Assembly: GCA_030430025.1 (NCBI GenBank)
Contig: JAUIGR010000002.1
Span: 62,001 to 126,000, forward strand
DNA from: Gammaproteobacteria bacterium
GTDB taxonomy: Bacteria; Pseudomonadota; Gammaproteobacteria; Xanthomonadales; Marinicellaceae
Length of the DNA stretch: 64,000 nt
Reading direction: 5' to 3'
A program made the position numbers and the translations under genes. The notes under the pieces were generated by a model. That model was not told where the DNA came from. It ran no database searches and worked only from the letters and a program-made list of their open reading frames with translations. This document shows positions 1-64,000 of the stretch, piece by piece (position 1 is the first letter of the stretch; the number at the start of each line of letters is the position of its first letter).

Positions 1-63
1 GTCCTGTGCTAAACTCAAAATTTTAACCCAGGCCACGCTGCTGTTCAGCGGGGCTCGTTAGGA
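1..63 (+). repeat. attC site, right part (integron)
   Basis: This is the right half of a long-type attC; the window starts inside it. It matches almost base for base the segments ending at 723, 1501 and 3401, and it ends in the core site GTTAGGA at 57-63, one mismatch from GTTRRRY. It separates an unseen cassette on the left from the lipoprotein cassette. Confidence 0.75.
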
Positions 64-72
64 TTGATTAAT

Positions 73-486
73 ATGATTAATAATAGATCAATATTATTGG
101 GAGTTCTTGTTGTTTTGATCAGCTTATGCTTGCTAGGGTGCTCAAAAGCACAAAATAAGTCTACTTCTCGAGAGCACAACATAACAGATCAAAAGAATGA
201 AAGTGAAAAAGTGCATAATGCTACAAATGATGAGCTGATATGGCCGGATAGCAGCAACCCGGGAAGTGTTATAGAAATTAGGATTGACAAAAAGGCAGCA
301 TTAGCAGTGGGAGTTTCACATTCAAAAATCGCTCAGGTCATTAAAGGATTTATGAGAGAAAATCCAAGTGCTTCGCGTGCAAACATTGATTCACTCGATT
401 TCATCACGGTTAATTTGCCAAATGGGACTCAAGTGCCGATAAAAAATTTTGTAACACTTCATATGAGGTTGATGGAAAAAGAATAG
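73..486 (+). CDS. Cassette-encoded lipoprotein with a segment resembling an RND-pump docking domain
   Basis: The 137-residue protein starts at ATG 73; a TTG at 64 is also in frame. A short N-terminus, a hydrophobic segment and an LLGC lipobox predict a lipoprotein whose lipidated Cys is about residue 23. A polar linker of about 50 residues follows. The C-terminal half (IEIRIDKKAALAVGVS ... NGTQVPIKNFVTL) has the pattern seen in the docking subdomain of RND efflux permeases, where a 'D..KAAALGVS' strand-helix is followed by 'VPLS..A.V'. No pump membrane segments are present, so it would be a free periplasmic, membrane-anchored domain. That similarity is by eye. The gene fills one integron cassette and has no clear ribosome binding site. 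Confidence 0.7.
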   Translation: MINNRSILLGVLVVLISLCLLGCSKAQNKSTSREHNITDQKNESEKVHNATNDELIWPDSSNPGSVIEIRIDKKAALAVGVSHSKIAQVIKGFMRENPSASRANIDSLDFITVNLPNGTQVPIKNFVTLHMRLMEKE

Positions 487-494
487 CACAATGT

Positions 495-723
495 ACCTAA
501 CAAAACGCTCAACACGGAATGTAACAGCTCAGCTGTTACATTCCGGTTAGCTTAGCCGTTACAGCAGACGCTTGTGCGCCTGCTGTAACGAGCCTCGCTG
601 AATGCCTTCAGGTTGCCCTGTCCACGCAAGCGCTCCGTAACAACCTGAACCAGCAGACATGTCCTGTGCTAAAATCAAAATTTTAACTCAGGCCACGCTG
701 CTGTTCAGCGGGGTTCGTTGGGC
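495..723 (+). repeat. Composite attC site with nested palindromes
   Basis: The site starts with ACCTAAC (495-501) and ends with GTTGGGC (717-723). The inner long-type attC runs from 585, where GTAACGAGCCTCGCTGAA pairs with TTCAGCGGGGTTCGTT near the end. The left 90 bases hold a perfect 29-base palindrome (517-545 region, arms GGAATGTAACAGCT) and a second hairpin with arms CGTTACAGCAG / CTGCTGTAACG. A GTTAGCT at about 546 could be the end of a separate short attC, so this may be two fused sites. Confidence 0.7.
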
Positions 724-737
724 GTTAAGAATGAGGG

Positions 738-1325
738 ATGGCTATGAGTACAGAATTATCTTCGGAGATAATTGCCCCTGAAGGTGCGACAGTAGTTATT
801 ACGCATAGAGTGCGTAATGACAAACATGCTACCTACGAAAAGTGGGTGGAAGAAATTTCTCCTCTTGCCAAGGAAGCTCCCGGCCATTTGGATTGGCACA
901 TTGTTCGCCCGATTCCCGGAATAAGCGAAACCTATGCGGTTATTATTCGATTCGACACTGATGCACACCTAAAAGAGTGGATGGACTCTCCGACTCGCGC
1001 TGGTTTGATTGAGAAAGTTCAACCACTGCTTGTAGCTGGAGATGACTTTTTCGTGAGAAGTGGATTGGATTTTTGGTTTACTCCGGCGGGGGCGAAGGCT
1101 CAAGTGCCAGTGCGCTGGAAGCAGTATTTGATCACATGGTCAGCCATTTATCCCCTAGTGCTCGGTGTGTCGTTTATTGCGGAGCTAGTTCTCAGGTATT
1201 TTGGAGTCTCAAATAATCGTTTCATTACCACGCTCGTAGTAACAGGCATCGTCGTTTGTCTTATGGTGTATGTCGTAATGCCTAGGTACACGAAACTAAT
1301 CAGTCGATGGTTGTTTAAAGAATGA
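738..1325 (+). CDS. Antibiotic biosynthesis monooxygenase (ABM)-domain membrane protein
   Basis: This 195-residue cassette protein has two parts. Residues about 15-105 look like an ABM/YgiN-type ferredoxin-like fold: a first strand VVITHRV, a helix with YEKWVEEISPLA, then HLDWHIVRP and AVIIRFD. Two hydrophobic helices follow at about 130-155 and 163-182, ending in a basic tail. ABM-fold proteins with a C-terminal pair of membrane helices occur widely as small bacterial proteins of unproven substrate. A second in-frame ATG at 744 is possible. The preceding attC ends 15 bases upstream and the next attC begins 8 bases after the stop, so the gene fills its cassette. Confidence 0.75.
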   Translation: MAMSTELSSEIIAPEGATVVITHRVRNDKHATYEKWVEEISPLAKEAPGHLDWHIVRPIPGISETYAVIIRFDTDAHLKEWMDSPTRAGLIEKVQPLLVAGDDFFVRSGLDFWFTPAGAKAQVPVRWKQYLITWSAIYPLVLGVSFIAELVLRYFGVSNNRFITTLVVTGIVVCLMVYVVMPRYTKLISRWLFKE

Positions 1326-1332
1326 AGGAAAC

Positions 1333-1501
1333 ACCCAACAATTCGCTCAAACGGACGTTCGCTATCGGGAGCGTCGCTGAATGCCTCCAGATTGCCCCGT
1401 CACGCAAGCGCTTCGTAACAACTTGAACCAGCAGACATGTCCTGTGCTAAAATCAAAATTTTAACCCAGGCCACGCTGCTGTTCAGCGGGGTTCGTTAGG
1501 C
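1333..1501 (+). repeat. attC site, long type
   Basis: It starts with ACCCAAC (1333-1339) and ends with GTTAGGC (1495-1501), both full matches to the R'' and R' consensus. Its right 90 bases are nearly identical to those of the sites ending at 63, 723 and 3401. Arms GTCGCTGAA and TTCAGCGGGGTTC can pair. Confidence 0.8.
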
Positions 1502-1517
1502 ATAACAAGGCTTCAAC

Positions 1518-1964
1518 ATGAGCAACGAAATTCAATTCTATAGCGTTGGTGATGACTTCGGTGAGTTTTCAAATTTCGCACTATTCCCGATCAAACTAGA
1601 TGGAAAGACTTGGCCAACTTCAGAGCATTATTTTCAAGCGGCAAAGTATGTTGATAAATCAGATCAAGAGACTGTTAGAAAAGCCAATTCTCCAGCTCTT
1701 GCTGCTCGATTAGGTCGAGATAGAAAAATAAAGCTACGAAAAGATTGGGAGTCAGCAAAAGTTGGAGTAATGCGTAAAGCTGTATTAGCAAAATTTTCTC
1801 AGCATCAAAAGCTAAAAGATTTATTACTTTCAACAGGTGATTTAAAAATCGTTGAGCATACTGATAATGACAGCTATTGGGGTGATGGTGGTAATGGCAA
1901 AGGCAAAAATATGCTTGGTAAAATTTTGATGGAAGTTCGCAATGAAATCAGAGACCAAGCCTAA
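1518..1964 (+). CDS. NADAR-family (YbiA-like) N-glycosidase
   Basis: The 148-residue protein is a single NADAR domain (DUF1768). Family-typical motifs are the N-terminal FYSVGD..GEFSNFA, the central WPTSEHYFQAAKY (about residues 34-46), and the C-terminal YWGDGGNGKGKNMLGKILMEVR (split here: YWGDGGNGKG then KNMLGK). E. coli YbiA acts on riboflavin-pathway intermediates, and other members act on ADP-ribose or NAD-derived compounds. Which substrate applies here cannot be told. It occupies a cassette of its own, and its stop codon lies inside the R'' core of the next attC. NADAR proteins are often found in mobile and defence contexts. Confidence 0.88.
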   Translation: MSNEIQFYSVGDDFGEFSNFALFPIKLDGKTWPTSEHYFQAAKYVDKSDQETVRKANSPALAARLGRDRKIKLRKDWESAKVGVMRKAVLAKFSQHQKLKDLLLSTGDLKIVEHTDNDSYWGDGGNGKGKNMLGKILMEVRNEIRDQA

Positions 1965-1992
1965 CAAGGCCAGTCAGCAGGGCTCGTTATAT
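1959..1992 (+). repeat. attC site, very short or truncated
   Basis: GCCTAAC at 1959-1965 and GTTATAT at 1986-1992 flank only 20 bases. TAACAAGGC can pair with GGCTCGTTA, but the usual CAGCG inner arms are mostly missing. It may be a deleted attC that is now poorly recombinogenic. Confidence 0.55.
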
Positions 1993-2008
1993 TTTTAGTA
2001 AATAATTT

Positions 2009-2395
2009 ATGATTATTCGTTTTTTAATTTATTGTTCGGTCATTTTAACTCCATTGCTTTCTCAGGCTCAAGAATGGAAATGTAAAAATGATGTTGAAGT
2101 TCAATGTGAGCAAAGTAAATGTTCAGTGATGGCTGAAGAACATACACCTATGGAAGTGACTTTTAGCGATAGTGGAAAAATAAGTGCTTGTGCGTATACA
2201 GGTTGTTGGGAAGGCTTAGGTACGGTCTCTAAAAACAGTTCGTTTTTGATTTTATCAGTTAAAAAAGCAAAGTGGGTAACGCCAATCAAAACAAAACGAA
2301 AAAATGATCTAATATTTATTTTAGATAAAACGGACAACATAGGATTCATTAAGGTAAATACTTTTGCTCAACCACTGCTGTGCAAAAAAATATAA
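2009..2395 (+). CDS. Hypothetical secreted cysteine-containing cassette protein
   Basis: I do not recognise this 128-residue protein. It has a clear signal peptide (MIIRFLIYC ... LLSQAQ, cleavage after about residue 20). The mature part has six cysteines (CKNDVEVQC, CSV, CAYTGCWEG and a C-terminal LLCKK), so disulphides in the periplasm are likely. The mature chain looks beta-rich (VTFSDSGKISAC; FLILSVKKAKW; DLIFILD). It is the only gene in its cassette, with the attC R'' starting inside its stop region. There is no clear ribosome binding site upstream of ATG 2009. Confidence 0.65.
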   Translation: MIIRFLIYCSVILTPLLSQAQEWKCKNDVEVQCEQSKCSVMAEEHTPMEVTFSDSGKISACAYTGCWEGLGTVSKNSSFLILSVKKAKWVTPIKTKRKNDLIFILDKTDNIGFIKVNTFAQPLLCKKI

Positions 2396-2459
2396 CAATG
2401 CAAATTCAGTTGGACCAGTATGCTGCGCTCCCTGATCCCCTGATTTGCGGGCGTTATAG
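2390..2459 (+). repeat. attC site, short type
   Basis: ATATAAC (2390-2396) and GTTATAG (2453-2459) bound the site. The arm ATAACAATGCAAATTCAG pairs with the complement of CTGATTTGCGGGCGTTAT, leaving mismatches near the outer end, as expected for a folded attC bottom strand. Confidence 0.7.
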
Positions 2460-2470
2460 GTAGGTAGAGG

Positions 2471-2857
2471 GTGCGATTTTTACCCAAGACAAAAATCGAT
2501 GTTGGTGTCAAAGAATACTTGGATAAGGCTAGTAATGATGAATTAGCACCTTATCTATCTGAATTGTTGGAATGGGTTCAAGATATAAATTGGCCAGTAG
2601 CACCAATAATCGTTCAAAGGCTATCGGAATCGGGCATGGAAATTGTGCCTGTCTTGAATGCTGTGCTCCAGGGAGAAGACGAGATATGGAAGTACAATAT
2701 CATTGATAATTTAATTACTAGGTTAAACCCAGATGTCATGAAGGCATCTATGGATGAGGTTGTTCGGATTATTAATGACCCGACAGAAAGTGAAGTGCGA
2801 GAAGAAGTGAACCAGGTAGCCAAAGATGCAATGTGCTTATATAGCAGCAGCGTATAA
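2471..2857 (+). CDS. DUF5071 domain protein
   Basis: The 128-residue protein starts at GTG 2471, eight bases after a GAGG-like sequence. It matches the DUF5071 pattern by eye: a short basic N-terminus, YLSELLEWVQDINWPVAP (about residues 27-44), a helix ending in VPVLNAVLQGEDEIWKY, and a final ...NDPTESEVREEVNQVAKDA. The fold is probably helical and HEAT-like. No catalytic residues are known for the family, and members are common in integrons and in isolated gene islands. It is the sole gene of its cassette. Function unknown. Confidence 0.75.
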   Translation: MRFLPKTKIDVGVKEYLDKASNDELAPYLSELLEWVQDINWPVAPIIVQRLSESGMEIVPVLNAVLQGEDEIWKYNIIDNLITRLNPDVMKASMDEVVRIINDPTESEVREEVNQVAKDAMCLYSSSV

Positions 2858-2892
2858 CAAGCCTCGCTGCTGTTCAGCGGCGCTCGTTATGC
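2852..2892 (+). repeat. attC site, short type
   Basis: GTATAAC (2852-2858) and GTTATGC (2886-2892) match the core consensus. ATAACAAGCCTCGCTG pairs almost fully with CAGCGGCGCTCGTTAT around a five-base loop. At 41 bases this is close to the minimum for a functional attC. Confidence 0.8.
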
Positions 2893-2905
2893 AAATGTAT
2901 AAATT

Positions 2906-3244
2906 ATGAAGCTGTTAGAGTATTTGAGTTCGGTAAAGAAACGACCAGGAATGTACATGACCGATGAAGGTTGCCTACGAGATCTTGAGCATCAACTGTG
3001 GGGTTACCATATCGCGCTTAAACTGCATCAGATAGAGAGTGATGTTTTAAACTTTAATGAGAGCTTTGGGGATTTTCTTTACTCTAAAAAGATGTGGAAT
3101 ACTAGCCGTGGTTGGGCTGATGCTATTGAGCGCAATAGTGCATCGCCAGAAGAAGCAATCGAAATATTTTTTGACTTAGCGAATTTGTACTGTCAAGAAG
3201 AGCTTGAATTAGAAAATGCGATAGACGAGAGTAGAGTAAGGTAA
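2906..3244 (+). CDS. Hypothetical cassette protein with RPGMY motif
   Basis: This 112-residue acidic soluble protein is not assigned. It begins MKLLEYLSSVKKRPGMYM, then LEHQLWGYHIALK, NESFGDFLYSKK, RGWADAIERNSASPEEAIEIFFDLANLY. Small proteins with an N-terminal 'RPGMY/F' turn, a helix with 'GY..A' and a 'RGW...I' followed by an 'EEA...FF.L' helix are frequent in integron cassettes and beside toxin loci. I infer a helical adaptor or immunity-like protein, without direct evidence. There is no membrane segment or signal. It is a single-gene cassette. Confidence 0.65.
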   Translation: MKLLEYLSSVKKRPGMYMTDEGCLRDLEHQLWGYHIALKLHQIESDVLNFNESFGDFLYSKKMWNTSRGWADAIERNSASPEEAIEIFFDLANLYCQEELELENAIDESRVR

Positions 3245-3245
3245 T

Positions 3246-3401
3246 GCATAACAAGCGCCTGCTGTAACGAGCCCCGCTGAATGCCCTTCAGTTTGCTCCG
3301 TCGCGCAAGCGCTCCATAACAACCTGAACCAGCAGACATGTCCTGTGCTAAAATCAAAATTTTAACCCAGACCAAGTTGTTGCTCAGCGGGCTCGTTATG
3401 T
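3246..3401 (+). repeat. attC site, long type (hybrid left end)
   Basis: GCATAAC (3246-3252) and GTTATGT (3395-3401) bound the site. TAACGAGCCCCGCTGA pairs with TCAGCGGGCTCGTTA. The block GCGCCTGCTGTAACGAGCC is shared with the composite site at 577-595, while the outermost left end resembles the short attC type, so it looks like a hybrid. Confidence 0.78.
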
Positions 3402-3447
3402 GTGATCGGGTTCTGTTCGCTACATTCAGAATTGGAATTTAGACAAT

Positions 3448-4686
3448 ATGTCAGAGAACGTAGTTTTAGACAATTTAGATAAGCCGGAGCGCTTAGAAGA
3501 GGCTTACAGGAGTTCGCCAGATATTTTTGAGGCTAATCTAAAGGAAGCGTTAGCGATAAAAAGTGACTCTGAGACACTACGGGTCTGGCATGCGCGAATA
3601 TACTATTTGCCACCGAAATCGTCGCAAAAAGTATCTATTTTATTTTTGGTTCTACTATGTATAGTCACGGGATGTCTTATAAAAATACCGTCGATCTTCC
3701 CTGTTGATGGAAATTGGTTTTACCCTAGATTTGTTCCTCTGATCACCATTTCGGCAATAATTACTTACTTTCTAAAATCAACTGGCAACAAAAATATTTC
3801 AAGGTTTGTTATTACAGTAATAGTCGCTTGCATTTCTTACTTATTAGTTCTTCCTTATGATAGTGATTCAGCTTCAATAACGATGGCATTGATTCATCTG
3901 CCACTATTTGTTTTTAGCTTGTTAGCGATCAGTTTCATGTCTGACCAATGGGATAGTGTAGAGTCTCGGATAAACTTTGTCCGATATGTTGGTGAAATGG
4001 GTATATATTCAGTACTTGTTTTATTGGGTGGTATGGTTTTGACAGCGCTTACTCTTGGCCTATTTAGTCTTATAGACCTACATATTAATAGATGGTACAT
4101 GGAAAATATTGTTGTTTTGGGGATTGTCTTTTCACCTGTGGTCGCAACATATTTATTCGATTCAATTCAAAATCGTCAAAGCAAATTTGCTCCAATTTTA
4201 TCTAATGTATTTTCACCTCTTTTCCTTATTATGGTTTTAGCGTATCTGGTTGCTACGATTTATCAAGGCAAGAGCCCATTTACTGATAGAGATTTTCTCA
4301 TTACTTTTAATGGGCTTTTTCTTGTTATATTGACATTAACTATTTTTTCAATATGTGGAAAAAAGAAAACAGTCGGAGTAGAAGCATCAGACTATATAAA
4401 TATTTGCTTAGTTGGAACTACATTGGTAGTAAATTTGGTCGCACTTTCTGCAATTTTATATCGGTGGGCAGAGCATGGAACTACCGTAAACCGTATAGTA
4501 GTTACTGGTGCAAATATTCTGATTTTTGTCCACTTGGCTTTACTCTTGTTCCAGTATATAGGTCACCTTCGCGATGGTAGAGGAGTTTCAAACCTTGAAT
4601 CTATTATTGCAAAATATTTACCTATATATACTACGTGGTTCCTCATAGTGTCTGTTGTTTTACCATTGATATTTCAATTCAAGTAA
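3448..4686 (+). CDS. DUF4153-like polytopic membrane protein
   Basis: The 412-residue protein has a soluble acidic N-terminus of about 55 residues (SENVVLDNLDKPERLEEAYR...), then about ten hydrophobic segments up to the C-terminus, which ends IVSVVLPLIFQFK. The layout and the final stretch (SIIAKYLPIYTTWFLIV) resemble DUF4153/DUF4173-type inner-membrane proteins. Function is unknown. At 1.24 kb it is large for a cassette gene. The attC of the previous cassette ends 46 bases upstream, leaving a short leader but no obvious promoter. Confidence 0.65.
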   Translation: MSENVVLDNLDKPERLEEAYRSSPDIFEANLKEALAIKSDSETLRVWHARIYYLPPKSSQKVSILFLVLLCIVTGCLIKIPSIFPVDGNWFYPRFVPLITISAIITYFLKSTGNKNISRFVITVIVACISYLLVLPYDSDSASITMALIHLPLFVFSLLAISFMSDQWDSVESRINFVRYVGEMGIYSVLVLLGGMVLTALTLGLFSLIDLHINRWYMENIVVLGIVFSPVVATYLFDSIQNRQSKFAPILSNVFSPLFLIMVLAYLVATIYQGKSPFTDRDFLITFNGLFLVILTLTIFSICGKKKTVGVEASDYINICLVGTTLVVNLVALSAILYRWAEHGTTVNRIVVTGANILIFVHLALLLFQYIGHLRDGRGVSNLESIIAKYLPIYTTWFLIVSVVLPLIFQFK

Positions 4687-4722
4687 AATTCTTAGTATAA
4701 AACATGAAGTGCGACGGTATAC

Positions 4723-4810
4723 ACATAACAAAACAAGCACGTGGACGCAGTTACGCTCCGCTAACCACAAAAATCGTTCCGCTTCACTGCGCCAGCGGTG
4801 CTCGTTAGCC
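4723..4810 (+). repeat. attC site, short type
   Basis: ACATAAC (4723-4729) and GTTAGCC (4804-4810) bound it. The arm with AACAAGCACGTGG...GCAGT pairs with ACTGCGCCAGCGGTGCTCGTT near the right end (in pieces), with an unpaired centre. Confidence 0.72.
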
Positions 4811-4844
4811 GTCCCAAAAACATTCAAGCAAATCAGAGACCTCG

Positions 4845-5534
4845 ATGAATATAAACAAATTGGAAGATGGTACAGAATCATTCGATGTGTCGGTACGGAA
4901 GGGTAAAGAATTTACCCCGGTGGTACTATTTGCGGTTGGTGCAGGCGGAAACCCTGAGCGTCACGTTACGCTTTTGGATACGCTGACCGAATCAGGCTGT
5001 ATGGTTATTGCCCCGCATTTCCCGAGACTTGCTTCGCCAAGGCCGACGGAGGCTGAATTGACGCTCCGAGCAAGGAGGCTGTGCCTTGCACTTGATGTTT
5101 TCGGCCAGTCTGGCGCAACTGTATCTGGCGTGGGCCACTCAATAGGCGCAGCCACACTTGTTACACTAGCCGGAGGGCAAATGTGGATGGGGCCTGGTCA
5201 GCGTGTCGCCATCTCAGCAGATGTGCGGGTAAGTCGTCTTGCTCTCCTTGCCCCACCAACTGGTTTCTTTCAAGCACCGGGAGCACTTGATTCGGTGCGA
5301 ATTCCCATTTTAATGTGGGTGGGGTCCGAAGATAACATCACGCCTCCTTCTCAGGTTAAGTGGCTGGCTCAGGCGGTGCCTGATTCGCAGAGCCTTGATG
5401 TTCGTATTGCTGATGGTGCAGGTCATTTCTCGTTCATGGATCAAACACCGCCTCACGTTGTTGAGCCATTGAAAGACAAACAAGCATTTCTTCGTGAATA
5501 CTCGAGCGAGGTTTGTAATTTTGTGTGCGGCTAA
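4845..5534 (+). CDS. Alpha/beta hydrolase of dienelactone hydrolase type
   Basis: The 229-residue soluble protein has the order of an alpha/beta hydrolase: a strand VVLFAVGAGG with an oxyanion-type loop, AHFPRLASPRP, the nucleophile elbow GHSIG (about residues 98-102), the acid loop MWVGSEDNITPP, and a catalytic histidine in GAGHFSFMD. Serine, Asp/Glu and His are thus all present. It is shorter than many relatives and lacks a lid domain and signal peptide. Base composition is clearly richer in GC than the neighbouring cassettes, which suggests a different source genome. Substrate unknown. Confidence 0.75.
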   Translation: MNINKLEDGTESFDVSVRKGKEFTPVVLFAVGAGGNPERHVTLLDTLTESGCMVIAPHFPRLASPRPTEAELTLRARRLCLALDVFGQSGATVSGVGHSIGAATLVTLAGGQMWMGPGQRVAISADVRVSRLALLAPPTGFFQAPGALDSVRIPILMWVGSEDNITPPSQVKWLAQAVPDSQSLDVRIADGAGHFSFMDQTPPHVVEPLKDKQAFLREYSSEVCNFVCG

Positions 5535-5588
5535 CAAGCGCAGGTATTGGGATAAAATTTCCGCTGTGCTCAGCGGGGCTAGTTACAA
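5529..5588 (+). repeat. attC site, short type
   Basis: GGCTAAC (5529-5535) and GTTACAA (5582-5588; last base off-consensus) bound it. CTAACAAGCGCAG can pair loosely with CAGCGGGGCTAGTTA. The R'' core overlaps the stop of the hydrolase gene. Confidence 0.68.
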
Positions 5589-5600
5589 CTCAGGAGAGTA

Positions 5601-6336
5601 ATGAGTAAATTTTCGGAATTAGATAGAAATGCTTTCTTATTGTCTGTACTTGAAGACGTAGAGGTGGCTTTTTCTGACATAAAAGTTGATAGGTTAGCTA
5701 TAGAGCTATCTGATGATGTTGAATTATCTGAATATCAATACTATATCCAAAAAGTAGGTTTCTACTTAGTCCATACAATCTCTTGGTGTAAGCAACTGGA
5801 TTTGGCTATCGAGCTGTTATCGAACTTTGATTACTCAAAGAAAGAAGCTTCACGGGCAGACCATCTAATTTACAATATTGAGAACTACCTAATTCGCATT
5901 AAGTCTGTACATGATCGAGTCCTTCAGCTGGTAAATGCAGTATTTCATCTGTGTATTAATGAAGCTAATGTAAATCATGGCGTAATAGTCAGTAATTACA
6001 AAGTCCAACACCGTCCAGAAATACTTATGGCAGTTAAAGCCATAGGTAAATATCTTAGAGAGCACGAGCAAATCAGGCCTTACCATTCATCGTCATTCGT
6101 TACTTGATAAAGACCTAAAGAAAATTGAATTGTTCTATTTAAACAATTTAGAGCACATAGATGATGAGGAGCAGGTCAAGAAATACAAGTATGTACGGAC
6201 TGAGTATCTAAAAAGGTTTTTATCTGATAAAAAGTCTGAGTTCAAAGAAATAAACAGTGTTCTATACACTCTAATTAGTACTCTATTTTTAGAACTTAAG
6301 CCAGAGTACGAAAGGCAAAAAAAGATTATCAGCTAG
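5601..6336 (+). pseudogene. HEPN-like (Cthe_2314-type) protein, frameshifted at the RX4H motif
   Basis: Two reading frames together make one protein of about 245 residues. The first (5601-6107) runs through helices ending HRPEILMAVKAIGKYLREHEQIR, then goes out of frame into a stop. Reading on in the next frame from 6079 gives LTIHRHSLLDKDLKKIELF and continues to the stop at 6336. The join falls between 6077 and 6079. Restoring two bases there gives an R-N-x3-H motif, the RX4H signature of HEPN ribonucleases. A 2-base deletion has therefore probably destroyed the catalytic motif. The alternative is a sequencing error. It occupies one cassette. Confidence 0.65.
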
Positions 6337-6339
6337 AAG

Positions 6340-6411
6340 TTATAACAAGGCGCTGCTGCAGGAAAAATTTTCCGCTGCGCTCCAAAATTGCCGCAAAGCG
6401 CGGCGTTAGAT
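6340..6411 (+). repeat. attC site, short type
   Basis: TTATAAC (6340-6346) and GTTAGAT (6405-6411) bound it. AACAAGGCGCTGCTGC pairs with the complement of GCCGCAAAGCGCGGCGTT. This is the last attC seen; none follows the next gene. Confidence 0.75.
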
Positions 6412-6435
6412 TTCAAGGAGTAGATACCAAGCAGC

Positions 6436-6765
6436 ATGAGTGATGGAATGGTAAAGCCACATATAAATGTGAGAAATATGGCGCGAAACATTTCTTTCAT
6501 ACTGAAGACTTTTGCTTTGAGGCTGAATCAGGCTCTGATAGAGGCATGGGAGAGGAGGTGCAATATGGCTGAACTTGATGATCCGTGCCACAATTGTGGT
6601 AACGAAATACGCTTGAAATTTGAGGTTTGGGAGTACCCAGTTGGCATAGTTAATATGAGCAATGATGATTCATCGGGGGCCGAAATTCTTCAAAGCGATT
6701 TCGATATTTATCACGAACCGCCTCAAGAAGAGCATGAAGAGGCTATGTGGCTTGTGAAACGATAA
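6436..6765 (+). pseudogene. Last cassette gene, zinc-motif protein with two compensating frameshifts
   Basis: A continuous frame of 109 codons exists, but its codons 5-43 look out of register. The alternative frame across 6448-6566 reads NGKATYKCEKYGAKHFF, then HTEDFCFEAESGSDRGMGEE, then VQY, and leads naturally into AELDDPCHNCGNEI of the main frame, followed by EVWEYPVG. This fits a loss of one base near 6447 and a gain of one near 6567. Cys-X2-Cys pairs suggest zinc binding. If the shifted part is not made, translation could start at ATG 6565, which has a strong GAGGAGG site. The final codons (VKR, stop) lie in the att repeat at 6753, so the cassette's attC is gone. Confidence 0.5.
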
Positions 6766-6784
6766 GAGGGGGAGAATCACATTA
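6753..6784 (+). repeat. Outer att-like repeat (third copy)
   Basis: TGTGAAACGATAAG followed by AGGGGGAGAATCACATT matches the att copy at 8007 except that eight bases (ATGGTGCG) are absent. About 30 bases beyond it (ATAAAGCATTGACTTTGAAAG) also resemble the sequence after 8041. It marks the outer end of a decayed second element and truncates the cassette array. Confidence 0.65.
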
Positions 6785-6809
6785 TCATATAAAGCATTGA
6801 CTTTGAAAG

Positions 6810-7798
6810 ATACTCGTAGTGCATTTAGAAAATATTAAAGAAAATAAGTTACCCACAGCAACAAGATGGTATATTTATTGGTGCTTAAATCAAAAATAAC
6901 CAATACTATGAGTAACTTAGAATTCAGTTACAACAAAATATTAGGCACATTGCATCAAGTAGAATCAAAAGAGAACTTTTTAAACCAAATCAGAAAACTA
7001 AAACTCAGTGATATTGAGTTGATTGCTTTAAATTTAACCTCAGAATATCTGGGGCTTGATTCAGAATATGAGCTGTTTAGACGCCTTCCAAAACATATCA
7101 GTGACAAAATTGAAAGGTCTGTTTATAACCCAAGGAAGAAAGGGTTATTCTTTTATATTGAATCGCTTAGGGTAAAAATAGCAGATCAGATAATTGCTGA
7201 TGATAACTACTTCATCATTGATTCAATGCCGCTTGAGGTATGTAAAATGAGTGGTGCCAACAGGTCAACTATTTGTACAGAGTCAATTGAATCATCTCCC
7301 AACCACGATTATTGTGCTTCACAACAAATGAGGTTCTATGGTTACAAGCTGCATTCGGTTTGTTCATCTACAGGTGTATTTAAAAGTTTTGATCTCACGC
7401 CTGCATCAGTACATGATATTCATTATCTTCAGGATGTAAAACAACAGATGAATGATTGTGTTTTGATAGGAGATAAAGGCTATTTATCACAGACAATTCA
7501 GGTTGACTTATTTGAAATCAGAAATATAAAACTTGAAGTGCCAATGCGAAAAAATCAGTTAAACTTCAAACAGATGCAATGGCCACTGTGGAAAGCCAGA
7601 AAACGAATTGAAACATTATTCTCTCAGCTGTGTGATCAATTTCAAATTCGACGAAATTATGCAAAATCATTTAAAGGTTTCAAATTAAGAATTCTCTCAA
7701 AGTTAACTACTTTAATCGTGATTCAATGGATTAATCTTCAAGACGGGCGTAATATTAACAACTTGAAAATCAAAATAGCCTAAATGTACTACGGGTAT
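6810..7798 (+). mobile_element. IS982-family insertion sequence
   Basis: Imperfect terminal inverted repeats are visible: ATACTCGTAGTGCATTTAG at 6810-6828 and the complement of CTAAATGTACTACGGGTAT at 7780-7798, differing at two of 19 positions. The enclosed length of about 989 bp fits the family. I see no convincing target duplication. The transposase stop codon lies inside the right repeat. Confidence 0.8.
6866..7783 (+). CDS. IS982-family DDE transposase
   Basis: The frame of 305 codons starts at 6866; ATG 6908 (MSNLEFSYNK) is the more family-like start and would give 291 residues. Family motifs are clear: YFIIDSMPLEVCKMS (first catalytic Asp), FYGYKLHSVCSSTGVFKSFDLTPASVHD split around residue 170, CVLIGDKGYLSQ (second Asp) and ARKRIETLFSQLCDQFQIRRNYAKS (here in two parts: KRIETLFSQLCDQF and IRRNYAKS), which holds the catalytic Glu. 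Length is normal and no frameshift is seen, so it may be active. It is transcribed away from the cassette array. Confidence 0.9.
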   Translation: MVYLLVLKSKITNTMSNLEFSYNKILGTLHQVESKENFLNQIRKLKLSDIELIALNLTSEYLGLDSEYELFRRLPKHISDKIERSVYNPRKKGLFFYIESLRVKIADQIIADDNYFIIDSMPLEVCKMSGANRSTICTESIESSPNHDYCASQQMRFYGYKLHSVCSSTGVFKSFDLTPASVHDIHYLQDVKQQMNDCVLIGDKGYLSQTIQVDLFEIRNIKLEVPMRKNQLNFKQMQWPLWKARKRIETLFSQLCDQFQIRRNYAKSFKGFKLRILSKLTTLIVIQWINLQDGRNINNLKIKIA

Positions 7799-8006
7799 AA
7801 ATCAATAAATTATACAATATAACCTTTCAGGACGGCCGCGTCACAAACCCGCTTTAGGTGCAATTTTGGAACCCTAAGTCACAAAACCCAAAAGCGAAGA
7901 TAAACCATATTATGTGATGTTTCTGTGGGGCAAGTAAAGAAGCTTTATGGAGCTTATAATGCTATATATGGTAGTTTTAGTGGAAAATTGAAGCTTGATG
8001 AAGTGC

Positions 8007-8040
8007 TGTGAAACGATAAGATGGTGCGAGGGGGAGAATC
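8007..8040 (+). repeat. Distal att site of the tRNA-Leu element
   Basis: TGTGAAACGATAAGATGGTGC then GAGGGGGAGAATC repeats the last 20 bases of the tRNA-Leu gene (on the complement, including the CCA) plus its downstream flank, with one base missing relative to 15167-15201. The similarity extends leftwards for about 70 more bases. It defines the far boundary of the island. Confidence 0.75.
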
Positions 8041-8093
8041 ACATTGCATTTTAAGATATTGATATTAAAGCAAATATAAAATTACTCGAAAAT

Positions 8094-8114
8094 GTTACTG
8101 TCAAAGTTACTGTC
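8094..8114 (+). repeat. Candidate integrase arm sites, distal end
   Basis: Two direct copies of GTTACTGTC (8094-8102 and 8106-8114), separated by AAA, lie about 55 bases inside the distal att site. The same TACTGTCAAA repeat occurs in pairs next to the integrase gene (15047-15072). Repeats shared by both ends are expected of arm-type integrase binding sites. Confidence 0.5.
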
Positions 8115-8214
8115 TTTTTTCTTTGCGACTACTCATTATTATGGATTGGATAAATTAAAATCTGTCATAGCTACAATCTATTGATTCGCAATTTTTAATC
8201 TGAGTTTAGTATCG

Positions 8215-8496
8215 TTATTTTGCACTGACACTGATTCTCAGACCAATCTGATCAAGCACCTTGCTGATAGTACTGAATTGAGGATTGCCGTTTTTACCAA
8301 ATGCACGATATAGGCTTTCACGAGCCAAACCTGTTTTATTGGCAAGTTGAGCCATACCACCAAGAGAATCAATCACCTCACGGATTGCCAACAAAAACAA
8401 TCGGTCATCACCTTCCTCTATAGCGACCGCAATATAAGCCGCCCGTTCCTCATTGGTTTTGAGGTAATCACTTGTTTTATACGGTTTAGTTTTCAT
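8215..8496 (-). CDS. HigA-type antitoxin (addiction module antidote)
   Basis: Taking ATG at 8496, the protein is 93 residues: MKTKPYKTSDYLKTNEERAA, then AYIAVAIEEGDDRLFLLAIR, a helix-turn-helix of the type seen in HigA/probable addiction module antidotes (GGMAQLANKTGLARESLYRA), and a C-terminal FSTISKVLDQIGLRISV. The upstream toxin frame overlaps it by 11 bases, so the two are translationally coupled. The antitoxin second, toxin first order is typical of higBA. It should neutralise the toxin and repress the operon through the palindrome at 8814. Confidence 0.88.
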   Translation of the reverse strand: MKTKPYKTSDYLKTNEERAAYIAVAIEEGDDRLFLLAIREVIDSLGGMAQLANKTGLARESLYRAFGKNGNPQFSTISKVLDQIGLRISVSAK

Positions 8497-8803
8497 TGTA
8501 CTCACTCCAAAAAGCTTTGGCCTGTTTAATATCATTGGCTTGACTGGACTTGTCACCACCACAAAGCAATAACACCACTTTCTTGCCAGTCCAGCCGTAA
8601 TAAACGCGGTAGCCTTTGCCCTCGTTTATTTTCAGTTCTCTTACACCATTTCCAACTGACCGCCAGTGTCCTTCATTGCCAAGTCTTAAACGGTCAATCC
8701 TGATTTGTATTTTTGCCCTTGCTCGTTTGTCCTTTAAACCATCAAACCAAATATCAAAAGGACACCAATCATGTTCAGCAACAAACTTGGTGATTTCTAT
8801 CAT
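8486..8803 (-). CDS. HigB/RelE-family toxin (phage-derived Gp49-like)
   Basis: The 105-residue protein matches the short RelE/ParE-superfamily 'addiction module killer' group: WFDGLKDKRARAKIQIRIDRL in parts, NEGHWRSVGNGVRELKIN, GYRVYYGWTGKKVVLLLCGGDKSSQ and a final DIKQAKAFWSEY. Members of this superfamily are ribosome-dependent mRNA interferases or gyrase inhibitors. The conserved R-E-L and Y-R-V-Y-Y stretches are intact, so the toxin appears functional. It is the first gene of a two-gene operon with the antitoxin, and probably stabilises the island. Confidence 0.9.
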   Translation of the reverse strand: MIEITKFVAEHDWCPFDIWFDGLKDKRARAKIQIRIDRLRLGNEGHWRSVGNGVRELKINEGKGYRVYYGWTGKKVVLLLCGGDKSSQANDIKQAKAFWSEYNEN

Positions 8804-8813
8804 AGACCATATT

Positions 8814-8829
8814 GTAACTTAAAAGTTAC
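8814..8829. promoter_or_regulatory. Palindromic operator of the toxin-antitoxin operon
   Basis: GTAACTT-AA-AAGTTAC is a perfect 7-base inverted repeat ending 11 bases upstream of the toxin start. Its place and symmetry fit autoregulatory binding by the HigA-type antitoxin. Confidence 0.55.
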
Positions 8830-9198
8830 ATAAGAAAAATAATAAATTACAAAAGGTACTTTCCAGCCCTTTGGTTTACGGGGGCTGTCGAGCGCAAGGT
8901 TTCGTTAGACTTATCCTGTAGGGGGTTGTTGTTTAAGTTTGGTAAGGGGGTAGGTTTAAAACCTGATAAGTACACCGGATGATTCGTTTGCTTAATCGTT
9001 TATTTTTATCCGCAATATTTTAACTTCCAGAATTATGAAACTGTTTTTCAAATTCTGTGAATGTAAAAAAATGACTGGCTGTACGTTAGTTTCAACAATA
9101 GGCAATATACTTTCTTAACCCCTCGTACCCCTCTTTTTTATAGTATCCAAAAATGCAAAACGTTAAACTTAAACTTTAATAGCTATAAATTACAGCTT
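8830..9198. other. Intergenic stretch without a recognised gene
   Basis: This AT-rich stretch lies between the divergent toxin operon and the secreted-protein gene. It contains a C/G-rich patch (CCAGCCCTTTGGTTTACGGG) ending in GTTAGAC at about 8904, which resembles an integron core site, but I find no matching partner arm. The run before 9199 is AT-rich and probably holds the promoter of the next gene. I see no ORF of interest. Confidence 0.4.
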
Positions 9199-9957
9199 AT
9201 GAACTTTAAAACATCAGCGATTTTTTTAATACTGCCGCTCTTTTCATTTGCTCAAGAGATGACTTTCCCTAACTATCCAGTAACAACTTTATTGCACTCC
9301 ACTAATGATGAGATACATGGTCTTAATGTTGAGTGTGAACAGATATCATCTGGTAGTAATTTCAAAATTGGATGTAAGTTTGCTCAAACAATGATTTCAG
9401 CAAAACAAAATAAAGATAGTATTGATAATGAAATTAACGAAATGGCAAATTCTGCGGAAGTAACCTTTATAGAGTTTGCGAATGGTGTTTGCAGTCAAAC
9501 AAAATCAGCTCAAAAAAATGATTTAAGTAATGACGAATTGAAAGTTTTGCAAAAATCAAAAGAACTTTGTAATGTTTCTACTGAAGAAGATGCAAAGGAA
9601 AAAGCAGTAAGCCTACTGCGATATATTAAAACAGAAGAATCAAAAATTTGTGTTGTTAAAACTGGTTATCAGTGGCAAGAGTCTTTTACTTATAAATCAA
9701 CAAATGACGGACTGGGTTATTGGGTTTCAGAACCCACTCCCTCTGGCACATGTGGCATTATGAATATTTCCACTTTAAAACAAAACCCTGGGTATGACTT
9801 TTTATGGTTATATGAATCACAAAGGATTATCACTAACAAAGAAGCAAAATACTCTGATTCAGTATCTTGTTCGATGTTTGACGAGCGCAAAGTAACTTTC
9901 TCATGGAAGTCTAAATCACATATTTTAAAATGTGAAAAAATAGAATTTGGCCTTTGA
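9199..9957 (+). CDS. Hypothetical secreted protein (island cargo)
   Basis: I do not recognise this 252-residue protein. It has a signal peptide (MNFKTSAIFLILPLFSFAQ, cleavage about residue 19) and no further membrane segment. There are eight or nine cysteines in the mature chain, several in CEQ, GCKF, GVCSQ, ELCN, KICVV, GTCGI, SCSM and LKCEK contexts, suggesting disulphide bonds. The middle (about 70-130) is rich in Lys, Glu and Asn and probably helical. It is the only + strand gene of the element and sits at its distal end with its own AT-rich leader, so it is likely cargo expressed separately from the element's core genes. Confidence 0.65.
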   Translation: MNFKTSAIFLILPLFSFAQEMTFPNYPVTTLLHSTNDEIHGLNVECEQISSGSNFKIGCKFAQTMISAKQNKDSIDNEINEMANSAEVTFIEFANGVCSQTKSAQKNDLSNDELKVLQKSKELCNVSTEEDAKEKAVSLLRYIKTEESKICVVKTGYQWQESFTYKSTNDGLGYWVSEPTPSGTCGIMNISTLKQNPGYDFLWLYESQRIITNKEAKYSDSVSCSMFDERKVTFSWKSKSHILKCEKIEFGL

Positions 9958-10019
9958 TAAGAGCATGTAGGTACATATCTTCTTCTATAGAAGGAGGGAA
10001 CACACATATGCGCATCATT

Positions 10020-10433
10020 TTAGCCCTCTGAAATCGCTCTTACTTCATCATCGGCCATACCAGAAAAATCAGGCTCATCATCAAAGTTGGTGCGCAGTTT
10101 CACAACCATCATATCAGACGTATCTGATTGAAACTTTTGTTTATCAGAATAACCAAAGTTATGAAGCATGAGCTTTGTAATTGAAGCATTAAACTCACCA
10201 GTTAGTCCTTTGTTAAGCAGGGTTAAATGCTGTTGATCTTTGATTTGCTCTAACGTGCCCGAAAACTCTTGCTTGTCATCGTTATTTTTCCATGATGAAA
10301 TGGTGCTTTTGGCTATGCCTAAAACGCTTGATAAACCAACAATCGAGGGGAAAAGATGATCGTACTTTTCATAGTTGTGCAAATAGTCTTTGGTCTTGGC
10401 TAATACTTCATCATTGTATTTTGTGGGTCTCAT
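10020..10433 (-). CDS. Phage terminase small-subunit-like (DNA packaging) protein
   Basis: From ATG 10433 the protein is 137 residues: MRPTKYNDEVLAKTKDYL, then LFPSIVGLSSVLGIAKSTIS (a helix-turn-helix), W, ... LEQIKDQQHLTLLNKGLTGE and FNASITKLMLHNFGYSDKQK. This is the pattern of phage small terminase / gp3-type DNA packaging proteins. An upstream in-frame extension to 10511 is possible but unlike the family. A lone small terminase without a large subunit is a hallmark of phage satellites that redirect a helper phage's packaging. The recognition and any interference are inferred. Confidence 0.75.
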   Translation of the reverse strand: MRPTKYNDEVLAKTKDYLHNYEKYDHLFPSIVGLSSVLGIAKSTISSWKNNDDKQEFSGTLEQIKDQQHLTLLNKGLTGEFNASITKLMLHNFGYSDKQKFQSDTSDMMVVKLRTNFDDEPDFSGMADDEVRAISEG

Positions 10434-10681
10434 AATATTCTCACTTTGTTGTTTTTGAAGTGACGGCGCAAACCAATATTTTTTATCAATTTGCCACCGC
10501 CACCAGTGCACACTTTTCTATTTACAATTATCTGCCTACACTGTTAATCAAAGGCAAATCTCACTGTAGTAGCACCCCCTTTGAAAGCTATATGTAACAA
10601 GGCTTTACAATGGGTTTTGAGTGCCTCTACCTCTTTCTCTATCTTTACCTCTAACTCAAACATATAAAAAAGGTAAAAAAA

Positions 10682-11140
10682 TTAAATAGGTTGCGCATCA
10701 ATCACCCTTGAATAAATCATTTGGTCTGGGTGGTTTTGTTGCTTTCTGTTTTTGGTTACATCATCAACATCAATCAAGTACAAGCCATTTAATTTAGACA
10801 GCGGCACACGATAATGCGGTACTTTGGGTGATGTTGGGTTAAGTCGGTAATAAAAAGCCATCAAATCGCCACGTGGAGGGGCTATAAAGCCCCCTTTCTC
10901 ACGGGTATTGCCTTTGTGGCGTTTCAGGTTAAAAAACGCTGGTATGTGCTTACCGTTGTATTTTCCAGCTTCAACAATGGTAAATATCAAAGCAATGCGT
11001 GAAGCAGACCTGAATTGAAACGTAACCCATGTTTCGAACATCGCTTCATACTGCCCTTTGGGTAATCGCAACCAGCCGTCATATTTATATTTGGCTGGTA
11101 GCCCTGCAAAGTCATTGTTTAAGTTAACTATCTCACCCAT
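10682..11140 (-). CDS. Hypothetical satellite protein
   Basis: From ATG 11140 the protein is 152 residues, with AGGTGA placed six bases upstream; it overlaps the preceding gene's stop in ATGGGTGA, so the two are coupled. A longer frame to 11212 overlaps that gene and is less likely. The sequence (YDGWLRLPKGQYEAMFETW, then SASRIALIFTIVEAGKYNG, then PRGDLMAFYYRLNP) has no signal or membrane segment and no motif I can name. Its place between a winged-helix regulator and a terminase-like gene suggests an element-specific replication or regulatory role, which is only a guess. Confidence 0.65.
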   Translation of the reverse strand: MGEIVNLNNDFAGLPAKYKYDGWLRLPKGQYEAMFETWVTFQFRSASRIALIFTIVEAGKYNGKHIPAFFNLKRHKGNTREKGGFIAPPRGDLMAFYYRLNPTSPKVPHYRVPLSKLNGLYLIDVDDVTKNRKQQNHPDQMIYSRVIDAQPI

Positions 11141-11444
11141 TGGCATCACCTTTATGGCCTTTGTACCAATAGGTTGCCAGACCATTCTTATTCCAGTCTT
11201 GGGTCTTCTCAATAATATGACCAGCTTCTTTTAATTCACTGATGCGTTTAGCGCCGGAGTAGTAGCCCATATTGCGCATTTGCTCAGAACTGATGTGGCC
11301 GTCATGTTTAAGTATTCCCAGAATCGTCTCACGTTGGCTTATACGGCTTTTCATCCGTTGCCTAACCTGTTTGCCAGTCGGTGGTGGATTCTTGGGCTGG
11401 TTGCTGTTAAAATTTCTCAAAGATGAGCTTTCAGTAATTGACAT
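11133..11444 (-). CDS. Winged-helix DNA-binding protein
   Basis: The 103-residue protein has a basic, Pro/Asn/Gln-rich N-terminus of about 35 residues and then a winged helix: RETILGILKHDGHISSEQMRN, MGYYSGAKRISELKEAGHII and a wing ending NGLATYWYKG. This arrangement is common in small phage and satellite regulators. It is followed by a four-base-type overlap with the downstream gene, so the two are probably one transcript. It may control the element's late genes; that is inferred from position. Confidence 0.75.
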   Translation of the reverse strand: MSITESSSLRNFNSNQPKNPPPTGKQVRQRMKSRISQRETILGILKHDGHISSEQMRNMGYYSGAKRISELKEAGHIIEKTQDWNKNGLATYWYKGHKGDANG

Positions 11445-11482
11445 TATTGTCTCCTTTAGTAAGGTTTATTGGAATGCAACTC

Positions 11483-11519
11483 AAAACCCGATCTGGTCTG
11501 CAAACTTAGTTCGGGTTTT
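11483..11519. terminator. Bidirectional hairpin terminator
   Basis: AAAACCCGA (11483-11491) and TCGGGTTTT (11511-11519) pair around a 19-base loop, with T runs on both strands. It lies downstream of the AlpA-type gene and upstream of the winged-helix gene, so it could end or attenuate the early transcript. Confidence 0.55.
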
Positions 11520-11553
11520 TTATTGCGCGTAACAAAATCAGCGGAACGTATCA

Positions 11554-11757
11554 TTAACATGCGACACGCTCCGCTTTCTTTTGATTGATGACTTGATCTA
11601 CTTCTGACTTGATGAATCGAGTAGAGCGGCCTATTTTGATTGGTGGTGGTAGAGTTCCATCAAGAACCCAACGGCGCACCGTTGATTTGTGTATTTGAAA
11701 TATAGAGCAAAGTTCTTTAGTCGAATATGCTCTGTCAGTGCTATTGATTGTCTGCAT
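11554..11757 (-). CDS. AlpA-family helix-turn-helix protein (excisionase/activator)
   Basis: The 67-residue protein is a single MerR-like winged helix of the AlpA/excisionase type: AYSTKELCSIFQIHKSTVRR, WVLDGTLPPPIKIGRSTRFI, ending KSEVDQVINQKKAE. In P4-like and PICI-type elements AlpA proteins activate integrase or excision. A single short gene of this kind between integrase and packaging-like genes fits that role. Confidence 0.88.
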   Translation of the reverse strand: MQTINSTDRAYSTKELCSIFQIHKSTVRRWVLDGTLPPPIKIGRSTRFIKSEVDQVINQKKAERVAC

Positions 11758-11922
11758 AACTGTCTCATGGATTGAATTACATTCCCCATGATAGCTATGA
11801 AACTAATTGAATCAACTTATAGAATTTAAGGTCTTGAAAAGTGCTTAGAAAGTGCGTTTTTTAGTGTGATTTTATTAAAAAGATAGATGAAATATACAAA
11901 TTGGTGCTTGGAAAGTGCTTAC

Positions 11923-13022
11923 TCAATTTTTAACTGGGTTAATAACTTTGTTTTTAAACTTTGAAAAATTTCCTTTTATTCTCTCTATTTTGACTTTGTG
12001 AGTTGTATCCCTGGTTTTTTTACCATTGATTTCTATTGTCTTGTTGAAAGTAACATATTCATCCGTAACAGCATGAATCAAGGATGAATCTCTATGAAGC
12101 TCAACCAAGTGGCTCATAAACTGTTTGGGTGTAATCACACTGTCATGATCAGGTTCTTTATTTTTAAGAAGGAGTAATATTTCTTGGAATATCCTGTAAT
12201 AATCACTTTTATTTGCAACTCTTAAATGTTCAATAGCAGCATCTAAAAAAGTTCTCGCTTGTGTTGTTTCATTATTTAGTGATTTTTGAAAAGATAGGCC
12301 ATCAGTGTCGGCAATATTGTCTTCATCAATATCAATATGACTATTATGGTCATTAGGGTCATAACCACCTTTACTTTTTATTCTGATAGATGCAGTTTTG
12401 GCTTTTTCTACCTCTTTTTTTCGCTTGATTGCTTCTGTCTTTTCTATTTCAGCTATTGCTTGGATTTCGATATTCTTTTTGTTTGCAAAATTTATTATTT
12501 CAGCTTCTAAAAAATAAACGTTCAAAATATAAAACATGGGTTGTTTTAACTCGCTTCTGATATTCCAGGTATATAGTTCAGCATGAGTTATTGGGGTGTC
12601 ACCCATTAATTTCCTATCAAGAGCCATCATTATGTTGTTTAAATCAATAGGGAAATAAAACTCAGTATCTAATTTTGGTTTTACGCCATCTATTAAGCAA
12701 TATTCTGTTGGATATAAACAAAGTGATCGCATGGCACTAAGTACAAACTCAAAGAAGCCTTTGAAATTAAATGTTTGTTGATAGTTATATTTTTGAGGAT
12801 TTGACAAAACATTGGAAACCGAAAGGTCATTAATGATGTTTCTATTAAAGTCAGCTTCAACCGCCTCTAAATTGTCTATGTCGGCTTTTACTAATGTAAC
12901 CAAACCATCAAATAAATATAGTTCGTAATGCTTTTGGCAAAAATACCAACTGAATTATTATTGTCTAAGGCTTTATTGAGTTCGCTTATTGAGTAAAAGT
13001 TATTATCTTCAAACTTTTTCAT
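11923..13022 (-). pseudogene. Hypothetical element protein with probable frameshift near its start
   Basis: The main frame runs from about 12957 to 11923 and has only a TTG (12903) as a possible start; the coding look begins further up (QKHYELYLFDGLVTLVKADI). The upstream frame from ATG 13022, preceded by GGGAAAGGG, reads MKKFEDNNFYSISELNKALD, then NNNSVGIFAKSI and would join it if one frameshift near 12935 were repaired. The combined protein is about 365 residues with a Lys/Glu/Ala coiled coil near the middle (EIEKTEAIKRKKEVEKAK) and an acidic Asp-rich linker. I do not recognise a replicase or primase motif. If the main frame alone is used, it is 326 residues. Confidence 0.5.
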
Positions 13023-13126
13023 CACCCTTTCCCGTGATCTTTCAAAAAAGGAACCATGCCAGAAGCGGTTGAAAGTGTCCGCTGTTCAGTAGCTAACCTA
13101 TGGCATGGCTGTTTTGCTTTATTATT

Positions 13127-13264
13127 TTAATCAATATAGATTACAGCTTCAAAACCTTTACTTCTGATAATATTCAGTGCTTTCTTTGCATTGACTATTG
13201 ATGTAAACCAAGGGCTTTTATGCTCATTTTTATTTCTAACGCTTAAAACACAATATTTTCTCAT
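13127..13264 (-). CDS. Small 45-residue protein of unknown function
   Basis: ATG 13264 is preceded by GGAG at nine bases. The product begins MRKYCVLSVRNKNEH, continues with SPWFTSIVNAKKALNIIRSK and ends GFEAVIYID. The mixture of strand-helix-strand looks like a real small fold. It starts 15 bases after the end of the S24-like gene and lies in the same direction, so it is likely in that operon. Nothing else is known. Confidence 0.5.
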   Translation of the reverse strand: MRKYCVLSVRNKNEHKSPWFTSIVNAKKALNIIRSKGFEAVIYID

Positions 13265-13278
13265 CTTAAGCATCTCCA

Positions 13279-13686
13279 TCAATGTCTTGAGTTGTCATTT
13301 TTGGCTATTGGGAAAGCCTTGCCAATAACTTTGATTTCTTTGGCAAATGACTTTTTATCAATAATTTCAGGTAGGATTACAGTATCACTATTTTCACTGC
13401 CATCATATAATCCACGTAGTTCTAAATAGCCAAGTTCGTGAACATTTACCCAGCTTAGAAACTGTTGATCACACCGTTCAATTAAAAATAATTCATTCGC
13501 GCCGTGGTTGATTTCAGTTTTAGATTCATCAATCAATATGAAATTGGATTGTAATAGGTTTGTGTCATTAACATCTGTGTAGTTTAGAATGGTTGAACAT
13601 TCAACATTTATGTCATTTGCCTTTAGCCATTTTTTTGAAACTGGTATTTGGTCAGTCGATGACAGATTAGCTTTAATTTGATTCAT
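13279..13686 (-). CDS. Possible S24/LexA-like repressor C-terminal-domain protein
   Basis: The 135-residue protein has no obvious DNA-binding domain. The segment FILIDESKTEINHGANELFL, then IERCDQQFLSWVNV, LGYLELRGLY and a final IKVIGKAFPI resembles the strand order of S24/LexA C-terminal domains, in which a strand with 'D.S...I.hG' precedes 'V..IGr..'. The catalytic Ser/Lys pair is not certain: Ser in DES and Lys further on are candidates only. Position beside the integrase fits a repressor or antirepressor. Treat the assignment as tentative. Confidence 0.45.
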   Translation of the reverse strand: MNQIKANLSSTDQIPVSKKWLKANDINVECSTILNYTDVNDTNLLQSNFILIDESKTEINHGANELFLIERCDQQFLSWVNVHELGYLELRGLYDGSENSDTVILPEIIDKKSFAKEIKVIGKAFPIAKNDNSRH

Positions 13687-13765
13687 TGTTTTTTCCTGTT
13701 TTTAGTAATTGAAACAAACAGTCATCAGGCAGGAGTTACGCGTATTTGCCTGATGGTGTTTGCTC

Positions 13766-14986
13766 TCAATCAGCTGATTGTTTGTTTTTCTTGTGGCCAA
13801 TGGGTACGATGTTAGTACCATCTGATCGATCAACAAAATCTGCCCATTCCTGCATCATTTTGGTGCGTTCAGGTAAATATTGGGCTTTGTTGTACGTGCC
13901 ACGAACGGCGTTTTTATCCTCATGGCTTAATTGTTTTTCTACCCACCGGCCATCAAAACCCATTTCGTTTAAACTGGTTGATGCCAGGTGCCGGAAACCG
14001 TGTACAGTCATGCGACTATGGAACCCCATGCGGTATAGGGCATAAAGCATGGCATTTTCACTCATGGGTTGGCTCTCAGGGCGATGTGACGAGGCAAAGA
14101 CAAGTTCATAATGCCCTGTTAAGGGTTTTAAGTCTTTAAGCACCTGAATGGCTTGTTTTGACAGCGGCACCACATGCTCACGTTTCATCTTCATGCGCTC
14201 TGCTGGGATAGTCCATAGACTTTGTTCAAAATCGATTTCGTTCCATCTGGCAAATCTAATCTCGTTTGTCCGTTGAAAGGTGTATAAAGCAATCAATAAT
14301 CCTGCTTTGGTTGTTGGTTCCAGAGGGTAGGTGTTTATAGCGTTGACCAGTTCCGGCAGTTCTTTTAATTTGATGCTCAGGTAGTTTTTTACAGTGTGTT
14401 TTTTCAACACCTGAGAAATGCCCTCAGCAGGGTTGCTGTCAATCAAGCCTTTGAACTTCGCATGAACAAAGACAGCATTGCACCTTTGACGGGTTTTTTT
14501 AAGCATTTCCAATGATCCACGGCTTTCAATGTGTTTCAACACCTCCAGCATTTTCATGGGTGTTATTTCATTGATGGGTATGTGGCCTATATGAGGATAG
14601 ATGTTATTTTCTAGTGATGTTATAACGGCTTTGGTGTGCTTGTCAGTCCATTCTGTTGTTTTGGTGTCAATCCATTCCTTACTGACAATTTCAAAGCTGT
14701 TACTGCCTTTTTGATGGGCTTGTTTTTCTTGTCTTTGTTCTGATGGGTCTATGCCTTTGGCAATCAGTGATTTTGCTTCAAGCATCTTTGCTCTTGCATC
14801 GGCTAGGCCAACGTCTGGAAAAACACCCATTGATAAGGTTTTGCGTTTGCCATTGATTCGGTAGTCTAGACGCCACCACTTTGAGCCATTGGGGTTAACT
14901 AGTAGATACAAGCCTTTACCATCTGACAACCTTTTAGGTTTGCCAGAGGCTTTTGCATTTTTGATGGTGCTGATATTTAGTTTCAC
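13766..14986 (-). CDS. P4-type tyrosine integrase
   Basis: The 406-residue protein has an N-terminal DUF4102 arm-binding domain (residues 1-85, e.g. SDGKGLYLLVNPNGSKWWRL), a SAM-like core-binding domain, and a catalytic domain with all key residues visible: Arg239 (FQRTNEIR), His329 and Arg332 (HGFRHLAST), His355 (LSHEDKN) and Tyr365 (GTYNKA). It catalyses site-specific integration and excision. It lies 195 bases from the 3' end of tRNA-Leu with the att site between them, as usual for this family. Length is normal and the gene is intact. Confidence 0.95.
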   Translation of the reverse strand: MKLNISTIKNAKASGKPKRLSDGKGLYLLVNPNGSKWWRLDYRINGKRKTLSMGVFPDVGLADARAKMLEAKSLIAKGIDPSEQRQEKQAHQKGSNSFEIVSKEWIDTKTTEWTDKHTKAVITSLENNIYPHIGHIPINEITPMKMLEVLKHIESRGSLEMLKKTRQRCNAVFVHAKFKGLIDSNPAEGISQVLKKHTVKNYLSIKLKELPELVNAINTYPLEPTTKAGLLIALYTFQRTNEIRFARWNEIDFEQSLWTIPAERMKMKREHVVPLSKQAIQVLKDLKPLTGHYELVFASSHRPESQPMSENAMLYALYRMGFHSRMTVHGFRHLASTSLNEMGFDGRWVEKQLSHEDKNAVRGTYNKAQYLPERTKMMQEWADFVDRSDGTNIVPIGHKKNKQSAD

Positions 14987-15046
14987 GTTCTTCTTGGCAG
15001 TAATAAATAGCAGTAACTACTGTCACCACACTGACAAAATAATCAA

Positions 15047-15072
15047 GATACTGTCAAACTTACTGTCAAAAG
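15047..15072 (+). repeat. Candidate integrase arm sites, proximal end
   Basis: ATACTGTCAAAC and TTACTGTCAAAA are direct repeats, with a further CTACTGTCACC at about 15017. The same TACTGTCAAA is found at the distal end (8094-8114). They lie between the integrase start and the tRNA. Confidence 0.5.
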
Positions 15073-15166
15073 CGGTGAGTTGTCAAGAACTTTTATGAAG
15101 CCTTATGACACAACAAAGTTAATCTATATAAGGGTTTTGGTAGTGAAATGATGCTTGGTGAAGTGT

Positions 15167-15201
15167 TGTGAAACTATAAGATGGTGCCGAGGGGGAGAAT
15201 C
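15167..15201 (+). repeat. Proximal att site, overlapping the 3' end of tRNA-Leu
   Basis: TGTGAAACTATAAGATGGTGC then CGAGGGGGAGAATC covers the last 20 bases of the tRNA gene and 15 bases downstream. It is matched by the copy at 8007-8040 and, with a deletion, at 6753-6784. The island reconstitutes an intact tRNA 3' end. Confidence 0.8.
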
Positions 15202-15268
15202 GAACTCCCACTCCCGCAAGGGAACCGGATTTTGAATCCGGCGCGTCTACCAATTCCGCCACCCCGGC
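15182..15268 (-). tRNA. tRNA-Leu (anticodon CAA)
   Basis: On the complement the gene starts GCCGGGGTGGCGGAATTGGT, has the D-loop AATTGGTAGACGC typical of leucine tRNAs, an anticodon arm CCGGATTCAAAATCCGG giving anticodon CAA, a variable arm, TTCGATTC in the T arm, and an acceptor end CCTCGGC-A-CCA with the CCA encoded. The acceptor stem pairs with one G-T. It reads UUG codons. Its 3' end is the integration site of the neighbouring element. Confidence 0.95.
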
Positions 15269-15509
15269 ACTGAGGGTGCAAAGTATATGTGAAATTTTGA
15301 GATTGGCAAGTTTTTTTTAGCATATATGGTTTGGACTTTTCTTGGTTTATTCATTAGGGTTGGTCAAATCAGTGTTAATATGTTCCGTTTATTAAAGTCA
15401 AAAATAAACTTGAAAATGGTGTATAAAAACCACAGTTTATTAGTCAGTACATTGTGCTTTGATCATAACGAGGACATGTACTGTTGATAACAGATTAAAG
15501 GAGAAATAA

Positions 15510-15824
15510 ATGCAAATTCAACTCAATACCAATCATGGTATTCAAGGTGGTGAGGCTTTGGGCCAGTATGTTGAAACTTTGATGACTAGTACATTAGAGC
15601 ATCATAAGGATGAAGTGACTCGTATAGAGGTTCATTTGGCTGATGAAAACGGTCCTAAAGGGGGAGATAGTGATTTGCGTTGTACTGTTGAGGCTCGAAT
15701 CAGGGGTTTGAGCCCAATGGCAGTTACTCATCATGCAGCTGATATACATCAAGCCATCGATGGTGCTGCAGATAAAATACAGAAGCTGGTGAATAAAGAA
15801 GTAGAAAAGCGTCGGAATTATTAG
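15510..15824 (+). CDS. HPF/RaiA-family ribosome-associated protein
   Basis: The 104-residue protein follows an AAAGGAG site. It fits the sigma-54 modulation/S30EA (HPF/RaiA) domain: a beta-alpha-beta-beta-beta-alpha fold with DEVTRIEVHLADENGPKGGD, RCTVEARIRGLSPMAVTHHA and a final helix AIDGAADKIQKLVNKEVEKR. Such proteins bind the decoding centre of idle ribosomes under stress. It lacks the long C-terminal dimerisation tail, so it is of the short type. It sits alone, 13 bases before guaD. Confidence 0.82.
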   Translation: MQIQLNTNHGIQGGEALGQYVETLMTSTLEHHKDEVTRIEVHLADENGPKGGDSDLRCTVEARIRGLSPMAVTHHAADIHQAIDGAADKIQKLVNKEVEKRRNY

Positions 15825-15836
15825 TTACATATTAAA

Positions 15837-17162
15837 ATGACAATTTCTCATCGATGTGCCTTACGTGGTCCATTATTGACTTTTAAGGGTGACCCTTTCA
15901 CGATGGGCGATGAGGCGTGTGTCTTCATTAATGATGCGTTGGTGGTCATCAATGATGGCCATTTTGAACAGGTTGGTGATGCACAGACCTTATTGTCTTC
16001 ATTGTCAGATGATGTGCCGTTGATCGAATATAGTGATCAGCATGTGATGATGGCAGGATTTGTTGATTGTCATGTTCATTACCCTCAAACGCAAATTATT
16101 GGTGCTTTTGGGGAACAATTATTGGATTGGCTCAATCAATATACATTCATTGCTGAACAACAGTTTGCTGATAAATCTCATGCTGACAGGGTAGCTGGAG
16201 TCTTTCTCGATGAGTGTTTAAGAGCAGGAACTACCACGGCAGCGGTTTATTGTACTGTCCATCCCCAGTCTGTAGATGCATTTTTTGAGGCAGCGAGTCT
16301 CAGAAACATGCGAATGATAGCAGGTAAAGTGTTGATGGATCGTCACGCGCCAGAGGCACTGTTAGATACTGCAATTCGAGGATATGATGAGTCAAAAACA
16401 TTGATCAACAAATGGCATGGTCATGGTCGAAACTTATATGCCATAACCCCTCGTTTTGCACCTACCAGTACCGCCGAGCAGTTAGAAATGGCTGGTGCAT
16501 TGTGGCAAGAATATCCCAGCTGTTATATTCAATCACATGTTTCTGAAAATAAGGAAGAAGTGTCTTGGGCAGGGTCATTATTTCCTCAGTGCCATGGTTA
16601 TTTAGACATTTATGATCATTTTGGATTAATTGGTCAGCGGGCTGTTTATGGACACGGTATCTGGCTGACAGAATCGGAACTGCAGCGATGTCATGAGTCG
16701 GGTACTGCCATTGCACACTGCCCAACTTCTAATGGTTTTTTGGGTTCAGGTTTGTTTGACATATTCAATACCATCAAGAGAGAACGACCTGTGGCCGTTG
16801 GATTAGCAACAGATTTGGGTGCAGGTACTTCTTTTTCAATGCTACAAACTTTGAATGAAGCTTATAAAGTATCACAGTTGAATGGTCATTCATTGTCTGC
16901 GATGCAAGCTTTCTATCTGGCCACGTTAGGAGGTGCCAGTGCGTTGGATTTGGACAGTCAAATTGGTAGTGTTGAGGTAGGTAAAGAAGCTGATTTAGTG
17001 GTTCTCGATTTATGTTCGACTGAAGCCATTAATTTTCGTATGCAATACGTTAAAGACATTACTGAGGCGTTATTTGTCCAAATGATTATGGGTGATGATC
17101 GGGCGGTTGCGGCCACGTATGTGGCGGGTAAATTACAGTATCAACGGTCAGTTAACAACTGA
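15837..17162 (+). CDS. guaD: Guanine deaminase
   Basis: The 441-residue protein hydrolyses guanine to xanthine and ammonia. It shows the amidohydrolase metal site HVH at residues 79-81 (GFVDCHVHYPQTQ), the family signature around LDWLNQYTF, the conserved SHVSENKEEV, YGHGIWLTESEL and CPTSNGFLGSG segments, and TDLGAGTSFSML with the metal Asp. Length is typical. The start follows the previous stop by 12 bases without a strong ribosome site, so coupling with the HPF-family gene is possible. The last 22 bases overlap the convergent aat gene. Confidence 0.93.
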   Translation: MTISHRCALRGPLLTFKGDPFTMGDEACVFINDALVVINDGHFEQVGDAQTLLSSLSDDVPLIEYSDQHVMMAGFVDCHVHYPQTQIIGAFGEQLLDWLNQYTFIAEQQFADKSHADRVAGVFLDECLRAGTTTAAVYCTVHPQSVDAFFEAASLRNMRMIAGKVLMDRHAPEALLDTAIRGYDESKTLINKWHGHGRNLYAITPRFAPTSTAEQLEMAGALWQEYPSCYIQSHVSENKEEVSWAGSLFPQCHGYLDIYDHFGLIGQRAVYGHGIWLTESELQRCHESGTAIAHCPTSNGFLGSGLFDIFNTIKRERPVAVGLATDLGAGTSFSMLQTLNEAYKVSQLNGHSLSAMQAFYLATLGGASALDLDSQIGSVEVGKEADLVVLDLCSTEAINFRMQYVKDITEALFVQMIMGDDRAVAATYVAGKLQYQRSVNN

Positions 17163-17797
17163 ATGAAGTGTTGTCGTGGAATCAACCGAGCACCCATGCT
17201 GTCAAGGTGCTGATTATATAATTGGCAATCTAGTAGTCTATATTGATGTTCAATCATCCATTGACATACTTCCAAGAGCGCATATTTTGATCCATTAGGC
17301 AACAGTGAGTACATCGATTCACCACACAAAACACGATCGATTTTGATGCCGTATAACCCACCTGCGGGCTGACCATTCAGTTCAACCTCAAGAGAAAAAG
17401 CATGACCTAATTCAAATAGTCGACAGTAAGCTGTTATCATTTCATCCTGGATCCAGGTGCCATTGTCTTTTCGTCTGATGTGAGCACAATGGCTGATGAC
17501 GCTTAAGAAATTTCTGTTCCAGTAAAACTTTGGGTTGTGTTTTTTGATTGCTTTTGCGAAGCTGCGGCTGATGTGTAATTCTGTAGGGAACAGAACCATT
17601 CGTTTGCTAGGGGACCACCATAAGATTGGTTCGTCATTGTTATACCATGGAAAAATACCTTTTTTATAGGCTGATATGAGTGTTGATGTGGATAACTCTC
17701 CACCAAAACACAGTAAACCATCAGGTTCAATCATGGCTTCTTCTATAGGTGGAAATTTACCTAATTGTGACAGATTTGGCAGCATGCATGTATACAA
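17141..17797 (-). CDS. aat: Leucyl/phenylalanyl-tRNA-protein transferase
   Basis: The 218-residue enzyme transfers Leu or Phe from tRNA to N-terminal Arg/Lys of proteins, making them ClpS/ClpAP substrates (N-degron pathway). Family motifs are EPDGLLCFGGELS, LISAYKKGIFPWY, ILWWSPSKRMVLFP, HCAHIRR, GTWIQDEMITAY, SLEVELNGQPAGGLYG and GESMYS. It is a little shorter than the E. coli protein at the N-terminus. Its 3' end overlaps guaD on the other strand by 22 bases. Confidence 0.95.
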   Translation of the reverse strand: MYTCMLPNLSQLGKFPPIEEAMIEPDGLLCFGGELSTSTLISAYKKGIFPWYNNDEPILWWSPSKRMVLFPTELHISRSFAKAIKKHNPKFYWNRNFLSVISHCAHIRRKDNGTWIQDEMITAYCRLFELGHAFSLEVELNGQPAGGLYGIKIDRVLCGESMYSLLPNGSKYALLEVCQWMIEHQYRLLDCQLYNQHLDSMGARLIPRQHFIQLLTDR

Positions 17798-17911
17798 TAT
17801 TGAGATCGATCATATTAATGAGTCAGATATCAAAAATAGTAATTTTTTTTTAATGACCTGACTCACTAAACTCAAATAAGGGTCATGCTGATGTGCTTTT
17901 GTTGTACATGA

Positions 17912-18952
<1,041 letters not shown>

Positions 18953-18987
18953 CTATGGTTAATTTCATGAGAGTGCAGTTTAAATAA

Positions 18988-19349
18988 TCAACCTTGAAAA
19001 AGTCCATCCTGGCGTTTTTTAGGTTCGACTAAATAGTCAACCCTGAAAAAGTCCCTCCTGGCCTTTTCCAGCATCGGTCAAAAAAACACTTAAGCGCAAA
19101 AGTGTGATTTTGCTGCTGTTTTTTTGACCTTACTTGAGCCTGATGGCTCAAGGTGGCACGTCCCTGTGCCACACCATCGACCATAAAAAAGTTTCTGGAA
19201 AAGTTTTTCACGTTAGCCTGAGAGCCGCATGGAAGCGGCGAATAAAAATGCATCGTGACACCTGTTCTCTGGTCGAAAAAATGTGCAAAATTGAGGTAAC
19301 TATTTATATTTAACAATACGTTATGCATTTTTCAGGTTCGACTAAATAG
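18988..19349 (+). repeat. Dispersed repeat, copy 1 (tandem partial plus full unit)
   Basis: A full unit (19037-19349) starts TCAACCCTGAAAAAGTCC and ends TTTTTCAGGTTCGACTAAATAG. Immediately before it, 18988-19036 is a collapsed copy with the same beginning and end. Inside are short hairpins such as TGGCAC...GTGCCA and GAGCCTGATGGCTC. An inverted copy lies at 35679-36153 and a shortened one at 37659-37824. It has no coding look; short ORFs in it are chance. It occupies the gap between trxB and rsmE. Confidence 0.75.
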
Positions 19350-19360
19350 CGGATAGGCAA

Positions 19361-20101
19361 TCAGCAAAAATCTCCGAAAAGAGCATGTGTGGCTGCAAGT
19401 ATCACAGGAGCGACAGTCTCTGTTCTCAATATTCTGCGTCCTAATTGCACCCCTTGTATGCCGCTTTCTATAAAGGTTTTGATTTCTTTGGGAGAGAAGC
19501 CGCCTTCTGGACCAATAAAAAAGGAGAATATTGATGAATGGTGTTTCAAAGATAAATTGTTCAGTTTTAAGTCAGCAGTGGGTTCAAGGAAAAAGGCATT
19601 TTCTCGAGATGACACGACAACATCCTGGAGTGATTGAATGTTTTCAATTCTCAGTAAGTCACATCGACCAGATTGTTCACAAGCACTGTTGGCGACCGCT
19701 TGCCAGTGTTTGAGTCTTTTTTCGTACTTGCTTAGAGCAATTTTTTGCGAACAATATTCTGTGAAAACAGGAATCAGTACCTGAGCTCCCATTTCTGCTG
19801 ATTTTTGCACAGTATAATCCATGCGATCACTGGAACTGATGCCTTGTATGATGGTGATATCCAAAGATGAAGGGGGTATGACATCTGGTGAAATTTTAAT
19901 GTCAGACAATTCAACCTGATGGCGTTCAACTTGATTTATTTGACTCGTATATTGTTGACCATCATTGGTAAAAAATACCAGCTGATGCCCTTTTTTTAGT
20001 CTCAGAACATTTCTAATATAGTGTGCTTTTTCTTCAGAGACTATCAGTGTGCTCTTAATGTCTTTACTGTTTTTATTGATATGAATTCGAGAAATTCTCA
20101 C
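19361..20101 (-). CDS. rsmE: 16S rRNA (uracil(1498)-N3)-methyltransferase
   Basis: I place the start at GTG 20101 (protein VRISRIHIN..., 246 residues) because family members begin 'MRIPR'; the frame is open up to 20158. SPOUT-knot motifs are present: IIQGISSSDRMDYTVQKSAEMG, FIGPEGGFSPKEI and LGRRILRTETVAPVI. The enzyme methylates U1498 of 16S rRNA in the 30S subunit. It is divergent from gspG, with 63 bases between the two starts. Its stop is 12 bases from the dispersed repeat. Confidence 0.93.
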   Translation of the reverse strand: MRISRIHINKNSKDIKSTLIVSEEKAHYIRNVLRLKKGHQLVFFTNDGQQYTSQINQVERHQVELSDIKISPDVIPPSSLDITIIQGISSSDRMDYTVQKSAEMGAQVLIPVFTEYCSQKIALSKYEKRLKHWQAVANSACEQSGRCDLLRIENIQSLQDVVVSSRENAFFLEPTADLKLNNLSLKHHSSIFSFFIGPEGGFSPKEIKTFIESGIQGVQLGRRILRTETVAPVILAATHALFGDFC

Positions 20102-20164
20102 GGTGGATTTGGTGTTCTGAAAGAATGGGAATATAATCAATCTCTTTGATGATCTCAATCAGAT

Positions 20165-20590
20165 ATGCGAAAAAACAACTCACAACAGGGATTCACATTA
20201 ATGGAAATATTGATTGTAGTGGTCATTTTGAGTATTTTGGCGGTGGCTGTTGTACCTCAGTTGATGGATGAGCCTGACAAGGCCAGAATTACCAGAGCTA
20301 AAACGGATATTGCGGCCTTGAAGACAGCACTTTCCATTTATAGATTAGATAATTTTTCCTACCCATCGACCGCGCAGGGTTTACAAGCTTTGTTGCAAAA
20401 ACCATCAGGAACACCTGAAGCGAAGAATTGGAATCCAAAAGGTTATGTTGATCAATTACCTAAAGATCCTTGGGGTAATTCGTATCAATACTTAAATCCG
20501 GGTAATCACGGAGAAGTTGATATTTATTCTTTGGGTCGGGATGGTCAGCCCGGAGGTGAAGGTATTAATGCCGATATTGGCAACTGGTAA
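20165..20590 (+). CDS. gspG: Type II secretion major pseudopilin GspG
   Basis: The 141-residue protein has a prepilin leader cut before the Phe of GFTLMEILIVVVILSILAV, then a hydrophobic helix and the GspG-specific C-terminal part: SYPSTAQGLQALLQKP, GYVDQLPKDPWGNSYQYL and calcium-loop residues in GEVDIYSLGRDGQPGGEG. It is the main subunit of the T2SS pseudopilus. It is the first gene of a tightly overlapping gspGHIJK cluster. Confidence 0.96.
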   Translation: MRKNNSQQGFTLMEILIVVVILSILAVAVVPQLMDEPDKARITRAKTDIAALKTALSIYRLDNFSYPSTAQGLQALLQKPSGTPEAKNWNPKGYVDQLPKDPWGNSYQYLNPGNHGEVDIYSLGRDGQPGGEGINADIGNW

Positions 20591-21092
20591 ATACCAACGA
20601 AAAGAGTCAGGGTTTACATTACTTGAGTTGTTGTTGGTTGTCGTTATTCTGGCAGTCCTAGTGACGGCAGGAGTGGTGTTAACCAGTGTTAACTCACAAG
20701 CCACATTGAATAAGCAGCAAGGACAACTTTTTGTCAAAGAATTATCATTGTTGTGTGAAAAAGCTTTGTTTGAGAACCAAAATTTAGCTGTTGAATTCAG
20801 TCAGCAAGGCCGCCAACAATTGATTTATAATGGTATAGATTGGCAACCGTTATCATCAGAAGATTTTCAAGCAAGTCAGGGGTTGGATTTGTTATGGCGC
20901 ATCAGCTTACAAGGTATGGAGCAACCTTTGACTGAAACTTATAATCAAAGCCCTCATATCATTTGTTATAGTAATGGCCAATTTTCAGCATTCGATATCA
21001 AAATTTCAGCCAGTGAGAAAGACAGTGAGGCTGTTTATCATGTGGCAAGTATAGGTCCAAGTCAAATGACTCAGGGTTGGTTAAATGATTAA
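20568..21092 (+). CDS. gspH: Type II secretion minor pseudopilin GspH
   Basis: Start taken at ATG 20568 inside the end of gspG, preceded by GAAGG; a longer frame to 20517 lies within gspG and is unlikely. The 174-residue protein has the leader ...KESGFTLLELLLVVVILAVLV and a divergent C-terminal domain, as expected for GspH. It is a minor pseudopilin in the T2SS tip complex. It overlaps gspI by eight bases. Confidence 0.88.
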   Translation: MPILATGKYQRKESGFTLLELLLVVVILAVLVTAGVVLTSVNSQATLNKQQGQLFVKELSLLCEKALFENQNLAVEFSQQGRQQLIYNGIDWQPLSSEDFQASQGLDLLWRISLQGMEQPLTETYNQSPHIICYSNGQFSAFDIKISASEKDSEAVYHVASIGPSQMTQGWLND

Positions 21093-21444
21093 GTTACGTG
21101 GTTTCACGTTACTTGAAGTGTTGTTGGCTTTATCAGTCATCAGCATAGCGCTGGCAGCATTGGTTCGGGTGGGATATACCAGTGCTGATACGGTGAATAA
21201 ACTTGAGGAGCAAAGTATAGCACTTCATGTTGCCGATCAAGTGATGATGCAGTTGTATCAAAAGCAAGGTTTACAAACAGGTCAACATCAAGGTAGCCAG
21301 AAATGGTCATCTAACAATTGGTTTTGGGTTGCTGATGTTGAGTCAACGAATAACCCCAGGATTGCTCGTATATATGTTAAGGTTTATCGCTCAAGAGGCG
21401 ATGAATATGCGCAAGCGCAGCTGACAGGGTTTACTCAGATATGA
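21085..21444 (+). CDS. gspI: Type II secretion minor pseudopilin GspI
   Basis: The 119-residue protein has the leader MIKLRGFTLLEVLLALSVIS, a helix with IALAALVR, and the short C-terminal part NNWFWVADVESTNNP with the WxxxV pattern of GspI. GspI starts the tip complex with GspJ and GspK. It overlaps both neighbours by a few bases. Confidence 0.92.
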   Translation: MIKLRGFTLLEVLLALSVISIALAALVRVGYTSADTVNKLEEQSIALHVADQVMMQLYQKQGLQTGQHQGSQKWSSNNWFWVADVESTNNPRIARIYVKVYRSRGDEYAQAQLTGFTQI

Positions 21445-22037
21445 ACAAGCAACAAGGTATGACACTGCTTGAATTATTGATCGCGACCGTCATATTGGCC
21501 ATCATGGCTGGTATGGGCTTGTTTGGCATTCAGTCGCTGATCAGTGCTGAGCAACGTGTTACTGAACGACAAGCGCTTTGGCGTTCAGAGTCTATGTCGC
21601 TGATCCAATTGACTCAAGATGTTCAGTACGCAGTTACAGCTCGAGGCAATGATGCTGGACAAAACAATGTATTTACAGGAACGGCCCAGGATTTTCAGTT
21701 GGTGAGGTTCAGGCAATCTATGGTTCCAGGTTTGAGTCAAGTGAATAAGGCATTGTCTGATGTTGTACAAGTGAGCTGGTATTGGCGCAATGGTCAATTG
21801 TATAGAGCACAAAGGCCCTGGCTACAAAACCAAGATGCACAAGCATGGATAGAGCAACCTATGGGGGCTGTCCGACAATGGCGGTGTGAGTATCAATCGT
21901 TAACAGGTGATTGGGTTCCTCGATGGCCCCAAAATGATTCAAGTAGTCAAAGTTTACCGAAACAGCTTAAGTGTCAGGTGACTATGTCAGGTAATCGAGT
22001 CTCAGAATGGGTGTTGGTACCGTGGCAACAAATTTAA
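21441..22037 (+). CDS. gspJ: Type II secretion minor pseudopilin GspJ
   Basis: The 198-residue protein has the leader KQQGMTLLELLIATVILAIM, then SLIQLTQDVQYAVTARG and a C-terminal domain ending WVLVPWQQI. Composition and order identify it as GspJ of the tip complex. It starts in ATGA overlap with gspI. Confidence 0.92.
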   Translation: MNKQQGMTLLELLIATVILAIMAGMGLFGIQSLISAEQRVTERQALWRSESMSLIQLTQDVQYAVTARGNDAGQNNVFTGTAQDFQLVRFRQSMVPGLSQVNKALSDVVQVSWYWRNGQLYRAQRPWLQNQDAQAWIEQPMGAVRQWRCEYQSLTGDWVPRWPQNDSSSQSLPKQLKCQVTMSGNRVSEWVLVPWQQI

Positions 22038-22999
22038 CCAAGCAAAAAGGGATGGCGATGCTCACTGCTTTGTTATTAGTGGCTTTGGCCACATCGTTGG
22101 CTAGTAGTTTATGGTACGGGACAGCAGCCGATTTGGCACGTGTTCGATTTTTACAGCACAATTACCAAGCTAAACACATGATGTATGGCTTATTACTTTG
22201 GGCCAGCGATGTTTTGGAACAGGATTATGAAAATGATGATACTCCCAGTGATGGTGCCGATGATGGTTGGCTGCAAGGGATCCAAAATATGCCAGTTGAG
22301 GGTGCAGTTCTCTCCGGACGGTTGAAAGGAATGAGTCACTGTTTTAATGTCAATAACCTATGGCAGCAAGGACAAGTTTCTGATATTCACTACCAGTATT
22401 TTTTGAGGTTATTGCAATTAATGAAGCTTGATGTGGCCATTGCTGATCAGATACTCGATTGGCTTGATGCTGATCAATTACCGCGACCTAAAGGTGCTGA
22501 GGATGTGGTTTATCTTGGTAGACAGCCCAGCTATCAAACAGCAGGTGGCCCGTTCATGCATGTCAATCAGTTGCAGCTTTTGGATGCCATAACCCCCTCA
22601 ATTTTTGATGCCTTAAAGCCTTATGTTTGTGTGTTGCCGGTCACTGGATTGTCTACAAAAATGAATGTCAATACTATGCCGCCTTTGTTATTGCGAGCAT
22701 TGGATCAACGCATCACTGTACCATTGGCTAACAGTTTATACCAAGATGGTCGAGCTCATTACAATTCACTGGATGCATTCTTTCAAACCAGTGATATGGC
22801 TATTATTACTAACAGTCAAGGTATTAAAGAACAGTTTGCTACATTGCTTAGTGTCCAAACTCGCTATATAGAAGCACAAGCTTCAGTCTCTATAGAAAAT
22901 AGTTTGCATGTCAATTACGCTTTGTTGCGTCGAACTGATCGTGGGGCATCAGTAGTCATCCAGAGAAGCCAATCACCTTTTTCAGCAGCAGAGAGGTAA
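22007..22999 (+). CDS. gspK: Type II secretion minor pseudopilin GspK
   Basis: The 330-residue protein has a GspK-type leader (QKGMAMLTALLLVALATSLA), where the +5 Glu of other pseudopilins is absent, as usual for GspK. The large domain contains FNVNNLW, ILDWLDADQLPRPKGAED, LQLLDAITPSIFDALKPYV and MNVNTMPPLLLRALD, all typical. It caps the pseudopilus. Its start overlaps gspJ by 31 bases; a later start is possible. gspL and gspM do not follow. Confidence 0.93.
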   Translation: MGVGTVATNLTKQKGMAMLTALLLVALATSLASSLWYGTAADLARVRFLQHNYQAKHMMYGLLLWASDVLEQDYENDDTPSDGADDGWLQGIQNMPVEGAVLSGRLKGMSHCFNVNNLWQQGQVSDIHYQYFLRLLQLMKLDVAIADQILDWLDADQLPRPKGAEDVVYLGRQPSYQTAGGPFMHVNQLQLLDAITPSIFDALKPYVCVLPVTGLSTKMNVNTMPPLLLRALDQRITVPLANSLYQDGRAHYNSLDAFFQTSDMAIITNSQGIKEQFATLLSVQTRYIEAQASVSIENSLHVNYALLRRTDRGASVVIQRSQSPFSAAER

Positions 23000-23003
23000 A
23001 TTA

Positions 23004-23759
23004 ATGAAATTATCTTTTTTAGCGAGTCAGTCTCATAAGTCACAAACTGCTTTAAAAAAGCTCAGTAACCGATACGGGAATGTGGCTCTAGAAGATGCGG
23101 AAGTTGTGGTGGCTTTAGGAGGAGATGGTTTTATGCTTCATTGTTTACATCAAATGATGAACAAAAACAAACCAGTATTTGGTTTATCTTGTGGTACCGT
23201 AGGCTTTTTGATGAACGCTTATCAAGATAACAAGCTGATAGAAAGGATACAAAAAGCAAAGAATACATTACTTCACCCTTTGGAAATGACAGCTTATCAA
23301 ATCAGTGGTCAAGTTAAAAAATCTTTGGCAATCAATGAAGTTTCTATGTTGCGACAGACACGTCAATCTGCACATATTAAAGTCAAGGTTAACGAAATGG
23401 TTAAGATTGAACGTTTAGTTGGTGATGGTGTTTTGGTAGCAACAGCTGCCGGAAGTACGGCCTATAATTTATCTGCTCATGGTCCAGTGATTCCCATGGG
23501 CAGTTCAATTTTGGCTTTGACACCCATCAGCCCATTTCGACCCAGACGTTGGCAAGGTGCTATTCTACCTTCTCATGCACATTTCAGTTTTGAAGTGTTA
23601 TCACATAAAAAAAGACCAGTCAGTGCGACTGCTGATAACTTTGAAGTTCGAAATGTTTATCGAGTTGATGTCAAAGAGCGCCCAGATATAGGTATACAAG
23701 TTTTGTATGATCCACAGCATAATTTAGAAGACAGGATACTGAACGAGCAGTTTGAATAA
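23004..23759 (+). CDS. nadK: NAD kinase
   Basis: The 251-residue enzyme phosphorylates NAD to NADP. Visible motifs are VVVALGGDGFMLH (GGDG at residues 39-42), SCGTVGFLMN, the catalytic-site AINEVSML, VGDGVLVATAAGSTAYNLSA with HGPVIP, and LTPISPF. It is of the short form (about 250 residues) rather than the 290-residue E. coli form. It follows gspK by four bases. Confidence 0.93.
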   Translation: MKLSFLASQSHKSQTALKKLSNRYGNVALEDAEVVVALGGDGFMLHCLHQMMNKNKPVFGLSCGTVGFLMNAYQDNKLIERIQKAKNTLLHPLEMTAYQISGQVKKSLAINEVSMLRQTRQSAHIKVKVNEMVKIERLVGDGVLVATAAGSTAYNLSAHGPVIPMGSSILALTPISPFRPRRWQGAILPSHAHFSFEVLSHKKRPVSATADNFEVRNVYRVDVKERPDIGIQVLYDPQHNLEDRILNEQFE

Positions 23760-23761
23760 TC

Positions 23762-24658
23762 ATGTTAACAGTGGCAATTTCTTCCCGAACTTTATTTGAT
23801 TTGAATGAAGCTCATCAGGTCTTTCTAGAGCAGGGTGTGACTGCATATGTTGATTATCAGCTTGCCAGAGAAGACCAACCACTGGAACCTGGGGTTGCTT
23901 TTCCTTTGGTCAAAAAATTATTAGATATCAAACATCCAAAGACTCAAGAACGTTTGGTTGAGGTGGTTTTGATTTCAAGAAACTCTGGTGACGTGGGCTT
24001 GAGAATTTTTAATTCTATTGAACATCATGGTTTAAGTATTGAGCGTGCGGCATTCAGTCATGGTGAGCCACCTTATGGCTATTTGTCAGCTTTTGGTGTC
24101 CATTTATTTTTGTCTGCACATTCCCGGGATGTGGAAGATGCCATAGAGGCGGGTCATGCAGCAGCGCATTTAATGACAAGAAAATCATCAGGAGCGATCA
24201 ATGGTGCTGTTCGTATCGCATTCGATGGAGATGCGGTGTTGTTTTCTGATGAATCTGAACAGATTTATCAACAGGCTGGTTTGGATGTGTTCAGACAGAA
24301 TGAACGAGACAATCATGACATTCCTTTAACACCAGGGCCATTCAAAGGTTTTCTTCATCAACTACATGATATTCAAGTTATTTTTCCGCGAAATGAATCT
24401 CCCATACGCACAGCATTGGTTACTGCCCGGTCAGCACCATCACATAAAAGGGTGATCCTTACTTTACGAGATTGGGGTATCAGAATTGATGAGGCGTTAT
24501 TTCTAGGCGGACAGGATAAGGCGAACTTTCTCAAATCTTTCAAAGCAGATATTTTCTTTGAAGATCAGCTCAGTTATGTTAAAACAGCCAGCGAACATAC
24601 ACCAACTGGACATGTGCCTTATGGTGTAACCAATCAAAAGAACAGAGAGAAATCATGA
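23762..24658 (+). CDS. 5'-nucleotidase (cN-I-like, PF06189)
   Basis: The 298-residue cytoplasmic protein fits the bacterial 5'-nucleotidase family related to cytosolic cN-I: LTVAISSRTLFDLNEAHQVF, VVLISRNSGDVGLRIFNSI, ERAAFSHGEPPYGYLSAFG, VHLFLSAHSRDVEDAIEAGH, FDGDAVLFSDESEQIYQ and a final FLGGQDKANFLKSFKADIFF with a trailing Asp-like site. It removes phosphate from nucleoside monophosphates. It starts two bases after nadK and overlaps the next gene by four, so the three are probably co-transcribed. Confidence 0.88.
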   Translation: MLTVAISSRTLFDLNEAHQVFLEQGVTAYVDYQLAREDQPLEPGVAFPLVKKLLDIKHPKTQERLVEVVLISRNSGDVGLRIFNSIEHHGLSIERAAFSHGEPPYGYLSAFGVHLFLSAHSRDVEDAIEAGHAAAHLMTRKSSGAINGAVRIAFDGDAVLFSDESEQIYQQAGLDVFRQNERDNHDIPLTPGPFKGFLHQLHDIQVIFPRNESPIRTALVTARSAPSHKRVILTLRDWGIRIDEALFLGGQDKANFLKSFKADIFFEDQLSYVKTASEHTPTGHVPYGVTNQKNREKS

Positions 24659-25662
24659 AGAAATTATTGCTTTTATTATTATTGGTGCAAACAGCAGCCT
24701 GGGCTACGACAGTTAGATTGGAAACTAACTTGGGGCCAATTGATATTGAACTCTATGACCAACAAACACCCAATCATGTGACTAATTTTTTAAATTATGT
24801 TAGTGATGGTGATTATAATGATACTGTCATTCACAGATCTGTACCTGGATTCGTAATCCAAGGAGGCGGGTATAAATTTGTTTCAGGTGTTTTTGAAACG
24901 ATTCCCACTGAACCAGAAATAGGCGCTGAGTTAGGGATATCGAATACCAGAGGAACAGTTGCACTGGCTAAAATTGGTTCTCATCCCAGCGGAGATAGTC
25001 AGTGGTTTATTAACCTGGCAAATAACGCTTATTTGGATACCAATAGTGGTGGCTATACTGTGTTTGGTAAAGTAACTGAACAAACCATGTCAGTAGTGGA
25101 CTTGATTGCTTCGTTGAGAATTGTCAATGAAATTCCTTTGTTAAATCAAGTGAATGGACAAAATATTCAAGCTAATAACTTAGTTCAAGTTGAGAGAGCA
25201 TATGTAATAAATAACGGCTTTGTCGTTAATTCGGCAATCTCTGGTGGTTGGTATAGCCCTTCTACTGTTGGACAAGGGTTTTATTTTGAAATGTTGCCAG
25301 CCTCTCATGTTTTAGTGTCAGCTTGGTTTACTTATGAGGCTTTTTCTACAGGTGATGATGTAGAAAGTATTATTGGCAATCCTGATCAACGCTGGATTAC
25401 TTCTCAGGGCGAGTTTGATGGTAATACAGTTTCTGGGCCGATTTATAGTACCAGTAATGGTTTGTTTGATAGTCCAGATGTTGTGGATGTCGATATTATT
25501 GGTCAGTTAACCATTGAATTTTTAAGTTGCGTAGAAGGTATAGTCAGTTATGAACTTGATGCTCAAGGATTGTCAGGTTCTTTTCCTATTACACGCCTTT
25601 CTGGTGATAATGTGGCTTTGTGTGAACAGTTATCAATATCTGATGATGTGACTATCCGGTAA
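24655..25662 (+). CDS. Secreted cyclophilin-type peptidyl-prolyl isomerase with extra C-terminal domain
   Basis: The 335-residue protein has a signal peptide (MKKLLLLLLLVQTAAWA). Residues about 18-175 form a cyclophilin domain: LETNLGPIDIELYDQQTPNH, VTNFLNYV, VIHRSVPGFVIQGGG, GSHPSGDSQWFINLANN, YTVFGKVTE. Residues about 185-335 form a second domain starting SGGWYSPSTVGQGFYFEMLP, a motif I associate with extracellular proteins of Xanthomonadales and Marinicella-like bacteria; its role is unknown. It is likely periplasmic or secreted and helps protein folding. Its 3' end overlaps gluQ on the other strand. Confidence 0.88.
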   Translation: MKKLLLLLLLVQTAAWATTVRLETNLGPIDIELYDQQTPNHVTNFLNYVSDGDYNDTVIHRSVPGFVIQGGGYKFVSGVFETIPTEPEIGAELGISNTRGTVALAKIGSHPSGDSQWFINLANNAYLDTNSGGYTVFGKVTEQTMSVVDLIASLRIVNEIPLLNQVNGQNIQANNLVQVERAYVINNGFVVNSAISGGWYSPSTVGQGFYFEMLPASHVLVSAWFTYEAFSTGDDVESIIGNPDQRWITSQGEFDGNTVSGPIYSTSNGLFDSPDVVDVDIIGQLTIEFLSCVEGIVSYELDAQGLSGSFPITRLSGDNVALCEQLSISDDVTIR

Positions 25663-26532
25663 TATTTCTGATAATTTGGGCACCTTTTGAATGTCCCAGT
25701 GAGTCATTGCCCAGTTCATTAAATTGGACTGGGTTTTTTGTTTTAATTGGGGTGGGTCTTGTCCCAGTATACTCAGTGCCAACCAAGTCAAGGCAAAACT
25801 GTCTTCGCCATAAATTTCTTGGGAATGGTTCTGTTTGCTGAGTTTTTGTCCGGGTGATGAGACAATGACAGGCAAATGTGCGTATTGAGGTGCTGTCAAC
25901 TCGAGTTTTTCAAATAAGTACAACTGTTTGGCTGTAGATGAAAGGATGTCATATCCCCTAACAACCTCAGTGATGCCCTGTTTGGCATCGTCGACAACGA
26001 CAGCGAGTTGGTATGCTACTAAAAGGTCTTTTCGTTTGACAATAAAGTCACCTCCCTGATGTTCGATGTTTTGCTGTTGTCTGCCTTGAATGATGTCTTC
26101 AAAAGTATAATCACCAGGAGGTGATTTGATTCTAATAGAATGAGGGTGCTCACAAGGCCATGATAAATGAGCACAAGTTTGAGGGTATGTTGTCAATTGT
26201 GAAAGTGTTTTTCTACTACAAACACATGGATAGCAGAGTCCGTTACTCAATAAGGTATTGATGGCTTTTTGATAATGAGCTTGTTGTTCTGGTTTATTCT
26301 GATATACCACCGGTTGATCTGATTCCATACCAAATCGTCTCAACTCTGCTATGATTTTAGTATCTGCTCCTGGAATACAACGGGGGTAGTCAAGATCTTC
26401 AATCCTTAACAACCATTCACCGTTATTCGCTCTGGCTTGGAAATAACTGGCAAGGGCGGCTACTAATGAGCCTAAATGAAGGTTGCCAGTGGGTGCAGGG
26501 GCGAAGCGTCCCCTGTATGTATCATTACTCAA
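25633..26532 (-). CDS. gluQ: Glutamyl-Q tRNA(Asp) synthetase
   Basis: The enzyme attaches glutamate to queuosine at position 34 of tRNA-Asp. Motifs: RFAPAPTGNLHLGSLVAALA (HIGH-like HLGS), LRIEDLDYPRC, a zinc site with CYPCVC...C...C, and the KMSKS-like KLSKQN. It lacks an anticodon-binding domain, as the family does. I favour the TTG start at 26532 (protein LSNDTYRGRFAPAP), which matches relatives and overlaps the fimX-like stop by a few bases; ATG 26580 would add 16 residues of unlike sequence. Confidence 0.9.
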   Translation of the reverse strand: MSNDTYRGRFAPAPTGNLHLGSLVAALASYFQARANNGEWLLRIEDLDYPRCIPGADTKIIAELRRFGMESDQPVVYQNKPEQQAHYQKAINTLLSNGLCYPCVCSRKTLSQLTTYPQTCAHLSWPCEHPHSIRIKSPPGDYTFEDIIQGRQQQNIEHQGGDFIVKRKDLLVAYQLAVVVDDAKQGITEVVRGYDILSSTAKQLYLFEKLELTAPQYAHLPVIVSSPGQKLSKQNHSQEIYGEDSFALTWLALSILGQDPPQLKQKTQSNLMNWAMTHWDIQKVPKLSEILPDSHIIRY

Positions 26533-28576
26533 CTTGTTCCATATGTTTTCCAGGTGGTGCAATAAAGTTTCCTTGCACATAGTTAACCGCCATTTTCCAC
26601 ATGATACTCATGGTATTGGCATCTTCAATTTGCTCACAGATGACTTGTTTACCAAGTGTGTGTGCTTTTTCAATTAATTCTTTAACTGCGTTTTGATTTT
26701 CTTCATTATGAGATAAGTCCTCCATGAAACTGTGGTCAATCTTCAAAATATCTACTGGGAAGTGTTTCAATATGCTAAAAGAGTTTAAACCGGAACCAAA
26801 TTTTTCAACAATGATGACACAATGAATCTCTTTCAATACTTTGATAATAGGTTTCATCTGTTTAGCATGTGTGACTAAATCGCTTTCTTTGATCTCAAAA
26901 GCCAATTTATCGCCACCTAAACCAAGAGTTTTAAGCTGGCTAGCCAGCCACTGTGGGAATGATGGGTCTGTCAGTGAATGGTGAGATATTTTGACCATCA
27001 ATCCAACATTTTTGTCTGTGTCTTTGATGGCTTGCAATGCGGTCTTGGCAACCCATTGATCAATGTCTTTGATAAGACCATATTTTTCTGCTACAGGAAG
27101 AAATTGCACTGGAGATATAATACCTTCGTCTGATTGTAGTCTAATCAGTACTTCATAATGCTCTTTGTCTTCACCTTCTATGTTGATCACTGGTTGATAA
27201 TTTAATATAAATTTGTCATGTAAAAGGCCTTCGGTGATTCGATCAATCCAAGCTTGTGAGGCCGCTTTGGCTTGTTTTTCTTCTTCTGCTGGATCGAAAA
27301 TGGCGATGGCATTGCCACCCTTTTCTGTTAGTTTAGTTATTTGGTCTGTGAGAATCTTGATAACGCTGTTAGGTGTTTCTGATTCTTTGGTTAATTGTGT
27401 GACCGCTAATGAGATGGTACAGTTAACAGAAGTTTCTCCGGCGCTGAAAATTTCTTCAGATACCAAGCCTCGTAATTTTTCAGCTACTTTTTCTGTTTTT
27501 TCTATGGATAGTTTAAATTGTAGGACAAATGTATTACCAGCATAGCGACAATAGATAATGTCTTGTCCCAGTTTTTTCTGCAAGAATTCAGCAATACTAA
27601 CGATGAACTGGTCGTAGTTGCCGATTCCTTTATCTCGTTTAATGATTTCAGCATCATCAATTTCTATCATAATCAAGCTATCACCTTTGTCTGTTTTAGC
27701 TAGATCAATAGATGTTGATAAATGTTCATGGTAGTAGTTACGATTAAAGTATTTTGTCAATAGGTCCTTGTTTTTGATCTCAAATAACTCTTTTTCAACC
27801 TGAGGGTCTGCTGCAGGGAGATTAATGATAAATTGGGCGCATTGTTCACTATTAATGGTGGCATTTGAAAAACTGATGATGCCTTGAAATGATTCTCCAG
27901 TAGCTTTTGCTAATTTAAACTCCATGTCTTCTTCCGGTAGATTATGTTTACTGATGTCTCGTAAAATTGCTTTGGCTTTTTGAAGATCCTCTTTGGCCAC
28001 AAGATTAAGAAAAGGTGTTACTTCCAGTTCTTCGATATCATCATATTCAAATAATTCTTGGTAAGATTGATTAGAGTAGACATGCATACCATCATGGATG
28101 TATGCGATTGCTTGTTTTGATGAGTCTAATAATAGATCACAGCGTTTTTCTGTGTGTTTTAGTTCCAGTTTGAGCACAGTATTTTTTCTGCGTTCACGTA
28201 AAAAGTCCATCTCCCTGGTAACCATATACTTCATGTGTTCAGGTAATTTTGCTGTACAATAACCGTTGCTTCCATTTTTCAAAGCTTCTAGCACTAAGTC
28301 AGGATCTAGGTTGTTTACTAAACTGATGACAGGTATGTCTTTTCCTATGCGTTTGATATGATCGATCACAGTAAGAACAGGCAAGTCAGATTGTGATTGT
28401 TGACAAAGTGTGATGTCTACAGGTTTTCGTTCTAAAATGCCCAATAATTCTTCTTCTTCGATGCAATGAATGGGTCGTACTGCAATTTGGAAATTACGCA
28501 ATAGTGAAAGAATCCGTTCCGCTTCTTCTTCAGATTGATGAACGATCAGTAAATTTATTGATTTTTCTGAGACCAA
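26525..28576 (-). CDS. FimX-like REC-PAS-GGDEF-EAL protein with degenerate active sites
   Basis: The 683-residue protein starts at TTG 28576 with GGAG six bases upstream. Domains: receiver-like 8-125 with no clear phospho-Asp, PAS about 150-255, GGDEF about 275-430 whose signature is RYAGNTF instead of GGDEF, and EAL about 440-680 with EVL for EAL, NLS replaced by KISHHS and DDFG replaced by EKFGSG. The c-di-GMP enzymes are therefore probably both dead. Length, order and the EVL signature match FimX of Pseudomonas and Xanthomonas, a c-di-GMP receptor for type IV pilus assembly. That role is inferred. Confidence 0.82.
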   Translation of the reverse strand: MVSEKSINLLIVHQSEEEAERILSLLRNFQIAVRPIHCIEEEELLGILERKPVDITLCQQSQSDLPVLTVIDHIKRIGKDIPVISLVNNLDPDLVLEALKNGSNGYCTAKLPEHMKYMVTREMDFLRERRKNTVLKLELKHTEKRCDLLLDSSKQAIAYIHDGMHVYSNQSYQELFEYDDIEELEVTPFLNLVAKEDLQKAKAILRDISKHNLPEEDMEFKLAKATGESFQGIISFSNATINSEQCAQFIINLPAADPQVEKELFEIKNKDLLTKYFNRNYYHEHLSTSIDLAKTDKGDSLIMIEIDDAEIIKRDKGIGNYDQFIVSIAEFLQKKLGQDIIYCRYAGNTFVLQFKLSIEKTEKVAEKLRGLVSEEIFSAGETSVNCTISLAVTQLTKESETPNSVIKILTDQITKLTEKGGNAIAIFDPAEEEKQAKAASQAWIDRITEGLLHDKFILNYQPVINIEGEDKEHYEVLIRLQSDEGIISPVQFLPVAEKYGLIKDIDQWVAKTALQAIKDTDKNVGLMVKISHHSLTDPSFPQWLASQLKTLGLGGDKLAFEIKESDLVTHAKQMKPIIKVLKEIHCVIIVEKFGSGLNSFSILKHFPVDILKIDHSFMEDLSHNEENQNAVKELIEKAHTLGKQVICEQIEDANTMSIMWKMAVNYVQGNFIAPPGKHMEQVE

Positions 28577-28626
28577 AATAGACTCCTTTTATATTTTTGA
28601 GGTCTTTGCAATCCATAATTAGTATG

Positions 28627-28652
28627 AATCAAAAAAGCCTCCTTTTTGATTT
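28627..28652. terminator. Possible terminator hairpin
   Basis: AATCAAAAA and TTTTTGATT pair across a 7-base loop between the moa operon and the fimX-like gene. On the minus strand it would lie downstream of moaE. There is no strong T run after it, so support is modest. Confidence 0.35.
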
Positions 28653-28858
28653 TCGTTCATTATAGCCATTTTAGTAGGGATGGTGAACGAGACGTATAAA
28701 AAATATCCCAATTTGATATTGTTTTGAACCAGTAACATGCAGTCATATCAGAAAAACCTGAACTACATCAATTCAAATTTAATGATATTAAAGCCTTGGT
28801 TGCCTTTTGGGTAGAAAATGCAAACTGTTCTTAGATACTGATGTATCGATAAATGGAG

Positions 28859-29272
28859 TCAACGAATATTTTCAATCCAACCAGATTCGCCATTTTCATA
28901 ATATTCATTTTTCCAGATAGGAACGTCTTTTTTAACTGATGACAAGATGTATTGGCAGGCTTCAAAAGCAGCTTGGCGATGGTCCGTTGAAACCCCAACC
29001 CAGATCGCTAAGTCGCCAATGACTAATTGACCAATACGATGGCTGCAAGCCGCTTCGTTAATCTCAAATTTTTCTTTAGCATGTTCGATAATTTGCTTTC
29101 CTACTTGCAGTGCCAGTTTTTCATGTGCTGAATAGTGCAAAGCAATGACGGTTTGGCCACGATTGTGATTGCGTACCCAGCCTTCAAAACTAACAAAACC
29201 GCCACTTTGAGGATTTACTATCAGTTGTTTCATTGCCCTGGGATCAATGGGTTGATCGCTGAGTGTAAACAT
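28859..29272 (-). CDS. moaE: Molybdopterin synthase catalytic subunit
   Basis: The 137-residue protein is the large subunit of molybdopterin synthase, which converts cPMP to molybdopterin with sulfur from MoaD. Motifs: GGFVSFEGWVRNHNRGQTV, ALHYSAHEKLA, CSHRIGQLVIGDLAIWVGVS, HRQAAFEACQYI and VPIWKNEYYENGESGWI with the catalytic Lys. It is the last gene of moaBACDE. Confidence 0.95.
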   Translation of the reverse strand: MFTLSDQPIDPRAMKQLIVNPQSGGFVSFEGWVRNHNRGQTVIALHYSAHEKLALQVGKQIIEHAKEKFEINEAACSHRIGQLVIGDLAIWVGVSTDHRQAAFEACQYILSSVKKDVPIWKNEYYENGESGWIENIR

Positions 29273-29512
29273 TTATCCTCCTGAGGCAGGGGGTAAAAAA
29301 CCGATGACATCACCGTCAGAATAAGTATCCTTCCATTGGGCAAAGATATCATTGACTACGGGTTTGATGCCACTGGTATCATCGTTAACCTGTCGCCATT
29401 GGCATAGGTTTTGATATAGTTTCTTTAAGGTTGGTTGTTCAGTTGACCATGTCATACGATCTTCACCAAATAAGCTTCTAAGGCGGCCATAGAATTCGAT
29501 GGTGACAATCAT
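29273..29512 (-). CDS. moaD: Molybdopterin synthase sulfur-carrier subunit
   Basis: The 79-residue ubiquitin-fold protein ends in PPASGG, the Gly-Gly tail that is thiocarboxylated. The N-terminal strand-turn (VTIEFYGRLRSLFG) and the central GDVIGFLPP match MoaD. It abuts moaE and overlaps moaC by four bases. Confidence 0.93.
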   Translation of the reverse strand: MIVTIEFYGRLRSLFGEDRMTWSTEQPTLKKLYQNLCQWRQVNDDTSGIKPVVNDIFAQWKDTYSDGDVIGFLPPASGG

Positions 29513-30003
29513 GGTTTAGCCCGTGAGTTGGTTGTGATATCGGATTTACCGCCTGTTTTTTGGATTAAGCGGGTGTTGGTGATTTGGATGTCATGACTCA
29601 ATGCTTTACACATGTCATAGACCGTTAAACCGGCTATAGATGCGCCTGTGAGGGCTTCCATTTCGACACCAGTTTTAGCGTGCAGTCGACAAATGCAACG
29701 GACAGTCAGGTTATTTTCTTCAGTGCTGTAGATGTTGATTTTACATGACTCAAGAGTGATGGGGTGGCAAAACGGAATCAGCTCAGATGTTTTTTTTGCT
29801 GCCATCACACCAGCGATGATCGCGGTCTGAACCACGGGACCTTTTGCGCTCCAAATTTCACCATCATCAAGTGCAGCTTTGACTACATCTGGTAATATGA
29901 CGGTACATTCAGCTGTTGCTTCTCTGATAGTGATGTCTTTATCACTGACATCAATCATAATAGGTTGGTTGTTATGGTCAAGATGACTGAAATTTTTGCT
30001 CAT
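29509..30003 (-). CDS. moaC: Cyclic pyranopterin monophosphate synthase
   Basis: The 164-residue protein makes cPMP from the MoaA product. Motifs: MIDVSDKDITIREATAE, AGVMAAKKTSELIPFCHPI, GVEMEALTGASIAGLTVYDM and CKALSHD, with the conserved His and Lys. It lies between moaA and moaD with minimal spacing. Confidence 0.95.
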   Translation of the reverse strand: MSKNFSHLDHNNQPIMIDVSDKDITIREATAECTVILPDVVKAALDDGEIWSAKGPVVQTAIIAGVMAAKKTSELIPFCHPITLESCKINIYSTEENNLTVRCICRLHAKTGVEMEALTGASIAGLTVYDMCKALSHDIQITNTRLIQKTGGKSDITTNSRAKP

Positions 30004-30006
30004 ACG

Positions 30007-31011
30007 TTAACCTCCCATAACGAACATTTCAATTTTTTTTGAACGGCGATTATTATTTTTTTGCCGTAGAGCAGAATATTGGTTATCTCGGTTACGCCAA
30101 ATGAATTGTAATTTTTCTGTAAGCATATTGGCATTGTCTATCACATCTTTAATGTTGTGCCCTTGTGAGGCAAATAGGCAGTTATAGATGAATCCATCAG
30201 CTGATAATCGCACACGATTACAATCATCGCAAAAAGGTTGGCTAATAGAGGTAATCATACCAAATTCTTCATTGTTGTCATCAAAACTATAACGTTTAGC
30301 CACTTCACCAGAGTTGATGGGCATTTTGTGGTGATATGACCAGTGTTGTTGGATGATTCGTAATACCTCCTTGGCAGGCATTACTTTTGCTTGTTGCCAG
30401 TGGTTGATGTTGCCGACATCCATGAATTCTATAAAACGCACGATCGCTGTTGTACCTCGAAAGCGTTTCAATATTGGAATCACTTGATGTTCATTCAGGC
30501 CTTTTTGAATGACGGTATTGATCTTTACTTGTTTTAGAGGACTGGCTAGACAAGAGTCTATTACATCCAATATTGCTTGCGCTGAATAATCGGTACCAGT
30601 GATTTGTGCAAAAAGTGGATCTTCAACAGCATCAAGGCTGATGGTTACCCGATCCAATCCGGCTTCAATCAGGTCGAAAAGCACTGGTGGCAGTAGCATC
30701 CCGTTAGTGGTCAATGCGATTTCATTAATGCCTTCAATGGCTTTGATGCGCTCAACCAATAGGTGTAAATTTTTTCGAAGCAGTGGTTCACCACCTGTCA
30801 AACGAACTTTTTTGACACCCAATTGCGCAAAACAATGAACCACATTAATCATTTCATCAAAACTCAAGTAGTGTTCAGTGGCATTTTGGCTGCGCATCAC
30901 TTCATGCTGTTCCATGGGCAGACAATAGCAACATCGAAATTGACAGCGGTTGGTTACAGAAATCCGCAGATCGTGACAAGGTCTACCAAGTTGGTCAATA
31001 AGTTGACTCAT
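30007..31011 (-). CDS. moaA: GTP 3',8-cyclase (radical SAM)
   Basis: The 334-residue enzyme does the first step of molybdenum cofactor synthesis. The radical SAM cluster is NRCQFRCCYCLP (CX3CX2C), followed by VRLTGGEPLLRKNL. The C-terminal cluster is FCDDCNRVRLSADGFIYNCLF (Cys-X2-Cys ... Cys), and the protein ends in a Gly-Gly tail. It has about normal length and is intact. Confidence 0.96.
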   Translation of the reverse strand: MSQLIDQLGRPCHDLRISVTNRCQFRCCYCLPMEQHEVMRSQNATEHYLSFDEMINVVHCFAQLGVKKVRLTGGEPLLRKNLHLLVERIKAIEGINEIALTTNGMLLPPVLFDLIEAGLDRVTISLDAVEDPLFAQITGTDYSAQAILDVIDSCLASPLKQVKINTVIQKGLNEHQVIPILKRFRGTTAIVRFIEFMDVGNINHWQQAKVMPAKEVLRIIQQHWSYHHKMPINSGEVAKRYSFDDNNEEFGMITSISQPFCDDCNRVRLSADGFIYNCLFASQGHNIKDVIDNANMLTEKLQFIWRNRDNQYSALRQKNNNRRSKKIEMFVMGG

Positions 31012-31035
31012 TTTGAGTTATATTTTTGGTTTGAT

Positions 31036-31587
31036 TTAGTCATTGCTTTGTTCTTTTAATTGGCTAACAAAATTACAAGGTTTGTGACTGGCATCTAATT
31101 GTTCAGACAAAATGTGTTCCCACGCTGTTCGGCAGGCGTTAGTGGAACCTGGCATGGCTACCACCAAGGTGTGATTAGCGATGCCGGCGAATGCTCGAGA
31201 TTGTATTGTCGAACTGCCAATTTGACGATAAGAAATGTGCCTAAATAACTCACCGAAACCAGGTATGGCTCTTTTCAGCAAGGGTTTTATCGCTTCGGTT
31301 GTGACATCACGGCTACTGAAACCTGTGCCACCAGTGATTAAAACCACATCAATCTTTTGACGATGAATCCAGTCAGAAACCATGGCTCTGAGATGATAAA
31401 AATCATCTTTGATGATGCATTTTTCCATAATCAAGTGACCGTCTTTTTCTGCGAGTTCTTTCAATAAATATCCTGATTTGTCAGTCTTTTCAGTGCGTGT
31501 GTCACTAACAGTTAATATCGCTATATTGAGTGGTGAAAATGCTTCAGACATGTATTTGATTGATGGTTTCGTTTGTTTTCCATTCAT
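31036..31587 (-). CDS. moaB: Molybdenum cofactor protein MoaB (MogA-like)
   Basis: The MoaB/MogA fold is clear: [55 protein letters not shown] and a SRAFAG...VVAMPGST segment. It acts in the adenylation branch of molybdenum cofactor synthesis or is a degenerate relative. ATG 31551 (MSEAFSPLN) is an equally possible start and closer to relatives; neither has a good ribosome site. It is the first gene of the moa operon and diverges from katG. Confidence 0.9.
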
Positions 31588-31743
31588 TTTAACCGGATAA
31601 CAATTGGATTGATAGTTGTACAGTTTTATTACGAATTTTTAATAGAAAGGAACAATTGTTTATTTGATTGTTATTTCCGATTGATTCATGCGATTTATAC
31701 TATTTTACACAATATGGATAGTGATTGTATGATGGGTTAATAG

Positions 31744-33939
<2,196 letters not shown>

Positions 33940-33948
33940 GCCGTTTAT

Positions 33949-33990
33949 ATATGCAAGGATGATAGGTGAGGTTTCCCATCCTTGCAATAT
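33949..33990 (+). terminator. Hairpin downstream of katG
   Basis: GCAAGGATG (33953-33961) and CATCCTTGC (33977-33985) pair perfectly, extended by ATAT arms, about 14 bases after the katG stop. No T run follows, so it could be a terminator or an mRNA-protecting stem. Confidence 0.5.
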
Positions 33991-34169
33991 GCCTGTTCAG
34001 GTTGTGGTGTCTTAGCCGTGGAGAATTATGACCCTGTGCCATTATTATTGGTTGCAGTATGGTTCTTTGGTGTGATGGTGTTCACAAAACAGTTGCATTG
34101 GTGATTCATTGGAAATTCAGGGGTTTTCTGTACTATATAGTGGTGATAGATTTAAATTTTAGGTGATTT

Positions 34170-34460
34170 ATGAAAACTTATGGTTGGTTGATGTTGTTGG
34201 TGATGGCAGGGCATGTTAAGGCTAATGGAATTCATCAGGAAGCATGGCAATGTGGCAATGAAGGGTGCGATGTAGTTTGTCATGAGCCAGGCAAGCAATG
34301 GGATAGTTATTTGCATGTTAAAGAAAAAATTGAAGTGACACATTTCGTGCATTCAGGTGTTCGTCAGCTCAAAGCTGAAGTTGAGAAAGGGCAATTCACT
34401 GTTCTAGATACACATCCTGAGTGGCAGTCTTGTCGCATTTCGGGCATCATTTCTGAGTGA
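34170..34460 (+). CDS. Small hypothetical secreted protein
   Basis: The 96-residue protein has a short signal peptide (MKTYGWLMLLVMAGHVKA) and a mature chain with Cys pairs (WQCGNEGCDVVCHEPG and a late SCRIS). It starts in a leader with GGTGATTT before the ATG. The mature domain looks beta-rich (KIEVTHFVHSG; GQFTVLD). I do not know the family. It stands alone between katG and the first paralogue. Confidence 0.6.
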   Translation: MKTYGWLMLLVMAGHVKANGIHQEAWQCGNEGCDVVCHEPGKQWDSYLHVKEKIEVTHFVHSGVRQLKAEVEKGQFTVLDTHPEWQSCRISGIISE

Positions 34461-34564
34461 TGTATAAGATTGTGTGATTTATTGACTGTGAGTTGGAAGT
34501 GGCATTTAGATTTGAGAGTCAGTATAGTATAGATGTTGTATTGCTAATACAACAAGAGATATAG

Positions 34565-35479
34565 ATGTTCAAAAAAGTAGTAGGTACCTATAGAGTGTTT
34601 AAATTGCTTCGTCAAGCCAAGAAGGAAGGGTGGTCCGAGGACAAAATAGACAAAGAGGTGGGTGCTTTGTTTGAGGAGAATTTGACTAAACAACCAGCTG
34701 ATTATTTAGAAGGTACTTTTTTTGCTGATGAAAAAAATGATATTAAGCCGAAGGTTGGTGTGCCTGAAGATATCAAAAAAATTTGGGGTATTGATGAGTC
34801 AGATCTAGATGAAGAGGAAGGCTCAATTCAAGCTTCAAAAGAGTTGCAGAATGAATACCTTGAGTGTGTACGTAGGCTTGTATTTGCATGGGATCCATGT
34901 GAATCAGGTGCGCCAATGGTCAGTGTTAATAATCCTTACGGTTCAGAGGATATGTTCGTCAATCTTGCGAATGTATTTAACAATAGTGACAATAGCGTTT
35001 TAGCACAAAGGCATCTTGAAGTATCTGTTTTCTTAATGCGGTTTATGCGTGATGCTGAGTTACCAGATGGGATGTATGAAATAAAAAATACGACATTCAA
35101 AGCGTTGTCGGAACAATTGCCAGAACGAACTTATACGTGGGCTAATGAACGACAGTTTCATTTCAAAAAAGAACATCGATTGCTGTTAAGTTATTTTTGT
35201 TTTCGTTGGTTGATAGGTGAGTCGGTTGAAGAAAGGTTGTCATATGGATATCCAACGGTTGGTGTAGATCCGAAAAGACCTTATGGGGCATTTTCTTATC
35301 ATCAGTTAGAGATGGCCGAAATTCTCGATTATCGAGTTTTAAAAAACGAAGATGGAGAATGTGAGTTACCAGATGGACTGGATGAGAAATTGACTGATTT
35401 GCATTTTGAGATGTTACCGGCTATTCAAGTGTTTGTTGAACATGCTATGATCGATCTTGCTCCTATAGGAAAAACTTGA
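34565..35479 (+). CDS. Paralogue A of a two-gene unknown family with duplicated PYG motif
   Basis: The 304-residue soluble acidic protein is not assigned. It shares about half of its residues with the protein at 36628-37518. Two related segments are seen inside it: GAPMVSVNNPYGSEDMF at about 115-130 and GYPTVGVDPKRPYGAFSYHQ at about 228-246, each preceded by a helical region with aromatic residues. The 'G.P.V.VDPKRPYG' pattern is one I associate with small bacterial proteins near toxin-immunity loci, but this is weak. No signal, membrane segment or catalytic motif. It lies in the accessory patch between repeats. Confidence 0.7.
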   Translation: MFKKVVGTYRVFKLLRQAKKEGWSEDKIDKEVGALFEENLTKQPADYLEGTFFADEKNDIKPKVGVPEDIKKIWGIDESDLDEEEGSIQASKELQNEYLECVRRLVFAWDPCESGAPMVSVNNPYGSEDMFVNLANVFNNSDNSVLAQRHLEVSVFLMRFMRDAELPDGMYEIKNTTFKALSEQLPERTYTWANERQFHFKKEHRLLLSYFCFRWLIGESVEERLSYGYPTVGVDPKRPYGAFSYHQLEMAEILDYRVLKNEDGECELPDGLDEKLTDLHFEMLPAIQVFVEHAMIDLAPIGKT

Positions 35480-35678
35480 TTGGGGTAAAGAAAGTCTTAA
35501 TTATCTATTAAAGCCCTTCGCATGATTCTGTGACCTTCTTCAAACTTTCTAAAAAGTGGTAAATGATGTCTTGTCACCTTGCAGAAGAAATAACTCATTA
35601 ATAGAGGTGCTTCCAGTTATTAGCAAGATTTATAAAGCGAATATAACGCTAATAAAAAAAGACAAGTCGTCCAGTAAT

Positions 35679-36153
35679 GAGTCGAACCTGAAAAATGCAT
35701 AACTTATTGTTAAATATAAAGAGACCTCTGCATAAGTCGTGAATCAAGATAAAAAGTCTAAAATCCTCAATTTTTGCGTCAGCAAACTGAGCAATAGCAT
35801 TGCTATTACTTGCGTTTGCTTCCTTAAACTTTAAGATTTTATCTCTTTTTTTTTCAATAATTTAGACTTATGAAGAGGTTTCAAAGAGTTACTTCAATCT
35901 TGCACATTTTTTCGACCAGGAAACAGGTGCCACGATGTATTTTTATTCGCCGCTTCCATGCGGCTCATAGGCTGATGTGAAAAAGTTTTCCAGAAACTTT
36001 TTCTGGTCGAGATGGTGTGACACATGAAAGTACCGCCTTGAGCTGTCAGATTCAAGTGAGGTCAAAAAACACCAACAAAACCACACTTTTGCGGTTCAGT
36101 GTTTTTTGACTGATTATGAAAAAGGCCATGATGGACTTTTTCATAGGGTTGGC
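35679..36153 (-). repeat. Dispersed repeat, copy 2 (inverted, interrupted)
   Basis: Read on the minus strand it matches copy 1: it ends with GTCGAACCTGAAAAATGCATAA (here the start, 20 bases of it shown in part) and begins near GACTTTTTCATAGGGTTGGC. The block with TTCGACCAGGAAACAGG and CCGCTTCCATGCGGCT is collinear with 19215-19275. A 161-base MITE splits it at 35721. Confidence 0.75.
35721..35882. mobile_element. MITE with IS5-like ends
   Basis: The ends GAGACCTCTGCATAAGTC and GACTTATGAAGAGGTTTC form an 18-base imperfect inverted repeat. Comparison with copy 1 shows the empty site (TATAAATAGTTAC) and an A-rich duplication of 3-4 bases at the junctions. The 161 bases inside have no ORF and include a GCAATAGCATTGC palindrome. 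The ends resemble those of IS5-family elements, by eye. Confidence 0.65.
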
Positions 36154-36627
36154 TAATCAAATAGAAATCGCATTGTGCGAAACAAAATGAGCCGTATCTG
36201 AAATGAGTGAGATACAGTCTATTCCTCCTTCAAGTATATAATTTTGTTGTCAAAATAATTGATCTTTGGCAAGAGACTTAGACTCAAAACTTAATTTGTT
36301 TTTTAAAACAACTTAAATTTTTAAAAAAAAGATGGCCCATTTGCCTATTTTTTTCGTTGGTTTAGGTATACAGGATCTATGCTCAGTTCTCGGCAATAGA
36401 AGCAAGGTTTTATAAAAAACTAAGACCGAGGAACGCAGACTAAATCACGGTTTACTTGTAGTTTGGCAAGTTTAATAGCATTAAAGCGGATGTGTCGTTA
36501 GCTGGACATTCGATGTGGAGTAACTGTTTTTGTCTGAGGTAAGGCTATTAATTGATCTAACTGAAATCACACACTTAAGTGAATGTGCTGATTTAATGAC
36601 AACAAAAGAACAATAGGAATCCACGTA

Positions 36628-37518
36628 ATGTTCGAAAAAATAATGTTTAGTTATGACATAGTAAAGTTGATGTGTCAAGCTCAGAAAGAAGAGTGGTCAG
36701 AGGAGCAAATCGATGCCGAAATAGGGGCCATAATGAAACAAAAGGTTGCTGAAAAAGTAACTCATTTTCCTGATAATTTGCTCTTCAATGATGGTGAAAA
36801 TACACTCGTTCCAAAGATTAAAATACCTGAAAACATCAAAAAAATTTGGGATGTGGATGGGCGGTTCTATGATGACGGAAGGAGACCAATTGGAGTTTTG
36901 AAGGGGTTTCCGGCAAAGTATATTGAGTGTATACGCAAATTTGTCTTTGTATGGGATCCCTATGACATGGGCGCACCGATGGTCAGTGTTGATAGACCTT
37001 ATGGTTCAGTGCGAATGTTTGATGATTTGGCGGTTATATTTGATAGTCATGACCAAGAGGTTTTGGCACAACATCATCTCGAAATTTCCTCTTTTCTCAT
37101 AGAGTTTATTCAACAAGCTGAATTATCAGAAGGGATGTATGATGTAAAAAATACAACCTTCAAAGCAATGTCAAAGGAATTACCTAAAAGAACTTATGCT
37201 TGGGCCAATGAACCCATGTTTCATTTTAAAGAAGAACATCGGTTACTGCTCAATCATTTTTGTTTTCATTGGCTGAAGGGAGAGTCGATTGAAGAACGAT
37301 TGACCTATGGGTATCCAACGATTGGGGTTGATCCGAAAAGACCATATGGTGCATTTTCTTATTATCAAGTAGCGATGGCGAAGATTCTTAATTATGATCT
37401 ATCAAAGAATGAAGAGGGTGATCATCAATTATCAGAGAAGTTATATGAAGAACTTACTGATTTGCATTTTGAGTTATTGCCAGCCATTCAGGTGTTCGTT
37501 GAACATGCTACCATGTGA
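36628..37518 (+). CDS. Paralogue B of the two-gene unknown family
   Basis: The 296-residue protein aligns over its whole length with the one at 34565: MFEKIMFSYDIVKLMCQAQK, WSEEQIDAEIGA, IPENIKKIWDVDG, KYIECIRKFVFVWDPYD, then GAPMVSVDRPYGSVRMF and, 112 residues on, GYPTIGVDPKRPYGAFSYYQ. The linker at about 75-90 differs in charge. Like its paralogue it has no signal or membrane segment. The preceding 300 bases hold no gene, and AATAGGAAT before the start is a weak ribosome site. Function unknown; the pair probably arose by a local duplication that the repeats may have mediated. Confidence 0.7.
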   Translation: MFEKIMFSYDIVKLMCQAQKEEWSEEQIDAEIGAIMKQKVAEKVTHFPDNLLFNDGENTLVPKIKIPENIKKIWDVDGRFYDDGRRPIGVLKGFPAKYIECIRKFVFVWDPYDMGAPMVSVDRPYGSVRMFDDLAVIFDSHDQEVLAQHHLEISSFLIEFIQQAELSEGMYDVKNTTFKAMSKELPKRTYAWANEPMFHFKEEHRLLLNHFCFHWLKGESIEERLTYGYPTIGVDPKRPYGAFSYYQVAMAKILNYDLSKNEEGDHQLSEKLYEELTDLHFELLPAIQVFVEHATM

Positions 37519-37658
37519 TTTTACCACTTTTAATCAAGTATGACTGTGAAGTATGAAACAACATTACGTTATGATTTAAATCTGGTCAGGAAAGCTGTTT
37601 TTTGTTTCTGATGTAGGGCGGTTGGCGTTGGATATTGGATCGTTGTTATTTTTATAGT

Positions 37659-37824
37659 GATGACCCTGAGCTTACTGATCGCTCAAGGTGGCACGTCCCT
37701 GTGCCACACCATCGACCATAAAAATGCATCGTGACACCTGTTTCCTGGTCGAAAAAATGTGCAAAATTGAAGTAACTCTTTATGTTTAGCAATAAGTTAT
37801 GCATTTTTCAGGTTCGACTAAGTA
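37659..37824 (+). repeat. Dispersed repeat, copy 3 (shortened)
   Basis: GCTCAAGGTGGCACGTCCC through TTTTTCAGGTTCGACTAA matches the right half of copy 1, but about 60 internal bases (the GTTTCTGGAAAAGTTTTTC block) are missing. It ends inside the 5' part of the YcxB-like remnant. Confidence 0.75.
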
Positions 37825-38117
37825 TTATTGCATTTGTGTTTTTGGTGCATTATAGAAACAGTCAGGCTAAATTCCTCGCTTTGGAACAACATATAGCGAA
37901 TCTTGAGTTGACAGACTCGAAAATTATCATTTCTTCAAACTTAGGATATTCTGAAGTTCCTTGGTCTGCTGTTACTGAAATTTGGGGGAGTGAGAGGCTG
38001 TGGTTGTTACTCTTTTCAAAAGCTCAATTTATTACTTTGCCATTTGCTTCTCTGTCTGATGATTTACAAAAGTTTCTACTCGATCGGGCGGCAACTAATG
38101 GTGTAAAAATCACTTAA
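37825..38117 (+). pseudogene. YcxB-like protein, truncated at the N-terminus by the repeat
   Basis: An open frame runs from 37782, but its first 14 codons belong to the dispersed repeat. The remaining part has the end of a membrane segment (IIAFVFLVHYR) and then SKIIISSNLGYSEVPWSAVT, EIWGSERLWLLLFSKAQFIT, LPFASLSDDLQKFL, the pattern of the YcxB-like C-terminal domain. A normal family member has a longer N-terminal part with two membrane helices. The repeat therefore removed the original start, leaving a gene fragment that might still be translated. Confidence 0.6.
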
Positions 38118-38237
38118 AATATTGACCGAAAAAACATCAAATAACCATGTGAATTATTTGTTTTTTTATAGTGTGTTATAACTGCATTCTTATGAATTTG
38201 TATTCAACAGAGGGTTAGTTGTACTAAAACTTTGAAG

Positions 38238-39446
38238 CTATTGAGTTTTGAGCCGTTCTTCTAATAAATCGAGTGAATGATTGATCTTGGTTGTCCAGGA
38301 TATAGGACTGACTCGTTGCTTGATAAAACAGTTGATGTCCCGGCGATTATCTTGTAGATGTTGCTTATTTAAACTTAATCCATGTCGTTCAAGTATTGGT
38401 GTGATTTCTTCAGCTTGTTGCTTTATTTGCGATCTTGTGTGCTGAAAGGCATATTCACATAGCTGGTCTCTTTTTGAATAACTGAATAAGTTGCGGGTGA
38501 ACATCACCTCATCATTGGCATCTGGTTCAACCAAAATGATATCGGCTTTCGGGTATTGGCTTTTATATTTGGCTAGGCCTGTTTTCAGTCTGGATTGCAC
38601 GACTGAACGAAATGTTTGAGACAAAACCATTGGAAGGCCACCTGCAACTAAACCTTTTTCTGGTGTGCTGTGATCTCTTACAAAAGGTACAATTGGGTTA
38701 ACGGCGAGGAGTAGCTGAACATTTTGTGATAGAGCTGTAGATGCATTCATGGTTCTCCTAAGAGCACCATCTACATACATGCGTTTTTTGATTTTCACAG
38801 GAGAATACAGTCCAGGCAGCGCTGATGATGCTTGAATGGCCTTGGAGATGGGGACGTCGTTGTTGCTGTCATTACTGAATTTGGCAATTTTGCCGGTGTT
38901 CAACTCACAGGCTACAATATGTAATTCTTTCTCAAGTTTTCTGAAATCATTGCCTTGACCGTATTGTTTTAACACCGTTTTTAAAAACTGTTCTAATTTA
39001 CTATTATCAAAGATTCCTGTGGGTAAGGCTTGGCCACTGATTTCTAAGATATCAACAATACTTGTCTGTAGTGGGTTTTTGGCCCATTTGACAAGTGATT
39101 TGCCGAGTAATAAGGGTGACCGTGCCAGACTTTTAATATAATCTTTATAAGCAGGCTGCAAAAAATGATCAGGGTTAAAAGGATTTTCTGTTTTTTTATT
39201 AAAAGCAAAAATATCACACATTTTGCTCAGAGAAATACCCCCAGCTAAACCGGCTGCGATAAATGCACCGGCACTGACACCAACATAGACATCCAGATCA
39301 GCCAGGTCTACATCATCTATTGAATCTTCAAGTGCACATAATGCGCCCAGCTCATAAAATCCCCCCAAAGGTCCTCCTCCAGCCAATGCCAATCCAAGTT
39401 TATGGTTACTGCGTACAGGTTGTTGTGCTGGTTTTATATCGATCAT
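38238..39446 (-). CDS. Patatin-like phospholipase
   Basis: The 402-residue protein has the patatin oxyanion motif GGGPLGGFYELGAL (23-36), the nucleophile GVSAG with Ser58, and the catalytic Asp in VDGALRR (about 224). The C-terminal half is helical with a basic tail. It probably hydrolyses lipid acyl esters at the inner face of the membrane; no signal peptide is seen. It diverges from the response regulator gene. Confidence 0.9.
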   Translation of the reverse strand: MIDIKPAQQPVRSNHKLGLALAGGGPLGGFYELGALCALEDSIDDVDLADLDVYVGVSAGAFIAAGLAGGISLSKMCDIFAFNKKTENPFNPDHFLQPAYKDYIKSLARSPLLLGKSLVKWAKNPLQTSIVDILEISGQALPTGIFDNSKLEQFLKTVLKQYGQGNDFRKLEKELHIVACELNTGKIAKFSNDSNNDVPISKAIQASSALPGLYSPVKIKKRMYVDGALRRTMNASTALSQNVQLLLAVNPIVPFVRDHSTPEKGLVAGGLPMVLSQTFRSVVQSRLKTGLAKYKSQYPKADIILVEPDANDEVMFTRNLFSYSKRDQLCEYAFQHTRSQIKQQAEEITPILERHGLSLNKQHLQDNRRDINCFIKQRVSPISWTTKINHSLDLLEERLKTQ

Positions 39447-39519
39447 TAGCGTATTATAACGGTCTCATTGTGTCTCGCCAATGATGCAATGATTAATATG
39501 TGTTCTAAGGAGGGTAAAA

Positions 39520-40179
39520 ATGATTAAAGTATTGTTGGTGGATGACCATGATATTGTGAGAACTGGCTTAAAGCTAGTCATTGAACAAATGGATGGTATC
39601 AATATCATTGGTGAGTGCAGAGATGGTAAGTCTGCTGTTGAGGTGGTGCAAACACACAGGCCGGATGTGATTCTCATGGATGTTAATATGCCCAAAATGA
39701 GTGGTTTGGAAGCCACCAGACGGATTACTCAAACTGACCCGTCTGTAAAGATTATCATTTTGACAATTCATGCAGAAAACCCATTTCCAAGAAATTTATT
39801 GGATGCAGGTGCCGTCGGCTATTTAACCAAAGGGTGTGCTGCCGAAGAATTAGAAAAAGCGATCAGAAAAGTGGCCAGGGGGCATAGGTATGTGGGTGCT
39901 GATATTGCTCAACAGATGGCACTTGCGATGCTGCCGGGCGGAGGTGAGGGGTCGCCATTTGACTCTTTGTCTATGAGGGAGTTAGATGTGGCAATGATGT
40001 TGGTGCGTGGAAAGAAAGCTAAGGAAATAGCCTATGTTTTAGGGCTGACAGATAGAACAGTCGCTACCTATAAATATAGAATATTAGAAAAAATGGGCAT
40101 TCGAAATGAGGTAGAGTTGACACATGTGGCGATTCGTCATGGTTTGCTGGATGCTAAAGAAATAAGTCCTATTGCTTGA
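39520..40179 (+). CDS. uvrY: GacA/UvrY-family response regulator
   Basis: The 219-residue protein has a receiver domain (VDDHDIVRTGLKLVIEQMDG; phospho-Asp in VILMDVNMPKMSGLEATR, Asp54; KII ILTIHAENPFPR) and a LuxR-type helix-turn-helix (SLSMRELDVAMMLVRGKKAK, EIAYVLGLTDRTVATYKYR, ELTHVAIRHGLLD). The SDIAQQMA-like segment (ADIAQQMALAML) and ELTHVAIRHG are very close to UvrY/GacA. It should work with a BarA/GacS kinase, which is not in the window. TAAGGAGGG before ATG is a strong ribosome site. Confidence 0.88.
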   Translation: MIKVLLVDDHDIVRTGLKLVIEQMDGINIIGECRDGKSAVEVVQTHRPDVILMDVNMPKMSGLEATRRITQTDPSVKIIILTIHAENPFPRNLLDAGAVGYLTKGCAAEELEKAIRKVARGHRYVGADIAQQMALAMLPGGGEGSPFDSLSMRELDVAMMLVRGKKAKEIAYVLGLTDRTVATYKYRILEKMGIRNEVELTHVAIRHGLLDAKEISPIA

Positions 40180-40309
40180 GTTGGTTAACTTTAATGCTTC
40201 CAATTTAAGTGGTGGTTATCGAAAAATCATTAAAAATAGATGGTTTTGCACATGGTTTTACAGTACAATTCGCCGTCTTTTTTAATACCTGAAGTTTATT
40301 GAGGTTGGT

Positions 40310-40558
40310 ATGGTAAAAATTAAACTGGTTAGGCACGGTGCGAAACGTTCGCCTTTCTATAAAGTTGTGGCTACCGATTCGCGTAAAGCTCGCGATGGCA
40401 AGGCGCTAGAGAGATTAGGCTTTTTTAACCCAATGGCTCGTGGTCAAGAAGTTCGTTTGAACTTGAATGTTGATCGTATCCAACACTGGGTGGGTCAAGG
40501 TGCGCAGTTATCTGAGCGTGTTAGTACTTTATTGAAAGAAGCGCAAAAAGCAGCTTAG
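40310..40558 (+). CDS. rpsP: 30S ribosomal protein S16
   Basis: The 82-residue protein matches S16: [40 protein letters not shown]. It is the first gene of rpsP-rimM-trmD-rplS. The 130 bases before it should hold the operon promoter; a TACAAT at about 40262 is a candidate -10. Confidence 0.97.
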
Positions 40559-40564
40559 ATCACT

Positions 40565-41059
40565 GTGAATAGCGGCTTGATAACTGTAGGAAAGGTTACA
40601 GGTCACTTTGGTGTGCAAGGTTGGGTTAAGGTATATTCTTACACACAACCCATGGAGAATATTACTGCCTATCATGATTGGATTGTGGGAGGGCAGTTGA
40701 TTAAAGGAATCAGAGCAAAAAAACATGGTAAAACAGTCATCGCTTGTTTTGATAGTGTAGATAATCGAGAGAAAGCTCAGAAATATTTAGGAAAGGAAAT
40801 TGCTATTGCTGCGAACCAATTAGCGCAGCTTTCCGATGATGAGTATTATTGGCATCAGTTAGTTGGTTTGGCAGTGTTTGATCAGCAACAGCGGCTGTTA
40901 GGACACGTTGATTCATTGTTTGAAACGGGTGCTAACGATGTTATGGTGGTCAAGTTGGGTAATGAGGAGCAGTTGGTGCCATTTGTGATGGGAGATGTGA
41001 TTAAAGACGTTGACCTGAATGCCAAATCTATAGTGGTTGAGTGGCATGAGGCTGAGTGA
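40565..41059 (+). CDS. rimM: Ribosome maturation factor RimM
   Basis: The 164-residue protein binds S19 in the 30S head during assembly. The N-terminal RimM barrel (ITVGKVTGHFGVQGWVKVYS) and the PRC-barrel (YYWHQLVGLAVFDQQ; VVKLGNEEQLVPFV) are clear. It starts with GTG or ATG: the frame here begins at GTG 40565. It overlaps trmD. Confidence 0.95.
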   Translation: MNSGLITVGKVTGHFGVQGWVKVYSYTQPMENITAYHDWIVGGQLIKGIRAKKHGKTVIACFDSVDNREKAQKYLGKEIAIAANQLAQLSDDEYYWHQLVGLAVFDQQQRLLGHVDSLFETGANDVMVVKLGNEEQLVPFVMGDVIKDVDLNAKSIVVEWHEAE

Positions 41060-41784
41060 TGCGATTAAATGTCATCACTTTATTTCCGGATATGGTAAGG
41101 CAAGCACTGGCATATGGTGTGATTGGTCGCGGTGTTAAAAGGGGCTTGATTGATCTTCATATTTATGATCTTCGTGATTTTGCTGATAATAAGCACAGTT
41201 CGGTAGATGATAAACCCTTTGGTGGCGGTGCTGGTATGGTGGTGACATATGACCCATTGTGCAGAGCTTGGGATCAGGTGCAAAGTGAAGGGGGTGCTGG
41301 TCAGTTGTATTATTTGTCACCGCAGGGCCGAGTGTTTAATCAGCGATTATGCAATACTTTGTCACAGTTGGAAGCTATGACTTTATTGTGTGGTCGGTAT
41401 GAAGGTGTTGATCAACGCTTTATAGACGACCATGTTGATTACGAGTTGTCTATTGGCGACTATGTGATTAGTGGTGGCGAGTTGGCTGCTTGTGTTGTGA
41501 TTGATGCAATAGGTAGGCAACTCAAAGGTATGTTGGGAGATGAGGAATCAGCGAAAACGGATTCTTTTATGAGTGGTAGATTGGCGCCACCCCAATATAC
41601 AAGATCAGAGATTTTGGGACAATCAGGTGTCCCCGATGTTTTGTTGAGTGGTAATCATCAGGCGATTGAGCGCTGGCGTGTTGAAAAAGCAATTGAGACA
41701 ACTAAACATAAAAGACCTGATTTAGTAGGCACCTCTGGGGGCGATGATGCCACCCATGTACCCATAAGAACAGAAGGAAAATGA
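41059..41784 (+). CDS. trmD: tRNA (guanine(37)-N1)-methyltransferase
   Basis: The enzyme methylates G37 of tRNAs reading CNN codons. Motifs: LNVITLFPDMVRQALAYGVI, DKPFGGGAGMV, LLCGRYEGVDQRF, YELSIGDYVISGGELA and DSFMSGRLAPPQYTR. ATG 41059 (TGATGCG, overlapping the rimM stop) gives MRLNVITLFPD; a start three bases earlier is also in frame. Length is slightly under the E. coli protein. Confidence 0.96.
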   Translation: MRLNVITLFPDMVRQALAYGVIGRGVKRGLIDLHIYDLRDFADNKHSSVDDKPFGGGAGMVVTYDPLCRAWDQVQSEGGAGQLYYLSPQGRVFNQRLCNTLSQLEAMTLLCGRYEGVDQRFIDDHVDYELSIGDYVISGGELAACVVIDAIGRQLKGMLGDEESAKTDSFMSGRLAPPQYTRSEILGQSGVPDVLLSGNHQAIERWRVEKAIETTKHKRPDLVGTSGGDDATHVPIRTEGK

Positions 41785-41792
41785 GATGAATC

Positions 41793-42149
41793 ATGAATGA
41801 CATCATTAAACAATTGGAGACAGCACAATTGCGCAGCGATTTGCCAGAATTCAATCCAGGTGACACTGTCGTTGTCGGCGTTAAAGTGATTGATGGATCA
41901 CGTGAACGTGTTCAAAACTTCGAAGGTGTTGTGCTTGCGGTTAAAAACCGTGGAATCAATTCAGCTTTTACTGTAAGAAAAATTTCTTATGGAGAAGGTG
42001 TAGAGCGAGTATTCCAGACTCACAGCCCGTTGATTGATAGTGTTACTGTTAAACGTCGGGGTAAGGTGCGTCGTGCCAAATTGTACTACTTGCGCGGAAG
42101 AGAAGGTAAGGCTGCTCGTATTACTGAGAAGTTAGATACCAAAAAGTAA
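41793..42149 (+). CDS. rplS: 50S ribosomal protein L19
   Basis: The 118-residue protein matches L19: [57 protein letters not shown] and [15 protein letters not shown]. It closes the rpsP operon and is followed closely by rpmB. Confidence 0.97.
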
Positions 42150-42167
42150 TCAACCTAGGAGAATATT

Positions 42168-42404
42168 ATGTCAAGAATATGTCAAGTGACTGGTAAGAAA
42201 ACTGCGGTTGGTAACAACGTATCTCATGCGATGAATAAAACTCGCAGACGTTTTTTGCCTAATTTGCACACTCATCGTTTTTGGGTGGAAAGTGAAAGTC
42301 GCTGGGTAAAATTACGTGTCTCTACCAAAGGTATGAGAATTATTGATAAGAAAGGTATTGATGCTGTGTTGGCAGAAATGCGTCATCGTGGTGAGAAGGT
42401 GTAA
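42168..42404 (+). CDS. rpmB: 50S ribosomal protein L28
   Basis: The 78-residue protein matches L28: [41 protein letters not shown] good AGGAG site precedes it. It lies 18 bases after rplS; in E. coli rpmBG is elsewhere, so here it may be co-transcribed with the rplS operon. Confidence 0.97.
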
Positions 42405-42406
42405 TT

Positions 42407-42562
42407 ATGAGAGATAAAATTAAATTAGTTTCTAGTGCTGGTACAGGCCATTATTACACTACCGACAAGAATAAGAAAAATACACCTGACAAGATGGAAA
42501 TGAAAAAATACGATCCAGTTGTCAGAAAACATGTCATTTATCAAGAGAAGAAGATCAAGTAA
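42407..42562 (+). CDS. rpmG: 50S ribosomal protein L33
   Basis: The 51-residue protein reads [20 protein letters not shown], then [20 protein letters not shown], then [11 protein letters not shown]. This is the cysteine-free form of L33, so it does not bind zinc. It starts two bases after the rpmB stop. Confidence 0.97.
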
Positions 42563-42584
42563 CTTGTCTCGTTAACTGATGTGC

Positions 42585-42613
42585 ATGAGGCCAGAATTTA
42601 ATTCTGGCCTCAT
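42585..42613 (+). terminator. Strong hairpin after rpmG
   Basis: ATGAGGCCAGAAT (42585-42597) pairs perfectly with ATTCTGGCCTCAT (42601-42613) around TTA, followed by TGTGTTTG. It probably ends the rpsP-rpmG transcript. Confidence 0.75.
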
Positions 42614-42629
42614 TGTGTTTGTTGCTGCA

Positions 42630-42746
42630 CGTGAAATAGGCAATGAAAAAATCGACCCATGCTCCTTTTATGACCGGGTGCCGAAAGGTTGTCATGAAAT
42701 GCATGGTGTTTTGTATTAACCCCGAAACAAACAGAGGATATAACAG
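42630..42746 (+). promoter_or_regulatory. rpsB leader, candidate S2 autoregulatory region
   Basis: The 117 bases before rpsB contain possible short stems (for example around GACCGGGTGCCGAAAGG and the CATGAAATGCATG repeat at 42693) and the site AGAGGATATAACAG before the ATG. Proteobacterial rpsB leaders bind S2 for feedback control; I cannot fold this one with confidence. Confidence 0.3.
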
Positions 42747-43700
42747 ATGGCTAAATTATCAGTCAAACAGCTGCTGGAAGCTGGTGCCCATTTTGGACAC
42801 AACACCAGATATTGGAACCCTCAAATGGCCCCATACATTTTTGGTGCTAAAAATAAAATTCATATTATTGATTTGCGTCAAACTGAACAGTTGTTCAATG
42901 ATGCTATGAATTTCATTAGTGCAGTGGCTTCACGCCGAGGTAAAGTGATGTTTGTTGGAACCAAACGAGCTGCCAGTAAGGCAATCCGTGAAGAGGCGAT
43001 GCGTTGTGGTATGCCTTTTGTATCTCATCGTTGGTTGGGAGGTATGTTAACTAACTACAAGACAGTGAAACAATCCATCAAGCGATTGAGAGATATAGAA
43101 GCCATGCAGGATGATGGAAGGATTGATAAGTTTGTAAAAAAAGAGCAGCTTAATCTTGAAAGAGAGCGTGTCAAGTTAGAGAAGACTTTAGGTGGTATTA
43201 AAGACATGCGTGGATTGCCTGAGGTGCTATTTGTTGTTGATACACGCTTTGAATCCATTGCCATCAATGAAGCCAAGAAGTTGGGTATTCCTGTTGTTGC
43301 AGTTGTTGATACTAATAATACTTTCACTGATGTGGATTATATGATTCCTGCTAATGACGATGCGATGAAAGCTATTCGCCTATATGTTGCTGCAGCAGCA
43401 GACTCTGTGTTGGAAGGCAAAGCCTCTATGCAGGTCAGTGTTGAGGAACAGTCACCTGAGAAAAAAGCCCAAGACAAGGAAACTTCATCTAAAAAACGTA
43501 CCTCTAAAGTTAAGGTAAATGAAGTCACAACGGCTCCTTTAGCTGATAAGGTCAATGTTGAAAGTGAAGATATAAAACAACAAGTGACTGAAAAAGAGGC
43601 TCCAGTAGAAGATAGTGCTGTTGACGCCAAAGCAGTATCCCCAAAAGTGTCCAAGAAAAAAGTCACTAAGAAGAAGACTGTGAAAAAAACAGAAGAGTGA
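42747..43700 (+). CDS. rpsB: 30S ribosomal protein S2 with long C-terminal extension
   Basis: Residues 1-230 are a normal S2: [71 protein letters not shown]. Residues about 230-317 are an added low-complexity tail rich in Lys, Glu, Ser, Thr and Val, ending [18 protein letters not shown]. coli S2 has 241 residues, so the tail is about 75 residues longer. It is probably disordered. The gene pair rpsB-tsf has the usual order. Confidence 0.95.
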
Positions 43701-43795
43701 CAGCAAGTGACTGTCTGATTGACAGTTTTATGATTTATTTAACTGGTTTGTATATTTGTGTGCGAGCCAGTTTTTGTATTTAAATTGAGGTATGA

Positions 43796-44677
43796 ATGAT
43801 GAGTATTACAGCTGCTATGGTAAAGGAACTGCGAGAAATCACTGGTGCGGGCATGATGGAATGTAAAAAGGCTTTGGTGGAGACTGATGGTAACATTGAG
43901 CAAGCCATAGAAAACATGAGAAAATCTGGAGCTGCAAAAGCTGCTAAAAAATCAGGACGGGTGGCTGCTGATGGAATTATTAAGATTGCCACTTCAGATG
44001 ATAACAAAACAGCAATATTGGTGGAAGTTAACTGTGAAACAGATTTTGTTGCGAAAGATGAGAATTTTTTGAGCTTCGCTGAAACAGTTGTTCAGGTGGC
44101 TTTGGCTAATAATGTGGAGTCGCCAGAGGAAATTGCTGCATTGGATGTCAATGGCCAGTCAGTAGAGGAAATCAGAACCAGTTTAGTAGCGAAGATTGGT
44201 GAAAATGTACAAATTAGGCGTGCTAAGATTATTAGTGCTGCAGAAGGATTGGTAGGTTCTTATTTGCACGGTAAAAATATTGGTGTTGTGGTTGCTACCA
44301 TAGGTGCTTCTGATGATTTAATAAAAGATTTAGCGATGCATATTGCTGCGGCTAATCCTGATTTTGTTGGAGAGTCTAATGTCCCTCAGTCTGTCTTGGA
44401 TAAAGAAAAAGAGATTTTGATTGCTCAGGCTGCAGATTCTGGCAAACCAGCTGAAATTATTGAAAAAATGGTTGGTGGTCGAATCCGTAAATATCTGGCT
44501 GAAATTACATTAAAAGGTCAAAACTTTGTCAAAGATCCAGAAATGACAGTCGAAAAATTATTGAATAGTAATAATGCTGATGTGATAGAATTTGTGCGTT
44601 TTGAAGTTGGCGAAGGTATCGAGAAAAAAGAGGATAACTTTGTTGAGGAAGTAATGGCACAAGCTCGTGGCAATTGA
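43796..44677 (+). CDS. tsf: Elongation factor Ts
   Basis: The 293-residue nucleotide exchange factor for EF-Tu has the N-terminal UBA-like part ([35 protein letters not shown]) and the core [18 protein letters not shown]. The start is ATG 43796 or the next ATG 43799; a GAGG site precedes both. It overlaps pyrH by 11 bases. Confidence 0.97.
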
Positions 44678-45389
44678 TTCAATAAAATATAAAAGAATAC
44701 TGCTCAAGCTGAGCGGGGAAGCGTTGATGGGAGTTGAGGACTATGGGATTGATCCACAGGTCATCAACCGCATTTCCAAAGAAATTGCCAGAGTGTACCG
44801 CTTGGGTGTGGAAATTGGTATTGTTATTGGCGGTGGCAATATATTTCGAGGTGCCGGACTCAGTGAGTCCGGTATTGATCGGGTAACAGGAGATCATATG
44901 GGCATGTTGGCTACTGTTATGAACTCTTTGGCGTTGCAGAATGCATTAGAAAACCAAGGCCTGAGAGTGCGGGTAATGTCTGCTATCCAAATCCATGAAG
45001 TTTGCGAGGACTATATCAGGCGCAAAGCCATTCGTCATTTGGCTAAGGGAAATGTTGCAGTTTTTGCGGCAGGGATAGGTAATCCATTTTTTACTACAGA
45101 TTCTGCGGCCAGTTTGCGTGCCATTGAAATCAATGCTGATATCGTTCTCAAAGCCACCAAAGTGGATGGTGTTTATTCAGCAGATCCTGTCAAAGATCCC
45201 AATGCATTTAAATATGAGCATTTAACTTATGATGAAGTTATAGAGAAGAAATTGGCAGTCATGGATACGGCTGCAGTTGTTCTTTGTCGTGACCGAAAAA
45301 TGCCGATACAAATTTTCAACATGGGTCAAGATGATGCCTTGATGGACATTGTAAAGGGAGCCAATATTGGTACCATGGTGACTGTATAA
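44667..45389 (+). CDS. pyrH: Uridylate kinase
   Basis: The 240-residue UMP kinase has [50 protein letters not shown] and [19 protein letters not shown]. It starts with GTG 44667 within the end of tsf. It is a hexameric enzyme of pyrimidine nucleotide synthesis. Confidence 0.96.
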
Positions 45390-45408
45390 ACGTCTAGGAG
45401 AACAAAAT

Positions 45409-45966
45409 ATGATTGATGACATCGTTAAAGAAGCTGATAAAAGAATGAGTAAAAGTATTGATTCACTTCATCATGAGCTAAAAGGTGTTAGAACTGGACG
45501 CGCAAATACCAGTTTGTTAGATGGTATTACTGTTGATTATTATGGTTCTGCTAGTGCTTTGAATCAGGTAGCCAATGTTGCTGTTCAAGACTCAAGAACG
45601 TTGACAGTGACGCCTTGGGAAAAAACAATGATTGAACCTGTAGAAAAGGCTATCATAGCTTCTAACCTTGGGCTGAATCCTGTGAGCGCAGGGATGACTA
45701 TCCGAATTCCATTACCCCCATTAACCGAAGAACGCAGAAAAGAAATGGTCAAAGTGGTGGGCCAGATCGCGGAAAATAGTAAAATAGCTATTCGAAATAT
45801 TCGGCGTGATGCCAACAACGAATTCAAAAAGTTACTTAATGATAAAGCATTGACAGAAGATGATGTTAGGATGGGTGAAAAGCGTATCCAAGATGTCACC
45901 GATAGTTACATTAAGAATGTTGATCATGTGGTTGCAGAGAAAGAAAAGGAGTTGATGGAGATTTAA
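45409..45966 (+). CDS. frr: Ribosome recycling factor
   Basis: The 185-residue protein has the RRF signature: HHELKGVRTGRANTSLLDGI, VDYYGSASALNQVANVAV, RIPLPPLTEERRKEMVKVV and RNIRRDANNEFKK. It releases ribosomes after termination together with EF-G. TAGGAG precedes the ATG. Confidence 0.97.
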   Translation: MIDDIVKEADKRMSKSIDSLHHELKGVRTGRANTSLLDGITVDYYGSASALNQVANVAVQDSRTLTVTPWEKTMIEPVEKAIIASNLGLNPVSAGMTIRIPLPPLTEERRKEMVKVVGQIAENSKIAIRNIRRDANNEFKKLLNDKALTEDDVRMGEKRIQDVTDSYIKNVDHVVAEKEKELMEI

Positions 45967-45981
45967 CCATCAACCTTGTCT

Positions 45982-46683
45982 ATGGCCATCAACCACCTTG
46001 CAATCATCATGGACGGGAATGGTCGTTGGGCAAAGCAAAGAAACCAGCCGCGTACTTTTGGACATCAGGCTGGGGTAAAGTCTGTGCGCAATACGATCAA
46101 AGCAGCTATTAGCCATGGAATCTCTTACCTTAGTTTGTTTGCTTTTAGTTCAGAGAACTGGAATCGTCCTCAAAAAGAAGTTTCTCGATTGATGGACTTA
46201 TTCATTAAATCAATAGATAAAGAAACACCAGAACTGAATACACAAGGTGTAAAACTTAACTTTATTGGTGATTTGAATCGTTTCTCTGATGTATTGCAAA
46301 ACAAAATGCATGCCGCTGCTGCTCAGGAGCCAGTTCAGCATAGATTAATAGTTAATATTGCGGTTAATTATGGTGGTCAATGGGATATCGTACAAGCTGC
46401 CAGAAAGGCAGCTATACAAATGCTGAATCAAGGACTTGCAACAGAAGATCTTGATCAAATTTGGTTTCAGCAACATTTGATGTTATCTGATCAGCCTGCT
46501 GTTGATATTTTAATTAGAACAGGTGGGGAGTATCGAATTTCCAATTTTTTGTTGTGGCAATCTGCTTATGCCGAATTATTTTTTGAAGATGTATTATGGC
46601 CTGATTTTGATGAACAGTGTTTGCAATCTGTATTGGATCAGTATGAGATGAGAGATCGTCGATTTGGTCGAATTAGTGAATAA
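45982..46683 (+). CDS. uppS: Undecaprenyl diphosphate synthase
   Basis: The enzyme makes the C55 carrier lipid for cell wall and O-antigen synthesis. Motifs: AIIMDGNGRWAKQRNQPR with the catalytic Asp, FAFSSENWNRP, and the end RTGGEYRISNFLLWQSAYAE. I choose ATG 45982 (233 residues); TTG 45976 is in frame. The ribosome site is weak. Confidence 0.95.
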   Translation: MAINHLAIIMDGNGRWAKQRNQPRTFGHQAGVKSVRNTIKAAISHGISYLSLFAFSSENWNRPQKEVSRLMDLFIKSIDKETPELNTQGVKLNFIGDLNRFSDVLQNKMHAAAAQEPVQHRLIVNIAVNYGGQWDIVQAARKAAIQMLNQGLATEDLDQIWFQQHLMLSDQPAVDILIRTGGEYRISNFLLWQSAYAELFFEDVLWPDFDEQCLQSVLDQYEMRDRRFGRISE

Positions 46684-46687
46684 ATAA

Positions 46688-47491
46688 ATGCTTAAGCAAA
46701 GAATTATTACAGCTGTCTTATTAGCCCCTATTGTGATTATAGTGATCATTAGGGACGATCCTGTTTTAGTTTTGTCTTTGTTTGGATTAATACAGTTTTT
46801 TGCTAATTTTGAATGGCTTAAAATGAATCAAATTAAACAAGCTGTTGCTGTTGTAATCGCGGCTTTTGTGACTATGGCTAGCATTTTGATTTGGGTTTTT
46901 AGTCCCAATGACATACCATGGAGTCAGTTGATTCTATTGTTCTTGGTTGCTGTTTGGTTACCAGCGCTATGGTGGTTGGTTAACTACCGTCCGGGGCAAG
47001 GTCATAAGTCACATTATCTGTTAGTTAAAAAAACATTAGGACTCATTGCCTTGATCTTAATGTTTATTAGTATTCAGTATATTAATAATCAGATCAATGG
47101 AAATTGGTGGTTATTAATTTTATTATTGCTTATTTGGGTGGCTGATATTGGAGCCTATGTCAGTGGAAAAACACTGGGGAAACATAAGCTGGCGGTTAAC
47201 ATCAGTCCGGGAAAAACTTGGGAAGGTGTATTCGGTGCTCAATTGTTTGTCATACTGTTTGCATTTTTGATTAGCTTTCTTATGCAAGTTCCTTGGATGC
47301 CTTTGTTATGGGTGTTTCCAATGGTGGCCTTGTTTTCGATTGTAGGCGACTTGAGTGCATCGTTGTCTAAAAGACAGGCTGGCATAAAAGACAGCTCACA
47401 ATTGTTGCCTGGCCATGGCGGCTTCATTGATCGATTTGACTCTTTGGTTGCTGCTGCTCCTTTATATAGTGTGTTGATGTTTGGTTTATGA
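46688..47491 (+). CDS. cdsA: Phosphatidate cytidylyltransferase
   Basis: The 267-residue membrane enzyme makes CDP-diacylglycerol. About eight hydrophobic segments are followed by the family signature (SLSKRQAGIKDSSQLLPGHG then GFIDRFDSL). It starts four bases after uppS and overlaps dxr by four. Confidence 0.96.
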   Translation: MLKQRIITAVLLAPIVIIVIIRDDPVLVLSLFGLIQFFANFEWLKMNQIKQAVAVVIAAFVTMASILIWVFSPNDIPWSQLILLFLVAVWLPALWWLVNYRPGQGHKSHYLLVKKTLGLIALILMFISIQYINNQINGNWWLLILLLLIWVADIGAYVSGKTLGKHKLAVNISPGKTWEGVFGAQLFVILFAFLISFLMQVPWMPLLWVFPMVALFSIVGDLSASLSKRQAGIKDSSQLLPGHGGFIDRFDSLVAAAPLYSVLMFGL

Positions 47492-48657
47492 AGCAGATTG
47501 TATTATTGGGAAGTACAGGCTCGATCGGGGATTCCGTTTGTAGTATTGTGCGAAAACATCCAGATTCTTTTCGTTTTTATGCGCTGACAGCTCATGGTAA
47601 TTGGAAAAAGGCAGTCAAGTTAGCACATGAATTCTTACCTGAATTATTAATCATAACTGATAAGGTTGCTTATCAATTCATTAAAAAACAATCATTGCCC
47701 GAGCAAACACAATTGCATTTTGGTTCGGAGGTGCTGACTCAGATTGTTAAGGAACAGTCGGTTGATCTGGTTGTTGCAGGTATTGTTGGTAGTGCAGGTA
47801 TGCCTTCTGTGTTGGCTGCAGTTGCTAGTGGAAAAACACTACTCTTAGCGAATAAGGAGTCTATTGTATCAGCAGGTGAACTGGTAATGCCTTTGGCAAA
47901 AAAAACAGGAGCCACGATTATACCTTTGGACTCTGAACACAATGCATTGTTTCAGTGTTTGCCTAATGGTTACCAAATTGGCACGACTCCCAGACAAGTT
48001 GATCACATCACTCTAACAGCATCCGGTGGACCATTTTGGTCTATGGCAAAAGAGGCATTTATTGATATTACTCCTGAACAGGCTTTAGCTCATCCTAAGT
48101 GGAATATGGGTGCAAAAATTTCTGTTGATTCCGCTACTATGATGAATAAAGGATTGGAAGTAATTGAAGCTCATTGGCTATTTAATATGCCAGAGTCAAA
48201 AATTGATGTGGTGGTTCACCCACAAAGTGCCATTCACTCGATGGTTCATTTTATAGATGGATCAATATTGGCCCAGTTGGGACCAGCTGACATGCAAATT
48301 CCCATCTCATTTGGTATGGGTTTAAGACATAGGTTGAGTAACGGAGTTGGGTTTCTTGATTTAATTCAGTTAGCGAAGCTTGAGTTTTTTGAGCCGAATG
48401 GGGAAAAATTTCCTTGTTTAAGTTTGGCTAGAGAAGCCATAAACATAGGAGGAACAATGCCAGCGGTGTTGAATGCAGCTAATGAAGTGGCCGTGGCAGC
48501 CTTTTTATCTGATCAAGTTGGTTTTATGGAAATTCCAGTCATCATCCAAGCTATAATGCAAGGCCATGATGTACAAGCTGTTGAGTCATTAGGGCAGTTA
48601 GAACAAGTTGACATTGAGGTTAGGACTATTACTGACAAACTGATACAAAGAAAATAA
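47488..48657 (+). CDS. dxr: 1-deoxy-D-xylulose-5-phosphate reductoisomerase
   Basis: The 389-residue enzyme makes MEP in the non-mevalonate isoprenoid pathway. Motifs: VLLGSTGSIGDSVCSIVRKH (NADPH), LLANKESIVSAGELVMPLA, IPLDSEHNALFQ, TASGGPF and MNKGLEVIEAHWLF. Length is typical. It supplies precursors for the nearby uppS product. Confidence 0.97.
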   Translation: MKQIVLLGSTGSIGDSVCSIVRKHPDSFRFYALTAHGNWKKAVKLAHEFLPELLIITDKVAYQFIKKQSLPEQTQLHFGSEVLTQIVKEQSVDLVVAGIVGSAGMPSVLAAVASGKTLLLANKESIVSAGELVMPLAKKTGATIIPLDSEHNALFQCLPNGYQIGTTPRQVDHITLTASGGPFWSMAKEAFIDITPEQALAHPKWNMGAKISVDSATMMNKGLEVIEAHWLFNMPESKIDVVVHPQSAIHSMVHFIDGSILAQLGPADMQIPISFGMGLRHRLSNGVGFLDLIQLAKLEFFEPNGEKFPCLSLAREAINIGGTMPAVLNAANEVAVAAFLSDQVGFMEIPVIIQAIMQGHDVQAVESLGQLEQVDIEVRTITDKLIQRK

Positions 48658-48661
48658 ATTG

Positions 48662-50026
48662 ATGGATGTATTGAATAGTATATTTTGGTTGATTATCACA
48701 CTCGGTGTACTCGTCACCTTTCATGAGCTTGGCCATTTTTGGGTGGCACGGTTTTTTGGTGTTAAAGTACTGAGATTTTGTGTTGGTTTTGGTAAACCTA
48801 TTTGGTCAAGGTTTGACAAGAAAGGGACTGAAATTGCTGTGGCTCCGATTCCTTTGGGCGGCTATGTTAAAATGCTGGATGTGCGTGATTGTGATGTCAG
48901 TGATGCTCATCCTAGTGAGGTCTTCAACAACAAACCAGTGTACCAACGCTTTTTGATTATGTTTGCAGGCCCTGCTTTTAATTTTATTCTGGCTTTTGTT
49001 TTATACTGGTTGATGTTTGTTGTTGGTAAGCAAGAATTGATACCAACTATTGGTTCGCCGGAAAAAATCATGGCTGAAGCTGGTTTTGAATCGAGAGATC
49101 AGTTGAAAAAGATAGATGATGAAGTCATTCACACTTGGTCTGATGTTTCGCTTTCATTACTTACTGCGGGTATAGATCGAAAAGATATCGAAGTGGAGGT
49201 ATTAACGACAAGTGGTACCGTTATCAATCGCATTTTACCTTTATCTCAAATACCTGCTTATATAGAAGAGAGTGAATTACTAGATGCTATTGGTCTCAAA
49301 CCTTGGAAAATGCCAGCGCCGGCTATTATGGCTAACCTGGATGTTGAATTACCAGCAGCTAAAGCAGGTTTAGTTCAAGGCGATGAGATTACCGCGCTTA
49401 ATGGGAGGCCGATTGATGATTGGTATGATTTGGTTGAAACTGTACAAACATTAGAGCAAGGTGCTGTTAATATCGAATTTCTTCGTGATGGACAATTACA
49501 ACAAGTTCAAATTGACCAACTAGCAAAAGACCCCGATAATTCTGAGCGGTTGATTTTGGGAGTGAAGCCCCAGCAGCCGAGTGATGAAGACATCGCTTTT
49601 GCACGTGGCCTAGTGTTTAATATGAGTTACGGACCATTCGTAGCAATTAATCAGGCATGGTTTGAGACGAATAAAATCACTGGCAAATCTTTGGAAATGA
49701 TGTGGAAGTTGATATCTGGACGTGCTTCAATTAAAAATTTGTCGGGTCCAATTACCATTGCTCAGGTTGCTAATGATTCAGCTCAAAGAGGTTTTTCTTG
49801 GTACTTATCTTTCTTGGCTTTAGTGTCTTTGAGTTTAGGTTTGATCAATTTGATGCCTGTTCCTATGTTAGATGGTGGACAAATGTTGTTCTTGCTGTTC
49901 GAAAAAATTAAGGGATCACCATTGAGTGAACAATTCGAAATGAAGGCACAGATGATAGGCATGTTTCTTTTACTTTCTTTAATGTCTGTGGCATTTTATA
50001 ACGACATTTTACGGTCCTTGCCTTAA
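48662..50026 (+). CDS. rseP: Site-2 protease RseP
   Basis: The intramembrane zinc protease has HELGHFWVARFFG with the HExxH-type site (HELGH), two PDZ domains in the periplasmic middle (about 115-300), and NLMPVPMLDGGQMLF with the metal Asp. It cuts RseA and remnant signal peptides. ATG 48662 is the likely start; TTG 48659 is in frame. Confidence 0.96.
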   Translation: MDVLNSIFWLIITLGVLVTFHELGHFWVARFFGVKVLRFCVGFGKPIWSRFDKKGTEIAVAPIPLGGYVKMLDVRDCDVSDAHPSEVFNNKPVYQRFLIMFAGPAFNFILAFVLYWLMFVVGKQELIPTIGSPEKIMAEAGFESRDQLKKIDDEVIHTWSDVSLSLLTAGIDRKDIEVEVLTTSGTVINRILPLSQIPAYIEESELLDAIGLKPWKMPAPAIMANLDVELPAAKAGLVQGDEITALNGRPIDDWYDLVETVQTLEQGAVNIEFLRDGQLQQVQIDQLAKDPDNSERLILGVKPQQPSDEDIAFARGLVFNMSYGPFVAINQAWFETNKITGKSLEMMWKLISGRASIKNLSGPITIAQVANDSAQRGFSWYLSFLALVSLSLGLINLMPVPMLDGGQMLFLLFEKIKGSPLSEQFEMKAQMIGMFLLLSLMSVAFYNDILRSLP

Positions 50027-50055
50027 AATACGACCAAAAAAACAAATACGAAACT

Positions 50056-52524
50056 ATGCGAAAACTTATTTTACTTGTGTTGCTAGCGCTGGCATTTTCT
50101 GTGAATGCGATGGAGCCGTTCACTGTTTCTGATATACGCATCATTGGTGCTGATCGAATTTCTCATGGTACCATTTTTTCACAACTTCCGATTAAACGTG
50201 GTGATGTTGTTACCAAACAACTGGTCAGCACATCTGTTAGAAGGGTTTTTGCGACAGGCTTTTTTCAAGATGTTAAGTTAGCCAAAGATGGCGATGTATT
50301 GATCGTCCGAGTGGTTGAAAGACCAGCTATTGCTACTATCAGCATCAGTGGTAATAAAAGCATTAAAACAGAGGAGTTGATGGTTGGACTCAGTAATATT
50401 GGACTCGCTGAAGGAGAGGTGTTTGATAATTTAGAACTGGAGCGAGTTAAAAACGAATTAACACGTCAGTTTTTCTCTCGTGGTAAATACAATGTTTCTG
50501 TGAAAACCAAGGTAAAGGAGCTGGAGCGTAATCGTGTGTTGATTTCAATCACAATTGATGAGGGTAAATCAGCCAAAATACGACATATTAAGGTGGTTGG
50601 TAATACTGTTTTTTCAGATGAGGAGTTAATTGAAGCATTTGAGTCGGGCACCACTAATTGGTTATCTTGGTATTCACAAAATGATCAATACTCGAAAGAA
50701 AAGCTGAATGGTGATTTGGAAATTCTGAAGTCCTACTACATGGATCGAGGCTACATTAATGCGGAAGTCGAATCAGTACAAGTTACTATCAGTAAAGATA
50801 AGAAAGATATATTTATTACGGCTAATATTCAAGAAGGTAGTTTATATTCATTTGGTAAACAGGAATTGACTGGGGAATTGATCTTTGACAAGTCGATAAT
50901 GGAATCTTATTTATTGTCTAAAGAGAATGAGACTTTTGCACAAAATCTTGTTGAATATTCAGCAGATCGATTGAAATCTGTCCTAGCAAATCGAGGTTAT
51001 GCTTTTGCTGAGGTCACTCCTGTACCTAAAATTAATGAGGATACGAAAATTGTTGATATGACTTACTTTGTGAGCCCAGGACAAAAAGTGTATGTTAGGA
51101 GAATCAATTTTTCTGGGAATGTTAAAACTAAAGATGAGGTTTTACGTCGAGAGATGCGACAGTTTGAAGGTGCTTGGTTTTCACAGGCGTTAATTGATCG
51201 ATCAAAGTTGAGGCTTCAGCAAAGACCGTTTGTTGAGGAAGTTGATATTGAAACACCGCAGGTGCCAGGGACGAACGACCAAGTTGATGTTAATGTTAAT
51301 ATTAAGGAGAGGAATTCTGGTCAATTTACGTTTGGATTAGGCTATTCGCAATTAAGTGGCTTGAATTTATCTGGCAGTGTTTCTTTGCAAAATCTTTTGG
51401 GTACTGGGAATACCGTGTCGGTTGCAGTGAATACCAGTGATTATTATAAGCGGTTAAATATTTTTTACCAAGATCCCTATTTTACAGATGATGGTATTGC
51501 TTTAGGCTACTCTATGAACTATTCTGATATCAATCAAGGTAAAGCTAACATTGCGAACTTTAACTCCACCAATGGTTCTTTAGGTGTTCAGGCAAGTTTT
51601 CCTATATCTGAGTTTGATCGAATATTTACCAGTTTATCTTATGAGCGGGTTTCGTTAAGAGCTAATGAAGGTAATACCGCATCAGCTATTATCGATGATT
51701 TAATAGATTTAGGCGGTTATACTTATAACTGCCAACTGATTTTGCGTCCTGATTCGGATGAAGAATTGCCAGCATTAACTTCACAATGTAATGATGGCAT
51801 GATTCCACCTGCTTCAGGGGAAGATGGTGAAACGATTAAAGTACCTTTTCAATACCGTAGGGCATTTAGTTTATATAAAGCTGAGGCTAGGTGGGCTCGT
51901 GATTCTCGTAATCGATTCTTCAACCCAACGGCTGGAAGCTATCATTCTATTGGTATTGAAGCTTCGTTGCCTTCTAGTAGTGCTGAATTCTATAAGGTTA
52001 ATTTGAAAGAAAATGTGTTATTTCCTATTACTGATAATTTGACTTTGTCTCTAAAGGGTGAATTGGGTTATGGTGATGGTTATGGAGATACCAATGGATT
52101 ACCATTTTTTGAACATTTCTTTACAGGAGGTGTGAATTCTGTCAGAGGGTATGATGATAATACTTTGGGTCCTAAATCGACAGTAAATGATGATTTGTTA
52201 CTTGATCCAAATTTACCTCTTACTTCCCGTCAGGGTGATGCGGTGGGTGGCTCATTTAAAGTAGTAGGATCAGCTGAATTAATCTTTCCCCCGCCATTTT
52301 CCAAGGATTCAAACGCTGCTCGGTTGGCTTGGTTTGTGGATGTAGGTAATGTATTTGAAGATTTTGATGCATTTGAAGCCAGAGAGTTAAGAATGTCTAC
52401 AGGTGTTGCATTGAAATGGCAGGCACCGATGGGACCTATCGTTATTAGTTATGCGTATCCCTTTAATTCTGACCGTTACGATAACAAGGAGCGTTTACAG
52501 TTTACTTTTGGTAATACCTTCTAA
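50056..52524 (+). CDS. bamA: Outer membrane protein assembly factor BamA
   Basis: The 822-residue protein has a signal peptide (MRKLILLVLLALAFSVNA), five POTRA domains (about 24-425) and a 16-strand barrel with VRGYDDNTLGPKS near the family's VRGF/Y motif and a C-terminal Phe (FTFGNTF). It is the core of the BAM complex that inserts outer-membrane proteins. It is slightly longer than E. coli BamA because of a loop at about 565-600 with two cysteines. Confidence 0.97.
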   Translation: MRKLILLVLLALAFSVNAMEPFTVSDIRIIGADRISHGTIFSQLPIKRGDVVTKQLVSTSVRRVFATGFFQDVKLAKDGDVLIVRVVERPAIATISISGNKSIKTEELMVGLSNIGLAEGEVFDNLELERVKNELTRQFFSRGKYNVSVKTKVKELERNRVLISITIDEGKSAKIRHIKVVGNTVFSDEELIEAFESGTTNWLSWYSQNDQYSKEKLNGDLEILKSYYMDRGYINAEVESVQVTISKDKKDIFITANIQEGSLYSFGKQELTGELIFDKSIMESYLLSKENETFAQNLVEYSADRLKSVLANRGYAFAEVTPVPKINEDTKIVDMTYFVSPGQKVYVRRINFSGNVKTKDEVLRREMRQFEGAWFSQALIDRSKLRLQQRPFVEEVDIETPQVPGTNDQVDVNVNIKERNSGQFTFGLGYSQLSGLNLSGSVSLQNLLGTGNTVSVAVNTSDYYKRLNIFYQDPYFTDDGIALGYSMNYSDINQGKANIANFNSTNGSLGVQASFPISEFDRIFTSLSYERVSLRANEGNTASAIIDDLIDLGGYTYNCQLILRPDSDEELPALTSQCNDGMIPPASGEDGETIKVPFQYRRAFSLYKAEARWARDSRNRFFNPTAGSYHSIGIEASLPSSSAEFYKVNLKENVLFPITDNLTLSLKGELGYGDGYGDTNGLPFFEHFFTGGVNSVRGYDDNTLGPKSTVNDDLLLDPNLPLTSRQGDAVGGSFKVVGSAELIFPPPFSKDSNAARLAWFVDVGNVFEDFDAFEARELRMSTGVALKWQAPMGPIVISYAYPFNSDRYDNKERLQFTFGNTF

Positions 52525-53033
52525 TGAATAATTTGAACCAAATTTTACTTGTTATACTACTACTTGTAGCTATAAATGCCTATGCAGGTAAAATTGGTTA
52601 TGTGGATATGAATGTACTGATCAGTGAATCACCACAGATTTTGGAGGCTAATAAAAATTTAACCTTAGAGTTTGCTGCAGAAAATGAAAAAATTGCGCAA
52701 CAAGAGTCAGACTTGTCTTCACTGGAGAAGCGAATTACTCAAGAGGGCCAGTTTATAACGGCTGATGAATTGGCTAAGTTACAAGAACGTGCTAGAATTT
52801 TAGAACGTCAGGTACGTAGAGCTAAAGAAGACTTAAAAGATGCCATCACTATCCGTAATTCGCAGATGGTTGATGAAGTGCAAATCCAGTTAAGAGAAGT
52901 CGTTGCTCAATACGCACAAAATCATGATTATGATGCCATCTTGATCAATGCGATTTTGTATGTCAATGATGAAGTTGATATCACTGAAGAGATTTTAGCT
53001 GAGTTGCGGCAGTCGTTTCAGAGCGGGCAGTAA
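52524..53033 (+). CDS. skp: Periplasmic chaperone Skp (OmpH family)
   Basis: The 169-residue protein has a signal peptide (LNQILLVILLLVAINAYA), the start KIGYVDMNVLISESPQ, and a long charged coiled coil (about 45-125) with a conserved C-terminal strand-helix (YDAILINAILYVNDEVDITE). It carries outer-membrane proteins to BamA. It overlaps the bamA stop by one base. Confidence 0.92.
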   Translation: MNNLNQILLVILLLVAINAYAGKIGYVDMNVLISESPQILEANKNLTLEFAAENEKIAQQESDLSSLEKRITQEGQFITADELAKLQERARILERQVRRAKEDLKDAITIRNSQMVDEVQIQLREVVAQYAQNHDYDAILINAILYVNDEVDITEEILAELRQSFQSGQ

Positions 53034-53037
53034 CAGT

Positions 53038-54045
53038 ATGAAGACTTTATATGAACTGGCAGATTCGCTAGGCTTGCCATTTCGTGGTAATGGGCAATGT
53101 TTAATTTCTTCTGTTGGTACATTAGCTCATGCTGAGTCAAGTCAAATTAGTTTTCTTGCTAATCCGAAATATACCAACCAGTTGCAAAATACCCGTGCAG
53201 GTGCTGTTATCCTCTCTGAGTCAGTAGCGGATAAGTTTTCAGGCAATGTGTTGATCGCCCCTGATCCATATGTTGCATTTGCCAAAGTGGCTCGGTTGTT
53301 TGTTGATGCAAAACAAACCAATACCTATATTCACCCACAGTCATTCATACACCCAGAAGCTCAAGTAGCCGATGATGTTTCAGTGGGTGCGTTTACAGTT
53401 ATTGATGCTGATGTGATTGTTGGTCAACGGTGTCAAATAGGTCACCATGTAACCATTGAATCAGGTGTGGTTTTGGGTAATGACTGTGTGATTAAATCAG
53501 GTGTTACCATTGAATCAGGATGTAAGCTGGGTCAACGTTGTATCATTCATTCTGGAGCTGTGATTGGTGCTGATGGTTTTGGTTTGGCTCGTGATGAAGA
53601 CGGCTGGCTCAAAATTCCTCAAACTGGTATCGTTAGATTGGGGAATGATTGTGAAATAGGTGCTAACACCACAATTGATTGTGGAACCATCGACGATACC
53701 ATTCTGGGTAATGATGTTAGATTAGATAATCAAATTCAAATTGGACACAATGTGCATATTGGCGACCATACTATCATGGCAGGATGTACTGCTGTGGCGG
53801 GATCTACTATGATAGGAAGAAATTGTTTGATAGGTGGTGGTGTTGGAATTGTTGGGCATATAGAAATATGTGACAATGTGACAATTCAAGCGATGAGCCT
53901 GGTGACACACAGTATAAAAGAGGCTGGACAATTCAGTGGTGCCGCGCCATTACAAAAGGTCGCTGATTGGCGCAAAAATGCTGCGCGGTATCGTCAGTTG
54001 GATCAGTGGGTGAGAAAAGTGAATCAGTTGGAGAAGAAAAAATGA
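53038..54045 (+). CDS. lpxD: UDP-3-O-(3-hydroxyacyl)glucosamine N-acyltransferase
   Basis: The 335-residue enzyme performs the third step of lipid A synthesis. It has the N-terminal uridine-binding domain (SSQISFLANPKYTNQL), a hexapeptide-repeat beta-helix (from about 100) and the catalytic His region QIQIGHNVHIGDHTIMAGCT. It overlaps fabZ by four bases. Confidence 0.97.
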   Translation: MKTLYELADSLGLPFRGNGQCLISSVGTLAHAESSQISFLANPKYTNQLQNTRAGAVILSESVADKFSGNVLIAPDPYVAFAKVARLFVDAKQTNTYIHPQSFIHPEAQVADDVSVGAFTVIDADVIVGQRCQIGHHVTIESGVVLGNDCVIKSGVTIESGCKLGQRCIIHSGAVIGADGFGLARDEDGWLKIPQTGIVRLGNDCEIGANTTIDCGTIDDTILGNDVRLDNQIQIGHNVHIGDHTIMAGCTAVAGSTMIGRNCLIGGGVGIVGHIEICDNVTIQAMSLVTHSIKEAGQFSGAAPLQKVADWRKNAARYRQLDQWVRKVNQLEKKK

Positions 54046-54497
54046 CTAAAGAAAATGGGGGAGTCATTGGTGTAGAACAAATTATGCACCTTATTCCCCA
54101 TCGCCATCCCTTTTTATTAGTTGATAAAGTACTCAATTATGAAAAAGGAGTCTCTATCAGGGCACTGAAAAATGTGACCTTTAATGAGCCACAATTTACT
54201 GGCCATTTTCCTGGCCATCCGGTGATGCCTGGTGTGATGATTGTTGAAGCCATGGCCCAAGCGGCTGGTGTCTTGACCCAGTTAAGCCGAGGGGGACATG
54301 CAGATGATGCTTTGTTTTATCTGGTCAAGGTTGATAAAGCTAAATTCAGTCAGATAGTCGTACCGGGTGATCAAATGATTCTCGAGTGTCAAATTAAGAA
54401 GATCATCCGTAATATGACGTTATATACAGGTAAAGCAATTGTGGATGGACGTGTGGTGGCACAGGCTGAATTCTTATGTGCAGAGAAAAGTAAATGA
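54042..54497 (+). CDS. fabZ: 3-hydroxyacyl-[ACP] dehydratase
   Basis: From ATG 54042 (GGAG nine bases upstream) the protein is 151 residues; an open frame to 53967 lies in lpxD and is not used. Motifs: [39 protein letters not shown] with the catalytic His and Glu. It dehydrates 3-hydroxyacyl-ACP and shares its substrate pool with LpxA/LpxD. Confidence 0.97.
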
Positions 54498-55258
54498 TTC
54501 ATCCCACTGCCATCATTGATGAACAATCACAAATATCAAGTGATGTCATTATTGGCCCTTATTGTATTGTTGGCCCTAAAGTATGCATCGATTCTGGCAC
54601 TGTTTTAAAATCTCATGTGGTGGTTTCAGGCAGAACAACCATTGGTAAGAACAATAAAATTTATCCTTTTGCTTCTATTGGTGAAGACCCTCAAGACAAA
54701 AAATATGCCAGAGAAGATACAGAAGTTATTATTGGTGATGGTAATACGATCAGGGAATATGTAACTATCAATCTGGGTACGGTTGATGATCAATGTGTCA
54801 CGCGATTAGGAAATAATAACTGGATTATGGCTTATGTACACATTGCCCATGATTGTGTGATTGGTGACAATATCATTATGGCCAATTGTGCGTCTTTGGC
54901 AGGTCATGTACATATTGGTAATCATGTGATATTAGGTGGTTTTGCTAAGCTACATCAGTTTTGTCGTGTTGGTGACCATGCATTTGTTGCTATGGATTCA
55001 GGTTTTCAAAAGGATCTGCCGCCCTTTATTATGGCGCAAGGCTCTCCAGCGGTCCCTAGAGGCATTAATTTTGAGGGTTTAAAAAGACGTGGTTTTGATC
55101 AAGATAGGATTGCGATTATCAAAAAAGCTTATCGATTACTTTATAAGTCGCAATTACCATTGCAACAAGCTTTGGTTGAAATGAAGGCATTACAAAGTGA
55201 TGATGTTAACTTAATGGTGGATTTCATAACACAGTCAGATCGAAGCATCATTCGTTGA
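54494..55258 (+). CDS. lpxA: UDP-N-acetylglucosamine acyltransferase
   Basis: The 254-residue enzyme starts lipid A synthesis. It has hexapeptide repeats ([20 protein letters not shown]), the motif AYVHIAHDCVIGDNIIMANC with the catalytic His, and the C-terminal helical region (GLKRRGFDQDRIAIIKKAYR). Overlaps both neighbours, so the genes are coupled. Confidence 0.97.
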   Translation: MIHPTAIIDEQSQISSDVIIGPYCIVGPKVCIDSGTVLKSHVVVSGRTTIGKNNKIYPFASIGEDPQDKKYAREDTEVIIGDGNTIREYVTINLGTVDDQCVTRLGNNNWIMAYVHIAHDCVIGDNIIMANCASLAGHVHIGNHVILGGFAKLHQFCRVGDHAFVAMDSGFQKDLPPFIMAQGSPAVPRGINFEGLKRRGFDQDRIAIIKKAYRLLYKSQLPLQQALVEMKALQSDDVNLMVDFITQSDRSIIR

Positions 55259-56376
55259 TGGTCCAGGCAGGCAAAAAAATAGTCATAGTGGCTGGAGAAC
55301 CTTCCAGTGACTTATTAGCTGCCGATCTTATTCAACAACTGCAGCAAACTACCAACAACTATCAAATCATTGCTGTTGGTGGGGCTAAAATTCGAGCCAC
55401 AGGTGTTGAAGTTTTTCAGGATAACGAAGCTTTTTCTGTTATGGGCCTATTCGAAGTATTCAAAGATTTACCGCGTTTGTTGCGCCTAAAAAAACAGATT
55501 GTAGAACGAATTGTGGCAGAAAAGCCCGATGTTTTTATTGGTGTAGATTCTCCTGATTTGAATTTTTCCATTGCTCAAGCATTGAAAAAACATAGCATTC
55601 CGGTTATCCATTATGTGAGTCCGTCTGTTTGGGCGTGGCGCCCTAAACGAGTATTCAAAATGGCTCAATTTATAGACCATGTGATGTGTTTATTTCCTTT
55701 TGAAACAAATATTTACCAACAAGCTGGTTTATCTGCTAGTTTTGTTGGTCATCCACTGGCACAGCAAATCGCAATTGACTTGCAAAAACCAGTTAATCAG
55801 CAGCCTTTGTTGGCTGTTTTGCCGGGTAGTCGTTCCAGAGAAATTAATGTGTTGATGCCTTTGTTTTTACAGACTGTAAAACAATTAAAAAACGTGCAAT
55901 TGGCATCAGCAAACGTTTCTCCTAAAAAAATCGCATGGTGTCAACAGATGGCCGATGAGGCTGGCCTGACATTACAATGGTTTGATGATGCCAATGAATT
56001 ATTAAAGCAAGCTGATATGGCATTATTAGGTTCGGGGACCGTGGCCTTGCAAGCTATGCTCTGTCAAACACCTATGGTAGTTGCTTATCGGATTGCCTCA
56101 TTAACCTGGTGGGTGGTCAACACATTTAAGATGTTACAACAACCGTATTACAGTTTGCCTAATGTTTTGCATCAAGGATTTTTAGTTCCTGAAGTGATGC
56201 AAAAAGAGTTAACAAAAAAAAATTTGTTAACGGCTTTAGGTAAAATTAGTGATAGTGAGCAACAGTTGGTGATGAAAACACGTTTTAAAGTGTTACATAG
56301 AGAACTGATGCCCCCTGAACCCTTGGCAACAGCGAAAAATATTGAACAATTTCTGGAGTCTAGATCAAAATGTTGA
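55258..56376 (+). CDS. lpxB: Lipid A disaccharide synthase
   Basis: The GT-B (GT19) enzyme condenses UDP-2,3-diacylglucosamine with lipid X. Motifs: IVAGEPSSDLLAADLIQQLQ, HYVSPSVWAWRPKRVFKMA, FVGHPLAQQI, LAVLPGSRSREINVLMPLF and LGSGTVALQAMLCQTPMVVA. ATG 55258 overlaps the lpxA stop (TGATG). Confidence 0.96.
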   Translation: MVQAGKKIVIVAGEPSSDLLAADLIQQLQQTTNNYQIIAVGGAKIRATGVEVFQDNEAFSVMGLFEVFKDLPRLLRLKKQIVERIVAEKPDVFIGVDSPDLNFSIAQALKKHSIPVIHYVSPSVWAWRPKRVFKMAQFIDHVMCLFPFETNIYQQAGLSASFVGHPLAQQIAIDLQKPVNQQPLLAVLPGSRSREINVLMPLFLQTVKQLKNVQLASANVSPKKIAWCQQMADEAGLTLQWFDDANELLKQADMALLGSGTVALQAMLCQTPMVVAYRIASLTWWVVNTFKMLQQPYYSLPNVLHQGFLVPEVMQKELTKKNLLTALGKISDSEQQLVMKTRFKVLHRELMPPEPLATAKNIEQFLESRSKC

Positions 56377-56954
56377 TTGCTGGTGTAGATGAAGCAGGGC
56401 GTGGTCCTTTGGCAGGACCAGTAACAGTATCAGCAGTGATTTTGCCACAGCAGTTACCAGCAGAATTGAGAGGCATAGATGATTCAAAGAAGTTATCTGA
56501 GAAAAAGCGATTGGCTTTAGTGGAACCGATCAAAGATCATGCGTTAGCATGGTCTGTTATCCATATTTCGGTTGCTGTAATTGATCACATTAATATATTC
56601 CAAGCCACCATGAGGGGGATGATTCAAGCCGTTAGTGATTTGAAAGTTTCACCACATTTTGTACAAATTGATGGTAACAAAATACCACAGAATTTTCGTT
56701 GGTCAGCCGAAGCGATTGTCGGAGGTGATGGTAAGATTGCGGCTATTTCATGTGCCAGCATTTTGGCTAAATCAGCTCGTGATATGATAATGGTTGATAT
56801 GGCAGAAAAATACCCGCAATATGGATTTGAACGACATAAAGGTTATGGTACAGCACAGCATCTCAGTGCTTTAAAAGTTCATGGTCCCTGTGTTGAGCAC
56901 AGAAAAAGTTTCGCACCTGTCAGGGACTTGACAAAAAGAGAGTTGTTTAAATGA
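56370..56954 (+). CDS. rnhB: Ribonuclease HII
   Basis: The 194-residue enzyme removes ribonucleotides from DNA. It has AGVDEAGRGPLAGPVTVSAV with the Asp-Glu metal ligands, DSKKLSEKKR, AIVGGDGKIAAISCASILAK with the third Asp, and YGFERHKGYGTAQH. It overlaps lpxB by seven bases. Confidence 0.96.
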   Translation: MLIAGVDEAGRGPLAGPVTVSAVILPQQLPAELRGIDDSKKLSEKKRLALVEPIKDHALAWSVIHISVAVIDHINIFQATMRGMIQAVSDLKVSPHFVQIDGNKIPQNFRWSAEAIVGGDGKIAAISCASILAKSARDMIMVDMAEKYPQYGFERHKGYGTAQHLSALKVHGPCVEHRKSFAPVRDLTKRELFK

Positions 56955-59900
56955 ATCAGGCCCAGTTCATTCACTTGAATGTCCATACCGAATATTCAAT
57001 TGTTGATTCGACTATTCGGATTCCCCAGTTAATTGAACAAGTTAAGGCAATGGGCATGCCTGCGGTGGCCATCACCGATGTTAATAACCTTTTTGCTGCA
57101 GTGAAATTTTTCAATGCAGCTCGTAAAGCGGGTATCAAACCGATTATCGGTGCTGATGTTCTCATTCAGCATGATAGTGACCGACATCAAGTATCGGAGA
57201 TGACTCTGTTATGTCAGAATGATGTGGGATATAAGAACCTCAGTGTTTTATTGTCGTTAGCCCAACGTCACGTTATTGACCGAGGCGTCACATGCATTAC
57301 GGCTGACATGCTTGAGCAACATCATCAAGGGCTAATTGCATTAGCGGACTCAATGCATTCTGATGTTGGTTATTGGATTCAGAAACAAAAACTAGATCAT
57401 GCATTGGAGACCTTGCTGAAATGGAAGGATATTTTCGGTGATCGGTATTATTTAACTTTAGCTCATATCAATAGACCCCAAGAACAACAGGTTAATCAAG
57501 CAGCTATGTATATGGCTGCTCATCAGCAAGTACCTATGGTGGCTTCTGGTAGAGTTAGGTTTTTAGATGCTGATGATTTCAATGCCCATGAAGCCAGAAT
57601 TTGCATCAACCGTGGCGATATTTTGGCTGACCCTAAGCGCCCCAAACATTTTACACCAGATCAATTTTTGCAAAGCCCTGAACAAATTTCTGCAGCGTTT
57701 GATGCATATCCTGAGTTACTGGAAAATAGTGTTGAAATTGCCAAACGCTGTCATATTGATTTCAATTTCAAAGACTATTTTTTGCCAGATTTTCCAGTGC
57801 CCAATGGAATGACAATAGACCATTATTTTGATCATTTATGCCATGACTTACTAAAGAGTCACCTAAAAGAAATTGGACCAGCGCCAGGATATAGCGAACA
57901 GGACTACATTGATCGATTGAATCATGAGATCAGAGTGATTCTTGATATGGGTTTTCCTGGCTATTTTTTGATTGTTTCTGATTTCATTCGGTGGTCAAAA
58001 GATAACGATATCCCCGTAGGGCCAGGTCGTGGTTCAGGTGCCGGGTCGTTGGTGGCTTATGTCCTGAAAATCACCAATCTAGATCCACTTAAGTATGAGC
58101 TGTTATTTGAGCGATTTTTGAACCCTGAAAGGATCTCTATGCCCGATTTCGATGTCGATTTCTGTATGGATCGTCGTGATGAAGTCATTGCTTATGTGGC
58201 ACGAAAATACGGTAAAGAAAAAGTCAGCCAAATCATCACTTATGGTTCAATGAATGCCAAGGCGGTGATTCGTGATGCGGGTCGGGTATTGGGCTATCCT
58301 TATCCTGTCGTTGATGGTATTGCTAAATTGGTACCCAATGAGTTAGGTATTACATTGACCAAAGCTTTAGGTACGCCTGAACTATCTCATTTGTATCAAA
58401 GTGATGAGGAAGCTCAAGAGGTCATTGAACTGGCATTAAAACTGGAAGGGTTGAAGCGAAATTTGGGGAAACATGCAGGTGGAGTGGTTATAGCCCCAAG
58501 CGACATCAGTGATTTTTGTCCTATCTATATTGAGCAACAGTCACAAAGTGTTGTTTGTCAATTCGATAAAGATGATGTTGAGTCGATTGGATTGGTCAAG
58601 TTTGACTTCCTGGGTCTGAAAACACTCACTATTATTGACTGGACATTACAGTCAATTAAAAACCAGACGGGTGAGAAAATTGATATAGACATGATCCCTT
58701 TGGATGACCAGCAAACATTTGAACTATTACGGGCGGCGAGAACAACATCGGTTTTTCAGTTGGAATCATCAGGCATGCAGTCTCTGATTGCGCGGTTAAA
58801 ACCAGATAGCTTTGAAGACATCATTGCTTTGGTTGCATTGTTCCGACCTGGTCCATTGGACTCGGGTATGGTGGATACCTATGTCAAATGTAAGCATGGT
58901 TTAGAGCAGCCAGACTATATGCATCAGAGTTTGGAAGAAATTCTTAAACCTACATATGGCGTGATTTTATACCAAGAGCAAGTCATGCAAATTGCTCAGG
59001 TTTTGTCAGGTTATACCCTTGGCGGAGCTGATATTCTACGTAAAGCAATGGGTAAAAAAATTCCCGAGGTCATGGCACAACAGGGTGAAATTTTTATTAA
59101 GGGTGCTGTTGAAAATGGAGTCAATGAAGCGCTTGCTGCCAGTATTTTCAAGAATATAGAAACGTTTGCTGGTTATGGTTTTAATAAGTCTCATTCAGCT
59201 GCATATGCTTTTGTTTCTTACCAGACAGCCTATTTGAAAGCACATTACCCGGCGCATTTTATGGCAGCAGTTTTATCCGCAGATATGGATAATACAGATA
59301 AGTTGGTTAACCAACTGAGTGATGTGCGTGCAATGGGTATTGACATCATGTTACCGGACATTAATCAATCTGTATACCGATTCAAGGCAAGAAAAGAGGT
59401 TGTGATTTATGGTTTGGGAGCAATCAAAGGTGTTGGAGAAAGTGCCATTGAGGATATTGTTTTACAAAGAGAACAATCGGGTTCTTATCAGTCATTTCAA
59501 GATTTATGCAACCGTGTCAATTTGCGTAAGTGTAACAAGCGGACATTAGAAGCATTGATTAATGCAGGAGCTTTTGATCAATTGCATGACAATCGAAACC
59601 AGTTGCTTGTCGGTATGGAACAGGTAGTGAAAGCCGCTGATCAACAAAGTAAAGACAGAGAAGCAGGACAGTTTGATTTGTTTGGTGGCATGGCTGGTAA
59701 TGATACTTACCAGAGTATTGCTTTACCTGAGGTTAAAGAAAGGCCGTTGTTAGAAAAATTGTTGGCTGAAAAATCAGTGTTGGGGACATTCATGTCTGAT
59801 CATCCGATACGGCCTGCTTACCAATATTTGGAGCATCAGTGTTATTACAATCTCGGTAGATTAGAAACAATGAAAAAAAACATGGATGAGAATGTTCAAT

Positions 59901-60403
59901 TCCGGTTGCTTGCTATGGTTACAAATATTAGATCGGGATTTGATGGCAAAATGCAAATAACGTTTTCAGATCTGACAGGGACTTTTGAATTTAATCTACA
60001 AGCACAGCAATTTGCTGATAATGAGGAACTCATTAAACAATATGCTATTTTGATGATTGAAGGTGAAGCCGGAAAACGGGTATTCAAAGGTAGGGATGGG
60101 GAGAACGATAAAGAATACTTTGCAGTTAAGTTACGCAGTTTGATAGATCTTAACAGCGCTATTGCTTTGTATTGTGATCGTTTTTGTTTTCTTTCAGAAA
60201 AAAATGGGGAACAGCTGGTTTCGGATATTCAAGACTTATTACAACGTTTTGGTAAGGGTAAAGCACAAATTTATGTGCATTATATTAATGATAAGCAAAA
60301 GCTTAATCTACAGTTTTCCGACGAATATCGAATCCGACCCAGTTGGCAATTGATAGAAGCTGCGCTTGAAAAACCATCAATACAAAAAGTACTGACTCAC
60401 TGA
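56951..60403 (+). CDS. dnaE: DNA polymerase III alpha subunit
   Basis: The 1150-residue replicative polymerase has a PHP domain (residues 1-270: FIHLNVHTEYSIVDSTIRIP), the palm with MPDFDVDFCMDRRDEVI (catalytic Asp pair at about 399/401), VGPGRGSGAGSLVAYVLKIT, KHAGGVVIAPSDIS, GFNKSHSAAYAFVSYQTAYL and a C-terminal OB domain. Length is typical. Four-base overlap with rnhB. Confidence 0.97.
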   Translation: MNQAQFIHLNVHTEYSIVDSTIRIPQLIEQVKAMGMPAVAITDVNNLFAAVKFFNAARKAGIKPIIGADVLIQHDSDRHQVSEMTLLCQNDVGYKNLSVLLSLAQRHVIDRGVTCITADMLEQHHQGLIALADSMHSDVGYWIQKQKLDHALETLLKWKDIFGDRYYLTLAHINRPQEQQVNQAAMYMAAHQQVPMVASGRVRFLDADDFNAHEARICINRGDILADPKRPKHFTPDQFLQSPEQISAAFDAYPELLENSVEIAKRCHIDFNFKDYFLPDFPVPNGMTIDHYFDHLCHDLLKSHLKEIGPAPGYSEQDYIDRLNHEIRVILDMGFPGYFLIVSDFIRWSKDNDIPVGPGRGSGAGSLVAYVLKITNLDPLKYELLFERFLNPERISMPDFDVDFCMDRRDEVIAYVARKYGKEKVSQIITYGSMNAKAVIRDAGRVLGYPYPVVDGIAKLVPNELGITLTKALGTPELSHLYQSDEEAQEVIELALKLEGLKRNLGKHAGGVVIAPSDISDFCPIYIEQQSQSVVCQFDKDDVESIGLVKFDFLGLKTLTIIDWTLQSIKNQTGEKIDIDMIPLDDQQTFELLRAARTTSVFQLESSGMQSLIARLKPDSFEDIIALVALFRPGPLDSGMVDTYVKCKHGLEQPDYMHQSLEEILKPTYGVILYQEQVMQIAQVLSGYTLGGADILRKAMGKKIPEVMAQQGEIFIKGAVENGVNEALAASIFKNIETFAGYGFNKSHSAAYAFVSYQTAYLKAHYPAHFMAAVLSADMDNTDKLVNQLSDVRAMGIDIMLPDINQSVYRFKARKEVVIYGLGAIKGVGESAIEDIVLQREQSGSYQSFQDLCNRVNLRKCNKRTLEALINAGAFDQLHDNRNQLLVGMEQVVKAADQQSKDREAGQFDLFGGMAGNDTYQSIALPEVKERPLLEKLLAEKSVLGTFMSDHPIRPAYQYLEHQCYYNLGRLETMKKNMDENVQFRLLAMVTNIRSGFDGKMQITFSDLTGTFEFNLQAQQFADNEELIKQYAILMIEGEAGKRVFKGRDGENDKEYFAVKLRSLIDLNSAIALYCDRFCFLSEKNGEQLVSDIQDLLQRFGKGKAQIYVHYINDKQKLNLQFSDEYRIRPSWQLIEAALEKPSIQKVLTH

Positions 60404-60405
60404 TT

Positions 60406-61125
60406 ATGGTTAAGGACAGTAATACAACAACCATTATTATAGGTGGTTCCAGAGGTTTGGGCCTGGCTTTGAAACAATGTTTTGAACAGGCTGGTCACGA
60501 TGTTTTTGAATTATCGAGGAGTGGTTCAAGTTTGGCTCACATTCCCTGTGACTTGGCTCAAGCTGATGCAGCCGATTTAGCCGCCAGAAATTGTTTCTCG
60601 GGCATAAAAACAACCAATGTTAACCTCATCATCAATGCAGGCACTTTATCTCCTTTTGGGCATTTGGCAGAGCAGCAGGCCGATTTGATCGATCAGCACT
60701 TATCTATCAACATACAAGGGACATTACGCGTACTCATGGTTTTTGTGCAAATTTTCCAACAATGGGAAGGCCGCATTAGTGTGACCTATATGACATCAGG
60801 TGCTGCTCGTCGGGCTATCCCTGGATTAGCTCTTTACTCAGCCAGTAAAGCTTTCTTTGAGCGTTATATAGATACAATGAGTGAGGAGCAAAAAGCATGG
60901 CCAAGTCCAATTAGGTTTTTGGTTATTAATCCAGGTGTGATGAAAACTGAAATGCAAACCGAAATCAGGACACAAAACAGCCATGATTTTCCAATGGTTG
61001 ATTGGTGGCAAACTTTGTATAAAGAAGGTAAGTTAGCAGAACCCTCTGATATCGCTAGTGTTTGTTTTGATTTGATTACATCTAACAAGAGTGGCTATCA
61101 TCAGGCTCAAATATATTTGTCATAG
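60406..61125 (+). CDS. Short-chain dehydrogenase/reductase
   Basis: The 239-residue Rossmann protein has IIIGGSRGLGLALKQCFEQA (cofactor site), LIINAGTLSPFG (NAG motif), the catalytic Ser in TYMTSGAARRAIPG, and Tyr/Lys in LYSASKAFFERY. It belongs to the classical SDR family; the substrate is unknown. It follows dnaE by two bases and may be co-transcribed. Confidence 0.88.
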   Translation: MVKDSNTTTIIIGGSRGLGLALKQCFEQAGHDVFELSRSGSSLAHIPCDLAQADAADLAARNCFSGIKTTNVNLIINAGTLSPFGHLAEQQADLIDQHLSINIQGTLRVLMVFVQIFQQWEGRISVTYMTSGAARRAIPGLALYSASKAFFERYIDTMSEEQKAWPSPIRFLVINPGVMKTEMQTEIRTQNSHDFPMVDWWQTLYKEGKLAEPSDIASVCFDLITSNKSGYHQAQIYLS

Positions 61126-61263
61126 CCTATGCATCGCAGCTCTTGTGATGGTAATGGCATGCATGGTAAAGCAAACAATTTATTATCCTGCTAAGATAAC
61201 TGTATCTTAAATCATATATTGGACAGGTTGGTAGCATCGAAAGTAACTCGTGATGTTACAAGA

Positions 61264-61318
61264 GATACTTTTTGCATAATTCAGCACGATCAAGGATTAG
61301 AACGATGCAAAAAGTATC
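61264..61318. terminator. Inverted repeat between convergent genes
   Basis: GATACTTTTTGCAT (61264-61277) and ATGCAAAAAGTATC (61305-61318) pair perfectly across 27 bases. It lies between the SDR and the desaturase, which converge, so it could be a shared terminator. The long spacer is unusual. Confidence 0.4.
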
Positions 61319-61379
61319 AGTTAGTTAAAGACTTTATGAAACTATTTCTCAGTGATATCTAAGAGATCAAAGATCTATG

Positions 61380-62573
61380 TTAAAACGTAAAAGCTCGATA
61401 AAGATAGAGTTTTCTTAATTTCTCAGCAAAGTCTTGGAGCATCTGATTGCCACTTTCTTCTGCTTTATGGCACCATTGTTTAAAAGCGATAATCATTTCA
61501 TCCATTGTTAAAGTTTTGTTTTCCCATATGGCTTGCAACTCTTTTTTGTAATTTAAAAGCGCTTGCATAGTAGGGCTATCTTCAAAGTTATGTTGAAGTT
61601 TCTTTTTGACAAAATCAGGATTCAGTGACAACTGGTTTGTGTATTTCTTGATCATCTTTCGTAGGGCTTTACCTTGTGCTGGAAACTCGGCAGTCAGCGT
61701 GGGATTGATAACGTCTTTGATATAAATTTGTAAGACGTTGAACTTATGGGTCAGAATGGCTTTCACTGTTTCACCTGAAAATTCAACATCTCGCTCATTG
61801 ATATGTAACTCAGGGACTACTTTCTTGATTTTACAGAGCCCCAGTTTATTCAAAGCACGAATGATATACCAACCAATGTCATGTTCACCCTTTTTGTGAG
61901 CAAATTTGCAAGAGGAGGGAAAGGCGTGGTGGTTATTGTGAAGTTCTTCACCCAGGATGAAAAAACCGAACCGTGAAATATTGCGTGAAGAGTCATCGGT
62001 ACGATAATTTCTGTAACCAAAATAATGTCCAATGCCATTGATGACACCGGCAGCAAAGAATGGAATCCATAACATCTGAATGGCGTAAATAAGTAATCCA
62101 ATCACTCCGAACAGTGCGATGTTTACAAATGCCAATAAAATGATACCTAAATAGTGAAACCGTGTGTATATATTGCGTTCAATCCAGTCATTGGGTGTGC
62201 CTTGGCCGTACTTTTCCATCGTCTCTGTGTTCTTTCTTTCTTTGGTATATAGTGCTACACCATGAAATAAAACCTTTTTGATGCCATGTATTTGAGGGCT
62301 GTGTGGATCAGTTTCTGTTTCGCAATAAGCGTGGTGTTTTCTATGAATGGCCACCCACTCCTTAGTTAACATACCTGTAGTAAACCAAGTCCAAAAGCGA
62401 TAAAAATGCTGAAGTATTGGATGGAGGGTAATGCCTCGATGTGTTTGTTCTCTGTGTAAAAACAGGCTGACTCCTGATAAGGTTACTTGGACTACGATGA
62501 GTGTAGTCAAAACAATTTTCCAAGCTGGCCAATTCAATAGACCAGTCTCTAAAAAAGTTAAAAATTCAGTCAT
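61380..62573 (-). CDS. Fatty acid desaturase (acyl-CoA/acyl-lipid delta-9 type)
   Basis: The 397-residue membrane enzyme has the three histidine boxes: HREQTH (His40-His45), HRKHH (about 77-81) and HNNHH (about 217), with hydrophobic segments at 15-40, 130-175. The first two-thirds are the desaturase; residues about 260-397 form an added helical, charged domain (e.g. TMDEMIIAFKQWCHKAEESG) of the type seen in some gammaproteobacterial desaturases. It introduces a double bond into membrane acyl chains, using di-iron. Confidence 0.9.
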   Translation of the reverse strand: MTEFLTFLETGLLNWPAWKIVLTTLIVVQVTLSGVSLFLHREQTHRGITLHPILQHFYRFWTWFTTGMLTKEWVAIHRKHHAYCETETDPHSPQIHGIKKVLFHGVALYTKERKNTETMEKYGQGTPNDWIERNIYTRFHYLGIILLAFVNIALFGVIGLLIYAIQMLWIPFFAAGVINGIGHYFGYRNYRTDDSSRNISRFGFFILGEELHNNHHAFPSSCKFAHKKGEHDIGWYIIRALNKLGLCKIKKVVPELHINERDVEFSGETVKAILTHKFNVLQIYIKDVINPTLTAEFPAQGKALRKMIKKYTNQLSLNPDFVKKKLQHNFEDSPTMQALLNYKKELQAIWENKTLTMDEMIIAFKQWCHKAEESGNQMLQDFAEKLRKLYLYRAFTF

Positions 62574-62651
62574 GGTTTATGCTTAAATAGAAAACCCACA
62601 TGATAAGTTATTGAGGCAGATAACGCCACAATTAAACGCATACTGGTTCGT

Positions 62652-63344
62652 ATGGAAGATAATCAAAATAAAAGTACTTGTTTTGTTGAGATAATAGATG
62701 TTTCAGTCGACTTGGGTAGATTGAATAATGTCAGTGTTCATTTTGAAGACAAAAAATTAACTGTGCTTATGGGAAATAATGGGGCAGGGAAGTCTACTGT
62801 GCTTTCATTACTTGCGGGTATAATCAAAGCTGATGTCGGTGCGGTTCACTATAATCGTCAGCTAACAGCAAGGGAAGTGGGTTATTTGCCTGAACCGGCG
62901 GTTTTTTATGACCACCTAACAGTGAAAGAACACTTGGCATTTCAGGCTGGACGTTTTGGTCTATTGCCAATGAATATTAAACAAGCATCTGACATGTGGC
63001 AACTAGATCAGGTTGCTAACAAAAAGACCAGTACTTTATCTTTAGGCTATAGGCAACGTTTGGCATTGGCGCAAGTGTGGATGCAGCGACCGCGGTTATT
63101 GCTATTTGATGAACCAATGAATGGTATGGATCCTGAATTGATGCAATTATTTCAGTCTCAATTAAGACAGTGGAAATCTCAATGTTGTGTGATTATGGCC
63201 TCACATATGTTAGACCAAATAGATGATTTGGCAGACGCTTGGGTGGTAATGGCGGCAGGTGAAGTTTTGGCATCGGGGCCATGTGATCGGAAGATGTCAC
63301 TATATTGGTATTATCAGCAATCAATTAAAAATAATTTGAGGTAA
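62652..63344 (+). CDS. ABC transporter ATP-binding protein
   Basis: The 230-residue ATPase has Walker A (MGNNGAGKSTVLSLLAG), a Q-loop in VGYLPEPAVFY, the signature LSLGYRQRLALAQ, Walker B (RLLLFDEPMNGMDPEL) and the switch His in IMASHMLDQIDDLAD. It overlaps the permease start (TAATG), so they form one exporter of the ABC-2 type, similar in layout to NosF/NosY or CcmA-type pairs. Substrate unknown. Confidence 0.92.
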   Translation: MEDNQNKSTCFVEIIDVSVDLGRLNNVSVHFEDKKLTVLMGNNGAGKSTVLSLLAGIIKADVGAVHYNRQLTAREVGYLPEPAVFYDHLTVKEHLAFQAGRFGLLPMNIKQASDMWQLDQVANKKTSTLSLGYRQRLALAQVWMQRPRLLLFDEPMNGMDPELMQLFQSQLRQWKSQCCVIMASHMLDQIDDLADAWVVMAAGEVLASGPCDRKMSLYWYYQQSIKNNLR

Positions 63345-64000
63345 TGAAAACCATCAGTTTAACTCAAGTAGCTTATTTGCGATTACGGCGCTCGGCTGGT
63401 TTGTGGCTTATTCTGTCGATGTTGTGTTTTGCTGCTGCCTGGCTGTTTTGGTTGATGTTAGATCGTTATGTGCAATTGCAACACACGTTTGTTGAGCTCA
63501 GTCAGCTGCCATCGGTTACAGAACAGTTGCTGCTGCCTTTTTTTAAGACATCCGCACAGCTTAACTTATTCATCATCGCTTTAGTTTGCGGTGGGGCAGT
63601 GGCTCGTGAAAAGCAACAAGGTACTTGGTATTACCTCGCTGGCTGTGTTCCGAAGTGGGTGCGTGGACAGTGGCTTGCTGCTTGGATGGTGAGTTGGGTT
63701 TTATTTTTGCTGTTGGGTTTGGTTTGGTGGTGTTTAAGTCAAGGCAGTCAATTGCATCAGCAATGGTTGTTGATCGCTTTGTTGGGTTGGTTGTTGTTGG
63801 CAGGTTGGTTGAAATCATTGGCACTTTGGATTTCAAGTTGGGGGCAGCACAGTACCACAACAACGCTATTAACATTGGTAGTTTTTGTTATTTTATGGCT
63901 GGTTGGCCAGTCATCAGCAGGGGATGTCTTTGGTGTTAATTGGTTGGCACTGCTTTCACCCGAGAAACATTTTAGTTGGTTACTTTCTGGTCAATTGAGT
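63344..64000 (+). CDS. ABC-2 type transporter permease (partial, runs off the window)
   Basis: Translation from ATG 63344 gives MKTISLTQVAYLRLRRSAGL, then WLILSMLCFAAAWLFWLML and at least four hydrophobic segments, with a cytoplasmic loop GGAVAREKQQGTWYYLAG typical of ABC-2/NosY-like permeases ('E...GT...L'). It continues past 64000 without a stop. It pairs with the ATPase just upstream. Confidence 0.8.
   Translation, partial: MKTISLTQVAYLRLRRSAGLWLILSMLCFAAAWLFWLMLDRYVQLQHTFVELSQLPSVTEQLLLPFFKTSAQLNLFIIALVCGGAVAREKQQGTWYYLAGCVPKWVRGQWLAAWMVSWVLFLLLGLVWWCLSQGSQLHQQWLLIALLGWLLLAGWLKSLALWISSWGQHSTTTTLLTLVVFVILWLVGQSSAGDVFGVNWLALLSPEKHFSWLLSGQLS

Follow-up and report, generated by a model that had tools for sequence, protein, structure and literature searches.

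Tandem satellite-like elements at a Marinicella tRNA-Leu(CAA) gene, with an outer unit that appears to be a relic

We suggest that the tRNA-Leu(CAA) gene in this Marinicella genome has been used repeatedly by one family of satellite-like elements, for which tRNA 3' ends serve as attB. In this model, an older, outer element was joined later by a related but distinct inner element, and we give this reading a probability of roughly 90%. The locus would document, in legible form, that a single tRNA site was used repeatedly; in order towards the tRNA, it would show possibly a scar, then a relic and then an intact-looking element. The window, i.e. the whole 64,000-nt stretch of DNA analysed here, corresponds to C11:62001-126000 of a draft genome of 3.08 Mb in 114 contigs (below, C, G and L numbers denote contigs, genomes and loci, respectively).

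Results

Three att copies and two sets of element ends

The attachment site is the 3' end of tRNA-Leu(CAA) (15182-15268, minus strand; ARAGORN, Rfam). As the initial annotation had it, the att repeat is present in all three copies, which start at 6753, 8007 and 15167. The copy at 15167 abuts the tRNA 3' end at 15182 and holds the 20-nt core (15182-15201), while the second core (8022-8040) lacks one C relative to the tRNA copy. The copy at 6753 is present, but not as a full core, because 8 nt are missing (6766-6778). The resulting order is tRNA, inner element and outer unit, arranged head-to-tail with one common att core in three copies.

Left of the copies at 8007 and 15167, the flanks align without gaps over a 70-nt repeat with 77% identity, and their local alignment covers 84 columns including the core, with approximately 60 of these left of the tRNA-like core. 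After removal of the core, the score was reached by none of 1000 dinucleotide shuffles. The match described initially for these flanks is thus real, but it extends over approximately 60 nt outside the core and not approximately 90. The right flanks of the copies at 6753 and 8007 are 74% identical over 42 nt, of which 13 nt belong to the core; of the 29 positions outside the core, 18 (62%) agree.

For an independent comparison, matrices were built from the ends of relatives, with no sequence from the window's contig and with the core removed. Against 15 proximal ends from elsewhere, the left flank of the 8022 core (30 nt) scored 25.0 bits. The right flank of the 6766 core (33 nt, all the nucleotides before the IS) scored 16.7 bits against 13 distal ends. 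Both scores were matched by 0 of 200,000 random words from the genus and 0 of 20,000 shuffles. The distal match that had been proposed is therefore also genuine, with a length outside the core nearer 33 nt than approximately 30 nt. With a proximal matrix that includes the inner element's own end, the 8022 left flank reached 26.7 bits (true proximal ends, leave-one-out: 11.1-29.5 bits), and with an earlier distal matrix the 6766 right flank reached 16.9 bits (true distal ends, leave-one-out: 4.8-23.1 bits). Hence, when properly aligned, the flanks on both sides score above every random and shuffled control rather than at chance level.

Could this similarity nevertheless reflect chance, or only host-factor (IHF-like) sites together with the tRNA core? 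The distal similarity is short and contains an IHF-like match, and two of the 11 tRNA-Leu(CAA) flanks in which no element is recognised score above background, i.e. those of G002 (2.5 bits, p 0.0013) and G007 (-5.9 bits, p 0.025). Set against this, the core-free and contig-free scores top all controls on both sides and are in register with the core, while the other nine of the 11 element-free flanks score below -14 bits, as does the empty site in G005 (-18.9 bits against the proximal matrix). We consider this explanation extremely improbable. When the core is included, as in the end model, weak matches appear in two of the 11 element-free flanks (G002 and G004).

Judged by sequence, a proximal end adjoins 8022 on the left and a distal end adjoins 6778 on the right, which is what a second element at 6766-8021 would predict. 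By contrast, the left flank at 6753 resembles the other two left flanks over 150 nt only at the level of shuffles, as expected for an outer junction, save for its last 14-16 nt. The identity and the order of the ends are read directly from the sequence. Thus, the initial reading of two related elements inserted in tandem holds, both after proper alignment and with independent members of the family. A duplication of the inner element in place, or recombination between two copies, would also give a common core, the same orientation and adjacent units. It would, unless very old, leave nearly identical ends, but identity is no more than 77% between the proximal ends (70 nt), and the distal ends agree at only 18 of 29 positions outside the core. 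In-place duplication was rejected on account of this dissimilarity, and we regard the whole alternative as very improbable and two integrations as the likelier history. In this history, the older, outer element would have integrated at the 3' end of tRNA-Leu(CAA), and the inner element would then have integrated between the outer element and the tRNA, giving rise to the three att copies.

The inner element is satellite-like and looks intact

The inner element spans 7.16 kb (8022-15181). By end comparison, its proximal end lies at 15040-15181, with a direct repeat pair at 15049-15067, and its distal end at 8041-8140, with a repeat pair at 8095-8114 and an IHF-like match at 8052-8064. We take the latter match to be weak, given 13 matches across the 64-kb window. 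All recognised genes are on the minus strand. From the tRNA side, they begin with a tyrosine integrase of 406 aa (13766-14986; Arm-DNA-bind_3, Phage_int_M and Phage_integrase by Pfam and PHROGs), which is followed by an int-alpA RNA (13039-13109; Rfam RF02996, with 36.0 bits barely above the cut-off of 35.8), a protein of 326 aa that matches no family in Pfam or PHROGs (11923-12903) and an AlpA/excisionase-like HTH protein (11554-11757; matches to HTH_17 and excise), for which the name AlpA is given by resemblance and place. Next are an HTH_39 winged-helix protein (11133-11444; Pfam), a 176-aa protein without a Pfam or PHROGs match (10682-11212), a small terminase-like (GP3_package) protein (10020-10511; Pfam 2e-21, PHROGs and phage matches) and a toxin-antitoxin pair of the HI1419/HI1420 type (8215-8803; family matches). 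The TerS-like protein is matched by 36 phage records, none of them over 80% of its length. The frames of the integrase and the regulator are open, which is read directly from the sequence, and the element looks intact.

Among named contigs, the best and the third-best relatives of the integrase are from Marinicella. In ten other integrase-bearing elements, some of them truncated where a contig or the retrieved sequence stops, tblastn at E values of 1e-4 or lower found relatives of the AlpA-like protein in seven, of the 176-aa protein in five, of the HTH_39 protein in four and of the TerS-like protein in one. Of the features of Gram-negative PICIs, for which the relevant sections of PMC6092414 were used, the inner element has the integrase with an alpA-type regulator, the int-alpA RNA and the optional terS-type gene. 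No primase family was matched in Pfam and PHROGs by the 326- and 176-aa proteins or in PHROGs by a 135-aa protein, and a diverged primase is possible. Because no primase was found, we do not file the element as a PICI; in gene content, it is satellite-like. The inner proteins scanned against family databases gave no match to a conjugation family.

The AlpA-like protein shares 97% identity with its counterpart in an element at tRNA-Leu(CAG) (C35, L063), while the two integrases are 59% identical. This difference suggests that modules are exchanged between elements.

Related elements and an empty site in the genus

Where both ends are seen, the Marinicella elements measure 5.0-8.2 kb. The proximal-end model finds 36 places in 13 of 18 genomes of the genus and the distal-end model 22 places in 10 of 18 (E up to 0.01 in both cases, with the weakest matches near chance). 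Weak matches to the proximal model on C5 and C32 have neither an integrase match nor an adjoining tRNA and were dropped as likely due to chance. Members of the family were found at tRNA genes for Leu(CAA), Leu(CAG), Leu(TAA), Phe, Thr and Arg. G014, G008 and G001 each have one element at tRNA-Leu(CAA), with ends of the same type and lengths of 7.24, 7.26 and 5.39 kb, respectively. The site is empty in G005, where the 4020 nt left of the core are 99.3% identical to G001 and lead straight into the tRNA. The initial annotation had suggested looking for strains with one element or none; genomes of this kind were found, all of them from other species. Likewise, the empty-site comparison of G001 and G005 concerns another species pair than that of the window.

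Direct repeats near both ends co-vary between elements (TTACTGTCAAA; TTACCAACAA; ATACCCCC). Because the repeats of the two ends change together, we infer that they, including those at 15049-15067, are likely arm sites of the integrase.

A one-base asymmetry between att cores

Compared with the tRNA of the same genome, one C is missing from 10 of 14 distal cores. The shortened cores are those at 8022 in the window, in G014, G008, G006, at tRNA-Phe in G004, in G010, and two each on C91 and C6, with one of the C6 cores having two further changes. The C is retained in the remaining four, i.e. G001, G003 (Thr), G016 (Arg, with three substitutions) and G016 (Phe). This count omits the copy at 6766, which lacks 8 nt, two distal ends for which no tRNA of the same genome was at hand for comparison (G001:C20 and G002:C1), and weaker distal matches, and the distal model itself is derived mostly from shortened cores. 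It is unlikely that the same deletion arose ten times independently in displaced tRNA ends. If the distal core is instead carried by the element, strand exchange would take place left of the missing base, within TGGTGC. The exchange would then fall within the initial 6-7 nt of the core, leaving the body of the tRNA in the chromosome and the distal core on the element. The missing C hints at a crossover near the CCA end of the tRNA, while the pair G001/G005 limits the crossover only to the 20-nt core. A one-base difference between tRNA core and element core would serve to locate the crossover.

The outer unit as ends around an IS982

Of the outer unit, approximately 90 nt of the proximal end and 46 nt of the distal end, core included, are left. 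The distal stub (6779-6811; alignment and end matrices) is followed by an IS982-family insertion sequence on the plus strand (6812-7796; ends set by comparison with other copies) with terminal inverted repeats and a transposase (6866-7783; NF033520, 222.9 bits against a cut-off of 130). Next are 134 nt that gave no significant match in a similarity search of the loci compared (7797-7930), and the proximal stub with an approximate left edge (7931-8021; alignment and end matrices). The absence of the interior is directly visible, and the description of the outer element as reduced to its ends plus an IS is borne out. Among the 12 frames of at least 30 aa that overlap 6750-8060, none resembles an integrase, and the IS982 transposase is the sole one recognised. 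Neither outer end, including 7797-7930, has a recognisable set of arm repeats. Like a cis-mobilizable element, the outer unit has no recombinase of its own, but its att sites are not intact at both ends; because arm repeats are unrecognisable at both ends and the 6766 core is short by 8 nt, the unit is probably an immobile relic.

No target duplication was seen around this IS982, while an internally deleted relative on C114 has a 9-nt duplication on both sides (ATTAACTAT, found by eye). This difference suggests, as the simplest account, that a deletion adjacent to the IS removed the interior of the outer element. In this scenario, IS982 would have landed in the outer element, and the deletion would have taken the interior together with the integrase and the arm sites.

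An alternative is that the unit between 6753 and 8007 did not decay but was always a mini-element, consisting of cargo and ends and moved in trans by the integrase of its neighbour. C6 holds an att-bounded unit of only 1517 nt in which HigBA are the sole recognised genes and both ends have arm-like repeats, and tandems at fis have been described in sections of PMC10111431 as split into 17+3 and 15+2 kb. The unit in the window, with no recognisable arm repeats at either end and no target duplication around the IS, fits decay better, and a mini-element seems unlikely here, though not negligibly so.

In G011, the relative that matches best at tRNA-Leu(CAA), 15 nt just left of this tRNA (L009:732-746) are identical to the outer distal end (E 0.1, which could be chance).

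A possible scar of a third element

Immediately left of 6766, a run of 14 nt differs at only one base from its counterpart at the 8022 core. Against outside proximal ends, the 16 nt at 6753, a span picked after the match was seen, scored at a level reached by 5 of 200,000 random 16-mers and 2 of 20,000 shuffles, and with an earlier matrix by 4 of 300,000 random words. Over 30 nt, the same flank is not convincing (-3.5 bits, p 0.012; with another matrix, 3285 of 200,000 as high). We tentatively suggest that these 14-16 nt, annotated here as 6752-6765, are a proximal-end-like scar of a third, oldest element that was deleted nearly as far as the tRNA. The tRNA targeted by the outer element might, with less support than the other steps, already have carried this scar. 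The initial reading of the locus may thus be incomplete, not wrong.

Candidate scars also exist elsewhere. In G006 and G010 and at C91:31860, the flank left of a distal core outscores every one of 100,000 random words, as do the flanks of two tRNAs that lack an intact proximal end, Leu(CAG) in G015, where 174 nt remain to the contig end, and Leu(TAA) in the window's own genome. In G014, considered as a candidate for a further tandem, the distal left flank scores only 4.7 bits (p 0.0008), and the left flanks of distal cores in G016:C8, C91:38472, G002:C1, G001:C20, G001, G008, C6:6519 and G004:C1 are all negative; none of these clearly shows a scar. The occupied site in G001 has plain chromosome left of its distal core. 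In G016 (L233, C8, approximately 142.9 and 146.8 kb), some 80 nt left of tRNA-Phe are almost exactly repeated left of a distal end 3.9 kb away.

The candidate scar also forms the 3' end of an open reading frame (6436-6765). This frame has no homologue in 17 other genomes of the genus, and its part from 6565 on has one weak match (E 0.0097) among 369 genomes of the class, its own included. A full third element further to the left was rejected: C11:2001-62000 has neither the core pattern (up to two substitutions) nor the proximal 18-mer (up to three), and for this reason we propose no more than a scar. With the end model, a weak proximal-like stretch appears at tRNA-Leu(TAA) (C11:59159-59259, E 0.0056).

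To the left, between tRNA-Leu(TAA) and the elements, lies an integron-type cassette array (window 1-6410 and C11:59580-62000; L060) of small genes between attC-like repeats, e.g. 481-722, 1323-1501, 5529-5585 and 6342-6409, with the repeats called by eye rather than with an attC model. Next to the start of the array, C11:59256-59381 weakly and tentatively matches residues 3-44 of integron integrase (22.6 bits, E 1e-4); in this search, all 14 control genomes also gave weak matches, none over the cut-off. C45 and C80 carry two complete intI genes between them. It is possible that the array is a decayed integron.

Two further arrays in the same genome

On C6, from high to low coordinates, an att copy at 6519 is followed by a 1517-nt unit, an att copy at 5004 and another element. 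In the unit (L064:5003-6520), a HigB/HigA pair represents the sole recognised genes, arm-like repeats are present at both ends, and the distal and proximal ends match the models at positions 3-120 of 123 and 3-158 of 162, respectively. On C91, an att copy at 31860, a 6612-nt unit and an att copy at 38472 precede another element that extends to the contig end. The frames of this unit (L219:9860-16472) include those for PD-Lambda-4_A, a SLATT protein and a TIR protein of the ThsB type as well as one of 78 aa, and none is recognised as an integrase; the unit's own proximal end is unrecognisable (-7.6 bits). The junctions of proximal end, core and distal end are at C6:4888-5143 and C91:31753-31952. 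Within the contig stretches examined, neither array has an adjoining tRNA and neither inner element an integrase. The arrays are linked to tRNA-Leu(CAG) (C91) and tRNA-Phe (C6) by the tRNA type of their cores; no exact overlap joins C91 to C35, which holds tRNA-Leu(CAG), or C6 to C12, which holds tRNA-Phe.

In all three arrays found in the genome of the window, the outer unit is without a recognised integrase. A non-exhaustive scan of regions of the other 17 genomes gave no second att-bounded unit, while scar-like flanks were seen. We speculate that tRNA 3' ends stack integrase-less, att-bounded cargo (HigBA on C6; PD-Lambda-4, SLATT and ThsB-TIR on C91), which is exchanged in trans by the satellite-like integrase nearest the tRNA, and that the att core short by one base marks the element side and keeps the tRNA out; as a whole, we consider this scheme rather improbable. 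With three arrays, integrase-less outer units and two of these with toxin-antitoxin or defence genes, movement in trans becomes a testable question.

Discussion

Tandem accretion, including unequal satellite pairs and members free of an integration module, is in principle already published. In Streptococcus thermophilus, CIME/ICE accretion, reportedly described by Pavlovic in 2004, places att-bounded units without recombination genes beside an element that has them. That system involves conjugative elements, whereas the Marinicella inner proteins that were scanned match no conjugation family.

In Dehalococcoides, several islands are arranged in tandem behind the single ssrA gene and bounded by repeats of its 3' end, and 15 islands without an integration module are thought to be possibly mobilizable in cis (PMC3146451). 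There, too, the gene copy and the repeats disagree in a constant manner (PMC3146451), similar to the missing C in Marinicella. However, the ssrA islands rely on a serine recombinase and a tmRNA, while the Marinicella elements have a tyrosine integrase and use tRNAs, and the cargo differs.

Tandem PICI pairs at fis and tRNA-Ile2 have three att sites and in some cases very unequal members, with 17+3 and 15+2 kb (PMC10111431). These are likewise satellite-type tandems with three att copies, but in other hosts and at other sites, and the sections of this account used here do not describe outer units that consist of ends and an IS. PICMI satellites of approximately 6 kb from marine bacteria have int and alpA (PMC10803314). 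Their model requires a primase and their prototype lies by fis, whereas the Marinicella inner element is at a tRNA and no primase was found in it. For P4-like satellites, it has been considered that large calls may reflect pseudogenised tandems (PMC8628076). Literature searches for integrons and for genomic islands in Marinicella yielded no description of the elements reported here.

What the present analysis adds is the possible scar of a third element, the two further arrays on C6 and C91 and the asymmetry of the att core. Compared with the known systems, the Marinicella stack is ordinary in kind but unusually legible, and it stands out through its recurrence and its att asymmetry.
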